Source of the DNA: Clostridium ljungdahlii
Lineage (GTDB): Bacteria > Bacillota > Clostridia > Clostridiales > Clostridiaceae
NCBI RefSeq assembly: GCF_001636845.1
Contig: NZ_LITT01000046.1
Coordinates: 1 to 64,000, forward strand
Length of the DNA: 64,000 nt
Reading direction: 5' to 3'
Made by a program: the position numbers and the translations under genes. Below are positions 1 through 64,000 of this stretch, in pieces. The notes under the pieces are model-generated. The model had not been told where the DNA came from. It worked only from the letters and a program-made list of their open reading frames with translations, and made no database searches. How positions within the stretch are numbered: the first letter of the stretch is position 1; each line of letters opens with the position of its first letter.

Positions 1-254
1 TTATAATATAGGTAATCTGATTTTATTATAGGACTTGTTAAAAATCTAAATATTCTTTTTATCTTGCTGGCTTCACCAGCTTCTGTATAATCATTTTTCA
101 GTTTCTCTGATATTTCTGATAGTACAACTGATTTTGATAGTACTATTCCTACTACAATATATACCAATTTTTTTAGTTTGTTGGATGATATGGGTAAAAT
201 GTTATATAGTATTTTTCTTAATTATGTTGTAATATATTCTTGACTGTTTAGCAT
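1..254 (-). pseudogene. Transposase N-terminal fragment, interrupted
   Basis: Leftward reading begins at an ATG at 254 behind a good AGGAGG site, but meets an in-frame TAA at codon 11. After the stop, the same frame stays open to the window edge and encodes a basic, Lys/Ile-rich segment (containing LPISSNKLKKLVYIVVGIVL and ASKIKRIFRFL) that resembles the N-terminus of IS4-type DDE transposases. The catalytic part lies outside the window. The family assignment is by resemblance only; the early stop is seen directly. Most likely a dead insertion-sequence copy, unless the TAA is a sequencing error. Confidence 0.5.
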
Positions 255-421
255 AGCTAGTCCTCCTAATTTAGTTTTATAACTCATATTTTAGGACTTG
301 GCTATGTTTTTTTGTACCATTTTTTATTGGTAATTTCAACTCATGTATGTGTTTTTATCCTTTATTTCTAAACTTACCTTTTTTACTGTCCGTAGGTCAG
401 ATGGATGTCCCGCGTCTGAAC

Positions 422-1080
422 CTAAAAATCACTTGATATTTCATATTCTGCATCTTCAAATAGTTTTCTTATACTTTTTACTGATAATCCACGACTTTTT
501 TCAGTATTGGATATACTATCTCGAGGATTAGCACCTGCTTCAGCATACAACTGATTTACTCCACAAATTAAACTCATCTGAATGGTCTCATGTGCATTCA
601 TAGCCCTATGAGGTCGTGTAACTATTCTTGTAACTGCCGCAATTTTAGAAAGCTCAACCGATGAAATTTGGCCCTTTTCATACAAAGGAGTCCCTTTAAC
701 TGGTATTCTTCTCATGGCAGCCATAACTCCTACATTATAATCTCTAGCTCTTAACATTTCATCAACTATTTCCTCATAACTGTGCTCTGGACCAATAGGT
801 TCTACACAATAATATAATTCCAATCCTGCTTTTTTTATTGAATCGAGAGTTGCAATTCTAGTTTCAGGTTTAATAGTTGTGTCTATTCCTTCCCTTAAAC
901 GCTTAATGTGGTATGCTCCAGTAAATCCCACCTCTTTTAATTTAATTGCTGTATCATAGTTAAAGTCTCCAATATTGGCTACTAATCTTACATTTTTAGG
1001 CAAAATGTTTCTTACATTTTTTGCTATGCTTAAAAAATCATTTATTGGATAGTCAGCAGTTGTCATTAGGAATTAGTCAT
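422..1080 (-). pseudogene. BioB-like radical SAM gene with N-terminal deletion
   Basis: The open frame from 1066 encodes 214 residues matching the middle and C-terminal part of biotin-synthase-like radical SAM proteins (AYHIKRLREGIDTTIKP, then HRAMNAHETIQMSLICGVNQ and YAEAGANPRD). The CX3CX2C motif that binds the 4Fe-4S cluster and SAM is absent, so catalysis is not expected. Just upstream, an intact GGAGGG ribosome site precedes an ATG at 1080 that reads only Met-Thr-Asn-Ser before a TAA overlapping the ATG at 1066. The simplest reading is an internal deletion that kept the original start site but removed the radical SAM N-terminus. It could be read by reinitiation at TAATG, giving an inert fragment. 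Confidence 0.65.
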
Positions 1081-1152
1081 ATAGATCCCTCCACCCATTA
1101 AAATAATTTGTACTAATAAAGTATTCACTTTGTAATGCAAAATGATATATTT

Positions 1153-1536
1153 TTACTTGGCTGATTTGTCATTACTAATAACACTTTTTACTTCATTAAG
1201 AAATGTGTCAATTGTATTTTTATAGTCTTCTAATGTTGAAATCCATGTACATAAGCATTGATAGCCATCTTCTGTAATTTTAAAAATTCTTTTAGCTGGA
1301 CCAGAATTATTTGTATCCCAACTTGATATAATGAGTCCCATACTTTCCATAGTTTTTAAATGGCGATATACTCCTGTCGGGTCAGGTTTATTTCCATTGA
1401 ACATGGCTGTTTGTGCAATTCTCTGGATAATCTTATAACCGTGTAATTCTTCTTTTACAAGAGCTGCAAGTATAGCGGGCTGAATCATTTTATCCAAATT
1501 ACTACCTTTACATGGACACTGCTTTAAATTGTTCAT
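1153..1536 (-). CDS. PadR-family transcriptional repressor
   Basis: A 127-residue protein starting at the ATG at 1536, which follows a perfect AGGAGGTGAT site; the longer reading from 1563 has no such site. It has a winged-helix fold typical of PadR: LAALVKEELHGYKIIQRI, then the recognition region DPTGVYRHLKTMESMGLI, and the wing GPAKRIFKITEDGYQ. A short Cys-containing N-terminus (CPCKGSN) is unusual and could be redox- or metal-sensitive, but that is inference. PadR proteins are usually ligand-relieved repressors acting on their own promoter and a neighbour. A perfect palindrome lies immediately upstream. The likely divergent target is the shell-protein gene at 1759. Confidence 0.85.
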   Translation of the reverse strand: MNNLKQCPCKGSNLDKMIQPAILAALVKEELHGYKIIQRIAQTAMFNGNKPDPTGVYRHLKTMESMGLIISSWDTNNSGPAKRIFKITEDGYQCLCTWISTLEDYKNTIDTFLNEVKSVISNDKSAK

Positions 1537-1550
1537 TAGATCACCTCCTG

Positions 1551-1569
1551 TATTAGATTTCATCTAATA
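1551..1569. promoter_or_regulatory. Perfect palindrome, probable PadR operator
   Basis: TATTAGAT-TTC-ATCTAATA is a perfect 8+8 bp inverted repeat immediately upstream of the PadR ribosome binding site. Its position in the untranslated leader and its dyad form suit autoregulation by the dimeric PadR protein. Confidence 0.6.
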
Positions 1570-1652
1570 ACAAATATAATTATACTATTTATATTCTTCA
1601 TATACAAATTATCTTAACAAGCTAAACTTTCATAGAGTAGTTTTAAAAAAAT

Positions 1653-1681
1653 TTGACTCTGAAGAAATAAATTAGTAAAAT
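1653..1681 (+). promoter_or_regulatory. Sigma-A type promoter for BMC-T gene
   Basis: TTGACT at 1653-1658 and TAAAAT at 1676-1681 are separated by 17 bp and lie about 75 bp upstream of the shell-protein start. They are a good match to a housekeeping promoter, although AT-rich DNA gives many weak matches. Confidence 0.45.
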
Positions 1682-1758
1682 TATAAAATCAACACATAAA
1701 AATTTAACAGAGGTAAAAAAGCACAAGAAAGTATCGACCTCAAAAGGAGACATATGTA

Positions 1759-2463
1759 ATGAGTGTACTATCATCAATAACTGAATTTGTGGGAACAGTA
1801 AAATATGGAGATACAGTAGGTCTTGTTATAGCAAATGTGGATAGTTCTTTGCATGAGAAGATGGGATTAGATAAGAGACATCGTTCAATAGGAATTATAA
1901 GTAACAGGACAGGAGCAGGTTCTCAAATCATGGCTGCTGACGAAGCAGTAAAGGCTACTAATACAGAAGTTGCAAGTGTTGAACTTCCAAGAGATACAAA
2001 AGGTGGGGCAGGACATGGTTGTTTGATCACACTTTCAGCAGAAGATGTATCTGATGTAAGAAGGGCAGTAGAAATCACCCTTAGTAAAACAGAAAGAAAT
2101 TTCGGAGATGTTTATGGATTTGATGCAGGTCATATTGAATTACACTATACTGCAAGGGCGAGTCTTGCTTTAAACAAAGGTTTTGGTGCCCCTATTGGAA
2201 AAGCTTTTGGAATAATTGTAGGTGCTCCAGCGGGAATTGGTGTAGTAATGGCAGATACTGCACTTAAAACTTCAAATGTTGAACTTATTAGTTATTTAAG
2301 TCCAAGCCAAGGAACTGCTCATTCAAATGAAGTTATCATAACTGTTACAGGAGATCCAGGTGCTGTAAGACAAGCGGTAATTGCTGCTAGAAAAGTAGGA
2401 TTGTCTATTGCCAGATCAATGGGTCAAAGCCCTGTATCCACTACAGGAAAACCTTATATTTAA
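1759..2463 (+). CDS. Bacterial microcompartment shell protein, tandem-BMC (BMC-T)
   Basis: This 234-residue protein contains two BMC folds in tandem. The first (about 40-110) includes SIGIISNRTGAGSQIMAADE and GGAGHGCLITLSAEDV; the second (about 140-215) includes KAFGIIVGAPAGIGVVMADT and NEVIITVTGDPGAVRQAV. Tandem-BMC proteins such as PduB and EutL form trimers that make pore-bearing facets of metabolosome shells. A GGAG site lies about 9 nt upstream of the ATG. No other shell protein or encapsulated enzyme (aldehyde dehydrogenase, phosphotransacylase, signature enzyme) is nearby, which is unusual because BMC genes are normally clustered. It may serve a compartment encoded elsewhere or be a relic, and the PadR gene upstream may control it. 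Confidence 0.85.
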   Translation: MSVLSSITEFVGTVKYGDTVGLVIANVDSSLHEKMGLDKRHRSIGIISNRTGAGSQIMAADEAVKATNTEVASVELPRDTKGGAGHGCLITLSAEDVSDVRRAVEITLSKTERNFGDVYGFDAGHIELHYTARASLALNKGFGAPIGKAFGIIVGAPAGIGVVMADTALKTSNVELISYLSPSQGTAHSNEVIITVTGDPGAVRQAVIAARKVGLSIARSMGQSPVSTTGKPYI

Positions 2464-2470
2464 TATAGTA

Positions 2471-2679
2471 TTTATCCGATGACTACCTGCTCTAATACTC
2501 CCACGCACACAGCGAAAGCGACTATCACCAAATTAAAAATTTGGGATATCTGCAGCAGCTACGTCTCTGGATAACGATTTTTCCTAAAGGATAACGCATT
2601 CTAAATGCTGAAGCACTAAGAAGTCTGTTAATAAGCATAAGGTGTCAAAACTCCACCTAATGCCAAGAACTCTGTTTAT
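2471..2679 (-). ncRNA. IS200/IS605-like structured RNA element, copy 1
   Basis: Reading leftward from about 2679, the element starts ATAAACAGAGTTCTTGG and ends GTCATCGGATAAA. It shares both ends and two internal stems with the copies at 4831, 31661 and 43415; here it carries an extra segment of about 40-60 nt. The stem pairing CTGC..TCCCA with TGGGA..GCAG replaces AGCCG/CGGCT of the other copies, so pairing is kept while sequence changes. This looks like a non-autonomous transposon end with an RNA scaffold (TnpB/IscB omega-RNA or HEARO-like). The class is inferred; no transposase or nuclease gene is attached. The stop codon of the adjacent YdcF-like gene lies inside the element. Confidence 0.6.
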
Positions 2680-3470
2680 CTATCAAAAATAAAAGATTTA
2701 ACAACCCCAAAATATTCTCTTACACAATAATTAGGCAGCAATAAATAGTTTACAGGTGCAGGAACACCTTCAACTTGAAATCCATATCTTTTAGCCAAAA
2801 ACTTAGCTCTAAAAACATGAAAATTACTTGTAACAACAGCTAACTGTATATTTTCCCTACCATCTATTTTCTTCAAAATCTCCCTAGTATATTTCATATT
2901 TCCCAAAGTATTTTGGGATTTTTCTTCCTTTATTATATCTTCATTCTTTACTCCATGCTGAACAAGATATATCCTCATAGCTTCTGCTTCCGATATATCT
3001 TCTCCACGTCCTTGTCCCCCTGAAGCAATAACCTTTATACCTGGATTTTGTTTTATATATTTAAGTGCTTCTTGAGTCCTCTGAAGCTGAACTAGAAGCA
3101 TATTTCTTCCGCTGATTCCACCACCTAAAATCATAATATAATCAGGCTTCTTATTATGACTTTCATTAGCACTTACAAAAATGCATCCTTCAACAAAAAT
3201 AAATGAAATAATAATTATGGATGTAAATACTTTTAAAGCTGTCAAAAATCTTTTCATCACTTTATTAAAATTATTTTCATGAAACCTTATTTTATAAATT
3301 CCTAAGATCACGCAAACAATTCCTAACACAACAAAAAATTCTGAGAAATTCACAAACCTGCTAAATGCTATGAAGCAACTAATAAAATATAGTATGTTAA
3401 TTATTCCAAAGGCCACTAGGAAGTATCCTATACCCTTGTGATTTTTTAAATTTTTCACGCTAAACACCAT
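2676..3470 (-). CDS. YdcF/SanA-like (DUF218) membrane protein
   Basis: 264 residues with three hydrophobic N-terminal segments (about 14-35, 42-60 and 78-100) followed by a DUF218 domain (about 108-255). The domain shows the family's glycine-rich start DYIMILGGGISG, the IKVIASGGQGRGEDISEAEA segment and the later EEKSQNTLGNMKYTREIL motif. Family members such as SanA and ElyC act at the envelope, but their exact chemistry is poorly known. The final codons (FDR then TAA) run into the edge of the structured element at 2471-2679, so the natural C-terminus may have been altered by that insertion. GTG at the fifth codon is a possible alternative start. No operon partner is evident. Confidence 0.75.
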   Translation of the reverse strand: MVFSVKNLKNHKGIGYFLVAFGIINILYFISCFIAFSRFVNFSEFFVVLGIVCVILGIYKIRFHENNFNKVMKRFLTALKVFTSIIIISFIFVEGCIFVSANESHNKKPDYIMILGGGISGRNMLLVQLQRTQEALKYIKQNPGIKVIASGGQGRGEDISEAEAMRIYLVQHGVKNEDIIKEEKSQNTLGNMKYTREILKKIDGRENIQLAVVTSNFHVFRAKFLAKRYGFQVEGVPAPVNYLLLPNYCVREYFGVVKSFIFDR

Positions 3471-3504
3471 CCTAAAACATAATATTTTACTATTAAACTA
3501 TATA

Positions 3505-4428
3505 TCATAACCTGTATTTGTCCTTATTTTGTGAGTACCATTTTGGAATTGTCAAGTTGAAGTCATCATAATCTCGAAAGGCTTGAAAACATCTTTTCTT
3601 CATTTCATAGACTTGTTCTTGTCCAAATTTCTCTGCCCATTTAATAGAATACAAAGATGAATGTGCCACATATACCGCCTGAGTTTTCCAAAAATCGATT
3701 GGTGGATCTCCCTTAAAATATCCTTGAATTTGTCCTACTGAAAAAGCAATGCTATTTTCTATATCAAAGCTTTGAACCTTGTAAAATTCTTCGTATCTGT
3801 CACCACATTCCCAACGATTAAAATCTATAACTCCTATATTTCTATCTGGTGTATATATTAAGTTTCCCATATGAAAATCACCGTGTTCATAAACTGGATA
3901 TAATCTGCACATCATATGAATATTATTTTTTATAAAGTCTATAGCAATTTCATCATTTGGAATGCGAAGGGATGAATTTTCATATCTCTGCAATTGTAAC
4001 AATTTTTTAGGAATTTTGTTTACAAGGGCAATATCTTCTCGATCAACCGGAATGCTGTGAATTGCTTTCAAAATTCTACCTGCTTGTACCCCAAGTTCAT
4101 ATTGTTCCACTTCAGGTAAAGAGTCCACCTTTTCTTCAAGTGAAGAGCCTTCTACCCAACTTAAAAGCATGTATACATTTCTACATTCATTGAAATATCC
4201 AAAATCTATAACCCTAGACATTTCAAAATCAAGATTATTGAACTTCTTAATTACTTCAACTTCTTTCTGTTTCTGTTTATAACTATCTCTAGTGCATACA
4301 CGAAGCAAGTACTTCTTGCTTTTATCATCCTCTATATAATATTTTTCATCACAAGACCATCCATAATCTATTTTCTTTACCTTTACCCAGTTTTTTGAAC
4401 CATCTACATCATTAAAATTGTAATCCAT
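3505..4428 (-). CDS. Aminoglycoside phosphotransferase-fold kinase
   Basis: About 307 residues with the APH/choline-kinase fold: HGDFHMGNLIY is the catalytic Brenner motif and the following GVIDFNRWECGDRYEEF carries the magnesium-binding Asp. An N-lobe nucleotide-binding region is recognisable (KYLLRVCTR, MLLSWVEGSSLEEKV). Two tandem ATGs follow a GGAGGG site; the second, at 4428, has the better spacing. Family members phosphorylate small hydroxyl substrates such as antibiotics or sugars. The substrate cannot be told from sequence, and real drug resistance should not be assumed. It appears monocistronic. Confidence 0.75.
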   Translation of the reverse strand: MDYNFNDVDGSKNWVKVKKIDYGWSCDEKYYIEDDKSKKYLLRVCTRDSYKQKQKEVEVIKKFNNLDFEMSRVIDFGYFNECRNVYMLLSWVEGSSLEEKVDSLPEVEQYELGVQAGRILKAIHSIPVDREDIALVNKIPKKLLQLQRYENSSLRIPNDEIAIDFIKNNIHMMCRLYPVYEHGDFHMGNLIYTPDRNIGVIDFNRWECGDRYEEFYKVQSFDIENSIAFSVGQIQGYFKGDPPIDFWKTQAVYVAHSSLYSIKWAEKFGQEQVYEMKKRCFQAFRDYDDFNLTIPKWYSQNKDKYRL

Positions 4429-4780
4429 CATATCCCTCCAAAACTATATTCACTAGATTTTTTATTTTTATACATTTCCATTATATACTATATTGAAGCA
4501 GTTATAATAGTAAAAATATCTAGAATATAAGTCAAAATTTTATATGTGTGAAAGTTGAGTTATTAATTTATATAACATCTCATACAAATATCTGCTGTAG
4601 TTTGTAAATTTTTATACCATTCTACATCATTTCTTTTTAAATAAAACAAATCAGTTCCAACATTAGTAACTACTTTATCGTTAGGTCTGGGAGTACCAAT
4701 AGTTAAATAATAGCTGCTCATAGTAACTATATAATACTCTTTAATAGGGACAAAATTCCAAGGTTTAATAAAAATACTAC

Positions 4781-4818
4781 AAAAACCTCTTCGTGAAAAC
4801 ACAAAGAGGTTTCTTTTT
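4781..4818 (-). terminator. Hairpin terminator, probably of the copper-protein gene
   Basis: AAACCTCTT..GTG and CAC..AAGAGGTTT form a stem of about 13 bp around a four-base loop, with T-rich tracts on both sides, so it could work in either direction. Leftward it is the first terminator after the Cys-rich gene at 4977, with the structured element at 4831-4963 lying between them. The element may have inserted between the gene and its terminator. Confidence 0.55.
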
Positions 4819-4830
4819 TGTCACTATACT

Positions 4831-4963
4831 TTTATCCGATGACTACCTGCTCTAATACTCCCACTTCTCCAAGTGTGAATAAAGAGCAGCTATGTCCCTG
4901 GATAACGATTTCTAAGCATCAGATGGAGTCAAAACTCCATCTGATGCCAAGAACTCTGTTTAT
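4831..4963 (-). ncRNA. IS200/IS605-like structured RNA element, copy 2
   Basis: This is the shortest copy (133 bp). Leftward it has the same ends as copy 1. Its first hairpin, GGCATCAGATGGAGT paired with ACTCCATCTGATGC, is essentially perfect. The second long-range stem is CTGCTCT/AGAGCAG. Compared with copies 3 and 4, both stems differ in sequence but keep pairing. It sits between the Cys-rich protein gene and that gene's probable terminator, as expected of a small mobile element. Confidence 0.6.
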
Positions 4964-4976
4964 CAATAAGTTATTT

Positions 4977-5327
4977 TTACATAGTTCTCATTCTTCTGCA
5001 CTCATCAGCACATTGACGACATGCATCTGCACATATTCTACAGTGTTCATCGTTGAATTTGCTGCATTCGGATGCACATTCATCACAAATTGTTGCACAC
5101 AAATTACAAATATCATTTGCATGATATCCTCTTCTAGCCATAGTAGTTGCAGCTGTTCTACAAATTTCTGCACAATCAACTAAATCAACTATACAATGCT
5201 CTCTTGCCTTTACATCTGGCTCTGACAGGCACATTCTGAAACATTCCTCACATAATTGCATACATTTATTACAAGAATCAATACATGATTGATACTGGGC
5301 ATTTGGAGCCATTAAAGTTGAATTCAT
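4977..5327 (-). CDS. Four-helix-bundle copper-storage-type (Csp) protein
   Basis: 116 residues with 19 cysteines, mostly spaced three or four apart (CIDSCNKCMQLCEECFRMC; CNLCATICDECASEC; CRICADACRQCADEC). This pattern lines the core of a four-helix bundle, as in the Csp copper-storage proteins and DUF326 relatives, which hold many Cu(I) ions through thiolates. There is no signal peptide, so a cytosolic protein is expected. Met 6 is a possible alternative start. No copper regulator or transporter is adjacent. Detoxification or storage of thiophilic metal is the most likely role; zinc or iron binding is not excluded. Confidence 0.8.
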   Translation of the reverse strand: MNSTLMAPNAQYQSCIDSCNKCMQLCEECFRMCLSEPDVKAREHCIVDLVDCAEICRTAATTMARRGYHANDICNLCATICDECASECSKFNDEHCRICADACRQCADECRRMRTM

Positions 5328-5718
5328 AATCTAAACCCTCCTTAAAATTTTTATGTCTATATCTTATAAACTTTATTTTTCTCTAAATATTTAACTTTAT
5401 GCATTTAATAGAATCTCTTATTACTCTTGTACATTCTAAATTCAGTAGATAAAGCAGCCTTAATATAATAAAATAAACAATTTTCATGACTAAATTTAAG
5501 AAAATGTTAACAAATATAGAATAATTGTTACAATATATTTGAAAATATATACTTTCTTTCAAATATAATTGAGTTAAAATTTCCCTTATGATATGGTAGA
5601 AAGGGGATTTTATAATACTAAACTAATTGCACTTTTATATGTACAACCCATAAATAATATACGCAATCTACATTAATATTAAAGAATCCATAATAACATT
5701 TGAAAAGAGGTAATTTAG
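5328..5718. other. AT-rich intergenic region, no gene seen
   Basis: About 390 bp separate the Cys-rich gene and the chemoreceptor, which are divergent. It must contain both promoters, but no convincing -35/-10 pair, sigma-28 motif or RNA structure could be assigned. No coding frame of note is present. Confidence 0.5.
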
Positions 5719-7767
5719 TTGAAATTAAGAAATATGCAAGGAAAAATTTTAGCATGTATCTTACCATTAGTTTTCCTAGGAACATCTATAGTATCCTTTA
5801 TAGGATATACTAATTCTAAAAACATGATTAATTCTCAAATTGATGAAAAAATGGACTACAAATTACGTGAGTCTGTAGAAAACATGCAGAAGCTTCTATT
5901 AAAGAATGGTAAAGTAGCTGAAACATTAGCTAAAGTAGCCGAAACTTCAGGGGGCACTTTAAGCCAAGATGCTTATAAATCTTTATTGGAGAATTTTGTA
6001 AAAACCAATGAGGAAACATACGGTTCAGGAGTCTGGTATGAGCCAAATAAATATAATACAACTCTAAAATATTATGGTCCTTATGCCTATAGAGATAATA
6101 GTAATATAGTATATACTGATGAGTATAGTAATGAAACTTATGATTACTTCAAATATGACTGGTATAAAAACGCAAAAAATACTAATAAGAGCTTAGTTTG
6201 GTCTCTACCATACTATGATGACACTAGTAAAGTTACCATGGTTACTGCAGCATCACCTTTCTACGACCAAAACAAGCAGTTTATAGGTGTTACTACAGCA
6301 GACATGGATTTAACTAGTCTCCAAAAAGCTGTACAAGATATGAAGTTTGGTACAAGTGGTAGAGCTTTTCTTTTAAGTAGTGATGGTACATATATATCAG
6401 CCCCAGATAAAAGTAAAATTATGAAAGTTAAAATTTCAAATGACAGTAATAGTAGTTTAGCAGCTATTGGAAATGACATTGTAAAACAAAAAAGCGGTGA
6501 AAACACTTTCTACCAAAATAATGATAAATATAGAGTGTATTATACTACAGTCCCAGAAACAGGTTGGACAATAGCTGTAACTGTTTCTGAATCAGAATTA
6601 TATACTCCACTTAGGTCTTTTCTTTTTAAAACAATACTTACATTTTTGATAATTATTGCGTTAAGCATACTTGTAGCAATCTGCTTTAGTAGACAAATTA
6701 GGAAAAACATATCAAAAGCCAATGAGTTAGTACATGCTGTTTCTAAGGGAGATTTAACAAAAACATTAGAAATAAATACAAAAGATGAGTTAAATATTAT
6801 GAGTAAAAATTTAAATAGTATGACTGCAGGCTTAAAAAATATGATTTTAGGGGTTTCTGAAAGTATAGAGCAAATAGTTTCTATTTCAGAGGAATTAGCC
6901 GCTAGTTCTGAGCAAACAGAAACCACTGCAAGTCAAATAGCAACATCTGTCTCCCATATAGCTGAAGGCAGCAGCAGTCAAGTAGCAGATGCAGATAAAA
7001 CAGTAAATAGTATGACCAATATTTATGGAGATATAGATAAAATATCCGAAAAGGTACAAGACGTTACAAATCATTCTGTTCAAACTTATAAAAAAGCCGA
7101 AGAAGGTACAAGCGTAGTAAATAATGCTGTAGAGCAAATGGAAATCATAGATAATAATACTACAGTATTGTCAAAAGTTGTAAATATACTAAATAGTAAA
7201 TCAGGAGAAATAGGAAATATAAGTTCTATTATTATAGATGTATCAGAACAAACTAATTTACTTGCCTTAAATGCAGCTATAGAAGCTGCCAGAGCTGGAG
7301 AACATGGAAAGGGATTTGCCGTTGTAGCAGAAGAAGTCAGAGTATTAGCAGAACAGTCATCTAATTCATCTACTCAAATTAATGTACTTATTAAAGAAAT
7401 TCAAAATGAAATTCAAAAAGCAGTTACTTCCATGCAAGAAAGCAGTAAATCAGTTAAAGTGGGTATTAATTTAGTTAAAAATACAGGAGCTTCTTTTGAT
7501 GAAATATTAAAAGATATAAGTAGTGTTTCTAATCAAATACAATATGTAGCTAAGGGAGTACACCAAATTACAACTTCTATACAGGATATGGTTAATTCAG
7601 TAAACAAAATATCAGATATTTCTAAGGAATCATCAGAAAGTATACAAAGTATAGCAGCTTCCTCCGAAGAACAAATGGCTATTATGAAAGAAGTCGCAGA
7701 AGTATCAGAGAATTTATCTAATATGGCTGTAAAATTAGGCTCAGATATAAATAAGTTTAAGATATAA
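5719..7767 (+). CDS. Methyl-accepting chemotaxis protein with Cache-type sensor
   Basis: 682 residues beginning at a TTG preceded by AAAGAGG. The order is: transmembrane segment about 9-29; a large extracellular region about 30-295 of double-Cache type ([24 protein letters not shown]-like [25 protein letters not shown]); a second membrane segment about 300-320; HAMP about 322-375; and a long coiled-coil signalling domain. The conserved hairpin tip is about 515-540 ([20 protein letters not shown]). Such proteins sense small molecules outside the cell and control CheA. The ligand is unknown. It is followed by a strong terminator and stands alone. Confidence 0.92.
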
Positions 7768-7784
7768 AAATAATTGATATATAA

Positions 7785-7833
7785 GAACGTGCCTAGATTA
7801 GTGTAAATTAAATCTAGGCACGTTCCTCTTTTC
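7785..7833 (+). terminator. Strong intrinsic terminator of the chemoreceptor gene
   Basis: GAACGTGCCTAGATT and AATCTAGGCACGTTC form a perfect 15-bp stem followed by CTCTTTTC, 18 bp after the chemoreceptor stop. Confidence 0.85.
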
Positions 7834-7937
7834 ACTTATTAAATATTCATTTTATTTGCCATATTACTTACTTGACAGAAGCTGTAATAAAACTTATTGT
7901 ATAAATACATACAAATTTAATGAAAGAAGGAACATAA

Positions 7938-8462
7938 ATGAAAAATCCTATAGTTACAATTAAAATGGAAAATGGTAAATTAATAAAAATAGAACTTTAT
8001 CCTAACACCGCTCCAAATACAGTAAATAATTTTATATCATTAGTTAAAAAAGGATTTTATAATGGTACAATTTTTCACAGGATTATACCTGGATTCATGA
8101 TTCAAGGAGGAGATCCTGAAGGTACAGGAATGGGCGGCCCAGGTTACTCGATTAAAGGTGAGTTTTCAGCAAATAATTTTGAAAATAATTTAAAACATGA
8201 AAAAGGTGTAATATCTATGGCTAGAACTATGGCTCCTAATTCTGCAGGCTCACAATTTTTTATAATGACAAATACTGCACCTCATCTTGATGGTCAGTAT
8301 GCTGCTTTTGGAAAAGTTGTAGAAGGAATTGAGGCAGTAGATGAAATCGTAGCACAAGAAAGAGATTACAACGATAAGCCTTATGAAGACCAAAAGATGA
8401 AAAATGTAACTATAGATACTTTTGGCAAAGAATACGATGAACCACAAAAGACAAATGATTAA
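7938..8462 (+). CDS. Cyclophilin-type peptidyl-prolyl isomerase
   Basis: 174 residues of single-domain cyclophilin, with the active-site sequence FHRIIPGFMIQGGDPEGTG, then ISMARTMAPNSAGSQFFIM and AAFGKVVEGIEAVDEI. There is no signal sequence, so it should act in the cytoplasm on prolyl bonds during protein folding. The length is normal for bacterial PpiB-type enzymes. An AAGAAGGAAC ribosome site precedes the ATG. The next gene starts 29 bp downstream in the same direction, so the two may be co-transcribed, although no functional link is evident. Confidence 0.92.
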   Translation: MKNPIVTIKMENGKLIKIELYPNTAPNTVNNFISLVKKGFYNGTIFHRIIPGFMIQGGDPEGTGMGGPGYSIKGEFSANNFENNLKHEKGVISMARTMAPNSAGSQFFIMTNTAPHLDGQYAAFGKVVEGIEAVDEIVAQERDYNDKPYEDQKMKNVTIDTFGKEYDEPQKTND

Positions 8463-8491
8463 AATAAATAATTAGGTTAGGAGATAAATAT

Positions 8492-9013
8492 ATGGTTTTT
8501 TTCGGACACCTTGGCCCCACAACAGCAGTTTTCAAATTCTATGAAAAGATGAGTAAAAAGGAAACAATTGATTATAGATTTGTTCTTGTTGGGGCAATAC
8601 TTCCTGACCTCATAGATAAGCCCATAGGAGCATTTCTATTTCGAAATACCTTCCATAATAGTCGTATATTTGGACATACCCTTTTATTTTCCCTTTTGCT
8701 TCTATTAATAGGTATAGGTCGTATTAAAAGGAATAAAGGAAATCGTGTTTTCACACTTGGCATTTCAACTTCAATCCATCTAATACTTGATAGTATGCAG
8801 CTATATAAAGGAATACTTTTTTGGCCATTTTTAGGACTTAAATTTCCTGAAAGACCAGAAGGAAATTGGGCAGAAGGAACACTTCAAAGACTTCTCACAG
8901 ATCCCTCCTACTACCTAACTGAAATAGTAGGCTTTGTAATTATTATGTATTTTTTTATAAAGCTTATAAAAAATAAAAGATTAAATGAATTCATACGAAA
9001 TGGTAAACTTTAA
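8492..9013 (+). CDS. YdjM-like inner-membrane metal-dependent hydrolase
   Basis: 173 residues with several membrane segments. The family pattern of spaced His and Asp residues is present: FFGHLGPT near the N-terminus, VGAILPDLIDKP, HNSRIFGHTLLFS and SIHLILDSM. These residues are proposed to bind metal in the YdjM/LexA-regulated membrane protein family, whose biochemical role is not well established. It follows the cyclophilin gene closely and is followed by an IS605-like end at 9025-9115, which also separates it from the convergent chemoreceptor gene. Confidence 0.75.
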   Translation: MVFFGHLGPTTAVFKFYEKMSKKETIDYRFVLVGAILPDLIDKPIGAFLFRNTFHNSRIFGHTLLFSLLLLLIGIGRIKRNKGNRVFTLGISTSIHLILDSMQLYKGILFWPFLGLKFPERPEGNWAEGTLQRLLTDPSYYLTEIVGFVIIMYFFIKLIKNKRLNEFIRNGKL

Positions 9014-9024
9014 TTAAACACAGC

Positions 9025-9115
9025 ATAAGAACTCTAAATCGCTGAAGCTCAAGAGTTCTTATATCTCCCACTTTGATAGAAGTGGGAGTGTTACAGTAGA
9101 TAACCATCAGATAAA
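9025..9115 (+). ncRNA. IS605-like right-end RNA structure, diverged copy
   Basis: Two hairpins, AAGAACTCT../AGAGTTCTT and CTCCCACTT-TGAT-AGAAGTGGGAG, are followed by GTGTTACAGTAGATAACC and ATCAGATAAA. The last part matches the ends of the four related elements (CCATCGGATAAA), here with A for G. It resembles the right end of IS200/IS605 elements, where TnpB guide RNAs arise. No transposase remains. It may now act as a bidirectional terminator between the convergent genes on either side. Confidence 0.55.
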
Positions 9116-9131
9116 ATAAATTTTTAAATAT

Positions 9132-10847
9132 CTATACAGTAAATTTATGAATCATTTCATCAAGATTTTGTGCAAGTTCCGATTGAGTTTGTGCAGATTT
9201 TGCTATATCCTGTATTGCAGTGGAAACTTCATTTACACTACCTAATATTTCTTCAGACCCTGATGCAGATTCTTGCGTAGTTGAGGATATATTATCAATA
9301 GCTGCTGTTACTTGATCTACAGTTTGACTCATTTTATTTGCAGCTGATGCTATACCTACAGCCATATTATTCATCAATTCAGAATCCCTATCATATGCTA
9401 TACCTGTTTCCAGAAGCAGTTTCTGACTTGGTTTTACATTATTATTTATGTACTCCAGTATATCTTTTGCACTGTTAGATAAATTGTTAAAAGCATCTTG
9501 AACTTGTGTTACCATACTCTGAATTTGTGTAACAGCCTTTGCTGATTCCTCTGATAGTCCCCTTACTTCTTCCGCCACTACTGCAAATCCTTTACCGTGT
9601 TCTCCAGCACTAGATGCCTCTATTGCTGCATTTAAAGCCAATAAATTTGTCTGTTCTGCTATATCTCCTATGGAATCAGCCATTACTTTTACCTTATCAA
9701 CAACTTTTCCTGCTTCTATGGCATTTATAATGTTCTCATGCTTTTCACTATAAATTTTATCTCCATTTTCTATATCCACTTTAGCCTTAGCTTTCACCTC
9801 AGCTGCCCGTATTTTTATTTCTTTTACTGAAGATAATGCATTATCAGCCTTATTTGCAAGTTCAGCTGTAGTTGAGTTTATTTCCTGAACAGCAGCATCT
9901 ACTTCTTCTGTTACAGCACTTAAATTTTCATTCCCCTTTGCTATTTGTTCAGTGGACTCATTTACAGTTTCTATACTGGCATAAACTTCTTCTGTTGTTG
10001 CAGACAGTTCTTCACTAGAAGCACTTATATCTGTAGAACTATTACTAATTTGTAAAATTAAATTTCTTATATTTTCTATTGACTTATTTAAAGCTTCAGC
10101 AAGCTTACCAATTTCGTCCTTACTATTAACATTTATTTTTTGCGTTAAGTCCCCTCTTCCAATAGCTTCTCCCAATTGTAATATCTCTTTTACTTTCTTC
10201 GATATCAATTTAGCTATTAGTATTCCTAGTAAGACAGTAACAACCAACCCTAAAACAGTTACAATTACAATAAAAGTAAAAGCACTCGCTGTCATCTTAT
10301 CATTAACTGCATCCTTATCATCAGCGTCCTCGATATTTATCTTGATTATACTGTCTATCTGATTATTTAATTTTTTTCCCACAGGTGTAATCTTTGGAAA
10401 ATCTTTAACTGCTTTATCATAGTTATTTTCACTAACAAGTTCTATAGTTTGACCACTAATATCCTTATATTCATTTACTGACTCCTGCAATTCTGTAAAT
10501 ATCTTTTTATCTCCAGCACTTTTAATAGAACTTTTGTAACTATTCATTACTTTAGTATTATCTTTTTCTAAATTATTTATTTCATTAATTGTTTTGTTAA
10601 ATCCAGCTCTATCTCTTTTATATACAATAACTAGTAAATCTGCTCTAATTTGTGTTTCATTGTCTTTTAAAGTTTTAATAGCATTTACTTTAAATAAATT
10701 ATTATTGTACATACTGGCGGCATTATTACCTATTTGTTTTATATAAATTCCTCCAATTATGCCTACTATTATTATAAATAAAGATGTTAAAATAGATAAT
10801 GACATTATTTTTTGAGCCATCTTTAAATTGTTAAACCACTGTTTCAT
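9132..10847 (-). CDS. Methyl-accepting chemotaxis protein with four-helix-bundle sensor
   Basis: 571 residues. Membrane segments lie near 15-35 and 189-213, enclosing a helical ligand-binding domain of the 4HB_MCP type (about 36-188). HAMP follows (about 214-268, [20 protein letters not shown]), then the coiled-coil signalling domain with the tip [20 protein letters not shown] near 400-420. The gene ends close to an IS605-like structure. It differs fully in sensor from the receptor at 5719, so the two detect different signals. No che genes are nearby. Confidence 0.92.
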
Positions 10848-10877
10848 TTAAATTATCTCCTTTTTTTAATATAATAT

Positions 10878-11095
10878 CTATTTTAATAAATGAATATAAT
10901 ATTTGCGAATTTTTAGCGCTTAATCGAGGCAAAGTATTTACAAAGCAGGCAATTTTTGAGGCAATTTATGATTTGGACAGTGACACTCAATTTTCAGTAA
11001 TCACTGAATATATAAGATTAATCCGCAATAAATTTAAAGAATATAAATGTTTTCCTATAGAAACAGTGTGGGGAGTTGGATACATGTGGAAGTAA
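10878..11095 (+). pseudogene. Response-regulator C-terminal remnant (OmpR-type winged helix)
   Basis: An open frame without a usable start encodes only the DNA-binding domain end of an OmpR/PhoB-type regulator: EFLALNRGKVFTKQAIFEAI, then VITEYIRLIRNKF and the typical final TVWGVGYMWK before a TAA. The receiver domain with its phosphoacceptor Asp is gone, and the frame breaks up upstream of about 10878. The stop overlaps the GTG start of the histidine kinase gene, the usual two-component arrangement. A deletion between this gene and the chemoreceptor upstream region is likely. Confidence 0.75.
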
Positions 11096-12465
11096 AAAAA
11101 ACATCCTTTCAAATCTATATTATCAAATTTATCTTAAAAGTGGGATTTTCTTTTATTATACTTTTACTCGCTTTACTTTTTATTTTTAGTTATATCTCTA
11201 ATAATAAAATGCTGCTGCCATCTAAATATTCAGAGCAATTAGTGGAAAAAGTAACGCCAAGTATAAAAAATGCTAAAGAAGTAACTTCTGAATTAATACC
11301 TGAAAATTTAAAATATATGATTTTAGACAAACAAACTTTAGATGTAAAAAAAAGTACCATGAATAAGTCCCAAATTAAAAAAGTAAAATTACGTATTAAA
11401 AATCACCAATTTACAGGAGCTGATTTTTTCGGAAATGTTTATGCTGTAATCGAACGTCCAAAAGAATACTGCGTAATTCATTACAAATTGATCATGCAAT
11501 TTGCAAACCCAACTCTTCGGAATCTGATACCTTATCCTGGATTAACTATTACTTTGCTTTTTACTATTATTTTGTTAATTATACTGTATTTTCTTTCACT
11601 GCAGTTTTCAAATAAGATAAAAAGAGAATTAAACAATTTTAGTTTCATTACTCAAAAAATTGAAGATAAAGATTTGGATTTTGAGGTGCAAAATTCTTAC
11701 TTTATAGAACATCAAAAAGTTATGGATTCCTTAGATAGTTTACGCCACAGCCTTAAAAAATCCTTAACCTGCCAATTTGAGCAAGAAAAAAACAAAGGTG
11801 AACAAATTGGTGCATTGGCTCATGACATTAAAATACCTATTACTGTCATTAAAGGAAATGCAGAATTATTAAGTCTTACACAAAAAGAGGAAAAGGCATT
11901 AGATTATACAAATGAAATCATAGAAGCAGCAGGTGAAATAGAGCATTATACTGAGCTTTTAATTGAAGCTTCTAAAAATGATCAAGCCATTGCCCTGCAC
12001 AAAGAAAAAAGCAATGTAAATAAATTTTTACATGTAATTGAAAAGGATACATTAGCCTCTATTGGAAACCGTCATATTCATTTTATACTTGACATCAGTA
12101 TTCCAAAAGAACTAATGTGGAACATTGACCTTTCCTCAATGAAACGAGCATTTATGAACATCATTATAAATGCACTTGAGCATACTCCAGACGAAACATC
12201 CTTAAGTTTGCAGGTCCATTTGAAAAACAATTTAGCTTCTTTTATATTTACTGACTCTGGAAATGGATTTTCACCTGAAGCACTCAAAAAAGCTGCAGAA
12301 CTATTTTATACTGATAATAAAAGTCGAAGTCAAACAGGTCATTATGGTATTGGATTAACTTTTGCAGATAAAGTAATTAGGGCTCACAATGGCAGTCTTC
12401 ATATACAAAATGATGCATATATGGGCGGTGGGCAAATTGTAATTTCATTGCCTATAGAGCTGTAG
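11086..12465 (+). CDS. Sensor histidine kinase, orphaned
   Basis: 459 residues if begun at the GTG at 11086, which overlaps the end of the broken response regulator and follows GGGGAG; a longer frame from 11047 is merely the regulator's coding region in another frame. Membrane segments lie near 15-37 and 152-172 with a short extracytoplasmic region. A HAMP-like linker is followed by the H-box GALAHDIKIPITVIKGNAEL (His near 246), the N-box NIIINALEHTPDE (near 358) and G-boxes DSGNGF and GHYGIGLTFADKVI. It should autophosphorylate, but its cognate regulator is not functional here, so it may be silent or cross-talk. Confidence 0.85.
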   Translation: MEVKKTSFQIYIIKFILKVGFSFIILLLALLFIFSYISNNKMLLPSKYSEQLVEKVTPSIKNAKEVTSELIPENLKYMILDKQTLDVKKSTMNKSQIKKVKLRIKNHQFTGADFFGNVYAVIERPKEYCVIHYKLIMQFANPTLRNLIPYPGLTITLLFTIILLIILYFLSLQFSNKIKRELNNFSFITQKIEDKDLDFEVQNSYFIEHQKVMDSLDSLRHSLKKSLTCQFEQEKNKGEQIGALAHDIKIPITVIKGNAELLSLTQKEEKALDYTNEIIEAAGEIEHYTELLIEASKNDQAIALHKEKSNVNKFLHVIEKDTLASIGNRHIHFILDISIPKELMWNIDLSSMKRAFMNIIINALEHTPDETSLSLQVHLKNNLASFIFTDSGNGFSPEALKKAAELFYTDNKSRSQTGHYGIGLTFADKVIRAHNGSLHIQNDAYMGGGQIVISLPIEL

Positions 12466-12482
12466 ATCTAAAAACTTAAATG

Positions 12483-12929
12483 TCAAACTGCCCTCTTCCC
12501 CTTTTTATCACTTAACATGATGCTTGCTGTATTGTATACATAACCGGACAATACATAAAACAAATTTTCCTGCTTATTCATCTTCCACTTTTTAATATTT
12601 GAATCTAGAATTCTCTTTAGTTCATTAAAAATTGCCCTAGTATATCCTCTGACTTTTCCTTGTTCTAGCTTTTCAAAAATTTCTTTAGTAAGTCCCATTA
12701 TTTTTATTTCATTTATGCCAGTACAATTGAGTTTATTAAATATAGATTCCCTATCTTCTGCATTAATTGAATTTTTTTGAGAATTTTTATGGATATCTTT
12801 CCATTGTGCATTTCTCATTTCTCCCATAAGATACCCTAATAAAAACATAGCTACTTCTTCTTGGTCGTATTCCATTTTTTCTAAATAACTTTTAATGTCG
12901 CCCTTTAGGTGGAAACTTCCCCTATCCAT
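12483..12929 (-). CDS. Stand-alone Cas11b-like small subunit (Cas8b C-terminal homologue)
   Basis: The ATG at 12929 follows a GGAGG site with 7-nt spacing and gives 148 residues; the ATG at 12953 has no site. The protein matches the last 134 residues of Cas8b encoded at 39616-41544: AMFLLGYLMGEMRNAQWK against AMFLLGCLIGEIGNAQYK, and NKQENLFYVLSGYVYNTA against NKHENLFYILSGYSYDTT. That part of Cas8b is also headed by an internal start with its own ribosome site, and in type I-B systems yields the small subunit Cas11b, which lines the Cascade backbone. Here it is a separate gene about 27 kb from the cas operon, downstream of topB. Role is unknown: a spare subunit, an interfering paralogue, or a relic of another cas locus. 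Confidence 0.75.
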   Translation of the reverse strand: MDRGSFHLKGDIKSYLEKMEYDQEEVAMFLLGYLMGEMRNAQWKDIHKNSQKNSINAEDRESIFNKLNCTGINEIKIMGLTKEIFEKLEQGKVRGYTRAIFNELKRILDSNIKKWKMNKQENLFYVLSGYVYNTASIMLSDKKGKRAV

Positions 12930-12964
12930 AACCTTTCCTCCTTCATATACCATTTTTGCTTCTC

Positions 12965-13003
12965 ACTATGTTCCTATATTTTCAAATAATATAGGAACAT
13001 AGT
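12965..13003. repeat. Perfect 16-bp inverted repeat
   Basis: ACTATGTTCCTATATT and its exact complement flank a 7-base loop, between the topB stop and the Cas11b-like start. There is no T-run on the leftward side, so it is not a standard terminator for topB. It could be an operator, a processing site or a mobile-element end. Confidence 0.7.
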
Positions 13004-13068
13004 CTATGACTTTACTTGTATTATTCTATAAATAACCATGTTTTCCTTCTTTTTGTTATATAAAACTA

Positions 13069-15486
13069 CTATTTTGTTATTTGCATTTTCCACTTATATG
13101 GATATTTATCCTTATTTTCATTTTCATTTTTTATTAACATAAAATAGGCATCAAAAATATTTCCATCTTTGCTTTTTAAACCTTTAATTTTAACCTTACC
13201 ATTTTTGAGAAGTTCCCTAACTACAGTTTTAGTAGGTTTTTTGCCCATACAAGCCAAATACTTATCATCCTTCCATATAGTAAACTTGCATCCTTCTTTC
13301 CAATTACTACATCCAAAAGCCTTTTTCCCTTCTACAATATCGTGTCCGCAACATGGACATTTTCCTAAAACTTCATTTTCAAAATTAAATACAATTTTTC
13401 CTTCTTTATCAATTACCAAGGAAGCATTAAACTTCTTTCCGCTTTTACTCTTAAATCCTTTTATGACGTTGGTTCTACAATCTTTAATAAGTTTTTTTAC
13501 ATGGGTTTTTAGAATCTCTTTTCCTGCTATTTTATTGCCTACAAAAAACTTACAACCTTCTTTCCATCTATTACAGCCATAACCTGATTTATTTTCCACA
13601 ACTTCTCCTTCATGACATACAGGACACTTTCCAATGCTTTCTATTTTAATTTTACTATCTAATTTATTGTTATATAGATACAGCTTTTCTATTTTAATTT
13701 TATTACCATTTTGGACAATGCTATTTAATTCATCTTTTACTTTATCTATTATTTCACTTATTCCTATTTCCTCTTTATAAACTTTTTTAAGCTGCTTGCC
13801 AAATTCAACTGTTTTTTCTTTATTCAAATCAATCTTTAATTTTTCAAGTGCTTCTATAAGTTTTTTACCCTTATTCTCACATTCTAAGTGACCTTTCAGC
13901 TCTTTTATATACTCATATTTTTTTGCATTTTTAATTATCCCTGCCCTTGTTGCAACAGTGCCTATCTCACAACCTTCAAGTATCAGTTTGTATTCTTCAT
14001 CATCATTTTCACCCTGTAAATCTTCTACCTCCTGCTTTTTAAAAGGATTTTTGAGGAAATTGTTTAGTTCAGATTCTGTTACTCTACCAGGCTTTTGGGT
14101 TTCTTTCTGATCTACTGAGAATTTAGTATCTAACTCCTCTCCTTCTACAAATTGAGGCAATTCATTTTCCCTTTTAGATTTTTCATATTTTAAAAAACCA
14201 GGACTTTTTATAACATTTCCCTTTAATTGAATAATTTCATCATCTATTTTTATTACTACACTTGTTTCTTCTATTATTGTTTCTTCATTTAAAAAATTAC
14301 TTATAAATCTATTTTTTATTGCAGTATAAACCTTTTTTTCACCTTCCGATAATTTTTCCTTTGGTGGAATTTTTATGGTTGGAGTAATTGCACTGTGGCT
14401 TTCTACTTTTTTACTATTAAAAATTTTCTTGTTATCTTTAAAAGATATATCTGCATTAAAATTTTCTTTTACTGCTGCAATTACACTTTTTATTCTATCC
14501 TTTTCATTTTCCGCCAGATACTCTGTATTAGTCCTTGGATATGTAGTATATCCATCTTCATATAGTTTCTGCAAATTTTTTAAAGTATCATCCAAAGACA
14601 TTTTTTCTTCCTTAAACATTTTATTTTGTAAAGTATCCAATGAAAAAAGCTTAGGCGGCTGCTTTTTAACTTTTTTCTTTTCAACTTTATCAACTATAGC
14701 TTTTTTATCTTTCAAGTTATCCAATAATTTTTCAGCTTTATCTCTTTCATTTGCTGCAAATTTTCTATCCTTTAATTTAGCTTTTATATGTAAGTTATCC
14801 TTATTTATGACAGCACCTATCTCAAAATAAGTTTCTGGCTTAAAATTTTCAATTTTTTCATCTCTATCATATACATATTTCACAATAGGAATTAAAACAC
14901 GTCCTACAGGTAAAAATGAACCCGATTTTATACTTAAATACCTGGTTAAATTTATTCCATAACTCCAGTCTAAATATGTTCTTGCCAGTCCTTCATCATA
15001 TAGATTTTTGTATTCTATATCATCTCTTAAATTTTTTAAATTTTGTATAATTGTTTGTCTTGTTTGTTCTGGCAGCCATAATCTTTTAACAGGTTTAGTA
15101 ACATGTTCTTCTTTAAAAGCTCTAAATATTATATTATTTACAATTACTTCCCCTTCTCTATCTGCATCACCACAATTCACTATCTCCTGGGCATCATTTC
15201 TTTTTATTAGTGATTTTATTATTTCATATTGCTTTTTTACTCCTTCATCTTTTCGTAATCTAAATTTAAATTCTTTTGGTACAAAGGGCAGTTCTTCTAA
15301 ACTCCACTTTGTCTTTTCTCTTCCAAAATAATCATCTACGTCATAAAGTTGAAGTAAGTGACCATAGGCAAAAGTAACTATATAATTTTTATTTTCAAAA
15401 TATCCATTATTTCTTTCCATATTACCAATACTCTTGACAATGCTCATTGCCAGGCTTGGTTTTTCAGCTATAATAAGTGACTTCAA
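13069..15486 (-). CDS. topB: DNA topoisomerase III (type IA)
   Basis: The TTG at 15486 follows TTTGGAGG at suitable spacing; the longer frame begins at a TTG that is part of this same ribosome site. This gives 805 residues. A Toprim domain (SLIIAEKPSLAMSIV, then VNCGDADREGEV) is followed by the type IA core with the catalytic tyrosine in YTTYPRTNTEYL. The C-terminus has two repeats of the Cys motif type (CPVCHEGEVVENKSGYGCN and CPCCGHDIVEGKKAFGCS), common in clostridial TopB-like enzymes and plasmid topoisomerases. It decatenates DNA by single-strand passage. The extra zinc-repeat tail suggests a paralogue that may have been acquired laterally. Confidence 0.9.
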   Translation of the reverse strand: MKSLIIAEKPSLAMSIVKSIGNMERNNGYFENKNYIVTFAYGHLLQLYDVDDYFGREKTKWSLEELPFVPKEFKFRLRKDEGVKKQYEIIKSLIKRNDAQEIVNCGDADREGEVIVNNIIFRAFKEEHVTKPVKRLWLPEQTRQTIIQNLKNLRDDIEYKNLYDEGLARTYLDWSYGINLTRYLSIKSGSFLPVGRVLIPIVKYVYDRDEKIENFKPETYFEIGAVINKDNLHIKAKLKDRKFAANERDKAEKLLDNLKDKKAIVDKVEKKKVKKQPPKLFSLDTLQNKMFKEEKMSLDDTLKNLQKLYEDGYTTYPRTNTEYLAENEKDRIKSVIAAVKENFNADISFKDNKKIFNSKKVESHSAITPTIKIPPKEKLSEGEKKVYTAIKNRFISNFLNEETIIEETSVVIKIDDEIIQLKGNVIKSPGFLKYEKSKRENELPQFVEGEELDTKFSVDQKETQKPGRVTESELNNFLKNPFKKQEVEDLQGENDDEEYKLILEGCEIGTVATRAGIIKNAKKYEYIKELKGHLECENKGKKLIEALEKLKIDLNKEKTVEFGKQLKKVYKEEIGISEIIDKVKDELNSIVQNGNKIKIEKLYLYNNKLDSKIKIESIGKCPVCHEGEVVENKSGYGCNRWKEGCKFFVGNKIAGKEILKTHVKKLIKDCRTNVIKGFKSKSGKKFNASLVIDKEGKIVFNFENEVLGKCPCCGHDIVEGKKAFGCSNWKEGCKFTIWKDDKYLACMGKKPTKTVVRELLKNGKVKIKGLKSKDGNIFDAYFMLIKNENENKDKYPYKWKMQITK

Positions 15487-15760
15487 TTTAGTTGATACCT
15501 CCAAAGTTTATGTCTTTGACTTTATTTACAATAAATTTATCCAATAATAATTATAAATAATAAGTTCCCATATAAAAATATACCATTGTACTATCATAAT
15601 GTAAAAACTTAAGGGCAAGATTAGTATTAATTGCAGTAATATGCTATTATTAATTGACTTAACTAAATAAAAATACACATTAGGCATTTGAAAGAAAATA
15701 GACTAGCATACTGACTGGTTATTTCTTTGAAAATGCCTTAATAATGAAAGGTATGAAAAA

Positions 15761-16870
15761 ATGGATTTTAAGGAACTAGAACTTAGTGAAAATATAATAA
15801 CTGAATTAAAACACATGGGAATTACTAAACCAACACCAATTCAACAGAAGAGTATTAATTTTATTATAGAAGGAAAAGATGTTATAGCTGAAGCACAAAC
15901 GGGCACCGGAAAAACTCTTGCTTTTTTGCTTCCTATTTTTGAAAATATATCACCTAATATAAATTCAACTCAAGCACTGATTGTAACTCCTACAAGAGAA
16001 CTTGCTATTCAAATAACTGAAGAAGCTCTAAAACTTAAAAAAGCTAAGGATATAAATATTTTAGCTGCATATGGTGGGAAAGATATAGGTTCTCAGTTAA
16101 AAAAATTGAAGAGAAACATTCATCTAATTATTGCAACTCCAGGTAGACTTTTAGATCATCTTCATAGAAAGACTATAGATCTTAGCAAATTAAAAACATT
16201 AGTATTAGATGAAGCAGATCAAATGCTGCTTATGGGATTTAAAAATGATGTAGAAGATATTATAAAAGAAGTCTCTAAAAAACGTCAAACATTGTGTTTC
16301 TCTGCAACTATGAATTCTGATGTTAAAAAATTAGCTTATAGATACATGACTGACCCTTTAGTGGTTTCCATTAAAAAAGAAGAGGTTACACTTAGTAATA
16401 TTAAGCAATATGTAATAGAAACTACTGATAGAAAAAAGCAAGATGCCTTGTGTAATATTATGGATCAAGATAATCCATTTATGGCTATTATATTTTGTAG
16501 AACTAAAAGAAGGGTAGACAATCTTGAAATTGCACTATATCAGCGTGGATATAATTGTAAAAAACTGCATAGTGATATACCTCAATCAAAACGTGAAAGA
16601 ATAATGAAAGCTTTTAGGAATGCAGATATTCAGTATTTAATAGCTACAGATGTGGCCGCTAGAGGACTAGATATAAGTGGAGTTACTCATATATATAATT
16701 ATGATATTCCGGAAAATGTAGAGTCATATATACATCGTATTGGTAGAACAGGAAGGGCTGGTGAAAAAGGCTGTACTTGTCTATTTGTAGATCCAAAGGA
16801 TAAAAGAACTTTAGAGGAAATAGAAAAAGGTATAAAATCTAGGATACCCAGGAGAGAGTTGAACATATAA
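15761..16870 (+). CDS. DEAD-box ATP-dependent RNA helicase
   Basis: 369 residues, a compact helicase with both RecA lobes and almost no C-terminal extension. Motifs are complete: Q-motif near the start ([12 protein letters not shown]), Walker [31 protein letters not shown], and in lobe 2 [11 protein letters not shown] and [10 protein letters not shown]. It belongs to the DeaD/CshA group that unwinds structured RNA in ribosome assembly and mRNA decay. The lack of a C-terminal RNA-binding tail suggests a specialised or partner-dependent enzyme. A GAAAGG site precedes the ATG. Confidence 0.9.
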
Positions 16871-16879
16871 AATTTTGAC

Positions 16880-17220
16880 TTAATATAAAAAAATTACGAA
16901 GCAACTTTTTTGAGAGGACAGAGGACAATTGACAGTGGACAGTGAAGGTAGATTTTTTTCCATTACACTACGAAAAATCTTTAATTTAAAAGAAATTCAC
17001 GTTTTTTGTTTCTAAGAAGTACTTTATGAGCAAGCAATTATCTAAAAATCGCAGATTTTAGGGCCTGTTTAAGGGATGTTTTGCATTAGCAAAACATCCC
17101 TTAAAAATAAATTAGTTTTCTGACGTAAGGAGGAAAACTCACCTTCATTGTCCTCTGTCATCTGTCAATTATCCTCTTGAAAAAGTTATGTCGTAATGTT
17201 TTTAAACCGTGAAAATTTAT
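16880..17220. mobile_element. MITE-like element with inverted GGACAGAGGACA repeats
   Basis: The left arm (16914-16947) contains GAGAGGACAGAGGACAATTG, then GGACAGTGAAGG; the right arm (about 17142-17176) carries the complement (CCTTCATTGTCCTCTGTCAT, then AATTATCCTCTT). The outer ends (TTTTGACTTAATATAAA and the GTTTTTAAACCGTGAAAA side) match the ends of the cassette at 20503-21245. In the middle is a perfect 17-bp stem at 17068-17105 (TTTAAGGGATGTTTTGC with its complement). No gene is present. It lies between the helicase and the end of the nitrogenase-like operon, where it could also terminate transcription. Confidence 0.65.
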
Positions 17221-17238
17221 ATATAATCTTATACCAAT

Positions 17239-18372
17239 TCACTTTATTATATCTATATTATCAACCAAATCGGGAATATCTTTTCTATAAATTCTTCCTG
17301 AAAAAGCTTCATGTGGAAGTGATATAAATTTAGTACCAGGCTGAATAATCCTGCGGTAAATAGGATCTGCAATAACAGCTTTTGCATTCTTCAAATATGT
17401 CATAATACTATCTTCATCTTCTGCCACAACATCCTCTTCTAATAACAAATCAGCTTCCGTTTCCAAAGGACATAAGACTTTAGCTTTCATATTCTTTTCA
17501 AGTGCAAGTGCTGCAGCTAATGATTCCGAATAAATGCTTTCTCCAATAATAACCGTGTCACCACCACACATAGCTCGTTTATCATATGCAATTTGGGATT
17601 TTCCTGTATCAATTGCCTTATCCAGTGATTTCATTACTACATCTGAAAACTGATCTCCCATTGGAACGCCCACAACATATGGTGTTCCAAACTTTTTCTG
17701 TAATTCTTTTGCTGCAGGAAGTCCAGTAGAAGAAACAACCAAGTTTACTTCTGCAGCTCCAGCTTGTTTCATTTGCTCCAGTGTACTTCCCATTGCCCAT
17801 ACAGATAAAACCTGAAAACCAGCTTCAGTTAATCGTCTTCTAATGCTATCTACACTGCTGTTTACTGAATAATCCAAGGGAGTAACTCCAAGTACATTTA
17901 TACTTTTCGTTCTTTTAGGTAAACCGTCCAAAGTAAATCGTTTTACTATTTCAACAAGAGCTTGTCCTACCCCACGTATGTAAGAGTGCATTCCATTTGT
18001 TTGAACAGCAAATGTAGGAATTTTAGTTTCATTTTCAATCACTTCTGCAATAGCTGGAAAATCTGTGCCTATCATCATTGGAATAGGTGTACCTGCAATA
18101 GCTATAAACTTAGGATGTAACTCATTTGCAGCTGCCACAATATCATGTATTAATTTTTCATCATCACCCATGATAGCTTCCATTTCAGAAAGTCCTGTAA
18201 TATAGATCATACTGTCCATATCATACCAACGTGGTTCGTCATGAGTAGTATATGTTGAATTGCACCCTGATGCATCATGCATTACAGTCATCCCGCCTAA
18301 TTCATATAGTGCGGAACAAACACCTGACACATCTGCGGTATATGTTGAAATAAATGCTGATGCCTGTTTCAT
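17239..18372 (-). CDS. Nitrogenase-like subunit, K/N type, set 2
   Basis: The ATG at 18372 overlaps the stop of the preceding gene (ATGA), giving 377 residues and aligning with the MKGLRKY start of the set 1 homologue. It has the oxidoreductase/nitrogenase component 1 fold. The N-terminus reads DVSGVCSALYELGGMTVMHD and ASGCNSTYTTHDEPRW, so two Cys sit where the component 1 proteins bind an Fe-S cluster. Later IIGESIYSESLAAAL and PHEAFSGRIYRKDI are conserved-looking. It is shorter than NifK (about 500) and should pair with the D-like protein encoded just upstream. It is not a classical nitrogenase subunit; substrate and cofactor are unknown. Confidence 0.75.
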   Translation of the reverse strand: MKQASAFISTYTADVSGVCSALYELGGMTVMHDASGCNSTYTTHDEPRWYDMDSMIYITGLSEMEAIMGDDEKLIHDIVAAANELHPKFIAIAGTPIPMMIGTDFPAIAEVIENETKIPTFAVQTNGMHSYIRGVGQALVEIVKRFTLDGLPKRTKSINVLGVTPLDYSVNSSVDSIRRRLTEAGFQVLSVWAMGSTLEQMKQAGAAEVNLVVSSTGLPAAKELQKKFGTPYVVGVPMGDQFSDVVMKSLDKAIDTGKSQIAYDKRAMCGGDTVIIGESIYSESLAAALALEKNMKAKVLCPLETEADLLLEEDVVAEDEDSIMTYLKNAKAVIADPIYRRIIQPGTKFISLPHEAFSGRIYRKDIPDLVDNIDIIK

Positions 18373-19697
18373 AAGCAGCAACCACACCTCCATCCTTTGA
18401 TTTGTATAAGCTTTCGTACATCTTTAGGATATGTAAAGGCTTCTTTCATAAGTCCAGCAAGTCTCACAATTCCATCAAAGCCGTACATGCCGCCACCTTC
18501 TACTATATTTACAAAGTATTCACTTCCTGTAAAATAAGCAGCCTTTTGTCCTATTGCAAGGCTCTTTTCACTACATTTTCTATCCAGAACACCCATCTTT
18601 GCATGTACTGTAGCATACACTTTAATCTCAGGTTTGTTTTTTACAAGCCAGTCAAAATCTGTCTTGTCCCATTTTGTAAATGAATCTGCATACAGCCTGT
18701 CCACATTAAATCCATTTTCTACAAGCAATCGTGCAAGTCCACAAGGTCTTGGAACAGATGTATAATCTATGGAAATCTTTGCACCACCAATAACTTTTTT
18801 TGCTTCTTTCAAAGCATTTAAAGCTGTTACCTTTTCATCTGTGTATTCTTTTTTTGGTAATCCCAAATATTCGTTCAATGTATTCAAATTTTTTGTTATT
18901 TCATCAAATCCATAACATAAAGGCAAATGCAGGTGCTTCTGTCCTAATTTATCTTGCAAATAGTCTCCACCTGGTATTGCAACAGGCAGATAGGATATGT
19001 TTGTACAGCTTTCAGCCATATTAAGATATTCATCATAGGTCTTGCAAAGAGTAATATCTTTCAGTTCATATCCATTTTCACGAATTGTCCGTATAAGTTC
19101 ACTGCTTTCATCCGTAGGAATATTGTTACCAATGATATTAATGCTTTTTTTGTTAATTTCCATTGGTTGAAGGATGCTGTATAATTGACGTTTCATTTTC
19201 TCATCCGGAGTCAGGCCACTTTTTCTCATAATTGGATCCATATAACAATCCGTGAAAGCTACATCCGGATATCTTTTTCGTAATTCTGTGTAAACTAGCT
19301 CCAAATCACATCCCATAAAATAATGTATGCAGGCAGTAAATATTAGAACTGCCGGAGGTTTTTGTGGAAGTTTATTAAGTATATCCGATACACCCTTAAT
19401 GATAAGTTCCTCCATATCACCTTCAAGCACATTATTTTCCTGCACAGCTATAGTTGAGAATCTGTCCAATGTGCCCATTTCTGCTGCTGTAAGAACAACT
19501 CCTCTTAAACAGTTTGCTGCACATACATATATCTGATGCGACTTTGGAATAAGCATTCCAACATGAACTATATTCCATACTCCCCTAGCAGGAGCGTTAT
19601 ATTGCAGGCCAGATACAAATGGCTCAGGAAATGCGGCATCTTTTATTAAAGTACAGGTACCTGCCTCATCAACGTGTCCAGATACATTTATAAGCAT
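18369..19697 (-). CDS. Nitrogenase-like subunit, D/E type, set 2
   Basis: The ATG at 19697 follows AAAGGAGATATC and overlaps the end of the NifH-like gene by 10 bp; length 442. Component 1 fold, with Cys pairs at about 59 and 63 ([12 protein letters not shown]) and about 128-135 ([12 protein letters not shown]) that could hold a cluster between subunits. The C-terminal half contains [15 protein letters not shown] and [20 protein letters not shown], and it ends in a Cys-rich tail WRCGCCL that is unusual for the family. Such D-type proteins receive electrons from a NifH-type Fe protein at a catalytic or scaffold site. None of the group's known members (NifD, NifE, BchN, BchY, CfbD, MarD) could be assigned with confidence. 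Confidence 0.75.
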
Positions 19698-20458
19698 GAT
19701 ATCTCCTTTCCACATATCCTCATGATAATCTCTGCCAGCTTTCTATACTGTTTTGCCATATCACTTTCAGGAAATGCTTCTATTACCGTCTTGTTCAAAG
19801 TTTCTGCTTCCTGAACGACTTCACTTCTATCCAGGGTACCAACTATTTCTGAATGAATATCCTCTGCCAATTCGCCTACTTTTTCGTATTCATTCTTCAC
19901 ATCTTTTCTGTTAAGAATAAGCCCTCCAAGGCCAGCATAACCTCTGTTTTTAAAATTTTCTATAGCCATTGCAATATTGGCGGCTGCATGAATAGCCATG
20001 TTTTCACCTGAGGTTATAATAAATACTTTATCTGCATAGCCCTTACGCATTGGCATAGAAAACCCTCCGCATACTACATCACCCAATACATCATATATTA
20101 CCACATCTGGTTTATATACTTCATATGCACCTTTTTCCTTCAATTTTTCTAGTGCTGCTATAATTCCCCTTCCTGCACATCCAAGGCCTGGATTAGGTCC
20201 ACCTGCTTCCACACATATGACACCATTGTAACCAACAGTGACCATATCTTCTAAATCAAAATTATTCTTCTTTTCCCTTACAAGTTCAAGCACTGTATTC
20301 ACGTTTCTTTTATCATGAAGTGAAACTGTAGAATCAGCTTTAGGGTCACATCCTATCTGCATAACCCTTATTCCTCTATCAGAAAGTGCGGCTGATATGT
20401 TAGAAACTGTTGTAGATTTTCCAATACCACCTTTTCCATACACTGCAATTTTTATCAT
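19688..20458 (-). CDS. NifH-like Fe protein, set 2
   Basis: 256 residues with the whole NifH-superfamily signature: P-loop [24 protein letters not shown], and both cluster-ligand Cys contexts, [14 protein letters not shown] and [14 protein letters not shown]. It should be an ATP-driven homodimeric reductase with a single bridging 4Fe-4S cluster that feeds the following D/K pair. Length and motifs are complete, so activity is likely. It lacks the longer C-terminus of NifH. Its gene follows the inserted four-helix cassette, which may provide or block its transcription from the upstream hyp genes. Confidence 0.9.
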
Positions 20459-20502
20459 AATGTGTTTCCTCCATACTCTAACTCAAATTTCTCACATACA
20501 AG

Positions 20503-21245
20503 ATTTGACTTAATATAAACAAAATGCGAAGCATTTTTTAAAGGACAGAGGACAATTGACAGAGGACAGTGATTGTTGCTTTTCCTACGTTACACTACAG
20601 AAAACCTTTAATTATTTCTCATAACTAGATACCTTTGTTACAAGCCGTTAGGCTATATCAATTGTCAATCCTCTATGATTTTTAAATTTTTCTTTGTGGT
20701 TTTAACAATAGAGTTTAAAATTTTATTTAGTTCCTTACATTTAATAATAAATTTCTCTGATGCGTTAACATCAATATATTTAGTAGCAATTAAAAGTTCT
20801 AACCAATACTCTGTTTCAGATGCTTCTTTAAGGGCTATATTCATCTTATTCAAAAAATCTCTTCTACTTTGAGCTTCTAGTCCTTCTTTTACGTTTGCTC
20901 CTATACTTATTCCTGATCTAAGAACCTGCTTTGAAATAATGTATTCTTTCTTCTCTTCAACCAAATATTTATATAAGTTAACAATTTCTTTTGCAAAAAC
21001 AAAGTCTTTTTTATAAGTTAAGTTCTCTTTCAATCTTTAACCTCCTAAATTTATCAATTCATCTAAAATATTAGACTTATTCATATAAACTTATTCAGCT
21101 TTTAAAAAATATAAAATCTAGATTTATAAATTAAAGATTTTTCGTAGCATAGCGAAGAAAAATTCTCCTTCACTGTCACTTGTCCTCTGTCATCTGTCCT
21201 CTCAAAAATAATGCTTCGTATTTTTTTAACTGTAAAAGTTGAGTT
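20503..21245. mobile_element. Inverted-repeat cassette carrying a four-helix-bundle gene
   Basis: The left arm includes GCGAAGCATTTTTTAAAGGA, then CAGAGGACAATTGACAG; the right arm has the inverse of the same motif (CTGTCACTTGTCCTCTGTCA, then TGTCCTCTC, then ATGCTTCG). Outer ends match the empty element at 16880-17220 (TTTGACTTAATATAAA). The cassette contains one gene (20665-21033). It splits hypE from nifH-like set 2 and is oriented with the operon. The end of the gene also overlaps a copy of the GAGGATTGACAATTGA motif. Transposition enzymes are not encoded. Confidence 0.65.
20665..21033 (-). CDS. Four-helix-bundle protein (S23 / Avd-like family)
   Basis: 122 residues starting at a TTG behind AGGAGGTTAAAGA. 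It belongs to the four-helix-bundle family found in 23S rRNA intervening sequences and, as Avd, in diversity-generating retroelements: KKDFVFAKEIVNLYKYL, then SKQVLRSGISIGANVKEG, then ALKEASETEYWLELLIAT. Family members form pentamers and bind nucleic acid; Avd partners a reverse transcriptase, but none is present here. The gene is the only cargo of the inverted-repeat cassette around it, so it is more likely a passenger or part of the element than a component of the metal-cofactor operon. Confidence 0.85.
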   Translation of the reverse strand: MKENLTYKKDFVFAKEIVNLYKYLVEEKKEYIISKQVLRSGISIGANVKEGLEAQSRRDFLNKMNIALKEASETEYWLELLIATKYIDVNASEKFIIKCKELNKILNSIVKTTKKNLKIIED

Positions 21246-21274
21246 TTAATTTACTAGTGTTTTACTCTATTGTA

Positions 21275-22279
21275 TTAGCATATTCTTGGAAGCAATTCTC
21301 CTCCCGGAGGCGGCAGCAATGTTTCAGCACCAATTTCTGTTTTTACAATAACACGCCCTGGCATATCACAAGTGACCTCACCAATAATGGCCGCATCTTT
21401 GGAATATTTACCTTTATGTAATGTATCCACAAGTTTCGGAGCAATTTCTTTTGGAGCAAAAACCACAAGTCTTCCTTCACATGCAAGATATAGTGGTTCC
21501 AGCCCCAGCATGCCGCATACGCCTTTTACACCATCTGCTACCGGTATACTCTTTGAATCCAGTCTAATTCCGACTTTGCTCTGCTCAGCAATTTCATATA
21601 ATACCGTACCGACACCTCCACGTGTAGCGTCTCTGATTACATGAATATCTTTTGACGTATCAAACATAGCTTTTACTGTACCCCATAACGGTGCACAATC
21701 ACTGGTTACATCTGCTTCAATTCCAAATTCATTTCGTGCCAGTAAAACAGTACATCCATGTCGCCCTATATCACCAGTTACAATAATTGCATCACCTGGT
21801 TTTGCATTAAAGCCAGAGGTGTTAGCGTCATCCATAATCTGTCCTATACCTGTTGTCGTTATAAATACACCATCGACTTGTCCTTTTCCAGCCACCTTTG
21901 TATCTCCTGCGGCTATTTTAACCCCTGCTTCCTTTGCAGTCTTTTCCATAGCTGCTGCAATTTTCTCTAACTTGTCCATTGGAAAGCCCTCTTCAATAAC
22001 AAAAGCACAGGATAAATACAGAGGTTTCGCTCCCATACAGGATAAGTCATTTACTGTACCACAAATGCTCAATTTACCAATATTCCCACCTGGAAATTCC
22101 GATGGAGAAACAATAAATCCATCTGTTGTAAAAGCTAGTTTTCCGACCTTAATGTTCAATACTGCAGCATCATCTGCTGTCAGGTCAGGATTCGAAAAAT
22201 GAGCTCTAAAAACCTGATCTATTAATTCTGATGTTTGTCTTCCTCCAGCTCCATGAGCTAGTGTAACTGTTTTATCCAT
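21275..22279 (-). CDS. hypE: Hydrogenase maturation protein HypE
   Basis: 334 residues with the AIR-synthase-like fold: TLAHGAGGRQTSELIDQV, DDAAVLNI, then AGDTKVAGKGQVDGVF and IRDATRGGVGTVLYEIAE. It ends in the obligatory PRIC, whose terminal Cys receives the carbamoyl group from HypF and is dehydrated with ATP to a thiocyanate. This is the cyanide donor for the Fe(CN)2CO unit on HypC-HypD. The start overlaps the end of hypD by 8 bp. The protein is complete and expected to work. Confidence 0.95.
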   Translation of the reverse strand: MDKTVTLAHGAGGRQTSELIDQVFRAHFSNPDLTADDAAVLNIKVGKLAFTTDGFIVSPSEFPGGNIGKLSICGTVNDLSCMGAKPLYLSCAFVIEEGFPMDKLEKIAAAMEKTAKEAGVKIAAGDTKVAGKGQVDGVFITTTGIGQIMDDANTSGFNAKPGDAIIVTGDIGRHGCTVLLARNEFGIEADVTSDCAPLWGTVKAMFDTSKDIHVIRDATRGGVGTVLYEIAEQSKVGIRLDSKSIPVADGVKGVCGMLGLEPLYLACEGRLVVFAPKEIAPKLVDTLHKGKYSKDAAIIGEVTCDMPGRVIVKTEIGAETLLPPPGGELLPRIC

Positions 22280-23330
22280 TTATTTTTCCTCCATACTGAT
22301 AATATGCTGAACATGCTCCTTCATTAGATACCATACAGGCTCCAACGGGATGTAGTGGTGTACATCCTTTGCCAAATACTTCGCAATCCGATGGCTTGCA
22401 TTTTCCCTGCAAAACATCACCACATCGGCACGCCGGATTGCTTCTTCCCTCTACTTTTCCTAAATGAAATTTGTCTCTGGCATCAAACTCTTTATAAGCT
22501 TCTTTCAATTTAAGACCTGAATTTTTGATAATACCAAGTCCTCTCCATTCAGAATCACAGTCCTCCATGACTTCAGATACAATAGTCTGAGCCGCTTTAC
22601 TGCCTTCACGCGTTACAACTCTAGGATAACAGTTTTTAAAAAAGCTGCCTCCTTCTTGTAATTTTGTGATTACTACAGCAAGTGCTGTCATGATTTCATT
22701 TGCAGTAAAACCTGTTACTACTCCGCTAACACCTTCGTTAACTAAAGACTCACACAACTCCGTACCTGTAATCGCATGTACATGGCCAGGATATAAAAAT
22801 GCATCTGCGCTATTTTTTAGTGTCTTGTATACTCCCGGCATGGTTTTGTTTGCCGTAAGTAATGCAAAATTTTTAAGTTCTGCACCTTTTGCCTTTTTTA
22901 CAGCCAGACAACTGGCAGGTGTGGTTGTCTCAAATCCTACTGATAAAAATACTACCTGCTCATCAAGGTGGTCTCTAGCATACTCATAAGCATCAATAGG
23001 TGAATATACTATTTGAACTTTGGCGCCTTTTGATCTAGCTCCAGCAAGGTTCATTTCTGAACCAGGCACTCTTACTAAATCTCCAAAGGTACATATGGTG
23101 ACATTATGGTCAAGAGCCAGCATAATAGCTTCATCAATAAAGCCAACAGGTGTAACACAAACCGGGCATCCCGGTCCTGATATGAGTTCAATGTTTTCCG
23201 GTATTATGTTTCTGATTCCAAGTCTGAATATCTCATGGGTATGAGTTCCGCAAACCTCCATAATACGGATCTTTGGTCCGTCGTAGGATTCAATAATCTC
23301 CTTTGCAGTTTTTTTTATGTTCTCAGCCAT
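22272..23330 (-). CDS. hypD: Hydrogenase maturation protein HypD
   Basis: 352 residues. Key motifs are intact: the N-terminal RIMEVCGTHTHEIFR; the GPGCPVCVTP redox pair; PGHVHAITGTEL; and the C-terminal 4Fe-4S region CRCGDVLQGKCKPSDCEVFG then GACMVSNEGACSAYY. HypD forms a complex with HypC that carries the iron atom while two cyanides and one CO are added. It overlaps hypC at TAATG and hypE by 8 bp, so translation is coupled through the block. Confidence 0.95.
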   Translation of the reverse strand: MAENIKKTAKEIIESYDGPKIRIMEVCGTHTHEIFRLGIRNIIPENIELISGPGCPVCVTPVGFIDEAIMLALDHNVTICTFGDLVRVPGSEMNLAGARSKGAKVQIVYSPIDAYEYARDHLDEQVVFLSVGFETTTPASCLAVKKAKGAELKNFALLTANKTMPGVYKTLKNSADAFLYPGHVHAITGTELCESLVNEGVSGVVTGFTANEIMTALAVVITKLQEGGSFFKNCYPRVVTREGSKAAQTIVSEVMEDCDSEWRGLGIIKNSGLKLKEAYKEFDARDKFHLGKVEGRSNPACRCGDVLQGKCKPSDCEVFGKGCTPLHPVGACMVSNEGACSAYYQYGGKING

Positions 23331-23536
23331 TATAATTCCTCCATGATTTTATCTGTTTCACTCTGATCATCGTTTGTAATTTTTGAAATGGCGATTCCTG
23401 CATGAACCATAACATAATCACCTGGTTCCAATTCGTCGATTAATTCTGCAGATACCTTTCTTTTTGCTCCCGAGGCATCAATTAGAGCCATTCCTTCTTT
23501 AACCTTTACAACTCTTGCTGGTAGACCTACACACAT
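23330..23536 (-). CDS. hypC: Hydrogenase maturation chaperone HypC
   Basis: 68 residues beginning MCVGLPARVVKV; Cys 2 (exposed after Met removal) is the essential iron-binding residue. The OB-fold core ending in PGDYVMVHAGIAISKI is typical. HypC/HybG chaperones deliver the Fe(CN)2CO group to the hydrogenase large subunit. Its start lies 38 bp inside the end of hypF. The family includes short chaperones that serve one target only, so its natural partner, hydrogenase or otherwise, is an interesting question here. Confidence 0.93.
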   Translation of the reverse strand: MCVGLPARVVKVKEGMALIDASGAKRKVSAELIDELEPGDYVMVHAGIAISKITNDDQSETDKIMEEL

Positions 23537-25898
23537 AGTTATTCTCCTCTCCTCTTTTTAATTTATTTATATGTTCCATTGCCGCTACTGCCTGACCTAG
23601 TGCTATTCCACCATCATTTGGCGGCAGCAAACTATGAATTAAAACTTTAAATCCAAGTTTTCTCAGACGATCTAAGCTCATTTTTAATAATAGCTGGTTT
23701 TGATATACTCCTCCGCTTAACGCTATGGTTTTGATTCCAGTGTTTCTAGAAGCTTGTATACATCCAGCTGCAATCATGTCTGACAATTTTTCATGGAAAA
23801 AGTAAGCAAGCATCGCTGCATCTTTTCCAACTAAAGTTTCCTCTATAATTTTCTTTACTAAAACATCCGTTGCCAAAATTAACTGTCCATCTGAATTCTC
23901 ATAAACAAGATTTGAAAGTTCAATACTATCTACATCAGAAATTTTGATGCCACTATTATGAACTGCACGTTTTTCTTCATAAGCCTCTGCTGCAAATTCA
24001 AGGGTAGTAGAAGCTTCCCCTTCAAAAGATGATTGTTTTCTGATATTCAAGATAGCACTTACAGCATCAAACAAACGCCCTGCGCTTGTAGATGTTATGC
24101 TGTTTATTTTGTTATCAGCCATCATAAACTGAACATCGCAGTTCTTCTCATCACATAATTTAAGCTGTTTTACAATTTCAGCTGCTTTTACTTTATCTTT
24201 GTATATGCTGTAAATCATGGATACTGCAATTCGCCAGCCCTCTTTAGCTGACATGTCACCACCAATCTGGACAAATGGTTTTATGCTGCCAAGCCTTTCA
24301 AATCCATCATAAGTAACTTCTAATAGTTCTCCACCCCAAATGGTTGCATCTGTTCCATATCCTGTTCCATCAAATGAAACACCTATAACTGGATCAGAAT
24401 AATCATTTTCAGCCATACAGGATAGGATATGTGCATAATGATGTTGAACCTGCAGTACGGGAATTCCAATTTCCTGTGCGACGTACGTAGTATTATACTT
24501 TGGATGCATGTCACATGCCACAATTGTTGGCGTCGTCTCAAGCAAAGTTTCCAATCTCGTAATAGACTCTTTCAATGCTTTTACTGTTCTCAAATCTTCC
24601 ATGTCACCAATATAGGGTGATTGATAAAACAAATCATTTTTGCCTATACAAAAAGTATTCTTGAGTTCACCGCCAACTGCCAGTACTTCCCCTTTAAATC
24701 CCTTTGAAACCATAAACGGCAGCGGTGCATATCCTCTGGAACGCCTTATCATATAAGGTTTTTCTTCAAAGAAATCCATAACCGAGTCATCTGCACGAAT
24801 GCGAATCATTCGGTTATGTGATAAAATAACATCACACATCTTTGATAATTCTGTTATTGCATCATTGTCATCCCTGCATATTGGTGCACCTGATGTATTG
24901 CCACTTGTCATGACAAGACAATCCGGCATGACTATATCATCATCATATGTAAATATCAAAAGCTGCAAAGGAGCATAGGGAAGCATAACTCCAACTTTGG
25001 GATTATCAGGTGCCACAGCATCACAAACCATTCCATTTGGCTTTCTTTTTAGAAGTATAATTGGTTTCTGATGTCCATCCAATACTTCTTTTTGAACTTC
25101 TTTAACTTCACATTCACGTTCTGCAGTTTCCATGTCCCGCATCATAACTGCAAATGGTTTTGCAGGTCTTATTTTTAATTTTCTAAGCCTCTCTACAGCT
25201 TCCTGATTTGTGGCGTCACAGCAAAGATGAAAACCTCCAATTCCCTTTATAGCTGCAATCCCTCCATCATGGATTACTTGTCTTGTATAAGTAATTGCAG
25301 CCCTGCCCCTCTCACTTCTTCCAATTAAGTAAACCTCCGGGCCGCATTCATTGCAGCATACCGGCTGTGCATCATATCTTCGAGTTTCTGCATGAGTATA
25401 TTCATATTCACACTCCGGACACATTGGAAATTCTCCCATGCTGGTACGCACACGATCATAAGGCATGGAATCTAAAATAGTAAGTCTTGGTCCGCAGCAC
25501 GTACAGTTTATAAAGGGATGAAGATATCGTCTGTTATTCTTATCAAAAAGTTCCTTTTTACACTCTGGACAGATGGCAATATCAGGAGATACAAAAATCT
25601 CACCCTGCACATGTTCACTTTCAATAATTTCAAAGTTCTGAAATTTTTCTGATTCTTCCTCTTTATGCACATCAATTTTTAATATTGACGAACGCTTTGG
25701 CGGGTTGTGTTCTAAATCGTACAAAAAACCTTCTAATTCACTTTCACTGCCCTGAGCCCATATTTCTACATAAGGTCCTTTATTGCATACACTTCCCCGT
25801 ATATGGTTTTTATCTGCATGACGACTTACTGTAGGTCTAAATCCAACTCCCTGTACAATACCATAGACTCTAATGGATAAAGTTTTACAATCTTTCAT
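23499..25898 (-). CDS. hypF: Hydrogenase maturation carbamoyltransferase HypF
   Basis: The ATG at 25898 overlaps the stop of the preceding nitrogenase-like gene (ATGA), giving 799 residues; an upstream GTG at 25907 is less likely. Domain order is normal: acylphosphatase (VYGIVQGVGFRPTV, about 7-95), two zinc motifs (CPECKKELF..CTCCGPR and CPECEYEYT..CNECGPE), YrdC-like (AIKGIGGFHLCCDA), and Kae1-like C-terminus (VQHHYAHILSCM, GVSFDGTGYGTD, ALSGGVYQN). HypF makes carbamoyl-adenylate from carbamoyl phosphate and loads HypE. Direct stop-start overlap with a nitrogenase-like gene is uncommon for hypF and is the main hint that the two groups belong to one operon. Confidence 0.93.
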   Translation of the reverse strand: MKDCKTLSIRVYGIVQGVGFRPTVSRHADKNHIRGSVCNKGPYVEIWAQGSESELEGFLYDLEHNPPKRSSILKIDVHKEEESEKFQNFEIIESEHVQGEIFVSPDIAICPECKKELFDKNNRRYLHPFINCTCCGPRLTILDSMPYDRVRTSMGEFPMCPECEYEYTHAETRRYDAQPVCCNECGPEVYLIGRSERGRAAITYTRQVIHDGGIAAIKGIGGFHLCCDATNQEAVERLRKLKIRPAKPFAVMMRDMETAERECEVKEVQKEVLDGHQKPIILLKRKPNGMVCDAVAPDNPKVGVMLPYAPLQLLIFTYDDDIVMPDCLVMTSGNTSGAPICRDDNDAITELSKMCDVILSHNRMIRIRADDSVMDFFEEKPYMIRRSRGYAPLPFMVSKGFKGEVLAVGGELKNTFCIGKNDLFYQSPYIGDMEDLRTVKALKESITRLETLLETTPTIVACDMHPKYNTTYVAQEIGIPVLQVQHHYAHILSCMAENDYSDPVIGVSFDGTGYGTDATIWGGELLEVTYDGFERLGSIKPFVQIGGDMSAKEGWRIAVSMIYSIYKDKVKAAEIVKQLKLCDEKNCDVQFMMADNKINSITSTSAGRLFDAVSAILNIRKQSSFEGEASTTLEFAAEAYEEKRAVHNSGIKISDVDSIELSNLVYENSDGQLILATDVLVKKIIEETLVGKDAAMLAYFFHEKLSDMIAAGCIQASRNTGIKTIALSGGVYQNQLLLKMSLDRLRKLGFKVLIHSLLPPNDGGIALGQAVAAMEHINKLKRGEENNYVCRSTSKSCKG

Positions 25899-26956
25899 AT
25901 CATACACATCTTTCCCGAAACTGCAAAATGTGGTGTACCCACATACCTTCCCTTGAAGTTAGGTATTGCACGTTTCAATATATTATCACCTACAATTACA
26001 TCGTAATTTCCTTGTTCTATAAGTTCTACAAACTGATCCTCTTCTGTAAGAGAAATATCCTTTGCTTCTTTAAGCTCGTCCTTTAGCATAAACCAGGAAG
26101 CAACTGTTACATCTGAGTTCACATTTTCATTTATTTTATCTCTGATAGAATTTGCTATAACCTGCTGATGTATTACTAAAACTTTCTTACCTTCAAAATA
26201 TTTAAACTGTTCTTTCATCTCATCCTGTAACATATCTCCTACCAGCGGATAATAAACTTCATAAGGTGTCCCAAATCTATCTTTTAAATACTGTGCAGCT
26301 TTTAATCCAGCAGGTGATACTACTATATTTTTAAATACACTCCCTGCAGCCTCTACCTTTGACAAATCTGCACCCATACCATAACAGTAAACATTTTTGA
26401 AGCCCTCAGATTTTAGTGTCATTTCTATTTTATCTGCTGCCTTTAAATCACTTACATCAAGTGGGATTGTACCAATTACACCAATACCTTCTTTATCTAC
26501 TGTGAGGCCATCCTTTGCAAAGGTCTTAAACGTTTTAAGATAAGCTTTTTCAGCGCCCACATCATATAAGTCCATACCAGTAGTTTCTATAGTAATAACC
26601 GGTACATCAAGTTTCCTTTCTGACATTTTCTTTATTGCTTTGTAATCAGTAGCAATAACTGACGGTACCGGAGTTCCGATAATTGCTGCAAATTTAGCTT
26701 CCACTTTTTTAGCAGCATCTGCAAGTTTTGCCACGAGCCTGTCATCACGCCCAAGTATGGCATCCATATCACGAAGACCAGCACTGAAAATGGCACTTTT
26801 TTCTGCAGCCCATCTAGGCTCATCGAATCCACATACGTTACCAGCACATCCCCCTGCATCGCAGATAACTATAATTCCCCCAAGCTTATAAAGAACAGAT
26901 GCTGCACCAGACTGATCTGGTGCAAAAGGTGGTATGTATTTTCTTAATCCTTTCAT
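25895..26956 (-). CDS. Nitrogenase-like subunit, K/N type, set 1
   Basis: 353 residues, short for the component 1 family, starting at the base after the upstream stop. The N-terminus PFAPDQSGAASVLYKLGGI is aligned with set 2 but has Ala where set 2 has Cys (GAASV against GVCSA). The next motif CDAGGCAGNVCGFDEPRW keeps Cys residues. Later conserved-looking blocks are IVVSPAGLKAAQYLKDRF and the C-terminal GRYVGTPHFAVSGKMCMI. The changed ligand position implies a different bridging cluster or a different ligand set from set 2. It should form a heterotetramer with the 434-residue protein. Confidence 0.75.
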   Translation of the reverse strand: MKGLRKYIPPFAPDQSGAASVLYKLGGIIVICDAGGCAGNVCGFDEPRWAAEKSAIFSAGLRDMDAILGRDDRLVAKLADAAKKVEAKFAAIIGTPVPSVIATDYKAIKKMSERKLDVPVITIETTGMDLYDVGAEKAYLKTFKTFAKDGLTVDKEGIGVIGTIPLDVSDLKAADKIEMTLKSEGFKNVYCYGMGADLSKVEAAGSVFKNIVVSPAGLKAAQYLKDRFGTPYEVYYPLVGDMLQDEMKEQFKYFEGKKVLVIHQQVIANSIRDKINENVNSDVTVASWFMLKDELKEAKDISLTEEDQFVELIEQGNYDVIVGDNILKRAIPNFKGRYVGTPHFAVSGKMCMI

Positions 26957-28261
26957 CTATGCCTCCTTACCAAAACAATCCAGCGAATGTTTCAATTCCT
27001 CAAATAATTTTTTTACACCAGCATACCCAAAGGGCTGAATGTCCTCATTCCAAGGTACATTTACACAATCAGGATGGTAGTACTCTGCATCCTTGCCAAT
27101 GGTTATATCAATCTTTTCTTCACTGCAGTCATAATAAATCATGGTAGGTTCAAGATTGGAATAAATCTTAGTATCAGGACTTAATTTTGCAATTTTTCTG
27201 ATATAAACAAAGTCTTCAGCCGTAAGACTAGCATATATTTCAGCTACTTTAAATCCATATCTTAAAAGTGCCAAGGAAAGCTCAAAAGAATTAGCATTCA
27301 TTGCTTCACCTACTGCAAAAGTTATATCAGGATAAGCAGCTTTTAATTCATCTATGGCCCTTTTTGCTTCATCATAATACTTTTGATCATCAAAGCTTGT
27401 ACCAAGAGCATTGGTAAAAATTTTGTATTGATTCTGCACTTTATCTATCTGGTACAATCTTATAAGCTCTGCTGATGGAATATTCAGTCGTTTCATAATA
27501 TCATCTGCTGCAAATCTTGCTTCTGGATTCAATACAAGATTAAAATTTGCCTCGCCCATATGCATATATTCATCAAAATCTTTACAGCGGGAGATCTCAT
27601 TTATTTTCTTCATGCCAATATGGTGCAGCAAATCATATAGTTCTGAGGTTTCCATAAGTGGAGCAAAATATCCCAGTATATTAACTGTATCCGGCTTTTT
27701 TTCCATTGGTTTAAGAAGCGAATAAATGGACTGCCTTACATGTACCATAGGAGGCTTACGACCTTCTCTTGTTAATGCATACATATAACAGGGCAGAACA
27801 GGAATATTCACCCTATCCATAGCTTTTCTGCAAACACGTTCCATGTCTGTTCCGAGAAGTGCATCAACACATGTAATACAAATCATAACCACTGATGGCA
27901 TACTTGGTGTACACTTACAAATCTCTTCAACTGCCTGTGGAATATTCTTCAAATGAGCTCCAGTAACAATATCAGTTTCATCCATTACCAAGTAGAACAT
28001 TCTCTCACTATATCCACCCTGTTCACTTAATGTTGTTGTATTCCTTCCGCAGCACCCAGGAGCTACTAAAAGCATAACTGACCCTGGTATTGCCAAGGCT
28101 GCACGCTTAACTCCAAACCCTTGCGCACCAGGTGAATTAAAAGAAAGAGTTGCTGGTGAACTGTAAATCAAATGGGTATTTGAAATAAGTTCTGCAGGAA
28201 TATTACTTTTGCCTGCTGCAGCTAAGTTTTCCGCTGTAATACAATATGACTCTTTTTTCAT
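26957..28261 (-). CDS. Nitrogenase-like subunit, D/E type, set 1
   Basis: 434 residues; its ATG overlaps the NifH-like stop (ATGA). Component 1 fold with Cys-rich motifs [19 protein letters not shown] (about 67-85) and [18 protein letters not shown] (about 123-140), the usual positions for a cluster between D and K subunits. The region [18 protein letters not shown] near residue 33 resembles the substrate-side loop of the family. The C-terminus contains [20 protein letters not shown]. No clear assignment to NifD, NifE, Bch, Cfb or Mar groups is possible by eye. It differs strongly from set 2, so the two are not a recent duplication. Confidence 0.75.
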
Positions 28262-29019
28262 TTCATTTCCTCACTTTTAATCAATAATTTGGCTAAATTG
28301 AAAAAGCACTTACTTATTGGAAGGTTAGGGTCTCCTTCAATAACTGTTTTCCCCATCTCCTCAAAGTGATTGATATTGTTGTCTCTTGGGATATCACCTA
28401 CAATAGGAAGATGTTCCTTATGGGCAAAATCTTTTACTTTTTCTTCTTCATTTTCAATATTTCTATGATTGAATACGATACCAAACACCTTTGCATAACC
28501 TCTATCTGCAAAATTTTTAACTGCACTATTTATATTATTGGCTGCATAGAGGGCCATTTTTTCACCAGAAGTAACAATGAGTACTTTTTCAGCATATCCT
28601 TCACGAATAGGTGCTGCAAATCCACCACAAACTACATCGCCTAAAACATCATAAAGTACAACATCTGGCTTGTATTCTTCAAAAAGATTTAAATCCTCTA
28701 ATAAGTTAAATGTAGTAATAATTCCTCTGCCTGCACAACCAAGTCCTGGTGTAGGGCCACCAGTCTCTATACACAGAACGCCGCCAAAGCCTACTTTTGA
28801 AATATCTTCAATTTTTTCTGGATCTGCATCAAATTCTCTCATATAATTCATTACAGGCATTAATGCTTTTCCTCCAAGCAAATTGCTATTGGAATCCGCT
28901 TTAGGATCACATCCTATCTGAATAACTTTTTTCCCAAGCTTGGCAAAGGCTGCTGACAAATTACTGGTAATTGTAGATTTGCCAATACCGCCTTTGCCGT
29001 ATATAGCTATTTTCAGCAT
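28258..29019 (-). CDS. NifH-like Fe protein, set 1
   Basis: 253 residues, first gene of the operon. Complete motifs: [43 protein letters not shown] and [17 protein letters not shown], so nucleotide-driven electron transfer through a subunit-bridging 4Fe-4S cluster is expected. It is clearly related to the set 2 Fe protein but many surface positions differ, suggesting each Fe protein has its own D/K partner. It starts behind AGGGGGTTAAAAA. Regulation is likely through the structured, terminator-bearing leader upstream. Confidence 0.9.
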
Positions 29020-29060
29020 TTTTTAACCCCCTATGTAACTTCATTTTTATCTTCTTATGT

Positions 29061-29092
29061 AAAAAAGCTCCTCCCAAGTTTGGGAAGAGCTT
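29061..29092 (-). terminator. Leader terminator (possible attenuator) before nifH-like set 1
   Basis: Leftward, AAGCTCTTCCCA and TGGGAGGAGCTT form a stem of about 12-13 bp, followed by a T-run, 42 nt before the first gene and inside its untranslated leader. A terminator placed after the promoter and before the start codon implies conditional read-through. Confidence 0.7.
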
Positions 29093-29132
29093 AAATGCGG
29101 TCATAATATATGAATAATACACAATATATTAA

Positions 29133-29182
29133 TTTTTCACTGCCCGCTCTTTATCTCAGGACACCTTCGCTTCAGAGTGACA
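29133..29182 (-). repeat. Structured REP-like segment in the operon leader
   Basis: Leftward, GTCACTCTGAAGCGAAGGTG then TCCTGAGATAAAGAGCGGGC then AGTGA: outer arms TCACT/AGTGA and inner TGTCC/GGGCA can pair. The GAAGCGAAGG type of sequence is reminiscent of dispersed palindromes in clostridia. It might be a repeat element or a ligand-sensing domain; no known riboswitch class was recognised. Confidence 0.35.
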
Positions 29183-29241
29183 AAAATATTAATTTTTAAT
29201 TAATACATCAAATAAACATTTTCTAAATTTTTTATATATTT

Positions 29242-29270
29242 AGTTTATCACCTAAAATTGGTACTGTCAA
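29242..29270 (-). promoter_or_regulatory. Promoter of the nitrogenase-like / hyp operon
   Basis: TTGACA (complement of 29265-29270) and TAAACT (complement of 29242-29247) are separated by exactly 17 bp. Transcription would begin near 29235, giving a leader of about 215 nt. Confidence 0.65.
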
Positions 29271-29443
29271 GAAATTACACCAAATTTTTCATGACAAATA
29301 TATAACTATGAAGTTTGAAGAAAATTGTACATTTTACATATTTATTTTGATCAATAAACTTCAAATTGAGCAAAATAAATTTGATGAACTTATAATTAAG
29401 CAGTAGATTGGTAATAATTAAACGTTAATTGGAGGTAAATATT

Positions 29444-30010
29444 ATGAGTAAAAAATCTTTATTAGTCATCGATTGTCAAAATGATTTTATAACTGGCAGT
29501 CTTGCATGTAAAAATTCAGAAAATGCTATACTGCATATTATAGATTTTATAAGTAAAAACCCTGATCTTAATGTATTCTATTCCTGTGATTCTCACAAAA
29601 TGACAAATAGGTCATTTCAAAAAAATGGTGGAATGTGGCCCATTCACTGTGTAGAAGACACTGAAGGAGCTTTACTTTCTGAAAAATTCACTCTTGGAAT
29701 AAAGGATAAAAATAAATCTCCACAAAATCCTGAAATTATTTTTAGAAAAGGTATGAACGATGATGTTGAAGAGTATTCAGCTTACAATGCAATAAATATT
29801 AAAAATAAAAAACTCCACGAGGTACTTGACAAAAACATTATAATATGTGGAATCGCCAGCGAATACTGTGTTAAAGAAACGATACTTGATCTCGTGAAAA
29901 ATGGATTCAACGTGACTATTCTTGCAAATGGCCTTGGTTATGTAGATGAAACTGAACATATAAATACTCTAAATGAGTTTAAAGAAAAAGGCATGAGCAT
30001 TATCTTCTAA
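29444..30010 (+). CDS. Isochorismatase-fold hydrolase, nicotinamidase-like
   Basis: 188 residues from the ATG at 29444, which follows GGAGG; the longer frame starts at a TTG inside that site. The fold is cysteine hydrolase: LLVIDCQNDFITGSLAC supplies the catalytic Asp, FRKGM the Lys, and CGIASEYCVKETILDLV the nucleophilic Cys, preceded by a cis-peptide-type GIA. The metal-binding DSHKM..WPIHCV region resembles PncA (nicotinamide to nicotinate, NAD salvage). Nicotinamidase is the best guess; another amidase of the family is possible. It stands alone, divergent from the nitrogenase-like operon. Confidence 0.8.
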   Translation: MSKKSLLVIDCQNDFITGSLACKNSENAILHIIDFISKNPDLNVFYSCDSHKMTNRSFQKNGGMWPIHCVEDTEGALLSEKFTLGIKDKNKSPQNPEIIFRKGMNDDVEEYSAYNAINIKNKKLHEVLDKNIIICGIASEYCVKETILDLVKNGFNVTILANGLGYVDETEHINTLNEFKEKGMSIIF

Positions 30011-30019
30011 TTTTCTTTA

Positions 30020-30054
30020 CTCTGAAGCTATTGCAATAACTTCAGAGTTGTTTA
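30020..30054 (+). terminator. Terminator after the nicotinamidase-like gene
   Basis: CTCTGAAG and CTTCAGAG pair around a 12-base loop, followed by TTGTTTATT, 10 bp after the stop. Confidence 0.6.
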
Positions 30055-30088
30055 TTATCATGATCTTTCATACATATCACCTTTCTTT

Positions 30089-30649
30089 CTAATAAATTCT
30101 AATTGCAAATAATATATCTATAAGGAAGTAAAATACGAAAGCATATTTAAAGCATTTATAAAAATAATCCTTTTTTATTGATCTTAAAATTAATAATAAA
30201 AAAATAAATACAGCTATAAAAAAACCATATACCTGCCATATTGGTACATTCAAAAATTTTGCAATCAAACCTTCGTCATTAATTGGAAACATATTGTAAG
30301 GATTGATAATTATAAATAATAGATATGCAATTAACCTTGTAAGGCACATAGTTATAGTAAAATACATACCTATATACACTTTTTCTCTATTTCTAAAGAT
30401 ATAGACAATAATGCATCCAATTACTGCTAATATTAAATTAATCGCTGGTCCTCCAAGACATCCCCATAAATTTTCCAAACCATTTTGAGACTCTGTATAG
30501 CTAAAAGCAAATTTTGCAGGTATTTCACTTAGCTTGTACCCTATTAAATGTCCAAATTCATGAATTGGCGTAGCAATTAATGTGATTGCCAAGAAAACAA
30601 GCTTGCTTAACCTAGAGTCAATGTCCATATTAACTTCTTTAATACTCAT
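30089..30649 (-). CDS. M50-like integral-membrane metalloprotease
   Basis: 186 residues with about five membrane segments. PIHEFGHLIGYKL holds the HExxH zinc motif (near residue 29-33) inside a membrane helix, and WGCLGGPAINLILAVIG resembles the N-P-type second motif of the site-2/M50 family. No PDZ domain is present. Relatives include small putative zinc proteases whose substrates are unknown. A GAGGAG site precedes the ATG. It lies between a metabolic gene and the CRISPR-associated module with no evident operon. Confidence 0.65.
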   Translation of the reverse strand: MSIKEVNMDIDSRLSKLVFLAITLIATPIHEFGHLIGYKLSEIPAKFAFSYTESQNGLENLWGCLGGPAINLILAVIGCIIVYIFRNREKVYIGMYFTITMCLTRLIAYLLFIIINPYNMFPINDEGLIAKFLNVPIWQVYGFFIAVFIFLLLILRSIKKDYFYKCFKYAFVFYFLIDILFAIRIY

Positions 30650-30702
30650 ATCATTTAACTCCTCACCATTTAAAACTTATCACTAATTCACTTTTTTAAG
30701 AT

Positions 30703-30748
30703 TCGTCGACTCCTTAAGCTTTTTGCACTATTAAGGGCCAACGAAAAA
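30703..30748. repeat. Degenerate copy of the CRISPR-leader palindrome
   Basis: TCGTCGACTCCTTAAGC, then TTTTTGCACTA, then TTAAGGGCCAACG matches the palindromic box found in both CRISPR leaders, with a damaged right arm. The sequence from here into the Rpn gene matches 42900-42990. It marks the left edge of the first CRISPR module. Confidence 0.6.
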
Positions 30749-30762
30749 AATACATACAATTC

Positions 30763-31644
30763 CTAAAAATATTTTTTCAAATCCTCCACACTCTCCATGT
30801 CAAATATATCCGTTGCTACACATTCAAGTGTTTCATCTGAAAGAAACTTTATCCTGTCAATATACTCCTCAGGAACTTTTTTAAACTTTTTCACCAGTAG
30901 TCTTATAATTATCTCTGATTTTCCTTTAGTTTTTCCCTTTTCTATACCTTCTTCTATACCTTCGTCCCTTATCATCTTCCCTATTTCCGTCATAGTTATC
31001 ATCTCCTTTAATTTTTTTCTACTAATTTTATCTCCAAATTTATCCAGTAGAGCATATAACAAGCTCAAACATCGAAGCTTATTTTCACTGTCTTCGAGAT
31101 TATCCGTAAGCTCTATACTTTCAATTGCTCTCTCGCTCCTGCTTCCCTTTCCACTCATAAGTGGCAGCATTGTAAGTGTGAGTATATCTTCATTGCTTAA
31201 TTTTTCTCTTCTTTCTATCTTTTTCTTTAAATATTCAAGTTTTTCATCCCCATCAAATTGTTTCATGTAAATTGCCTCTACTCCGTACTTTATAGTGACC
31301 GCATCTATATATTCATCTGCCTTTCCTATATCTGCAGAATATATCACTACAGTTCTAACCTTTTTCTTATCTCTGTAAAAAAGTGAGGCATCATAATATA
31401 AAAATCTCTTTATATCATCTCTTTTGTCAGTGGTTTGAAATTCAAAATGGAGGTAATTTCCATCGTCAGTATAAAATAAATAGTCAGTATAACCAGTTTT
31501 TATTTCTATATTCTTTATTTCCGTCTCTGCAGGGGCAATTATTTTAGTATCTATGTTAAAAAAATTTACTGCGCTCTGCCCGAATATACCAAGTGCTTTT
31601 TTTAGTACTGCATCTTCAACTTTATTATAATCCACAGCAATCAT
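30763..31644 (-). CDS. Rpn-family recombination-promoting nuclease / PD-(D/E)XK transposase
   Basis: 293 residues. The N-terminal nuclease domain shows EIKNIEIKTGYTDYLFYTDD then LHFEFQTTDKRDD, a PD-(D/E)XK-type core of the Rpn family (formerly transposase-like YhgA). The C-terminal tail contains the low-complexity helix IRDEGIEEGIEKGKTKGKSE, typical of these proteins. Rpn proteins cleave DNA and stimulate RecA-independent recombination. A damaged copy of the same gene stands at 42962-43400 in the same position relative to the second array. It may have taken part in copying the module; no transposon ends are obvious. Confidence 0.85.
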   Translation of the reverse strand: MIAVDYNKVEDAVLKKALGIFGQSAVNFFNIDTKIIAPAETEIKNIEIKTGYTDYLFYTDDGNYLHFEFQTTDKRDDIKRFLYYDASLFYRDKKKVRTVVIYSADIGKADEYIDAVTIKYGVEAIYMKQFDGDEKLEYLKKKIERREKLSNEDILTLTMLPLMSGKGSRSERAIESIELTDNLEDSENKLRCLSLLYALLDKFGDKISRKKLKEMITMTEIGKMIRDEGIEEGIEKGKTKGKSEIIIRLLVKKFKKVPEEYIDRIKFLSDETLECVATDIFDMESVEDLKKYF

Positions 31645-31660
31645 ATCTTTCCACTAAAAT

Positions 31661-31831
31661 ATAAACAGAGTTCTTGGTTTCAGGTGGAGTTCTTTTCTCC
31701 ATCTGAAACTTAGAAATCGTTATCCAGGGGCGTAGCAGCCGTTATCCCCCACTTTATAAGAAAAGCAGATATTCCAAGTTGCTTTCGCTGTGTGCGATGG
31801 GGGTATTACGGCTGGTAGCCATCGGATAAAA
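31661..31831 (+). ncRNA. IS200/IS605-like structured RNA element, copy 3
   Basis: Starts ATAAACAGAGTTCTTGG and ends GGTAGCCATCGGATAAA. First hairpin: GTTTCAGGTGGAG with CTCCATCTGAAAC. Long-range pairings: TTATCC with GGATAA, and AGCCG..TATCCCCCA with TGGGGGTA..CGGCT. Compared with copies 1 and 2 the stems have changed on both arms. It lies between the Rpn gene start and the trailer end of array 1. Confidence 0.6.
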
Positions 31832-32093
31832 TTTAGTATTAGTTTTGCCATGAATTACAATTCTATACAAACTTATGTTCTTTTTTATTGCATATAAGGA
31901 TAAAGTAAAAAAGCACCCTAATCCATTGTAACTAATAGATTATGATACTTCAAAAATCTAATTCTTGACTATTTAAAAATAAATAACAAAGTTCAAAGTC
32001 TAAATATCAATTATTGTTTATTCTTTGTTATTTCAACTCTATACTTTCCTCAATTATTAATTTATACTTATCACTTTTAAACTTAGAACTAAC
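31832..32093. repeat. Trailer flank shared by both CRISPR arrays
   Basis: About 260 bp nearly identical to 43604-43853, downstream of each array in the transcription direction. It includes an inverted repeat AATAACAAAG / CTTTGTTATT around 31986-32032 with T-rich sequence beyond, which could stop leftward array transcription. No gene seen. Confidence 0.65.
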
Positions 32094-33736
32094 TTCTTAA
32101 TCCCTCATAGGTATTCTAAAAACTTATTAAGAACCGCGGTAGAGTAAATATTTATGAGATGTTTCAATTCCTCTTAGGTATTCTAAAAACGATATATTTA
32201 CAGGCAGTGTTATTTCTACAAAACCTAAGTTTCAATTCCTCATAGGTATTCTAAAAACTTCTTCCTTTTAAAAAGTATGAAGTGTGGTCAAGATTGTTTC
32301 AATTCCTCATAGGTATTCTAAAAACAAAATATGCAAGTTATTCCAACAATGCAGGAAGAATGTTTCAATTCCTCATAGGTATTCTAAAAACTAAATGTCA
32401 AATGAAATATTAAATCAAATAGTCCAAAGTTTCAATTCCTCATAGGTATTCTAAAAACATCATAACCATACTCTTTTAAAAGTAGCTCCTGACTAGTTTC
32501 AATTCCTCATAGGTATTCTAAAAACTAGACAAGTTTTGCCTTGAAAATGCAGCTTTAAATAGTTTCAATTCCTCATAGGTATTCTAAAAACTCCCATTGT
32601 ATCCCTCCTAATTATCTATTTTGTTCACCAGTTTCAATTCCTCATAGGTATTCTAAAAACCCAAATACACCATGGAAGAAAAAGAGAAAGGTTACTGGTT
32701 TCAATTCCTCATAGGTATTCTAAAAACTATGCCTGCTTTTAAAAATACAGTTTATGGTGAATTGTTTCAATTCCTCATAGGTATTCTAAAAACGTTGTTC
32801 TTTTTAGGCTTAGATGTTCTAGGTACATAAGTTTCAATTCCTCATAGGTATTCTAAAAACCTCTATTTTTCTTTGCATATTTTTTATTCTGCTATCCAAG
32901 TTTCAATTCCTCATAGGTATTCTAAAAACGTAATAGCTAGTACAGCACACATAGACCTTTTAAAAATGTTTCAATTCCTCATAGGTATTCTAAAAACCCA
33001 CAAACACAGGTATGAAAGAAGCTATAGCAGAAGGGTTTCAATTCCTCATAGGTATTCTAAAAACTATGTTTTCTTGCCCAATCTTGGCAAGGTTTTTCTT
33101 TGTTTCAATTCCTCATAGGTATTCTAAAAACTAATCTCTGCAAGATTTTTATCCTCAGTATCTTTGTTGGTTTCAATTCCTCATAGGTATTCTAAAAACT
33201 TGCAGGCATCCCTGAGCAACTCAAGTTCATCCTGTGAGTTTCAATTCCTCATAGGTATTCTAAAAACATGTAGATAGAATGGAACTTGCAAAAGAATTAG
33301 ACATGTTTCAATTCCTCATAGGTATTCTAAAAACGTTAATGGGCACCAAGATGAATATGTTGCTGAATTTAGTTTCAATTCCTCATAGGTATTCTAAAAA
33401 CTTCCCATAGCAATTATAATTGAAGCGGTACTAAAAGCGTTTCAATTCCTCATAGGTATTCTAAAAACGATGCAGGGCAAAAATAAAAAGTGTACAAGAA
33501 AAAGGTTTCAATTCCTCATAGGTATTCTAAAAACTTGAAATTGCTGAACATGACGTTATAGACGATGGCTCGTTTCAATTCCTCATAGGTATTCTAAAAA
33601 CAATGCTATAAATCAGAAAGTAAGCCAGACAGATTAGTTTCAATTCCTCATAGGTATTCTAAAAACTTTTCATACCATTCCATACTTCCACAAATACTTG
33701 TTTAAGGTTTCAATTCCTCATAGGTATTCTAAAAAC
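32094..33736 (-). CRISPR. CRISPR array 1, 25 repeat units, type I-B
   Basis: Thirty-base repeats separated by 36-40 base spacers: 24 good repeats from 32161 plus one degenerate repeat at 32094-32123, hence 24 spacers. On the plus strand repeats begin GTTTCAATTCC, contain GGTATTC and end CTAAAAAC; in crRNA orientation they end ATTGAAAC, the typical type I-B handle, so transcription is leftward. The mutated units (32094 and 32161) are then at the distal end, as usual for oldest repeats, and the leader is at 33737-33909 next to cas2. Confidence 0.97.
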
Positions 33737-33909
33737 CCATCGAATATAGAATACATCAGCATTTATAAAAATGCAATATTTGAGAAAACTTTTGTAAAAA
33801 TGATAAAAATCAATCTGAAACCGCTAATTGCCTACAAACATAAAAATCGTCGACCCCCGGTGTTTTTTGCACTATTCAGGGTCGACAACATAAAACTAAC
33901 CAATACATT
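33737..33909 (-). promoter_or_regulatory. CRISPR array 1 leader with palindromic box
   Basis: Between cas2 and the first repeat. The first 24 bases next to the array (CCATCGAATATAGAATACAT, then CAGC on the plus strand) match those of array 2 with few changes, as expected for the integration-guiding part. Further out is the box GTCGACCCCCGG, then TGTTTTTTGCACTA, then TCAGGGTCGAC (33848-33888), also found in leader 2 and three degraded places. Confidence 0.75.
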
Positions 33910-34173
33910 TTATAAAAATATATCCTGTTGATTTTTTGACACCCCAAGTACCTCTCTATTAGAATACCTGGTACTTTTAAAACTATATATTATTACCGAA
34001 TCTTCACCTTTTACCATAATATCAAAAAGCTCACACTTTATCTTTTTTAAATTAGCTGCACTTATGTCCCCTTCAAAAACAGAATTTTGAACCCAGGTTA
34101 AATATTTTCTACATTTTTTAAGAGCACGCCCAACACGTTTCTCCCCAAAATCATAAACAAGTATTACAAACAA
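33910..34173 (-). CDS. cas2: CRISPR adaptation protein Cas2
   Basis: 87 residues with the ferredoxin-like fold; MFVILVYDFGEKRVGRALK carries the conserved Asp, followed by WVQNSVFEGDIS. It forms the bridge of the Cas1-Cas2 integrase. It is the last cas gene, 3 bp after cas1. A decayed copy of its last codons appears at about 41890-41925, part of an old duplication. Confidence 0.95.
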   Translation of the reverse strand: MFVILVYDFGEKRVGRALKKCRKYLTWVQNSVFEGDISAANLKKIKCELFDIMVKGEDSVIIYSFKSTRYSNREVLGVSKNQQDIFL

Positions 34174-34176
34174 CGC

Positions 34177-35169
34177 CTACCACCTCGCAACAAAACCATC
34201 GTATGGCTCATCTTCAGTTATATATTTTTGAAGTTTATACAATTCAAGCCTTATTATACGTTTGTAACTAACAGTAGTTCCAATTTTAGGATGCTTTATT
34301 GTTCTTAAAAGTTTATTATTATATTCCTCTATAAACTTCTTTCTTCCTTTATCATTTAACATTATACCATTGAGATCAGATTCAAAATCCTTCTCTGTCA
34401 ATTCATTTCTATTCAAAATAGTAAAAATAGTTCTATCCACTATTATAGGCTTGAATATTTCAGCTATGTCAAGATTAAGTGAAAAACGCCTCATATTTGT
34501 AGAATGAAGATATCCTATTCTTGGATCTAGTTGTGTTTGATATATTTCCCCTAAAACAGTTGTGTACATCATAGAGTTTCCAAAGCTGATCAATGCATTT
34601 ATCTTATCCCTTGGAGGCCGCTTGCTTCTTACTTTAAATGCAAATTCAGGATTTTTTATTATTTTTGAAAAACATTCATAATACTCCTGTCTCATGTTAC
34701 CTTCAACTGCCATAAGTTCTTCTATGGTTTTACAACATTCCATAAGTTTCTTCTTTTTCACTATATTCTTAAGTTCTAATTCAGCATCTACTCCCCTGCC
34801 ATTATAATATTTTAAAATTACAATTATATTTTCTGCTGCAGTTTCTATTATCATTTTAGCTATTTTAAGTCTCTTTTCATAATCGAGATAATTTTCTGCC
34901 TGCTTTAATATCACATAACCAGAATTTAAGTGTTCTCTCGGGTAGAAAGTTCCTGTATAATATCCATAATAATTAAAAAAATGTATACATATTTCTTTTT
35001 GAGAAACAAAATCAAGAAATTTCTTATTTAAGTTAATTTCACCAAACACCCAAATATTATTGAGTTCCTCTACAGGTAAGTACTTTTTCTTGCCGCTGCT
35101 TTCAAAATATACAGTATTATCTTTTCTCTTTAAATCTCCATCATTAAAAATATAAATATCCTTTTTCAT
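34177..35169 (-). CDS. cas1: CRISPR integrase Cas1
   Basis: 330 residues, type I-B Cas1. The N-terminal beta domain (YLPVEELNNIWVFGEINLNK) is followed by the helical catalytic domain with metal ligands Glu in VEGNMRQEYYECF (near 150), His in GYLHSTNMRRFSLNLDIAEI (near 220) and the acidic region after it. It integrates spacers at the leader end of both arrays, together with Cas2 and probably Cas4. Length and motifs are complete. Confidence 0.96.
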   Translation of the reverse strand: MKKDIYIFNDGDLKRKDNTVYFESSGKKKYLPVEELNNIWVFGEINLNKKFLDFVSQKEICIHFFNYYGYYTGTFYPREHLNSGYVILKQAENYLDYEKRLKIAKMIIETAAENIIVILKYYNGRGVDAELELKNIVKKKKLMECCKTIEELMAVEGNMRQEYYECFSKIIKNPEFAFKVRSKRPPRDKINALISFGNSMMYTTVLGEIYQTQLDPRIGYLHSTNMRRFSLNLDIAEIFKPIIVDRTIFTILNRNELTEKDFESDLNGIMLNDKGRKKFIEEYNNKLLRTIKHPKIGTTVSYKRIIRLELYKLQKYITEDEPYDGFVARW

Positions 35170-35178
35170 CTCTGCCTC

Positions 35179-35670
35179 CTATGAATAACAATATTCCCTA
35201 TAAGCACACTTTTTACAAAATGGTACCTTTTTAACAGAAGGGGAACGTTTAAGTGCACATATTTTTTCTATATCCAAACACATTCTTTGGAGCTCTTCCT
35301 GAGATTCATCAGTTAGCTCTATTTCTGTCCTCTTTTTCTCCTCTGGATAAAGCAAAACTCCTTTTGCATTTATGCCGGCATTTTTTAACTGATTTAAATA
35401 ATACATAAGCTGCCATTTTGAAGCTTCAGCATATTTTGAAGTCTTTTTCGTTTCTCCAATTGTTATCTGATTTTTAGATTTAAAAATGACATCAAACTTA
35501 ACATTTCCAAAGCTAACTTCTTTATTGTTTCTCTTGTACGTGCGTTCATGTATAAAACGACCTATATCTACATTTTCATCATGCTGGTCGGGCACTATTG
35601 ATCTTGACATAAGCCACACTTCCCGCCTGCATACGTTGTAATACCAGAGCATTGTTCCATTGACATCCAT
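35179..35670 (-). CDS. cas4: Cas4 nuclease for spacer processing
   Basis: 163 residues with one N-terminal Cys (NVCRREVWL) and three C-terminal Cys (FCKKCAYREYC) to bind an Fe-S cluster, and a RecB-type core (KFDVIFKS then ITIGETKKTSKYAEASKWQL). Cas4 trims prespacers so that new spacers have the correct PAM and direction. The gene is 9 bp upstream of cas1 and 10 bp after cas3. Confidence 0.94.
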   Translation of the reverse strand: MDVNGTMLWYYNVCRREVWLMSRSIVPDQHDENVDIGRFIHERTYKRNNKEVSFGNVKFDVIFKSKNQITIGETKKTSKYAEASKWQLMYYLNQLKNAGINAKGVLLYPEEKKRTEIELTDESQEELQRMCLDIEKICALKRSPSVKKVPFCKKCAYREYCYS

Positions 35671-35680
35671 AATATCACCT

Positions 35681-37993
35681 CTACATAATAAAAAAGTCTT
35701 CTTCCTCTTCTCTCTTATAACCTGTCATATCGTCATAATATACTTCACATGCACTTTTAGGCAAATTCAATATAATATCATCTTTGTTATTTACTCTATC
35801 AACATATTTGAGTGGAATAGATAAAGTGTATTCTCTAACTTTATTTTTTATTTCGAGCATCTTTTCACTCTTAGTTTCAATTTCTTTAATGCTTATAGCA
35901 TTTAAAAGCTTATTGTATATTTCTTCAGCTTCATCATTAATTCTAAAAAACACATCCACATAATTGTCATTTTCCTTTATAAGCGAAAATTTATCTATAC
36001 TGTAGTCTTTATCACTAAAATACATTTTTATAATTGATTCTTTAAATTTTTCAGAAACCTCATGCGATTTATTTTTATCAACTTCAATAAAATACTTTCC
36101 AATAAGATCAAAATATTCTCTTTCCTCTATGCACTTTTTATCATATAAAATGCCTTTACTTATATCTATTAAGGTATGTCCATAAACTCTCGTTCCATAA
36201 TATGAACCACTATTATCAATCATAGAATAAACAAACACATTTCCACCTTTCTTTTTCCCATTTCTGTTGCATCTACCTGCCGCTTGTATTATTGAATCAA
36301 TAGGCGCTATGTCCCTTATTACAACATCAAAATCAAAGTCAACTCCTGCTTCTACAACCTGGGTTGAAACAAGTATTATTTTTTCATTATTTTCCAGCAT
36401 CTTTATTACTTCATCTATCCTTTTCTTCCTATGACACGGCAAAATATTAGTTGACAAATATAAAACTTTTCTGCCACTATTTTTAAGTTCTTTATAAATT
36501 TTTAATGATTGTGCTATGGTATTGCATATTATAAGGTAGGATTTATCTTCCATATTGTCGTAAAATTCTTCTATAAAATTTTCTATCTTAATTGGTTCAA
36601 GCCTTGGAATAATAGAAGTTCTATTAAACATATTAAAGTATTTTTTATTATCACTTAAAAGTTCCACTGCATCTAAAAGTATGAGTGGTTTAGTTGCAGT
36701 CATCATTATTATCCTACAATCGAGATATTTACTGGCTGCAGCAAGGATAAATTCTACAAGCTTTAAATATTTTATATCTATAGCTTGTACCTCATCTAAA
36801 ATAATTATTGATTTATCTAGTGTATTGAATTTTTTAAGCATCCTATTTTTATTGCCTATTAAAGTTTCAAGGAGCTGGACAAAAGTTGTAATTACTATTC
36901 CGCTGTTCCAATTTTCTATTAACATTTCAGCTTTGACTTTTGTATAATCCTCATGTTCACTACTGTATTCAATGTCTGCAAGGCTGTGATGTTTTATTAT
37001 ATACTCACTGCTTTCATTTTCAAAATTAGGTATATTCTTAAAAAGTGAATATATTGAAGAATAGTTTTGATTTATTATAGATGTAAACGGAAGAGAATAT
37101 ATTATTTTTCTGTCTTCTCCCAAAAGTTCTTTAAGTTTTAAAGCTGCAAAAAATCCGCAATAGGTTTTGCCTGTCCCTGTAGGTGCTGTTATGGAAAATA
37201 TTTTATTACCTTCGTAAACGCTTTTGATTTGCTCTTGAACTTCATCAAATATTTGGCTTCTAATTAAATTCATATTATTTCTAGAGTTATTTTTGAATTT
37301 CCTATTTTTAGTTTCATTTAGTATATTGAAATTTGCAAATTTTATTTCCGGGAGTTCTATATTTGAAGCACTGATTTTGTCCGCTGCAATAAGTGAACTG
37401 TATAACATCTGACTTATGAAATAATCTTCTTCACTTTCATTACAACGATCAAACTCATGCTCTATCTTTCTTAGTTTAATTAAAATTTTTTCAAATGGCT
37501 TTTCAGCTGTGAATTCATCAAAATACTTACTGTATCCAATCTTTTCATAATCACTTCTTATAAATTCTTTATTTTTTTCTATATCCTCTATTTGCTCACC
37601 AGCAATATCAACTTTAATTCTAAGTTCAGGCTTATCTATTTTGCGTATTTTAAAATTTTTAGGTAAATTTATATTAACATTTTGCATACTTCCATGGTGA
37701 TGTAGTATACAATTGTATACTATAACAGGCATCATATTGTCACCATATAAATCAAGGGCAATAAATGCCCCGAACAAAGCAGAAATAAAGCCATGGCTGT
37801 TCAAATCATTTTTAGTTTTATCTTTACTAAAAATGTATTTTTGAAAAAAAGTTGTATACTTGCCGAAATCATGGGTAAAGCTCAATATTTCTTCTGCCTT
37901 TTTATATTTTTTATCACAATAAGCCCGGGATATTTTATTAACCTCCATAAGATGAGTTAGAATCAATTTATCTGGATGTGAATAAAATTTCAT
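35681..37993 (-). CDS. cas3: Cas3 nuclease-helicase
   Basis: 770 residues. The N-terminal HD nuclease is intact (ILSFTHDFGKYTTFFQKYIF and YNCILHHHGSMQ). The helicase has Walker A ITAPTGTGKTYCGFFAAL (near 270), DEVQ box IILDEVQAIDIKYL, SFTSII-type motifs, and motif VI region QAAGRCNRNG. Cas3 is recruited to target-bound Cascade, nicks the displaced strand and degrades DNA. All catalytic motifs are present, so interference should be functional. Confidence 0.95.
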   Translation of the reverse strand: MKFYSHPDKLILTHLMEVNKISRAYCDKKYKKAEEILSFTHDFGKYTTFFQKYIFSKDKTKNDLNSHGFISALFGAFIALDLYGDNMMPVIVYNCILHHHGSMQNVNINLPKNFKIRKIDKPELRIKVDIAGEQIEDIEKNKEFIRSDYEKIGYSKYFDEFTAEKPFEKILIKLRKIEHEFDRCNESEEDYFISQMLYSSLIAADKISASNIELPEIKFANFNILNETKNRKFKNNSRNNMNLIRSQIFDEVQEQIKSVYEGNKIFSITAPTGTGKTYCGFFAALKLKELLGEDRKIIYSLPFTSIINQNYSSIYSLFKNIPNFENESSEYIIKHHSLADIEYSSEHEDYTKVKAEMLIENWNSGIVITTFVQLLETLIGNKNRMLKKFNTLDKSIIILDEVQAIDIKYLKLVEFILAAASKYLDCRIIMMTATKPLILLDAVELLSDNKKYFNMFNRTSIIPRLEPIKIENFIEEFYDNMEDKSYLIICNTIAQSLKIYKELKNSGRKVLYLSTNILPCHRKKRIDEVIKMLENNEKIILVSTQVVEAGVDFDFDVVIRDIAPIDSIIQAAGRCNRNGKKKGGNVFVYSMIDNSGSYYGTRVYGHTLIDISKGILYDKKCIEEREYFDLIGKYFIEVDKNKSHEVSEKFKESIIKMYFSDKDYSIDKFSLIKENDNYVDVFFRINDEAEEIYNKLLNAISIKEIETKSEKMLEIKNKVREYTLSIPLKYVDRVNNKDDIILNLPKSACEVYYDDMTGYKREEEEDFFIM

Positions 37994-38004
37994 ACTACCA
38001 TCTC

Positions 38005-38727
38005 CTACATAAATACTATGTTTTCATCTTCGAGCTTTACAAATTCAGCGTTAAGTTTTAATTTCAAAGGATGTCCATTTTCGTCATAAATATAGGAAGC
38101 CATATCTCCTATTTCCCTATCCTTTAAAAATTCTACGGGCATTCTTTCTTTTAAAAGCTTAAGATTGTCATCTTCAAATATGTCTATGCTTCCAGGAGCA
38201 ATGTATTTTGAATTTACAGGCGTGGATACCTGTATCAATTCATTGCTCTTTTCAAGTTGTACATCAAGTCTATTACAAAATTCAAAGCTGCAATTAAAAG
38301 GTGCAGCTCCTAAATATGGAGAATAAACATATTTGTTGTCCTTTACTCTACATTCCAATTCATCCATCAAACCTTTATCTTTGCAGTTTATATAAATAGT
38401 ATACTTGACTCCATCATCTCCAGTTAAAATTTCTACAGGAATCTGGGTATGATCTTTGGGACAAAATATACTTTTAGGACTCGTAGCTTTAATATAATTT
38501 ACACTTTGCATTATCTTTCTTATGCAGCCATCCTTTTTTATGGATACATTAAAATTTTTTTTAGAAAAAAGTTCATAATAGCTATCCCTTTCATAACCTA
38601 GAACAGCTGCTATAAGACCTACCACAGTCGTCCTCGGAGGTACAGAATAGGAAAGTGAAGATGAATTGGTATAAAATTTTCTAAAGTGCGCAAATTTTCC
38701 TTTCACTTTTAATATCAATAAATCCAT
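38005..38727 (-). CDS. cas5: Cascade subunit Cas5 (type I-B)
   Basis: 240 residues beginning with the RAMP fold (MDLLILKVKGKFAHFRKFYT) and SVPPRTTVVGLIAAVLGYER, the hallmark of Cas5 that holds the 5-prime handle of the crRNA. It lies between cas3 and cas7, spaced by 11 bp on each side. Confidence 0.93.
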   Translation of the reverse strand: MDLLILKVKGKFAHFRKFYTNSSSLSYSVPPRTTVVGLIAAVLGYERDSYYELFSKKNFNVSIKKDGCIRKIMQSVNYIKATSPKSIFCPKDHTQIPVEILTGDDGVKYTIYINCKDKGLMDELECRVKDNKYVYSPYLGAAPFNCSFEFCNRLDVQLEKSNELIQVSTPVNSKYIAPGSIDIFEDDNLKLLKERMPVEFLKDREIGDMASYIYDENGHPLKLKLNAEFVKLEDENIVFM

Positions 38728-38738
38728 TTTTTTTCACC

Positions 38739-39614
38739 TTACTTTACTTCATTTAATGAGAAACCAACAAATGCCTCCTTGAAATCAACCTTTTTTCCAT
38801 TGAGCACAAGTTTTAATTTTTCATCTGCAAAATAATACAGCTTAAAAATTCTATCTTTGTTTTTATTTAGGAATTCTACAAGTTCTGTTATATCCAGAGT
38901 TACTTCTTTTATATCCCTTACACTTTCATCTTCAGAAGAAAATTTTAAATAGTCTCTCAAGTCTCCAAGTATAGTTTCATTATCTTTATATTCAGCCCTC
39001 AAATAAAGTCTTGGATACTGTCCTATTTTACTCCTTGTGGCAAGTTCCGGTATGGCATATCTCATAGCCTTATCTAAAACTGCGACATCTTCTTCTTTTA
39101 ATTTTGTATGCTCTGCCCTCTTTCCACTTATAACTCCACTAAAGGCAATGAATGAATACTTAACTCTATAGTCTTTTCCTATAGCACCCTGCTTATTTCC
39201 TTCTCCTGATGCAAAATGTGATGTTATACTTGCCTCCAGCACTTCTACTTTATTAAGTGAATAACCCCAATTGAATTGTACAGGTCCTATAAAATTCTTA
39301 TTATCTTTTTTTATAGGAATAGTTGCCCCAAAAAGCCTTACATCTATAAGCTTGTCCAGTATTGTGTCCACATCGCTGCTTCCAAGTTCTTTTATTCTGC
39401 CCTCTGCTGTTACTGCTTTATCATCAACTTTTGAAACAAACAATTTATATCCTTTATCCAACAGATAATCCCTTATGTACCTTTTAATTCTCAAATCAGA
39501 AACAAGATTTATATCCCTTTCATAATCCATGCGGGGCCTGTTTTCCTCATCCGGATCTCCGTTGGGATTAGTAAGCTTCGCGTCATATAGATATAAAATT
39601 TCACTATTGTTCAT
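38739..39614 (-). CDS. cas7: Cascade backbone subunit Cas7 (type I-B, Csh2-like)
   Basis: 291 residues with the N-terminal ILYLYDAKLTNPNGDPDEEN and the NPRMD-like RPRMDYERDINL motif characteristic of the DevR/Csh2 group. Several copies coat the crRNA. It starts one base after the Cas8b stop, so it is translationally coupled with cas8b. Confidence 0.93.
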   Translation of the reverse strand: MNNSEILYLYDAKLTNPNGDPDEENRPRMDYERDINLVSDLRIKRYIRDYLLDKGYKLFVSKVDDKAVTAEGRIKELGSSDVDTILDKLIDVRLFGATIPIKKDNKNFIGPVQFNWGYSLNKVEVLEASITSHFASGEGNKQGAIGKDYRVKYSFIAFSGVISGKRAEHTKLKEEDVAVLDKAMRYAIPELATRSKIGQYPRLYLRAEYKDNETILGDLRDYLKFSSEDESVRDIKEVTLDITELVEFLNKNKDRIFKLYYFADEKLKLVLNGKKVDFKEAFVGFSLNEVK

Positions 39615-39615
39615 T

Positions 39616-40020
39616 TTATTTTCCTCCCTTATTTAACATTGCTTTTGTAGTATCATAACTGTAACCAGATAATATATAAAATAAATTTTCATGCTTATTC
39701 AATTTCCATGAATCTTTATTGGCATCCATAAGTCTTTTGCACTCTGAAAAAGTAACTTCATTGTATTTTCTTATTTTTTCCTGAATAAGTTTGTTGAAGA
39801 CTTCATTTGTAAGCCTTATAACTTTGTTCCTGTCAACTCCACCAAAATTAAGTTTATTCAAAATCGGCTTTCTGTCTTCGCCCATCCTTTTATATTGTGC
39901 ATTTCCTATTTCACCTATAAGACATCCAAGTAAAAACATGGCACTTTGCTGTTCATCATATCCCATGTTTAAAATATAAACTTTCAAATCATCTTTAATC
40001 TTCAAATTAGAAATATCCAT
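39616..40020 (-). CDS. cas11b: Cas11b small subunit from internal start within cas8b
   Basis: Within cas8b, GAGGAAGGAG (40026-40035) lies five bases before an in-frame ATG at 40020 that starts MDISNLKIKDDLKVYILN; the product would be 134 residues. In type I-B, I-C and I-D systems the small subunit is known to arise this way, and the strong ribosome site supports it here. The stand-alone homologue at 12483-12929 begins at the matching position (MDRGSFHLKGDIKSYLEK) with its own GGAGG, which independently marks the domain boundary. Confidence 0.75.
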   Translation of the reverse strand: MDISNLKIKDDLKVYILNMGYDEQQSAMFLLGCLIGEIGNAQYKRMGEDRKPILNKLNFGGVDRNKVIRLTNEVFNKLIQEKIRKYNEVTFSECKRLMDANKDSWKLNKHENLFYILSGYSYDTTKAMLNKGGK

Positions 40021-41544
40021 TTTTTCTCCTTCCTCTACACATCCCATATATTCTAAAAACTTTATACAAAAATTAGCTTTAAGTATAGTGTTATATATGC
40101 CTGATTTTCCATTTACGTTATAACCCTCTTCATCAAAAAATTCAATTTTAGTGCATGAAATAACTCCCTTTATAAATTCATCCAATTTTAAACTTCTTTG
40201 TGTTAAAATGGCATCATACATCTGGAGAAGTTTCCTGTAATTCATAGGCTCGGAATTTTTAAGTCTGATAGGTGTCATAAAGTAAAACGTTTGCAAGTCT
40301 ATGTTGAGTTTGTAATTCATTCCCATGATTTTTCTACCTAATTTTGTAACAGTATAAGAATTATCCATAATTTCCTGAAATACAGACGGATTTACATCTT
40401 TAATTAACTTTTGAATTTTTGTTGCCTGATTGGATTTTTTATAAAACATTATATTTATTAAAAAATACGTATCTTCACTATTCATTTGAATTTCATTTTT
40501 AAAATCATCTACCCCAGTTATATTTTTTACCGTATTAAAAGAATGCTGAATATTATCAGATACTTTGTCCAAATCTTTTTTGTTCATGGGACTTCCCACT
40601 ATGAAATGAGGAATTAAATAAACTGTAAATCCCACAAGCCTGGTATTTAATTTATTTTTTATATAATTTTCTCCTGATATAAGCTTGTTGAGACAATTGC
40701 CACATAAAAGCATATTTTTATTATAACTTTTAAGTTCACTTGCAAATATAATCTGGTTTGTAGTGTAATATTTTATTTTCATCATGGATAAGTCTGACGT
40801 TAAATTTTCACTGCTTCCACACATACTGCAGAAGCCTTTGATTTTCTTACTGCTTTTGTTTCCTTGTTTGCTTTTTAGAATTGCTTGTCTATATTCTTTG
40901 AAATCACTTAATGGTGTGCCATCTATTAAAATAGTATAAAGACCTATTTCATCCTTTTTTATATCAAATTCAGTTTTAACATAATTTTCAAATTCCCTGG
41001 AATAAGCTTTTTTTAATGATGATGTTATATTCTTATACCTTTGTTTCTCATCTCTTTCGGTTTCTTCTCCTTCAACTTTATCTAATGTTTCCAAGACATC
41101 TTCTTCTCCAACTCCATACTTTTTGTAATTTAAAATATATCTATTTTTAGGTTTAAATTCATCTCCCAGGTCAACATAATAATTTTCAAATATAGCTTTT
41201 AGCTTTTTATTTAATTCTTCTCCCAAATCCACTTTAGTCAAATTACTTAAAGTTTCAGTTATATGGTATAAATATGAACTACTGGTTGCAAACCATTGAG
41301 GAGATGCAGGACCATCTGCAGAACCTATAAATGCATATTTTAAAGCTGTGCTGCTGTCAATTTCTTCTCTGGCATCCAATTTAAATTCGTCTTTTTGTGT
41401 ATTAAAACAGAATTTTAACACATGCATTTGCTTTTCCTTTCTATTTTTGGATGGTACATCTTTGACTAGATTGGAAATCATGTCTCCACCACCAGAAAGC
41501 ATGGAATTTCCTATTTGAATTATCCCTTCAATCATAACCTCCAT
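39616..41544 (-). CDS. cas8b: Cascade large subunit Cas8b
   Basis: 642 residues of the Cas8b1/Csh1 type. A Cys-rich segment in the middle (GFCSMCGSSENLTSD and LLCGNCLNKLISGE) probably binds zinc. The last 134 residues form a helical region also encoded separately by an internal start at 40020. Cas8b recognises the PAM. Either ATG at 41544 or the third following codon could be the start, because GGAGG overlaps them. Upstream, instead of a tight junction with cas6, a 386-bp decayed CRISPR segment intervenes. Confidence 0.93.
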   Translation of the reverse strand: MEVMIEGIIQIGNSMLSGGGDMISNLVKDVPSKNRKEKQMHVLKFCFNTQKDEFKLDAREEIDSSTALKYAFIGSADGPASPQWFATSSSYLYHITETLSNLTKVDLGEELNKKLKAIFENYYVDLGDEFKPKNRYILNYKKYGVGEEDVLETLDKVEGEETERDEKQRYKNITSSLKKAYSREFENYVKTEFDIKKDEIGLYTILIDGTPLSDFKEYRQAILKSKQGNKSSKKIKGFCSMCGSSENLTSDLSMMKIKYYTTNQIIFASELKSYNKNMLLCGNCLNKLISGENYIKNKLNTRLVGFTVYLIPHFIVGSPMNKKDLDKVSDNIQHSFNTVKNITGVDDFKNEIQMNSEDTYFLINIMFYKKSNQATKIQKLIKDVNPSVFQEIMDNSYTVTKLGRKIMGMNYKLNIDLQTFYFMTPIRLKNSEPMNYRKLLQMYDAILTQRSLKLDEFIKGVISCTKIEFFDEEGYNVNGKSGIYNTILKANFCIKFLEYMGCVEEGEKMDISNLKIKDDLKVYILNMGYDEQQSAMFLLGCLIGEIGNAQYKRMGEDRKPILNKLNFGGVDRNKVIRLTNEVFNKLIQEKIRKYNEVTFSECKRLMDANKDSWKLNKHENLFYILSGYSYDTTKAMLNKGGK

Positions 41545-41689
41545 CCCTTTCCATCATTTTCTTAAATGCAAATAATTTAATGAAATCGTTTTTTACAACA
41601 GAATAAAGTTTTATAAACATCTTAAGCTTATAGTAATATAATATCTTTCGCAAAAAAATACCATCTTACTAATATAAAAATAATTACTC

Positions 41690-41930
41690 CTTTTAGGTAT
41701 TCTAAAAATATGAGATTTCAATTATTCATAGTTATTATATAAAATATACTAATATCTATCAAAAAACAATATTTTTCAAATTTTATGGTAGTATCCTATT
41801 AAGCATTGGTTTTGCGCAAAAGTAGTTTTCGTCAGATCCTGTTTTTTTCACACTGCTCAAGATCAATAAAAAATTTATAAGAATATATTCCGTTCATTTT
41901 TGATACCTCAAGAACATCTTATAGAATTAC
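41690..41930 (-). repeat. Fossil CRISPR repeat, leader and cas2 end between cas6 and cas8b
   Basis: Plus-strand TTTTAGGTATTCTAAAAAT and TTTCAATTATTCATAG are decayed repeats. Next, TTAAGCATTGGTTTTGCGCA matches leader 2 (TCAAGCATTGATTTTACTCA), and TCGTCAGATCCTGTTTTTTT, then CACACTGCTCAAGATC is a worn palindromic box. The last part (ATATTCCGTTCATTTTTGA, then TACCTC) matches the 3-prime end of cas2. A whole array-leader-cas2 end has decayed here. Confidence 0.7.
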
Positions 41931-42707
41931 TTACTTGAATACTTCTTCAGGCATTATTTTGACCTCTTTATCTTTACACTTTGATATGCAGCCAAACCCC
42001 TGGGAATTTTTTGAGCCAAGTCCGGAATTGTATCCAATATTTATGAGTTCCTTTGAACCATTTAAAACAAACTCCCCAACCCATCCCTTTATGACTGTAT
42101 CTTTATAAATCACAACTTTCTCTTTTAATTTAGAATTTTTAACATAACTTATTTCAAAACTGTCATCTTCAGGACATTTATTATACATAGCTTCATATTT
42201 CTTTATAAGGTTTTCTCTTATAAGCTTTGAAAATTCGTTTTCAAAAGGGCTATAATAATAAGTTTTCTTTTTATCTAAAATTTTAAAGGTACTATATACC
42301 GTAATAGGAGATTTAGTATATACCTTTGAGCCGGAATCTAAAATATAATTTATACATCTTATATTTTTTATATGTACAATATTATTACCAATCTTGACAT
42401 TATCTTTTATAATAACTCCATTTACAAGATAGTTTAAAAATTTATCATCCTGGGATGCAACTTCAAGTTTTGCTTCGTTATAATAGGTAATTGTCCCTTG
42501 ACCAAGATCTATATGGAACCTTCCCTGAAGTCTCGAAAATGTATATAATTTATATCTTCTATTTCCAATTTCATATCCAGTATCATGTATAAATCTTTGA
42601 TAATTTTCATCATTTAACCAGTTAAGAAGCACAGCTTGTATTATGTGATTGTATTGTATATTAAGCACAAGCGGTTTATTAAATTCAAAAGTTATTATTA
42701 TTCTCAT
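41931..42707 (-). CDS. cas6: crRNA-processing endoribonuclease Cas6
   Basis: 258 residues, first gene of the cas group. RAMP fold with the glycine-rich C-terminal loop NIGYNSGLGSKNSQGFGCI, the Cas6 signature; an N-terminal His (YNHIIQAVLLNW) is a candidate catalytic residue. It cuts repeat RNA to leave the ATTGAAAC handle. Both arrays probably use it although their repeats differ at one base. It is separated from cas8b by a fossil array, so it may need its own downstream promoter arrangement. Confidence 0.9.
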   Translation of the reverse strand: MRIIITFEFNKPLVLNIQYNHIIQAVLLNWLNDENYQRFIHDTGYEIGNRRYKLYTFSRLQGRFHIDLGQGTITYYNEAKLEVASQDDKFLNYLVNGVIIKDNVKIGNNIVHIKNIRCINYILDSGSKVYTKSPITVYSTFKILDKKKTYYYSPFENEFSKLIRENLIKKYEAMYNKCPEDDSFEISYVKNSKLKEKVVIYKDTVIKGWVGEFVLNGSKELINIGYNSGLGSKNSQGFGCISKCKDKEVKIMPEEVFK

Positions 42708-42795
42708 TTTTCCTCCAATATTTATATATTACATACTTATATATTCTTTTACTAAACATTTCTACAAAAGAAAGCAATATCCTTTATTTTTATTT

Positions 42796-42955
42796 AAATT
42801 TCAATTCGTCATAGGTACTCTAAAAAACGTAATATTTGAGAAACTTCCATAAAAGTGGTAAAAGTCAATCTCAAACTGCTAATCGCCTACAAACATAAAA
42901 ATTGTCGATCGCCGGAGTTTTTTTACACTACCTGGGGTCGACGGAAAAAATTATA
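42796..42955 (-). repeat. Fossil CRISPR repeat and leader upstream of cas6
   Basis: One decayed repeat (TTTCAATTCGTCATAGGTAC, then TCTAAAAAAC) is followed by sequence matching leader 1 (AATATTTGAGAAA; CTGCTAATCGCCTACAAACA) and the box TGTCGATCGCCGG, then AGTTTTTTTACACTA, then CTGGGGTCGACG. The rest of the array is gone. It could still contain the promoter of the cas operon, since cas6 begins 89 bp further left. Confidence 0.7.
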
Positions 42956-42961
42956 CCACTT

Positions 42962-43400
42962 CTAAAAATATTTTTTCAAGTCCTCCACACTTTCCATGTC
43001 AAATATATCAGTTGCTATACATTCAAGTGTTTCATCTGAAAGACACTTTATTCTGTAAATATATTCCTGAGGAACTTTTTTAAACTTCTTTAAAATTTGT
43101 CTTATAATTATCTCTGATTTTCCTTTAGTTTTTCCTTCTTCTATACCTTCGTCCCTTATCATCTTCCCTATTTCCGTCAACCTTATCATCTTCTTTAATT
43201 TTTTCCTGCTAATTTTATCTTCGAATTTATCTAGTAATGCATATAACCAGTTTTTATTTCTATATTCTTTATTTCCGTCTCTGCAGGGGCAATTATTTTA
43301 GTATGTATGTTGAAAAAATTTACTGCACTCTGCCCGAATATACCAAGTGCTTTTTTAAGTACTGCGTCCTCAACTTTATTATAATCCACGGCAATCATCT
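42962..43400 (-). pseudogene. Rpn-family nuclease gene, internally deleted copy
   Basis: Highly similar to the intact gene at 30763-31644. The first about 50 codons (from 43400) and the last about 90 remain, but about 150 codons with the nuclease core are missing. The junction, near 43243-43250, coincides with TATAAC, which occurs at both ends of the missing part in the intact copy, suggesting deletion by short repeat. The frame shifts and stops at TAG just after the join. A 75-residue tail starting at 43189 stays open but lacks the nuclease. Confidence 0.85.
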
Positions 43401-43414
43401 CTTTCCACTAAAAT

Positions 43415-43603
43415 ATAAACAGAGTTCTTGGTTTCAGGTGGAGTTCTTTTCTCCATCTGAAACTTAGAAATCGTTATCCAGGGGCGTAGCAGCCGTTATC
43501 CCCCACTTTATAAGAAATGCAGATATTCCAAATCTTTGATTTGGCGACAGTTGCTTTCGCTGTGTGCGATGGGGGTATTACGGCTGGTAGCCATCGGATA
43601 AAA
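43415..43603 (+). ncRNA. IS200/IS605-like structured RNA element, copy 4
   Basis: Nearly identical to copy 3 with about 18 additional bases in the central part (AATCTTTGATTTGGCGACAG region). It has the same position between the Rpn gene and the array trailer, so it was duplicated with the module. Both stems are intact. Confidence 0.6.
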
Positions 43604-43853
43604 TTTAGTATTAGTTTTGCCATGAATTACAATTCTATACAAACTTATGTTCTTTTTCATTGCATACAGAAATAAAATAAAAAGTACCTCAATCCATTGC
43701 AATTAATAGATTATGATACTTTAAAAATCTAATTCTTGACTATTTAAAAATAAATAACAAAGTTCAAAGTCTAAATATCAATTATTGTTTATTCTTTGTT
43801 ATTTCAACTCTATACTTTCCTCAACTATTAATTTTATACTTATCCTAACTAAC
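43604..43853. repeat. Trailer flank of array 2
   Basis: Nearly identical to 31832-32093, including the AATAACAAAG/CTTTGTTATT inverted repeat. No gene seen; shows that both modules share ancestry beyond the repeats. Confidence 0.65.
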
Positions 43854-46800
43854 TTCTTAATTCCTTATAGGTACTCTAAAAACTTGGTGATACAGAGGGG
43901 ACATGGTACAGAGTTTATTTGTTTCAATTCCTTATAGGTACTCTAAAAACTTTGCACCAAGTGAGATTATACACATCTATATAGAGTTTCAATTCCTCAT
44001 AGGTACTCTAAAAACAATCACTCCTTAACTATTGTGTTTTCGCAGGTTTCGTGTTTCAATTCCTCATAGGTACTCTAAAAACTAATTGTGGTAGTCAGGA
44101 CGTAAAAATGGTTGACTAGTTTCAATTCCTCATAGGTACTCTAAAAACACGTTATTACAACCATTATTAGATGCAGGATATGTAGGTTTCAATTCCTCAT
44201 AGGTACTCTAAAAACTAGACAATATTAAAGAAAACATAGAGAACTGGGAAAAGTTTCAATTCCTCATAGGTACTCTAAAAACACTTAGATAAAATTCCTT
44301 TGGCCAGGAGCAGAAACAAGTTTCAATTCCTCATAGGTACTCTAAAAACACTTAGATAAAATTCCTTTGGCCAGGAGCAGAAACAAGTTTCAATTCCTCA
44401 TAGGTACTCTAAAAACCTCTCTCCAAGTTTTCCATCCATTTCTTTTTGCAAGGTTTCAATTCCTCATAGGTACTCTAAAAACTGTCTAATCCTTCCCATT
44501 CTTCGTCACTTACCCAAAAAAGTTTCAATTCCTCATAGGTACTCTAAAAACTTGCAAATGTAATAGGTAAAGGCTTAAGGAGAAAACAGTTTCAATTCCT
44601 CATAGGTACTCTAAAAACAAACTAAGACCGGGGGATGATGAAGAGTCTGAACCCGAGTTTCAATTCCTCATAGGTACTCTAAAAACATAACCCTAGAGGT
44701 AAAATTCTCCATCCAATCTAAATAGTTTCAATTCCTCATAGGTACTCTAAAAACCAAAGTATGGCGACCTATTGATGAACATTTCACAAAAGTTTCAATT
44801 CCTCATAGGTACTCTAAAAACATTTATAAAGATTTCATATAACTTATAGCAACTGCAGTTTCAATTCCTCATAGGTACTCTAAAAACTCGAAATTACTGA
44901 AGCTATAAATAAAAATATAATAGCGTTTCAATTCCTCATAGGTACTCTAAAAACATATAAAGGTTATCGCTTACTATTGCATAGAAAATATGTTTCAATT
45001 CCTCATAGGTACTCTAAAAACATTTATTATCCATAGTACTTCCTCCTTATTTTCTAAGTTTCAATTCCTCATAGGTACTCTAAAAACACAGAAGCTTTAA
45101 TATTAGGAGGCCTATATTTTACTAAGTTTCAATTCCTCATAGGTACTCTAAAAACAACTGAGTATATGCATCAGACACTAGGGATTTTAAAGTTTCAATT
45201 CCTCATAGGTACTCTAAAAACAGAATCAAACATAGTTGATGTACAGCCTATAGAATGTTTCAATTCCTCATAGGTACTCTAAAAACTAGAGTTTTCTTAA
45301 CGGCTTCATGAGTGCCATGAAGGTTTCAATTCCTCATAGGTACTCTAAAAACACTATCTCATTACCAACTTGAAGCTCTCTATCAGTAAAGTTTCAATTC
45401 CTCATAGGTACTCTAAAAACAACATAAGACCTAGATGTGTAAAAATAATATCAAAAGGTTTCAATTCCTCATAGGTACTCTAAAAACTATTTGAACTACT
45501 TTATAGTTTGCATCAATTCCCATGTTTCAATTCCTCATAGGTACTCTAAAAACACAGAACAATGGCGTATGCTTGCAAGAATGGTACTTAGTTTCAATTC
45601 CTCATAGGTACTCTAAAAACACGCATATATCCTACTATGTTATCTACATTCTTACTCAAGTTTCAATTCCTCATAGGTACTCTAAAAACGAATGGTTGAA
45701 AAAGCTGAAGCCCCTATAAAACAGGGAAGTTTCAATTCCTCATAGGTACTCTAAAAACCTACAAAATCTTACTCTATATATCGAACAATTTACACTAGTT
45801 TCAATTCCTCATAGGTACTCTAAAAACAGAGATTGGAAATTATATATTGGAGCAGAGAACTACAAGTTTCAATTCCTCATAGGTACTCTAAAAACAACAC
45901 CCAAGTCCAATATTAGAAAAGATAGTATTTGAGTTTCAATTCCTCATAGGTACTCTAAAAACCCTGTACTGGCAAGCAAAGTAAGAGAAGTTTTGGACTA
46001 GTTTCAATTCCTCATAGGTACTCTAAAAACCATAAATTTTGTAAGAACTTAGAGGGAAGCCTATATAGTTTCAATTCCTCATAGGTACTCTAAAAACATG
46101 AATTATGATTTTAAGGAGGAAATTTAATTGCAAAGTTTCAATTCCTCATAGGTACTCTAAAAACATCAATTGGTACTGTGTAGCAACGTTAGTATCAACA
46201 GTTTCAATTCCTCATAGGTACTCTAAAAACCCAATCATAGTCCTTATTTTGTTTTATCTGAAGATATAGTTTCAATTCCTCATAGGTACTCTAAAAACAT
46301 TGGCTTAGAAATGCTATGAATCCTCTTTATTTTGGGTTTCAATTCCTCATAGGTACTCTAAAAACTTACAAGGGAAAATGTGACATTATCTCTACTAGCC
46401 AAGTTTCAATTCCTCATAGGTACTCTAAAAACGTTAGGCAGCAACTATCTAAGAAATATAGAGGTTTAAAGTTTCAATTCCTCATAGGTACTCTAAAAAC
46501 ATATTATTACTTGTTACAGGTTCAAATACATCACCAAGTTTCAATTCCTCATAGGTACTCTAAAAACGCGCCTAAGAAAATAAGCTATTCCATTATAGGT
46601 ACAAGTTTCAATTCCTCATAGGTACTCTAAAAACGAGAATAACTGCATACTGGAAAGCAGACCAGTACACAGAGTTTCAATTCCTCATAGGTACTCTAAA
46701 AACTCTGCTTTCTGTTGTCTGCTTTGTGCCTGTCTTTTTTCGTTTCAATTCCTCATAGGTACTCTAAAAACCTGGTTATTCTTATAGTTATTTAAATCAA

Positions 46801-47112
46801 CTTGAAAATAAGTTTCAATTCCTCATAGGTACTCTAAAAACAAAATGTGTAAAAGTAGAATGGGAGACAATGGATTCGTTTCAATTCCTCATAGGTACTC
46901 TAAAAACGTACAGGGTGATGTTGATTCTATAGGTGAGAAGTGGTTGTTTCAATTCCTCATAGGTACTCTAAAAACCTATTCAGGGTGGTTGGACTGATGA
47001 TGGAACTTTTTTTGGTTTCAATTCCTCATAGGTACTCTAAAAACTACATTTGCGGTGATACCGGAGAAGCCGGAGAGAAATAGTTTCAATTCCTCATAGG
47101 TACTCTAAAAAC
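43854..47112 (-). CRISPR. CRISPR array 2, 49 repeat units, type I-B
   Basis: Forty-eight good repeats from 43921 plus one degenerate repeat at 43854-43883, with 48 spacers. The repeat is the same as in array 1 except GGTACTC in place of GGTATTC, in all intact units. Transcribed leftward; the unit at 43921 (CCTTATAGG) and the one before it are the mutated distal repeats. The spacers before the repeats at 44320 and 44387 are identical 37-mers, an internal duplication. The leader is at 47113. Confidence 0.97.
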
Positions 47113-47270
47113 CCATCGAGTATAGAATACACCTGCATTCTTCAAAAAGTCAATATATTCCACTTATTAGGGCAATTCCTGTCAAGCATTGATTTTACTC
47201 AAAAATAATTTGCGTCGACCTCCCGGGTTTTTTGCACTACTGGGGGTCGACGACATAAAATTTTATCAGT
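47113..47270 (-). promoter_or_regulatory. CRISPR array 2 leader with palindromic box
   Basis: Starts CCATCGAGTATAGAATACAC next to the last repeat, nearly the same as leader 1, then diverges. The box GCGTCGACCTCCCGGG, then TTTTTTGCACTA, then CTGGGGGTCGACG lies at 47210-47252. There is no cas gene upstream, unlike array 1. The middle part matches the fossil at 41770-41870 better than leader 1. Confidence 0.75.
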
Positions 47271-47404
47271 TTCAATAATTAAATCTCAATTGCTACCTTC
47301 TTTAATTTTACTACAAAACTTATATATTTAGATTAATTATAACAACTTTTATCTCAATTTAACATCATTTTTTTATTATTCATATATCTTACATCCACTT
47401 AAAA

Positions 47405-47675
47405 TATATATAGAGTTTCCAATTGAAATTTAAACTTATGCATAAAATGTAATGACAAAATTGAAAGCACCTTTAAAAACTTTTCCATAAGTCTTAGCGA
47501 GGCATTTTAGAAAATCCTAGGAGCTTAGATATGTTTGAGGTACGAGTTTAGCTAAGGTTCTTAGATTTTCTAAATACCGAGCTTTAGACTTGTCAAAAGT
47601 TTTTATGGTGGTGAAATTTGCCATTACATGACTTGTATACATTGATTTTTCGTATAGAAACTCTATACTGACTTT
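47405..47675. mobile_element. MITE-like long imperfect palindrome
   Basis: Arms of about 130 bases pair imperfectly over their length: TATATAGAGTTTCC with GAAACTCTATAC at the ends, TGTAATGACAAAATTG with AAATTTGCCATTACA, CTTTAAAAACTTTTCC with AAAAGTTTTTATGG, and AAGTCTTAGCGAGGCATTTT, then AGAAAATC with its complement near the centre (47540). No transposase inside; the 60-codon open frame here is a by-product. It lies between array 2 and the Tyr T-box. Confidence 0.6.
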
Positions 47676-47811
47676 TGTTTTGAAATAGTCCGTAATCAAT
47701 ATCTACAGCTAGATATTAATAGCAACATTAATCTATTTATCCAAAAACAGCTATTTTGAATTTTGTATTTACATAAAATTCAATCTATAATACATCTTAC
47801 AAGTTATGATG

Positions 47812-48035
47812 GAAAGAAGTAATTAAGTACGTTACAAAGAGAGTCAGTGGTTGGTGTAAACTGATTGACGTGCTTTATGAAATACATTTCTGAACTGTAG
47901 GCTGAAATCTTTTAAAGTAAGCTGATCCGGGTAACTCTCGTTAAGAGTAAGAGATGAGCAATAAATTTACTTTGTTCAAATAGGGTGGTACCACGATTAT
48001 TTCGTCCCTTAATCGCAGGTGCTTTTTTTATTTTT
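47812..48035 (+). promoter_or_regulatory. T-box riboswitch, tyrosine specifier
   Basis: Stem I features are present: GGAAAGAAGTA, the AGAGAGTC loop-type region and, on its 3-prime side, TGAAA-TAC-ATTTCTGAAC, where TAC (47883-47885) is in the specifier position, that is tyrosine. The T-box sequence AGGGTGGTACCACG is at 47982-47994 and a terminator-like CGTCCCT..AGGTGC with a T-run follows (one mismatch). Uncharged tRNA-Tyr should stabilise the antiterminator and turn on the symporter gene. Confidence 0.85.
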
Positions 48036-48039
48036 CAAA

Positions 48040-48102
48040 TTTATTTTGCTCAAGTAGGGTGGTACCGCGACTTTTTCGTCCCTTGTGTAGGGGCGTTTTT
48101 TT
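48040..48102 (+). promoter_or_regulatory. Second T-box antiterminator/terminator module
   Basis: AATTTATTTTGCTCAAGTAG, then GGTGGTACCGCG repeats the end of the first T-box without a stem I. It is followed by a better terminator, CGTCCCT-TGTGT-AGGGGCG and seven T (48077-48102). It looks like a partial tandem duplication of the expression platform. Confidence 0.75.
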
Positions 48103-48316
48103 GTACAATTTTTAAGTAATTTCAATTAATATTTACCACAGCACTTTAGTATTAAATACTTTTACAGTGTACACTGTAATTCTGTACATTGTTACTGTAC
48201 AGAAATCACTTGCAACTTGCAGCTGAAACTTACTACTGAAACTTTTCAATTATACAATGTGTGAATTATTCAATGTGAATTGTGAACTGTGAATTAAAAA
48301 AATAGGGGGTTTTAAA
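48103..48316 (+). promoter_or_regulatory. Palindrome pair between T-box and symporter gene
   Basis: TTACAGTGTACACTGTAA (48162-48179) is a perfect 18-bp palindrome, and CTGTACA-N7-TGTACAG (48182-48202) is a perfect inverted repeat next to it. They are beyond the terminators, within about 120 bp of the start codon. The ribosome site is GGGGG before the ATG at 48317. The rest shows ATTGTGAATTGTGAAC-type simple repeats. The palindromes may bind a protein regulator or simply be a repeat remnant. Confidence 0.4.
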
Positions 48317-49738
48317 ATGAACGTATCTTTAATAATCATCATCTGCTATATATCCATGTTATTTGTAATAAGTTTTATTGCTAAAAAGAAAGCTCAAGGT
48401 GGTGGCGAAAGCTATACTTTAGCCAGCAGGCAGCTTACAACTCCACTTGTAACCTGTTCACTTATAGGCCTTGCTATTGGCGGTGCTTCAACCATAGGGG
48501 TCGCTGAACAAGCTTACGATGTAGGACTTTCAGCAGGTTGGTACTGCACAGCCTGGGGAATCGCAGCTATAGTTATGGGACTTGCAGCTGCAAGTAAATA
48601 CAGGGAATTCAATGTATCTACTGTTCCTGAATTGTTTTCAAAATTTTATGATGAAAAAGGTGTTGCTGTCTGTGTAGCATGCCAAATAATTATTCTCATT
48701 GTAATTGTATCTCTTCAATACATTGCAGGTGGAGCTATTTTATCTTCACTTTTGCCTGGTATATTCACTATAAAAACAGGTATGATAGTAAGTGCTTGTG
48801 TATTTGTTGGTATAACCTTTATAGGAGGAATGTGGTCTGCCGGATTATGTAATTCATTTAACGTTCCTTTAAAATATACAGGAATTATACTATGTACTAT
48901 ACTAGCTGTATCAAAAAGCGGAGGAATTCAGAATATAAAACTTCATCTTCCTCAAAGCATACCTTATTTCAGCCCTGTTAAAGGAGTTGGTACATGGGTA
49001 ATTTTAGGTTGGATACTTGTTATGACTACCCAGGTTTTGTCTATGCAGGGACCTGTACAATTGGCCTTTGCCGCTAAAGATGCAAAGACTGCAAAAAAGA
49101 GCTTTATAATTGGCGGTCTTCTTATGATTCCAATAGGTTTTTTATGTGCCCTTATAGGTATGGCTGCAAGAACTACTTTTCCTCATGTAAGTGCTACTAT
49201 GGCACTTCCTAAAATGATTTTGTCATTAAACCCTGTAGCAGCAGGAATAACTTTAGCAGCGCTCTGGGCAGCAGATGTTTCTACAGCCTGCAATTTGCTT
49301 TTAGGTGCATCTACCTTATTTACAAATGACATATACAAAAAATATATAAATCCTAAAGTAAATGACAAAAAGCTTTTAATAATGACTAAATCCTCTGTAG
49401 TTCTTTTAGGTATATTTACTTTTATACTTGCCCTTTCCATGTCAGGTATATTAAAAACTATATCCATGGGCTTAAGTCTTTCTACTGCATTTACACTTAT
49501 ATTTTTATTTACCATGTTTGCTCCTAAACTTTGCAAAAAAAGTTCTGCTTTTTTCACTACCCTAGCAGGAGTAGCAGCCCTATTTTTATGGCAGCTAGTA
49601 CCTTCCTTTAGAATATTTCCTCATGTAATATTCATGGAATGGCTTGTATGTCTTGTAACCTTTATGCTTACATCAATACTTGATAAAAGATCAATTATGA
49701 ATATAGATACCATAGATGAAATAAATGAAATGGTGTAA
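48317..49738 (+). CDS. Sodium:solute symporter, probable tyrosine transporter
   Basis: 473 residues, about 12-13 membrane helices, of the SSS family: SYTLASRQLTTPLVTCSLIG near the start, GGASTIGVAEQAYDVGLSAG and ALWAADVSTACNLLLGASTL are the usual family signatures. These proteins couple sodium flow to uptake of sugars, amino acids or vitamins. The Tyr-specific T-box upstream makes tyrosine, or an aromatic relative, the likely substrate; this is inference from regulation. The gene is monocistronic and ends at a bidirectional terminator shared with the convergent dehydrogenase gene. Confidence 0.88.
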   Translation: MNVSLIIIICYISMLFVISFIAKKKAQGGGESYTLASRQLTTPLVTCSLIGLAIGGASTIGVAEQAYDVGLSAGWYCTAWGIAAIVMGLAAASKYREFNVSTVPELFSKFYDEKGVAVCVACQIIILIVIVSLQYIAGGAILSSLLPGIFTIKTGMIVSACVFVGITFIGGMWSAGLCNSFNVPLKYTGIILCTILAVSKSGGIQNIKLHLPQSIPYFSPVKGVGTWVILGWILVMTTQVLSMQGPVQLAFAAKDAKTAKKSFIIGGLLMIPIGFLCALIGMAARTTFPHVSATMALPKMILSLNPVAAGITLAALWAADVSTACNLLLGASTLFTNDIYKKYINPKVNDKKLLIMTKSSVVLLGIFTFILALSMSGILKTISMGLSLSTAFTLIFLFTMFAPKLCKKSSAFFTTLAGVAALFLWQLVPSFRIFPHVIFMEWLVCLVTFMLTSILDKRSIMNIDTIDEINEMV

Positions 49739-49776
49739 AAAAGTAAGGAGATAAACCTCCTTACTTTTTTACACTC
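49736..49776. terminator. Bidirectional terminator between convergent genes
   Basis: AAAAAAGTAAGGAG-ATAAAC-CTCCTTACTTTTTT is a perfect stem with A and T tracts on both sides, serving the symporter (rightward) and the FAD-linked dehydrogenase (leftward). Confidence 0.9.
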
Positions 49777-51157
49777 AATCAATTATAGTACCTGGATTTA
49801 AAATCTCATTTGGATCAAATACTTTTCGTATCCCCTTCATAATTTCAAGCTCTCGTTTTGTAAACTGCAGCGACATATGTTTCTTTCTTGTTTTTCCTGT
49901 ACCATGTTCTGCTGTTATTGTACCACCATATTTTAGTGCAGTTTTATACATTTCTTCTTTTAATTCTTCATAATATGAAGGCAGTTTACCGTTATCCCCC
50001 ATAATAAAATTGTGTATATTTCCATCTGCTATATGTCCCAAAGACAAAATGTGATTTCCATATTTCTCTCCAAGTGCCGTTATGTCATCAAAAAAATCCG
50101 GTACAGTTGAAGGTGGAACTGCTATATCAAGTGCATCTGCTATATTGTCCTTATAAGGTCCATATGCATTGCTCCTTATTGCCAAAATATTTCTCTGTTC
50201 CTTTGTAGTCTCCGCTATTATGCTGTCCACTGCATTGTGTTCTTCACATATTTCTACAATTTTTTCACTGCTGGCATAAAGCCCATCTTCTGTAGGTTCA
50301 TCAATCATGAAAATTAAATCTACAGATCCTTTATTGGCAGGCCATTTAGTTCCAAGCTGCTGTGCAGCATTTTGTGCAATGATTTTATCCATATACTCCA
50401 CAGCAAGCGGCGTAATTCCCTCCTGAAGTATAGAAGGTACTGCATCACAGGCTTCACGCCTCGTATTAAATGAAACCAAAAGTGTTCCATTATACTTATT
50501 TTGTGCATAAAGCTTTAATGTTACTTTTGTAATTATACCTAAAGTTCCTTCACTTCCAATCACCATATGTAAGAGATCATATCCCATATTGTTTTTTATA
50601 AGTTTTCCTCCTACATTCACTATTTCACCTGTAGGTAAAACTACTTCCAAAGCTTTAACATGGTTTCTCATGATTCCGTGTTTTACAGCTTTTGTTCCAC
50701 CAGCATTTGTTGCTACCATACCACCAATTTGAGCTCCCTCATCACCAGGATGTATAGGAAAAAATAGCTTGTCCTGCTTGTTTAGTTCTTCCAGTAAATC
50801 TGCCAGGGTAGCTCCTGCTTCAATCGTAATCATCAAGTTTTTTTCATCAAGTTCCACAATTTTATTCAATCTTTCAAGAGATAAAATTATGCTGGATTCT
50901 GTAGGAATGACTCCTCCAACTACTCCTGTACCGCCGCCCCTTGCAACTACAGGTGTCAAAGTTTTATTTGAATATTTTAATATCTCTGATATCTCTTCTG
51001 CAGAACCAGGTTTAACTACTACACAGTCCTTGCATGCTTCCGGACGAAGCAAAGGTTCTGTCTCATCGTAGAGATATCTCTGCATCTTAGACAAATCATC
51101 TGTAATCCAATCTTTTCCTACAATACTTTTTAAACTTTCAATTATTTCACTTTTCAA
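49775..51157 (-). CDS. FAD-linked 2-hydroxyacid dehydrogenase (GlcD/D-lactate dehydrogenase type)
   Basis: 460 residues if begun at the TTG at 51157, which follows AAGGGGG; the frame upstream starts at another TTG inside the site. It has the PCMH FAD-binding domain (ARGGGTGVVGGVIPTESSII, FPIHPGDEGAQIGGMVATNA, GSEGTLGIITKVTLKLY) and the C-terminal oxidase domain (TITAEHGTGKTRKKHM, RKVFDPNEILNPG). Relatives oxidise glycolate, D-lactate or 2-hydroxyglutarate, often with an electron-transfer flavoprotein. The leucine T-box upstream suggests a hydroxyacid derived from leucine, such as 2-hydroxyisocaproate, but the substrate is not proven. No etf gene is adjacent. Confidence 0.87.
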   Translation of the reverse strand: MKSEIIESLKSIVGKDWITDDLSKMQRYLYDETEPLLRPEACKDCVVVKPGSAEEISEILKYSNKTLTPVVARGGGTGVVGGVIPTESSIILSLERLNKIVELDEKNLMITIEAGATLADLLEELNKQDKLFFPIHPGDEGAQIGGMVATNAGGTKAVKHGIMRNHVKALEVVLPTGEIVNVGGKLIKNNMGYDLLHMVIGSEGTLGIITKVTLKLYAQNKYNGTLLVSFNTRREACDAVPSILQEGITPLAVEYMDKIIAQNAAQQLGTKWPANKGSVDLIFMIDEPTEDGLYASSEKIVEICEEHNAVDSIIAETTKEQRNILAIRSNAYGPYKDNIADALDIAVPPSTVPDFFDDITALGEKYGNHILSLGHIADGNIHNFIMGDNGKLPSYYEELKEEMYKTALKYGGTITAEHGTGKTRKKHMSLQFTKRELEIMKGIRKVFDPNEILNPGTIID

Positions 51158-51310
51158 TGTTATTTCCCCCTTTTTATTCAACAAATTCTTTTATCTAGCC
51201 TTTTATTCAATTAATTAAATCTTATAATATTTTACATTTGCAGCGCCCCAATTGAATAAAATAAGTAAAAAAAATACATCAGCTTATCTTTGCTGATATA
51301 TTTTAACGTA

Positions 51311-51545
51311 TAAAAAAACAGCTCTTTTCGCTGGGGCGAAAAGTCTGCCGCGGTACCACCCATTTTTCTTACTTAATTAACATAACGGTCAAACAACCGA
51401 TTAGGCCTACTAAACATTCAACCTACAGCTCCAGGGTGAGTTTCAATATGCATATTTATGGGTTTTCACCTTACCCCACTCTCTGTAAAAAAATACTAAC
51501 ACATTTAATTAATCCTATCATAGCTTTTACCTTTAAGGATGAGTT
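51311..51545 (-). promoter_or_regulatory. T-box riboswitch, leucine specifier
   Basis: Leftward: ACAGAGAGTGGGGTAAGGTG, then the specifier region TTGAAA-CTC-ACCCTGGAGCTG with CTC (51438-51440) in the leucine position, the T-box ATGGGTGGTACCGCGG (51346-51362) and the terminator CAGACTTTTCGC-CCCA, then GCGAAAAGAGCTG followed by seven T (51312-51346). Uncharged tRNA-Leu should promote read-through into the dehydrogenase gene. Confidence 0.85.
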
Positions 51546-51661
51546 TACTATAAGTTTTGGTTACTGTCAATAGCCTAAAAATAAAATTTTTTTATAGTAG
51601 TCAATCTCGCTTATAGTGTGCTCTTAGCTATCCTCCATTTGCATACAAAATTCATATAAAC

Positions 51662-51691
51662 TTGAGTTTTTGTATACATTAATGGTATAAT
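51662..51691 (+). promoter_or_regulatory. Promoter of the 3D-domain protein gene
   Basis: TTGAGT and a perfect TATAAT are separated by 18 bp, and lie about 55 bp before the start codon. Confidence 0.6.
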
Positions 51692-51747
51692 AAAAAACAT
51701 TAGTAAGTTTTCTTTAAACTTAATAGTGTTTTAAGGGGGAAAATACA

Positions 51748-52725
51748 TTGAATAAAAAAGCCTTATCTGTTATTATAACGTTTGCGTTAGTAGGTTCTAC
51801 TTTCAGCAATGTTTTCGCTTCTTCAGCCAGTGCGTCTGAAGAATTAACACAAACTCAAAATAACAAAAAGGAACTCCAGGTAAAAGTTGATGCTTTAAAT
51901 AAGCAGATTGATGGAGTAATCGGGAAAATTGAAAGCAATAAAAAAGATATGAATTCTATTGCTAAGAACATTAAAAATACACAGATCAAATTGTCAAAAG
52001 CACAAGATGCTTCAAAATCGCAAAATGATTTATTTAAAAAAAGAGTAAAAGCTATGTACACAACCGGTACAAACGGTTATCTCCAGGTGCTTTTATCTTC
52101 AAACAACTTAAGTGATTTTATATCCAGAGTTGACTCAATCTCAAGAGTAATGAAATTTGATAATCAAGTTATTACAAAATTAAAAGGAAATGAACAAGCT
52201 ATACAAAATCAGCAAAAAGCTTTAAGTGCTGAAAATACTAAGCTAGAATCTTTAAAAGTAAGCAATGAATCTACTTTGTCAAAATTAAATACTGACATAC
52301 AACAACAAAAAGAACTGTTAAGTCAGGCTACCGCAAAGGAACAGCAGTTAATAGCTCTTCAAACTGCTCAGAAGGCTCCTCAAATACCTGAAATAAAAAC
52401 TTCTTCACCTACCTTATCTCGTGGTGGATCAGGTTCACTTTCATACTCACAAGCACTTACTATGGAGGCAACTGCATATTGTGGAGATGGTGTCACAGCA
52501 TCAGGTTCTGCAACTGTAAGGAATCCAAATGGATACAGCACCATAGCTGTTGACCCTAGAGTTATTCCACTGGGAACAAAAGTTTATGTAGAAGGATATG
52601 GATATGCCGTCGCTTGTGATATCGGTGGAGCTATAAAGGGAAATATAATAGATTTATTTGTAAATTCGGAGACAGATGCAGAAAACTGGGGCAGAAGATC
52701 TGTAACTGTATATATACTTAATTAA
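51748..52725 (+). CDS. Secreted coiled-coil protein with C-terminal 3D domain
   Basis: 325 residues starting at a TTG after AAGGGGGAAAATACA. It has a signal peptide (about 1-25, ending SNVFASSASA), a PcsB/CwlO-like coiled coil (about 28-215), a short linker and a 3D domain (about 230-325) with the three Asp: TASGSATVRNPNGYSTIAVD, then CDIGGAIKGNIIDLFV. The 3D domain has a double-psi barrel seen in MltA and in resuscitation-type cell-wall hydrolases. It is probably exported and acts on peptidoglycan, perhaps during growth or germination. It is followed by the convergent rocB-type gene. Confidence 0.88.
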   Translation: MNKKALSVIITFALVGSTFSNVFASSASASEELTQTQNNKKELQVKVDALNKQIDGVIGKIESNKKDMNSIAKNIKNTQIKLSKAQDASKSQNDLFKKRVKAMYTTGTNGYLQVLLSSNNLSDFISRVDSISRVMKFDNQVITKLKGNEQAIQNQQKALSAENTKLESLKVSNESTLSKLNTDIQQQKELLSQATAKEQQLIALQTAQKAPQIPEIKTSSPTLSRGGSGSLSYSQALTMEATAYCGDGVTASGSATVRNPNGYSTIAVDPRVIPLGTKVYVEGYGYAVACDIGGAIKGNIIDLFVNSETDAENWGRRSVTVYILN

Positions 52726-52822
52726 TATGTACAGATAGTACTGTGCTGCTATTTTACCTAAAAAGGTAAAACACTTGGGGAGACTTTCTCTCCCCTACCT
52801 TACGAGAAATACATATTTTTAA

Positions 52823-54454
52823 TCAACTTAGCACATAGTAAATCATGTGCCTGTAAAGTTCAGGTATCACCTCAAAGGAATAAGGTACATTTAATCTTTC
52901 AGTATATTTGTGCAGATCTTTTCCCTGCCCACCAAAAATCACTACAGGAATGTTTAACTTAGACAGTTCTCTTACTGGAAGTTTATATATTATATCATAT
53001 CCAACTATATTCGAAATCAATTCAGTAAGTGGTATATCTGGGTTAATTCCTGTATAACTCGCATCAGATATACCCATGAAATAATTAGTTTTTATGATGC
53101 TTTCCTGAAATTTTTCTCCTGCATACTTAATTGTACTATCTACGGCATTTATAAATTTGCCATCCTCACTATTTTCAGCTTTTAAATGTTTATGCGGATA
53201 ATAAGGAGGAATAAATGAAATTATAATCATAGGTCTTTTATTCTCGTATAGTTCATAAGTTGCCTTTACTATATTTATAGCTATAGTTTGGTTATCCAAT
53301 TTCTCATTTTTCCATTCTTTTACCTTTTCATCTATGTACTTTTCAAAATCCTTATGTGTGCTTTTAACTTCATATAACATCTCTTTATAAGTAATAACAC
53401 AAGCTTCTATATTATCAAATTTCAATTTTTGTGAAGATTTCTTTGCAAATTTTTCTCTCTTTTTTGAAATATCCTTTAAAACATTCTCAAAGGCATTCTG
53501 AGCCAGTTTTTTTAAATTAGATAGTATTTCATCATAAGATGCCTGAAGAGTCAATATATTATAATATGCTGTGGAATACAATGGGCTCTGTACGGAATAC
53601 ATCTCCTTTAAATCCATTTGCTTTAAACACATAGGCGGCGGAGTTACAGTATCATAAATGCTGTCTGAGAGATCTGGATTACATTCCATCAATTTGTTTA
53701 TCTCCGAAACTAGCAAATTTGGATTCAATCCTCTTAAAGATTCCCCTACATGAGTTTCTTTTCCCACACAAAAAAATAAAGGCATAATTTTACCTACACT
53801 ACCTATATATAATCTCTTGCTTTCTTTTTCTCCTCTTTCAGGTATACTTGGCTCTGATATTATCATACCACAGTAATTATACTTTCTCTCTTCCTTTAAT
53901 TTAAGAAGAAATGGAGCTGCAGCAATCATTCCTTCGGAGTTACTCTCCTCACCCGGAACTACTAAAAGCAATAAGTTTCCCTTAAAGTTTCTCTCTTTGC
54001 TGAATTCTCTTAAAAGTTCCATATTGAGGGCCACTCCAAACTTCATGTCTGCAGTTCCCCTTCCAAATATCCAATCTCCTGATTTAAAATCCTCCAGGGC
54101 ATCTTCATCTAAATTCAATTCTGAAATTCTTTTAGTACATTCATCTACATCAAAAGCCATAGATTTTAAATGTCCGAATTCTTCTACTCCAACTACATCT
54201 AAATGGCCTGAAAGTATAAACGAATTTGGTGAATTTTCCTTTCCATTTACTACTGCCCATACAAAGCTTCTCCCTAAAGGATCATCTTCAATTTGCTCTA
54301 TGCCTAGATTTTCAGGATTGTCCTTAAAATAAGGTATTTCCAAAATTTTTTCATATATTTTTTCTGCTGCCGTGCACTCTTCTTTTGTACCAGATATGCT
54401 TGGTACAGATATTAGTTCCCTCATTGTATCGTATACATTTTTCTTAAAGCTCAT
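52823..54454 (-). CDS. rocB: M20-family peptidase, RocB-like
   Basis: 543 residues of the M20/M25/M40 metal-dependent family, with FILSGHLDVVG, FGRGTADMKFGVALNMELL and VVPGEESNSEGMI carrying the dinuclear-zinc ligands. The extra length (M20 enzymes are usually about 400) and the C-terminus (PVVIFGGQGKDLHKYTERLN) match the RocB arginine-utilisation group. The physiological substrate of RocB is not certain. No roc genes are adjacent. Monocistronic, on the strand opposite to the 3D-protein gene. Confidence 0.85.
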   Translation of the reverse strand: MSFKKNVYDTMRELISVPSISGTKEECTAAEKIYEKILEIPYFKDNPENLGIEQIEDDPLGRSFVWAVVNGKENSPNSFILSGHLDVVGVEEFGHLKSMAFDVDECTKRISELNLDEDALEDFKSGDWIFGRGTADMKFGVALNMELLREFSKERNFKGNLLLLVVPGEESNSEGMIAAAPFLLKLKEERKYNYCGMIISEPSIPERGEKESKRLYIGSVGKIMPLFFCVGKETHVGESLRGLNPNLLVSEINKLMECNPDLSDSIYDTVTPPPMCLKQMDLKEMYSVQSPLYSTAYYNILTLQASYDEILSNLKKLAQNAFENVLKDISKKREKFAKKSSQKLKFDNIEACVITYKEMLYEVKSTHKDFEKYIDEKVKEWKNEKLDNQTIAINIVKATYELYENKRPMIIISFIPPYYPHKHLKAENSEDGKFINAVDSTIKYAGEKFQESIIKTNYFMGISDASYTGINPDIPLTELISNIVGYDIIYKLPVRELSKLNIPVVIFGGQGKDLHKYTERLNVPYSFEVIPELYRHMIYYVLS

Positions 54455-54535
54455 TTTTGTCCTCCCTAATATAACTGAAAATTTTCAATTACATCTAAGT
54501 ATACCATTGTTTTTATATAAATGTTAATTTACAAC

Positions 54536-54579
54536 AAAAAAATGAATTCAGCCACATAATTTGCTGAATTCATTTTTTT
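54536..54579 (-). terminator. Terminator of the butanediol dehydrogenase gene
   Basis: AAAAAAATGAATTCAGC and GCTGAATTCATTTTTTT form a long perfect stem around a 10-base loop. It stops leftward transcription 20 bp after the dehydrogenase stop codon, and could serve both directions. Confidence 0.85.
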
Positions 54580-54599
54580 ATCAATTTTACAAGTACTTT

Positions 54600-55673
54600 T
54601 TACAATAATGATTTATCAGGAGTTACAATTATTTTTACATGTTTTTTCTTTTCAGGTCCTGTAAGTGTTTCAAATCCTTCCTTTACAATGTCCTCAAGTG
54701 CTATTCTCTTTGTAATATATCCATCTGTCTTTATTCTTCCATCATTCATAAGTGCTATTGTAGAAGGAAATTCATGTCTGTAGGCAAGAGTACCAACTAT
54801 TTTCTTTTCTGTAAATACAAGATCATTTGGATTGATTTCTGCATCTTTTTCCCATACGCTGGTTATTACCGCAGTACCTTCATATTTTAAAGCTTGAATT
54901 GCCGTATTAATCCCTACATTTGCGCCTGTTGTTTCAAAAGCTGTATCTACACCTACGCCGCCTGTAAGTTTTTTTATTTCTTCAATTACATCTACCTCAT
55001 TTGGATCTAAAACTACATCTGCTCCAAATTTCTTAGCATATTCCTGTCTTACAGATTTTCTCTGAAATACAATTACAATTCTTGCCCCTGCTGCCCTTAA
55101 ACACTGAATAGTTGCAAGTCCTATAGGTCCTGCACCTAAAACCAAAGCAGTATTTCCTGTAGTAAAGTTTCCAACTCTTAGGGAATGAAGGGCAACTGCC
55201 ATAGGTTCAACAAGTGCAGCCTTCTCATAGTCCATAGTATCTGGTATCTTATGGACAAAATCTTCAGGAAATACTGTGTATTCAGCAAATCCGCCGCCGC
55301 TTCCACAAAGTCCATGAAATCCCAAAGCTTCACATAAATTATATTTTCCTTCAAGACAAGCAGGACACTTTCCACAGGCAACTATAGGTTCTACAATAAC
55401 TCTATCTCCTGCCTTAAATTTTGTAACCTTACTTCCTATTTCCACTACTTCTCCTGAAAACTCATGTCCTAAAACTACTGGTGCCGTACTTTTGCTTAAA
55501 GGATGCGGCGTACCTACTGGAATAAATATAGGTCCTCCTAAATACTCATGTAAGTCAGAACCACATATACCACACCATTTCACTTTAATTTTTACAGCAT
55601 TTTCTTTTACCTTAGGTTCCTCAATTTCCTCTACTCTTACATCTTTTTTATCATACCACAATACAGCTTTCAT
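54600..55673 (-). CDS. bdh: Zinc alcohol dehydrogenase, 2,3-butanediol dehydrogenase type
   Basis: 357 residues from the ATG at 55673, which follows AAGGAGAGATAATT. MDR family: catalytic zinc site WCGICGSDLHEYLGG and GHEFSGEVVEIG, the structural zinc loop VACGKCPACLEGKYNLCE, and the Rossmann motif LVLGAGPIGLATIQCLRAAG. Sequence and length match (R,R)-butanediol dehydrogenases of solventogenic and acetogenic clostridia, which reduce acetoin to 2,3-butanediol with NAD(P)H. The promoter upstream is of the sigma-54 type with AcoR-like sites, which agrees with induction by acetoin or a related compound. Confidence 0.88.
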   Translation of the reverse strand: MKAVLWYDKKDVRVEEIEEPKVKENAVKIKVKWCGICGSDLHEYLGGPIFIPVGTPHPLSKSTAPVVLGHEFSGEVVEIGSKVTKFKAGDRVIVEPIVACGKCPACLEGKYNLCEALGFHGLCGSGGGFAEYTVFPEDFVHKIPDTMDYEKAALVEPMAVALHSLRVGNFTTGNTALVLGAGPIGLATIQCLRAAGARIVIVFQRKSVRQEYAKKFGADVVLDPNEVDVIEEIKKLTGGVGVDTAFETTGANVGINTAIQALKYEGTAVITSVWEKDAEINPNDLVFTEKKIVGTLAYRHEFPSTIALMNDGRIKTDGYITKRIALEDIVKEGFETLTGPEKKKHVKIIVTPDKSLL

Positions 55674-55752
55674 AATTATCTCTCCTTTTTTATAATAGTA
55701 TGGCAATATTAAAATTTACATATACCTGTTAATATATTCACTATATTTTATA

Positions 55753-55768
55753 AGCAAAAGCCATACCA
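55753..55768 (-). promoter_or_regulatory. Sigma-54 promoter of bdh
   Basis: Leftward TGGTATG-N4-TTGCT matches the -24/-12 consensus TGGCACG-N4-TTGCW with correct spacing, about 80 bp upstream of the bdh start. Confidence 0.8.
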
Positions 55769-55806
55769 AAAACAAGAAACCTATTAAAAAGACATTTAAA
55801 GGCACC

Positions 55807-55825
55807 ATGTGTCATCATGACACAT
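55807..55825. promoter_or_regulatory. Upstream activator palindrome, perfect
   Basis: ATGTGTCAT-C-ATGACACAT is a perfect 9+9 bp dyad about 50 bp upstream of the -24 element. It is a probable site for the AcoR-like activator encoded just upstream. Confidence 0.7.
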
Positions 55826-55860
55826 ATTTAGTGTCCTATTTTGAGAATTTTACTTTTTTC

Positions 55861-55876
55861 TGGTCATCTTGACACA
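55861..55876. promoter_or_regulatory. Second, imperfect activator site
   Basis: TGGTCATCTTGACACA is a degenerate version of the perfect site 36 bp downstream of it (in transcription direction) and overlaps the activator's stop codon. Two sites suit binding of an oligomeric enhancer-binding protein. Confidence 0.55.
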
Positions 55877-57804
55877 CTTTTTATTCCATACTTTTTCATT
55901 TTTCTATACATGGTAGATCTACTGATATTTAAAGATTTTGCAGCCCTTAATATATTTCCATTACACTTCTCAAGTGCATTTTCAATATTCTCTTTTTCTA
56001 AAACCTCCATTGGAAGCACACTAATATTTACTGGATCAGAGGAGGCATTTTTTTCATAAACTTCTTTTTCTAAATAATCCAAAGGAACCATCTTATCCTC
56101 ACTTAAATAGTAATCCCTCTCTATTACATTCCTAAGTTCTCTAACATTTCCAGGCCAATCATAAGCTTTAATCTTTTCTATATATGCTTTTTCTACTACT
56201 TTCTTCTTACACAAACTTTTAGAATTCAATTCTTCCATAAAATATTTAATTAAAAGCTCTATATCTTCTTTTCTTTCCCTAAGTGGGACAGTTTTTATAT
56301 TCATCACACTCAATCTATAGTAAAGGTCACTTCTAAAATTTTTCTTTTTAATTTCATCCTTGAGTACCCTGTTTGTAGCTCCTATTATCCTTACATTTAG
56401 TTGTTTTTCATAAGTTCCCCCAACTCTTGTAATCTTATTATTGTCAAGAACCCTTAAAAGCTTTGACTGTATATCAAGGGGGAGCTCTCCTACTTCATCT
56501 AAAAAAATAGTTCCTCCATCTGCTAATTCAAATTTCCCAGGTTTTCCTTGCTTTAAAGCTCCTGTAAAAGCTCCTTTTTCATAACCAAAAAGCTCACTTT
56601 CTACAAGTTCTCTAGGTATAGAACTACAATTTATAGCTACAAAAGGGCCTTCACATCTTTCGCTATAATTGTGAATAGATTGAGCTAAAAGTTCTTTTCC
56701 AGTACCACTTTCCCCTTCTATTAAAATATTACATTCACTTCTTGCTGCTTTTTTAGCAAATTTTATTATTTCTTTCATTTTAGAATTAACAGTAACTATA
56801 TTGTCGAAATTATAAGAAGCCGTATATCCCATAACTTTTTTAACAAGTTTGTGATAATATTTGTATTCTCTAAAAGTTATAACTATTCCCATTATTCTAT
56901 TTTTCACTTTCATTGCCAATACACTTATAAGACATTTGATTCTACTACCTTCCACATAGAAATCACATTCTATATCATTACAATTGTCTGCCCTGCCATT
57001 TAGTATATTTTTAAAATCCACATTATGTATAATACTCGTAATATTTAATTTTATTGCTTTTTCACTTTTCAGGTTTAAAATATTTAATGCCTTATCATTT
57101 ATCTTCTTTATATTTAATTTGTTATCAAGTACAATCATGCCTTCTGTTACTGAGTCAAAAGTGGTATTCATAAGTTTATTTGAAATAGTAAGGTCAAATT
57201 GAGTTTCTATAGCATGAGCTGCTACTGTAACAATACCCAAAGTATGCAAATGCGCATCATAATAATTTCCCGACATATTAATACACCCTACTACATCCCC
57301 ATCTTCATTGTGAATAGGTGCTGCAGAACATGTCCATGAATGCTGTTTTACACCATAGTGTTCTGCTCCAATAGTTTGTATAGGTTTATCAAGATACAAT
57401 GCAGTGCCTATAGCATTAGTTCCTACTTCCCTTTCTGTCCAGAGAGAACCTACTACAAATTTCAATTTATCTGCCCTTTTCAGTATTTTACTATCCCCTA
57501 ATGCTTCTATAACATATCCTTCTTTATCCACTAGCATAATTACAAATCCAGACCCTGCTACAATATCATATAGGCTTTTTACTACAGGTTTTGCAATAGA
57601 AATTAGATCTTCATTTTGTTCCAGTCGATAAGTAATACTGCTGCCTGTAAGAATACTATTTCCTCTACCATTTAGGGGATCTACCTCATAATTTTTGCAC
57701 CTTTGCCAGGATTCAGCAATTTCAGGCCGTACTGCACTATTTAAATATCCTTTTTCTATAAAGTCTTTCCAGGCCTTAGCTATAAATTTTATATAGTTTT
57801 CCAT
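55864..57804 (-). CDS. acoR: Sigma-54-dependent activator, AcoR-like
   Basis: 646 residues from the ATG at 57804 (AGGTG site, spacing 6). An N-terminal GAF-type sensor (about 50-190) is followed by a PAS-like region (about 205-310), then the AAA+ domain with GESGTGKELLAQSIH, GYEKGAFTGALKQG (the sigma-54 contact loop) and GTIFLDEVGELP. A Fis-type helix-turn-helix closes it (NILRAAKSLNISRSTMYRKM). In AcoR, acetoin or a related diol binds the sensor. The gene sits directly upstream of a sigma-54 promoter with two dyad sites, so bdh is the likely target. It is next to the ClC gene, which may be co-transcribed. Confidence 0.88.
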   Translation of the reverse strand: MENYIKFIAKAWKDFIEKGYLNSAVRPEIAESWQRCKNYEVDPLNGRGNSILTGSSITYRLEQNEDLISIAKPVVKSLYDIVAGSGFVIMLVDKEGYVIEALGDSKILKRADKLKFVVGSLWTEREVGTNAIGTALYLDKPIQTIGAEHYGVKQHSWTCSAAPIHNEDGDVVGCINMSGNYYDAHLHTLGIVTVAAHAIETQFDLTISNKLMNTTFDSVTEGMIVLDNKLNIKKINDKALNILNLKSEKAIKLNITSIIHNVDFKNILNGRADNCNDIECDFYVEGSRIKCLISVLAMKVKNRIMGIVITFREYKYYHKLVKKVMGYTASYNFDNIVTVNSKMKEIIKFAKKAARSECNILIEGESGTGKELLAQSIHNYSERCEGPFVAINCSSIPRELVESELFGYEKGAFTGALKQGKPGKFELADGGTIFLDEVGELPLDIQSKLLRVLDNNKITRVGGTYEKQLNVRIIGATNRVLKDEIKKKNFRSDLYYRLSVMNIKTVPLRERKEDIELLIKYFMEELNSKSLCKKKVVEKAYIEKIKAYDWPGNVRELRNVIERDYYLSEDKMVPLDYLEKEVYEKNASSDPVNISVLPMEVLEKENIENALEKCNGNILRAAKSLNISRSTMYRKMKKYGIKSVSR

Positions 57805-57813
57805 AAGCATCAC

Positions 57814-59121
57814 CTAATTAATTAAAAGTTTTTCCAGTAAAGTTTCATATATTGGTTTAGACTTTAATATATAAGCAGTCAAATATGAAACTACTGCAAT
57901 AATAGCAACAGGTAAAAGATTGCTAAAAGCTCCTGTCATTTCTATAACAAGTATGCTGCCGCTCATAGGCGCCCTTATAACTGAAGAAAAATATCCTGCC
58001 ATAGCAAGAATTATAAAGATTCCAATGTAAGAACTATTAATATGAAATAAGTAAGCAGCGGCTCTTCCATATATAGCTCCTATTAAAGCGCCTACAGTAA
58101 ATAATGGGAGAAATATACCTCCTGGAGTTCCTGAACCACAACATATCATTGAGAAAATAAATTTGCAAACAAGTAAAATCACAAGCATTTTTATTGCAAT
58201 ATTACCTTTTGAAAGAGACATTATAAGCATATTTCCTTCTCCTAAAATCTGAGGCAGTGAAAAGCCTATAAAGATGGATATTACTAAACAAAACATTGGT
58301 CTGAACTGTATAGGAAGCCATTTTTGCATAGAAAATATATTTTGTGTTTTTACTAACGCTTTATTAAAGACAGCTCCTAAAACACCTATAATAATTCCAA
58401 GTACAATAATAAATAAATAACAATTTAATGGCAACCTGGGTACATTTCTAAAATCAAAAACAGGCTTAAAGCCAAAAATTTGATAGGAAATAAAATTTGA
58501 AGCCACTGCAGCAGAAAATGCTGAAATCAAAATTGTAGGCGACAGTTTTTTTGAAATTTCCTCTAGTGCAAACATCGTTCCAGCCAGTGGAGCATTGAAT
58601 GCAGCAGCGATTCCAGCACTAGTACCACTTACAATAAGATATTTTTCTTCTATTTTTATTCTTTTTAAAATTTTTGAAAAGCCCTGTCCAACTGCTGCAC
58701 CTAATTGAACAGAAGGTCCTTCTATTCCAAGTGAAAGGCCTGTCCCAATAGCAAGAAAACTTCCTACAAATTTTCCTAATATTACTTTCCACCATGTCAT
58801 ATCAAGTTTTTCAAGTAATACACCTTCAACTTGTGGAATACCACTTCCCCTAATTGCAACATTCTTTTTTGCAATCAAACCAATTATATAACCTATTATA
58901 ATTAAAAATATAATCCAAACTGGAATTAACCAATGCTTAAAACCAATTATTTTATAAGCATCTGCTAAAAGGTATCCTGATTTATCCACTAAAAATCTCA
59001 AAAAAGATATTATAACACCTGTTAACATTCCAACAATAATACTTTCAAATATCCTTTTCAATTTAAAACTATTTTCATTAAATAATGCTGCATATTTATT
59101 TCTTTTATCACTTATTTCCAT
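57814..59121 (-). CDS. ClC-family chloride channel or exchanger
   Basis: 435 residues, about ten or more membrane helices. Signature loops: GSGIPQVEGVL, GIGLSLGIEGPSVQLG-like GTGLSLGIEGPSVQLGAAVG, and GSGTPGGIFLPLFTVGALIG. The gating Glu is conserved (GIEGP), as in exchangers. Its C-terminal region lacks CBS domains. It moves chloride, perhaps fluoride, across the membrane. The acoR gene starts 9 bp downstream; no functional link is evident. Confidence 0.9.
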   Translation of the reverse strand: MEISDKRNKYAALFNENSFKLKRIFESIIVGMLTGVIISFLRFLVDKSGYLLADAYKIIGFKHWLIPVWIIFLIIIGYIIGLIAKKNVAIRGSGIPQVEGVLLEKLDMTWWKVILGKFVGSFLAIGTGLSLGIEGPSVQLGAAVGQGFSKILKRIKIEEKYLIVSGTSAGIAAAFNAPLAGTMFALEEISKKLSPTILISAFSAAVASNFISYQIFGFKPVFDFRNVPRLPLNCYLFIIVLGIIIGVLGAVFNKALVKTQNIFSMQKWLPIQFRPMFCLVISIFIGFSLPQILGEGNMLIMSLSKGNIAIKMLVILLVCKFIFSMICCGSGTPGGIFLPLFTVGALIGAIYGRAAAYLFHINSSYIGIFIILAMAGYFSSVIRAPMSGSILVIEMTGAFSNLLPVAIIAVVSYLTAYILKSKPIYETLLEKLLIN

Positions 59122-59474
59122 CTAATTTTCCATTTTCCTTTCTAACTAACTAAATATGTACATATATACTAATGTCATGTTCCTGCACTTCATGTTCATT
59201 GTATCATAAAATGGAGCATATTTTATTCTGTTTTTCCTAATAATATTTTTATTTCAATTATTGAAGTATCACAAGCTATTATTTGATTTCAAACAAATAT
59301 AGATTGTCCTCCAATTGCTTTTAAGTAAATTATTAAATATAATACTAATATAACGCTATACTACAGGTTTTCTAACTTGAAAGTTAGCTTATGTGCAAAC
59401 ATATTTCTACAATATAGTATAAGTTTAAATTTCAGTTGAAAACTCTATATTTAAAATATAATTGGAGGGAAATT
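59122..59474. other. AT-rich divergent intergenic region
   Basis: About 350 bp between the ClC gene and the ABC transporter. No gene or strong RNA structure was seen. A dyad CTAACTTGAAAGTTAG occurs at 59372-59387, possibly an operator for the ABC genes. Confidence 0.45.
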
Positions 59475-60200
59475 ATGATTGAATTATTAGGGGTAAACAA
59501 AAGCTACAATTCATCTTCAAAAGCAGTAGCCAATCTAAATCTAAGTATACCCGATGGAGAAATATTTGGATTTATAGGTCCAAATGGTGCTGGAAAAACT
59601 ACCACCATAAAAATGATGACAGGAATAATAAAAGCAGATAGTGGAACTGTAAGAATAAACAACATAGATATAAATCAAAAACCAATAGAAGCCAAATATC
59701 AATTTGGTTTTGTACCTGATAGCCCAGATATGTTTTTAAGACTTAAAGGTATAGAATACTTAAATTTCATGGCAGATATATATGGAGTGAAATCGGAAGA
59801 AAGAACAGCTAAAATTAAAAATTTATCCAAGAGGTTTGAAATATCAAATGCTTTAGGAGACCAGATTCAAAGTTATTCCCACGGCATGAGGCAAAAAATA
59901 ATAATTGTAGGTGCTCTAATCCACAATCCAAGCGTTTGGATATTAGACGAACCTATGACAGGACTTGATCCTAAATCCTCATATACATTAAAAGAAATGA
60001 TGAAAGAACATGCAAGTGCAGGAAACACCGTATTTTTTTCAACTCATGTTTTAGAAGTTGCAGAGAAATTATGTGATAGACTTGCAGTTATAAATAAAGG
60101 CTCTCTCTCATTTTCCGGAACTTTTCAAGAGTTAAAAAATAAGTTCAATGAAAATGAAAGCTTAGAAAATATTTTCTTGGAGATGACTGGCAATGAATAA
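59475..60200 (+). CDS. ABC transporter ATP-binding protein
   Basis: 241 residues from the ATG at 59475 after GGAGGG. Walker A GPNGAGKTTTIKMM, Q-loop, signature SYSHGMRQKIIIVGAL and Walker B VWILDEPMTGLDP are complete. It is the EcfA/NatA-like export type (ABC-2 group). The next gene overlaps by 8 bp and encodes the membrane partner. Substrate unknown; such pairs export ions, lipids or antibiotics. Confidence 0.93.
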   Translation: MIELLGVNKSYNSSSKAVANLNLSIPDGEIFGFIGPNGAGKTTTIKMMTGIIKADSGTVRINNIDINQKPIEAKYQFGFVPDSPDMFLRLKGIEYLNFMADIYGVKSEERTAKIKNLSKRFEISNALGDQIQSYSHGMRQKIIIVGALIHNPSVWILDEPMTGLDPKSSYTLKEMMKEHASAGNTVFFSTHVLEVAEKLCDRLAVINKGSLSFSGTFQELKNKFNENESLENIFLEMTGNE

Positions 60201-61857
60201 TTATATAGTTTTAACTAAAGTATTGTTGAAAAACGGAAGTAATTCTACAAGTATGAAAAAAAATAGTAATATTAAAAAAGCCGCCCTCTGGATAATTATT
60301 TTACTAGCCCTCTTACCTACTATAAAACTATTTTCTCTTTTTATATCGTCAGCTTATGACTACCTCTACAAAATAGGTCAGCAAGGCTTAATTCTATCTC
60401 TTGGTATATCTTTTACGAGTGTATTTATATTCTTTTTTGCCATATTTTATTCTATAAATGTACTGTATTTTTCAAAAGATATAGACCTTCTGCTGCCACT
60501 GCCCTTAAAGCCTTGGGAAATTCTACTTTCCAAATTCACTGTAATACTCATATATGAATATCTTACTGAAATTTTTATACTACTTCCCATTTTGCTAATC
60601 TATGGATATAAAGGAAGTTATAATCCGCTTTATTTTATATACAGTGCAGTACTATTTTTAATAGTACCTATTATACCTATAGCTGCAGCTTCAATTTTAA
60701 ATATGGTAATAATGAGTTTTACAAATATAGGTAAGCATCGTGATATTTTAAAAATTTTAGGTGGAATTTTTGCAATGTTATTTGCAATAGGTTTAAATGT
60801 AGTACTTCAAAAAATGACTGTATCCTCCCAAAATTATGAAAACATATTTAAGATGATAAATGAAGGAAATAATTCTCTAGTATCTCTTTCAAACAGATTC
60901 TTTCCTGGAAGTACATTGTCTGCAAGTTCTCTAGTATATAGTTCAAGCTTTAGGGGATTTGAAAACTTAATTTTATTTATAGTGTTAAATATTCTTGTAA
61001 TTTCACTATTTTCAGTACTTGGTCAATATTTGTATTTTAAAGGTGCTCAAGGAGGCAGTGAAATTTCTGCAAAGAGAAGAGAACTGGATTATTCAAAATT
61101 AAATAAAACTTCCTCTGCAAATTCTAAATTTAAAGCTCTACTACTTCAGGAAATGAAATCTATTTTCAGAACACCTGTGTATTTTATGAATTGCATTTTA
61201 GCAAATATCATAATACCTATTGTACTTTTTATACCATTTTTAGTTCGACCGGATTCTTTTCACGAATTAAATGTTCTAGTGAATATTAAAGTAACCTCAA
61301 CTACTACAATGATTTGTATCGTAGTATCTTTAGCTGCAGGATTAATTTTAGGAGCTTCCAATTCCATAACTTCCACAGCCATATCAAGGGAGGGAGAAAA
61401 CATATTTGCAAAAAAATATTTACCAGTTTCCTACAGTACTCAAATTATGGCAAAAGTGATTTCTGGTGTTCTTGTTGGAATTACAAGCATATTTCTAATC
61501 TTAATAGGATTGACTTTACTTGTAAAACTGCCTATATACTTCTCAGTTATTTCACTTTTAGTTAGTTTTATAGGAATACTGCTTACCTCCATGACTGGAA
61601 TTTTAATTGATTTGAGGTTTCCAAAGCTGCACTGGGATAACGAAGTAAAAGCTGTAAAACAAAATTTCAATACTTTTATAAATACGATAATTAGCTTTAT
61701 ATTCACAGGTATATTAATATTTTCAATGATTAATTTTTACAGCTACATAAATGAAGTAGCTGTCTTGGGACTTTGCATAATAATGGCAGCAAATTTTATA
61801 TTATATAAAGCTATATGTTCAAAGGGAATCTCTATGTTTAAAAATATAGAAATATAA
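60193..61857 (+). CDS. ABC transporter permease, ABC-2-like
   Basis: 554 residues with about 12 membrane segments, larger than usual for a single ABC-2 permease, so it may be two fused halves. It overlaps the ATPase gene by 8 bp. Central hydrophilic stretches (SAKRRELDYSKLNKTSSANS) separate the halves. It ends before a strong terminator. Substrate unknown. Confidence 0.85.
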   Translation: MNNYIVLTKVLLKNGSNSTSMKKNSNIKKAALWIIILLALLPTIKLFSLFISSAYDYLYKIGQQGLILSLGISFTSVFIFFFAIFYSINVLYFSKDIDLLLPLPLKPWEILLSKFTVILIYEYLTEIFILLPILLIYGYKGSYNPLYFIYSAVLFLIVPIIPIAAASILNMVIMSFTNIGKHRDILKILGGIFAMLFAIGLNVVLQKMTVSSQNYENIFKMINEGNNSLVSLSNRFFPGSTLSASSLVYSSSFRGFENLILFIVLNILVISLFSVLGQYLYFKGAQGGSEISAKRRELDYSKLNKTSSANSKFKALLLQEMKSIFRTPVYFMNCILANIIIPIVLFIPFLVRPDSFHELNVLVNIKVTSTTTMICIVVSLAAGLILGASNSITSTAISREGENIFAKKYLPVSYSTQIMAKVISGVLVGITSIFLILIGLTLLVKLPIYFSVISLLVSFIGILLTSMTGILIDLRFPKLHWDNEVKAVKQNFNTFINTIISFIFTGILIFSMINFYSYINEVAVLGLCIIMAANFILYKAICSKGISMFKNIEI

Positions 61858-61860
61858 TCA

Positions 61861-61901
61861 AAGGACTGACATACTCGTAAATTAGTATGCCGGTCCTTTT
61901 T
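61861..61901 (+). terminator. Terminator of the ABC operon
   Basis: AAGGACTGACATACT and AGTATGCCGGTCCTT form a stem around CGTAAATT, followed by a T-rich run. The convergent RND adaptor gene ends 2 bp beyond. Confidence 0.8.
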
Positions 61902-61902
61902 A

Positions 61903-63168
61903 CTAATACAATACTTTAACTTTATCTCCGTTATTTAAGAATGTTTGTCCTGAAGTTATTATCCTATCCCCAGCTTCTATGTTAGAAGATGTTATTTCCG
62001 TAACTTTATCATTTGAAAGTCCTGTAGTTACAGCTATTTTCTTTACTTTATTGCTTCTTACTGCAAACAAATATGAAACTCCATTTTCAACTTTTATAGT
62101 TTCATTAGGTACCGTCATCACATTATTTTTAACCTGGTCAGGAAAGGACACTTTTGAATACATTCCTGATGTTAAGCTTGCATCTGAATTAGGTATTTTT
62201 ACTTTAATCAGATATTCTTGAGTTTTGCTGTCTGCATTAGGTGTTATAGTATCTATAGTTCCTGTCAATTTTTTATCTGAAAGAGAAGGAATTGTTACAG
62301 GTATAGATTGTCCAACTTTAATTTTTGAAAGCATAGTATCTGGCACATTTACTTCAGCCATAATTGAACTTGAATCTACTATATTTACAGATGCCTGAGA
62401 ACCTGAAGTAATTTCTCCTTGGTGTATATTTACAGCAGATACAACACCAGAAATAGGTGATTTAATTACAGTATCATCAATTTGACTTTGAATTGATTTT
62501 AGTCCAGCTTGTGCCTGATTCACCTGAGCTTGAGCTACTTCCACCGATTCAGGACCAACTTTTTGCCTGGTCAAATCTAAGTTTTGTTGTGCTGCAGAAA
62601 GCGAAGCTTCTGCATTTTCTAATTTTGTAGTAGCATTATCTAAATCCTGTTTTGGTGCAGCCCCCGCAGAATATAAGCTTTGTTCCCTATCATAGCTATT
62701 TTTAGCATCATCATAATTTATCTGTGCTGTACTTAATGCCTGCTGCTGCTGTACAATCTGCTGTTCAACTCCAGAGCTTTTGGTTTTATCCAAATTCGCT
62801 ACTGCAGATTGTATACTTGCCTGCTGCTGCTGAAGCTGTGCCTGCAGCGAAGTTGAATCAAGAGTAAAAAGTATATCTCCAGCTTTTACCGTACTACCTA
62901 CTTTTACGTTTAAAGCTTGAACTTTGCCTGGTGCTTTAGGAGATATGGACACATCTTTATCTGAATTTAACTTTCCCGAATAATCTACAGTTGTTGTTAA
63001 AGAATCTAGTTCTGCTTCAGCAACATTTACATTTTGGATTTTGTTTTGTGACTCTACTTTTTTATTTTTAATTACGTTATGAGCTATAGCAGCTACCATT
63101 AAAACTACTAACAAAACAACTACTATTTTCATAATATTTTTTTTGGATTTTAAAATGTTAAATTTCAT
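61903..63168 (-). CDS. RND efflux periplasmic-adaptor (MFP) subunit
   Basis: 421 residues: N-terminal membrane anchor (about 13-31), lipoyl/barrel-sandwich halves (ISPKAPGKVQALNVKVGSTV and IKSPISGVVSAVNIHQGEIT) around a long Gln/Ala coiled coil (about 110-215), a beta barrel, and a membrane-proximal domain. It links the RND pump to other envelope parts; in a Gram-positive cell it has no TolC partner. It follows the pump gene by 3 bp, the reverse of the usual adaptor-then-pump order. Confidence 0.9.
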   Translation of the reverse strand: MKFNILKSKKNIMKIVVVLLVVLMVAAIAHNVIKNKKVESQNKIQNVNVAEAELDSLTTTVDYSGKLNSDKDVSISPKAPGKVQALNVKVGSTVKAGDILFTLDSTSLQAQLQQQQASIQSAVANLDKTKSSGVEQQIVQQQQALSTAQINYDDAKNSYDREQSLYSAGAAPKQDLDNATTKLENAEASLSAAQQNLDLTRQKVGPESVEVAQAQVNQAQAGLKSIQSQIDDTVIKSPISGVVSAVNIHQGEITSGSQASVNIVDSSSIMAEVNVPDTMLSKIKVGQSIPVTIPSLSDKKLTGTIDTITPNADSKTQEYLIKVKIPNSDASLTSGMYSKVSFPDQVKNNVMTVPNETIKVENGVSYLFAVRSNKVKKIAVTTGLSNDKVTEITSSNIEAGDRIITSGQTFLNNGDKVKVLY

Positions 63169-63171
63169 AAA

Positions 63172-64000
63172 TTACACCTCCTGCATTTCTGGCTGTTTTT
63201 TTCTTTTTTTAAAAATACGATTTTTCAAATTGTCCATCATCAAGTAAATTATAGGCAGTATTATAGGAGTAAAAATAGTTGACGCGACCATTCCTCCAAT
63301 AACTAAAACAGCCATGCTTGACTTCAACTCACTGCCTTCACCTATAGATAACGCCGATGGCAGCATACCAACAATCATAGTTAAAGAAGTCATAATTATA
63401 GGTCTTAATCTTCTTTCACCAGACTCAATTAATGCCTCCCTTAAACTCTTTCCTCGCTTTATAAGAGTATTGGTATAATCTATCAATAAAGTACCATTTT
63501 TAGAAGCCAAACCATCAAGCATAATAAGTCCTATTAACGACATCATATTTAAAGTTTTACCAGTAATGGCAAGTATCCCAAGAGCTCCAACGAGTGCACA
63601 AGGTAGTGATATCATTCTAATAAATGGTGTTAAGAAGGATTCATAAAGTACAACAAGTATCATATAAATAAGTATTAATGATACTCCCAGTGCTTCTCCA
63701 AGAGAAGTAAAGCTATCTCCCATACTCTTCTGATCGCCGCCAAATTGAATTTTATAGCCTTCTGGTACAGATAGTGAATTTAGCTTTTTACCTATTTCCT
63801 GGCTTATAGCTCCAAGGGATCTTCCTTGAATATTTGCAGAAATTGTAGCTACATCCTGTTTATCCTTTCTTGATATAGATTGTGGACTATCAGTTTTTAC
63901 TATAGATGCAACTTCACTTATTGGTATAGATTGTCCAGATTGACTTAACACTTTTATTCCACCTATATCCGAAGGAGTCTTTATATCCCCATCATGAAAC
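63172..64000 (-). CDS. RND efflux pump (HAE1 type), C-terminal part, truncated by window
   Basis: The frame is open to the window edge; about 276 residues are visible. It includes a porter-domain part (EVASIVKTDSPQSISRKDKQ) and the second membrane half (LGVSLILIYMILVVLYESFL, SLIGLIMLDGLASKNGTLLI, and the GERRLRPIIMTSLTMIVGML motif) of AcrB/MexB-like pumps. The start and first half lie outside. With the adaptor it forms a proton-driven exporter or envelope-lipid transporter; substrate unknown. Confidence 0.88.
   Translation of the reverse strand, partial: FHDGDIKTPSDIGGIKVLSQSGQSIPISEVASIVKTDSPQSISRKDKQDVATISANIQGRSLGAISQEIGKKLNSLSVPEGYKIQFGGDQKSMGDSFTSLGEALGVSLILIYMILVVLYESFLTPFIRMISLPCALVGALGILAITGKTLNMMSLIGLIMLDGLASKNGTLLIDYTNTLIKRGKSLREALIESGERRLRPIIMTSLTMIVGMLPSALSIGEGSELKSSMAVLVIGGMVASTIFTPIILPIIYLMMDNLKNRIFKKRKKQPEMQEV

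Follow-up and report, generated by a model that had tools for sequence, protein, structure and literature searches.

In [FeFe]-hydrogenase maturation by HydE, HydF and HydG, HydG is the usual source of the CO and CN ligands of the H-cluster, whereas in [NiFe] maturation by HypABCDEF the dedicated cyanide makers are HypE and HypF. The ligand sets differ: HypCD carries two CN and one CO, while the HydG synthon has one CN and two CO. Nitrogenase-like proteins have been described beside such genes by Dos Santos et al. (2012, PMC3464626), whose 'red clade' of NifHEN-like proteins (Coprococcus catus, Dorea longicatena, Mlab_1040, Dhaf_1539) shows two conserved cysteines in the D protein and a single one in K, occurs as two linked copies and has hydrogenase maturation neighbours; the NifHEN-hyp association was remarked on there but left uncharacterised, and the passages describing it name neither a client nor HydG. 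Di Leonardo (2022, PMC9431212) reported that hydG is missing in acetogens and that HypA/HypB are missing in five of eight of them. Among open-licence PubMed Central papers we found none that joins the NifHEN-hyp association to the missing hydG.

The window analysed here is a 64,000-nucleotide stretch of Clostridium ljungdahlii DNA containing an operon (17239-29019, minus strand) in which two nitrogenase-like sets enclose hypFCDE (Table 1). On the strength of gene content and comparative genomics, we interpret this operon as probably an [FeFe]-hydrogenase maturation system that replaces HydG, one that appears to concern gas-fermenting clostridia and many gut bacteria.

Table 1. Features of the operon and its upstream region (positions in the 64,000-nucleotide window).
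Feature	Position	Strand	Evidence
K2, NifN/K-like subunit, set 2	17239..18393	-	PF00148 119 bits
D2, nitrogenase-component-1-like subunit, set 2	18369..19715	-	PF00148 73 bits; AlphaFold2 and Foldseek
H2, NifH-like Fe protein, set 2	19688..20458	-	PF00142 298 bits
122-aa four-helix-bundle ORF, 23S rRNA intervening sequence type ('inserted cassette')	20665..21033	-	PF05635 98.7 bits
hypE, C-terminal Cys334	21275..22279	-	TIGR02124 417 bits
hypD	22272..23330	-	TIGR00075 392 bits
hypC, 68 aa	23330..23536	-	Cys2 in 35/35
hypF carbamoyltransferase	23499..25907	-	TIGR00143 772 bits, cut-off 466
K1, NifN/K-like subunit, set 1	25895..26956	-	PF00148 64.7 bits
D1, NifE/D-like subunit, set 1	26957..28261	-	PF00148 105.5 bits; best PDB matches nitrogenase alpha and NifE chains
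H1, NifH-like ATP-dependent Fe protein, set 1	28258..29019	-	PF00142 298.7 bits
Conserved 5' leader and intrinsic terminator (hairpin 29092-29065)	29061..29193	-	alignment, fold z-score
Promoter-like site TTGACA-17-TAAACT, extended -10, 5' of operon	29242..29270	-	consensus scan

The layout given in the original prediction, H1-D1-K1-hypF-C-D-E, a cassette and then H2-D2-K2 on a single strand, is borne out. Within each of the two runs, neighbouring genes abut or overlap by 1-38 bases when the start codons of the ORF tool are used, and K1 and hypF have the ATGA overlap when the second in-frame start codon of hypF is used. HypE, HypD and HypF all score above the NCBIfam equivalog cut-offs; H1 and H2 pass Pfam Fer4_NifH, and D1, K1, D2 and K2 pass Pfam Oxidored_nitro. 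The cassette ORF is an insertion outside the module proper, being present in one of 12 family relatives (L050) and in one of 80 other loci, this being the same contig again (L064). The prediction had also held that no characterised system was known to have this layout; this stands as far as characterisation goes, although the NifHEN-hyp association itself was in print by 2012 (PMC3464626).

The module was followed in 63 genomes, 13 from the window's family (four genera) and 50 others, the latter comprising 35 with MAG or uncultured titles and 15 with isolate titles. It recurs in many genera, with D1 identities of 60-97%. All ten genes are present in 48 of 80 loci, K1 and hypF are adjacent in every one of the 71 loci that have both, and the pairwise identities of D1, K1, D2 and the Hyp proteins correlate (r 0.75-0.93). 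This recurrence of the layout is far beyond chance. Reduced forms were also seen: set 2 is absent at the locus of G084, one of the HydG-positive module genomes, and the search of G460 and G482 gave a set-2-like D gene alone, with no hyp genes adjoining. HydE-HydF adjoin this gene in G460, and a FecCD-type importer with an ATPase fused to the hydrogenase regulator TM1266 goes with these set-2-D-only variants. Among neighbours recurring in at least three of the 13 family loci, none extended beyond the closest relatives except a methyl-accepting chemotaxis gene, and recurrent metabolic neighbours were rejected as a clue to a substrate.

The Hyp proteins of the module retain HypC C2, HypD C27 and the HypD cluster cysteines, HypE C334 (53/53) and the HypF finger cysteines (64 aligned), the active residues of these families. 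Module HypD forms one clade (28 rows, support 100/99), the sister of which is HypD from three NiFe loci. Compared with [NiFe] HypABCDEF maturation, the module shares HypC, D, E and F with their conserved cysteines but differs in its own HypD clade, in usually having no NiFe client and in the lack of hypA/hypB from the ten-gene unit. A simpler reading put forward with the original prediction was that hydrogenase maturation genes have joined a nitrogenase-like operon; spelled out, ordinary [NiFe] maturation genes would have drifted into an operon of functionally unrelated nitrogenase-like genes. The window's genome does carry one NiFe large subunit, on a different contig (C22), and the hypD of the operon is its sole HypD match. 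The large subunit is likewise present in nine of the 13 family module genomes, this one included (G001, G008, G046 and G104 are without it), and a passage in Di Leonardo (2022, PMC9431212) assigns these hyp genes to the NiFe hydrogenase. Since module HypD is the sole HypD in six of these nine (G000, G136, G142, G051, G004 and G084), the module may also serve the NiFe enzyme there. However, 44 of the 50 other module genomes show no NiFe large subunit (PF00374), yet all 50 have HypD, with the hyp residues kept, and in each of the six positive genomes a further HypD lies 1.7-5.3 kb away from the large subunit. Neither strict co-occurrence with NiFe hydrogenase nor loose linkage to the nitrogenase-like sets was found. 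The existence of NiFe-free module genomes, together with the constant K1-hypF adjacency, largely refutes the drift reading, which we consider highly improbable; NiFe maturation as the sole role is rejected on the NiFe-free genomes and the second HypD of the other six.

The neighbours of the module point to a different client. HydE, HydF or the [FeFe] regulator TM1266 occurs in the stretch examined of 54 of the 80 loci, in 45 of them on the same strand and within 300 bp of, or inside, the module, and in three loci HydE-HydF is inserted between D1 and K1. None of these genes lies beside HypD in any of 18 loci that lack the module, a control that is unmatched for lineage because all 18 come from the window's family. 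In the window's lineage the Hyd genes lie apart from the module: HydE of the same genome (TIGR03956, 377 bits, cut-off 255) is on C16 and HydF (E 3.2e-177) on C63. In a genome-wide search confined to the family, HydF was found in 13 of 13 module genomes. The [FeFe]-hydrogenase domain PF02906 was present in 64 of 64 genomes (the 63 module genomes and G006, described below). Using motif patterns that we take to be those of [FeFe]-hydrogenases, we observed L1 and L2 in all 30 loci examined and the strict L3 pattern in 21, the locus of the window's genome being among those without it.

HydG, by contrast, scores above its cut-off in only three of the 63 module genomes and below it in 60, the window's genome included, in a count that leaves out G460, G482 and six other-family module genomes (G216, G289, G369, G441, G463 and G524). 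None of the 15 isolate-titled genomes passes the cut-off, and no HydG was found in the genomes of the C. ljungdahlii group (G000, G136 and G142). Since MAG completeness is not stated, some absences of HydG or of the NiFe large subunit may be gaps. Across 146 family genomes, HydF occurs without HydG in 11, ten of which carry the module. The 137 HydF-positive genomes divide into 123 with HydG only, ten with the module and no HydG, three with both and one with neither (Fisher 6.7e-12, a value that ignores relatedness, the 13 module genomes coming from four genera). The exception, G006, has HydE and HydF, and may reflect an assembly gap or another route. A hidden HydG was rejected on the loci read: among HydG-model matches in 30 of them, the C-terminal Cys motif is present in the three above the cut-off and absent from the other 27, the four sub-cut-off loci scanned are ThiH, and the sole match in the window's genome at E 0.001 (about 70 bits) is HydE. 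The module shares HydE, HydF, TM1266 and [FeFe]-hydrogenases with the HydE-HydF-HydG system, often in the same cluster, but has hypCDEF and two nitrogenase-like sets in the place of HydG. Because it often lies beside HydE, HydF or TM1266 and complements HydG, its likely client is the H-cluster of [FeFe]-hydrogenase, which takes the place of the unknown substrate or new cofactor-bearing reductase entertained in the original prediction.

The module could serve [FeFe]-hydrogenase in another way: the sets might contribute, say, an iron-sulphur precursor or the dithiomethylamine bridge, with adventitious CO and CN, or else an atypical radical SAM enzyme, standing in for HydG. We regard this as unlikely, given that the cyanide makers HypE and HypF remain with the sets and that the only HydG-model match in the window's genome is HydE. 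In its favour, the relevant passages of Di Leonardo (2022, PMC9431212) raise trace diatomics or an atypical HydG and quote about 1% activation in vitro by HydE and HydF alone.

The nitrogenase-like proteins themselves, H, D and K of both sets alike, score too low for the NCBIfam models of Nif, Vnf/Anf, Bch and Cfb; against the nitrogenase models, the H proteins reach 325 and 315 bits (cut-off 394) and the D/K proteins at most 71 (cut-off 505). By these cut-offs, neither set is placed in a group of known function. H1 and H2 are 50% identical and form separate clades in the Fe-protein tree, and K1 and K2 share 32% identity by profile. The H1 cluster cysteines C95 and C131 are kept in 65 of 65 aligned sequences, D1 C71 and C131 in 68 of 68, K1 C37 in 65 of 65 and K2 C44 in 49 of 49. 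D1 C131 was assigned to a P-cluster position by alignment and C71 by motif only, the correspondence of D1 and D2 also being compared, and K2 C44 aligns to a NifN cysteine in a weak alignment of the second domain. The AlphaFold2 model of D2 (mean pLDDT 87) gives Foldseek matches to NifK, NifN and DPOR, and its match to methylthio-alkane reductase (Mar) is at fold level only (TM about 0.6). The sets share the nitrogenase-component fold and an Fe-protein partner with DPOR (BchNB/ChlNB), CfbCD and NifEN, but in addition to failing the cut-offs, the module has no tetrapyrrole or FeMoco context. In the Fe-protein tree, HDK sets beside FecCD-type importers are among the nearest kin of the two sets; they differ in that importer parts adjoin them and no module hyp genes were recognised in those stretches. 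As described, the NifHEN-like red clade (PMC3464626) is matched by the module in D/K cysteine pattern, paired copies and hyp neighbours, a likeness of description and not of tree.

Relative to nitrogenase (Nif/Vnf/Anf), the sets differ in the failed cut-offs and in the FeMoco ligand cysteine: at the D1 position aligned to Cys275 of the nitrogenase alpha chain, which we take to be the ligand position, there is an Asn. An invariant D1 histidine, H396, lies in the region where nitrogenase has the cofactor ligand His442, and few P-cluster cysteines are retained by either set. These missing cysteines leave room for another cofactor, and several relatives adjoin metal-chelate-type importers, as might be expected if the D/K proteins carried an Fe-CN-CO cofactor and reduced some substrate, with a regulatory or indirect coupling to HydE/HydF. 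We nevertheless find this improbable: it accounts neither for the near-complementary pattern of HydG nor for the loci in which HydE-HydF separates D1 from K1, and no candidate substrate gene, the chemotaxis receptor apart, recurs beyond the closest relatives in at least three of the 13 family loci.

The proposal that HypCDEF make an Fe-CN-CO unit which the nitrogenase-like enzymes help to build or reduce is supported by the tight linkage and the NiFe-free genomes. Judging by their families, HypF and HypE would derive cyanide from carbamoyl phosphate rather than tyrosine, and HypC-HypD would assemble an Fe(CN)2CO-type unit. More speculatively, HypC/HypD may pass this unit to D1K1 rather than to a NiFe large subunit, H1 may feed low-potential electrons into D1K1 through an interface [4Fe-4S] cluster, and H2-D2K2 may act downstream, closer to HydE and HydF. 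Since the HypCD ligand set differs from that of the HydG synthon, extra chemistry must be assumed: both sets might reduce the iron and/or swap CN for CO, possibly with CO made from CO2, yielding the Fe(CO)2(CN) synthon that HydG usually supplies, which HydE and HydF would then convert into the H-cluster's [2Fe] part. That H1-D1K1 and H2-D2K2 act directly on the HypCD product in this manner, obtaining CO by ATP-driven reduction and not from tyrosine, while in variants of the G460/G482 type the FecCD-type importer may bring in an iron precursor ready-made, is a tentative scheme that we hold somewhat short of probable.

If the replacement of HydG is correct, the NifHEN-like proteins that gut Firmicutes carry beside hydrogenase genes would have a role, the active [FeFe]-hydrogenase of C. 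ljungdahlii-group acetogens without detected HydG would be explained, nitrogenase-like enzymes would gain a role in organometallic ligand chemistry and a second H-cluster route would become available for engineering. The question bears on how bacteria common in the human gut (Blautia, Roseburia, Coprococcus and Anaerobutyricum) metabolise H2, and on industrial gas fermentation.

Upstream of the operon, the promoter-like site is alignable in several relatives; since the overall number of sites in the consensus scan does not exceed that in shuffles, the match is not evidence of function. The leader between this site and H1 matched no Rfam family at the gathering threshold, and a model built from it (R1) gave no match at E < 0.3 in 99 other sources, Lachnospiraceae loci included. 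Its core of about 49 bases is nearly invariant across eight aligned Clostridium modules, and the fold z-score, with the terminator counted in, is -3.2, making the leader a candidate attenuator or riboswitch.

In the window genome (G000, 4.36 Mb), the predicted arrangement of two nitrogenase-like sets around hypFCDE was confirmed on a single strand. HypD, HypE and HypF of the window score above their NCBIfam cut-offs. The H proteins are plainly related to NifH, and Pfam assigns the D and K proteins to nitrogenase component 1, but none of these H, D or K proteins reaches the NCBIfam cut-off of a named enzyme of the nitrogenase, chlorophyll or F430 kind. Searching the PDB by sequence returned no relative of D2, and its predicted structure, which is of good confidence (mean pLDDT 87), matched NifK, NifN and DPOR subunits in Foldseek (TM 0.55-0.68 by query length among the 50 matches listed). 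H1 and H2 are 50% identical, and profile comparison gave 32% identity for K1/K2 and 24% for D1/D2; judged by sequence, sets 1 and 2 are paralogues. By D1 the nearest named genome is that of Clostridium ragsdalei P11 (97% identity), which makes the window organism a probable member of the C. ljungdahlii group of acetogens. The cassette preceding set 2 looks like a recent insertion, since it is flanked by repeats and, among the family module loci, is confined to the window and C. muellerianum (L050/L064), being absent from the other 11.

Coordinates of features in the window and at related loci
Feature	Location	Position	Strand	Remarks
H1-D1-K1-hypF-hypC-hypD-hypE, small cassette, H2-D2-K2	window, contig C36 of G000	17239-29019	-	all leftward
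Cassette	window	20543-21240		23S-intervening-sequence-type ORF; flanked by similar short repeats (by eye)
Leader before H1	window	29061-29193	-	
CRISPR-DR2 array	window	32161-33736		cas1 and cas4 between the two arrays
CRISPR-DR2 array	window	43921-47112		
Cas_TM1802 C-terminal fragment	window	12483-12953		
T-box leader	window	47797-48012	+	over Rfam threshold
T-box leader	window	51329-51530	-	over Rfam threshold
Set 2 with importer	L265 (genome G460)	7015-16154	-	
Set 2 with importer	L266 (genome G482)	6812-14667	-	
Further nitrogenase-like genes	L270 (contig C63 of G000)	6678-11370		

The ten genes form a conserved module. Within the Clostridiaceae, 12 of the 20 HypD neighbourhoods examined carry it, and it is complete in 11; the hyp genes of the remaining eight are 30-46% identical to those of the module and have no HDK genes beside them. 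Four flanking clusters were common to at least three of the 13 family loci (window included); as these were restricted to the closest relatives, a chemotaxis receptor apart, the unit consists of the ten genes. When the species-genome collection was scanned with D1, 419 relatives were returned. Among the best 80 of these, all ten genes occur in 48 loci, in two orders (34 and 14), many of the incomplete loci lie near contig ends, and K1 is followed directly by hypF in 71/71 loci having both. The taxa include Lachnospiraceae (Blautia, Roseburia faecis, Coprococcus comes and Anaerobutyricum hallii among them), Megasphaera and Coriobacteria. Six loci, mostly from Coriobacteria, have hypCDEF and D2 without H2 (L100, L121, L133, L134, L138, L141). 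Pairwise identities of D1, K1, D2, hypD, hypE and hypF correlate (r 0.75-0.93), as expected under joint inheritance. In one family a single fused protein of 791-870 aa takes the place of D1 and K1 (L255, L256, L257), and genome G463 has a second H-D-K set on a separate contig (L267).

Clustering of the neighbours of the 80 loci yielded HydF, HydE and TM1266, and the families were confirmed. At least one of these [FeFe]-hydrogenase maturation or regulator genes is present in the stretch examined at 54 of the best 80 loci (TM1266 at 39, HydF at 21, HydE at 12), and at 45 one of them shares the strand of the module and lies inside it or no more than 300 bp away. HydE and HydF are placed between D1 and K1 in three loci (L118, L130, L135), and in L252 and L253 a single run comprises HydF, both HDK sets, the hyp genes and TM1266 (in L252 a longer frame overlaps and masks K1). 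A search of 18 HypD loci that lack the module (L232-L248, L250; 13-19 kb each) turned up no HydE, HydF or TM1266; this control is not lineage-matched because all 18 come from one family in which even the module rarely adjoins Hyd genes. Every one of the 63 module genomes has an [FeFe]-hydrogenase catalytic domain, as does G006, a Clostridiaceae genome without the module; the L1 and L2 motifs are present in all 30 loci read and the strict L3 pattern in 21. HytA-E is described as the chief enzyme of H2 oxidation in C. autoethanogenum (PMC9040625) and as forming a complex with formate dehydrogenase (PMC9004356, citing Wang 2013).

Across genomes the module complements HydG, the usual source of CO and CN for the H-cluster. 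HydG exceeded the curated cut-off in only three of the 63 module genomes (G004, G106, G084), which comprise 50 non-family and 13 family handles (62 distinct genomes, G575 being G104). The non-family genomes are by title 15 isolates, G575 included, and 35 MAG or uncultured genomes without completeness ratings, so that single absences there may be gaps; the 13 family genomes are rated 99-100% complete. Of 146 family genomes, 137 have HydF and 127 have HydG. The HydF-positive genomes divide into 10 with the module and no HydG, three with both, one with neither (G006) and 123 with HydG and no module (Fisher P = 6.7e-12, n = 137, ignoring relatedness, the 13 module genomes falling in four genera). 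Here 'no module' means that PF00148 or HypD is absent or, where both are present, that the hyp genes at the locus are only 28-53% identical, 30 such loci spanning only about 3-4 kb. In the HydG-positive G084 set 2 is absent at the module locus (L049), which looks as though a genome that has HydG may begin to lose the module. A HydG hidden below the cut-off was rejected: of the 30 loci returned by the model, only the three over the cut-off show the C-terminal Cys motif, the remaining 27 (about 184-228 bits) lacking it, four of these 27 when scanned were all ThiH, and the single match in G000 (68 bits) is HydE. Neither G000 nor G136 nor G142 has a match over the cut-off.

The simpler reading, that hydrogenase maturation genes had merely joined a nitrogenase-like operon, fits poorly with the invariable K1-hypF adjacency and with a search of 50 module genomes (taken from the best 80 loci for their longer stretches, three more loci being set aside), all of which have HypD. 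The survey proposed with the original prediction, of HDK genes beside hypCDEF with a check for [NiFe] hydrogenase, gave tight linkage and a [NiFe] large subunit in only six of the 50, with none found in 44. In each of these six (frames of 361-390 aa, the match covering model positions 1-70) a further HypD lies 1.7-5.3 kb from the large subunit on the same contig. On these grounds [NiFe] maturation was rejected as the sole role of the module. In a tree of 87 HypDs the 28 module HypDs form one clade (support 100/99), separate from 52 other family HypDs and from seven additional HypDs found in module genomes; its sister group consists of three of the latter, which come from NiFe loci. Divergent HypDs with HypC, and no hypE or hypF recognised nearby, form their own deep branch (L245 in G063, L246 in G027). 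Of six HypD-positive family genomes without a large subunit, four carry the module (G001, G008, G046, G104) and two have a partial HypD (G043) or a remnant (G056). The large subunit is present in nine of the 13 family module genomes, including the window genome, and six of these nine have no second HypD; since the module HypD is the sole HypD there, the module may also serve the [NiFe] hydrogenase in those six.

HypC Cys2 (35 sequences), HypD Cys27 and other Cys (56), HypE Cys334 (53) and the HypF finger Cys (64) are conserved across the module alignments, and from what is known of these families cyanide synthesis is therefore expected to work. Both cluster cysteines are kept in H1 and H2, and D1 C71 and C131, D2 C69 and C129, K1 C37 and K2 C44 are invariant. 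D1 C131 was assigned to a P-cluster position by alignment, C71 by motif only, K2 C44 by a weak alignment and the D1/D2 correspondence by profile. The cysteine pattern fits the red clade of Dos Santos 2012 (PMC3464626), for which two alpha positions and one beta position of the P-cluster are described. It suggests that the module D/K proteins hold one [4Fe-4S] cluster at the subunit interface with a ligand site left open, as DPOR does. D1 has Asn at the nitrogenase Cys275 position, so no FeMoco is expected there.

A HydG-independent route to the H-cluster is the best account of the module, and a likely one. HydG supplies Fe(CO)2(CN) and HypCD carries Fe(CN)2(CO); from this difference we infer that two ATP-dependent reductases (H1-D1K1 and H2-D2K2) would reduce the iron and/or swap CN for CO, the CO perhaps being made from CO2 by the nitrogenase-like reductases. 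Set 1 adjoins hypF in every locus showing both, and set 2 also occurs without adjacent hyp genes; speculatively, set 1 would be coupled to HypCDEF and set 2 would act downstream, near HydE/HydF. The earlier proposal that the HDK sets aid the building of an Fe-CN-CO unit is retained, its likely client sharpened to the [FeFe] H-cluster by the HydE/HydF/TM1266 linkage and the HydG complementarity. Such a route would be surprising and is directly testable. That NifHEN-like genes occur beside hydrogenase maturation genes was noted by Dos Santos et al. 2012 (PMC3464626). Among eight Clostridium acetogens, Di Leonardo et al. 2022 (PMC9431212) found no hydG in five and no hypA/hypB in five; they assigned hypCDEF to the NiFe hydrogenase, named a C. 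autoethanogenum HydG by motif, and proposed an atypical HydG or trace CO/CN as explanations. We found no paper in the open-licence PMC literature linking hyp-associated NifHEN-like sets with missing hydG.

Set 2 also occurs in two stretches in which no module hyp genes were recognised. In L265 it stands beside HydE, HydF and an importer of the FecCD type in which ATPase and TM1266 form one fused protein, and in L266 beside the same kind of fused importer, no HydE or HydF being recognised in that stretch; both importers comprise a FecCD permease and a binding protein beside the HDK genes. In this variant an iron precursor might, speculatively, be imported. A tree of the Fe proteins separates H1 and H2 into two clades (support 99/94 and 100/95), H1 with a sister group of three (L258, L259, L261; 100/99) and H2 with L264, at weaker support (81/89). 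These sister sequences come from a series of other nitrogenase-like sets, HDK or DK, that lack the module hyp genes (L258-L264), of which L259, L261, L262 and L263 have confirmed FecCD or periplasmic-binding importer parts beside HDK; the gene scanned near HDK is a MalK-type ATPase in L258 and, adjoining K, MoeA-like in L264. Contig C63 of G000 carries two more nitrogenase-component-1 genes, a NifH-like gene, whose product branches far from both H1 and H2, and then a radical SAM gene.

Finally, Clostridium modules share a strongly conserved 5' leader upstream of H1 that contains an intrinsic terminator. No Rfam family matched the window copy; a possible antiterminator (AAGAGC versus GCTCTT, by eye) can be drawn, and the leader is a candidate attenuator or riboswitch.
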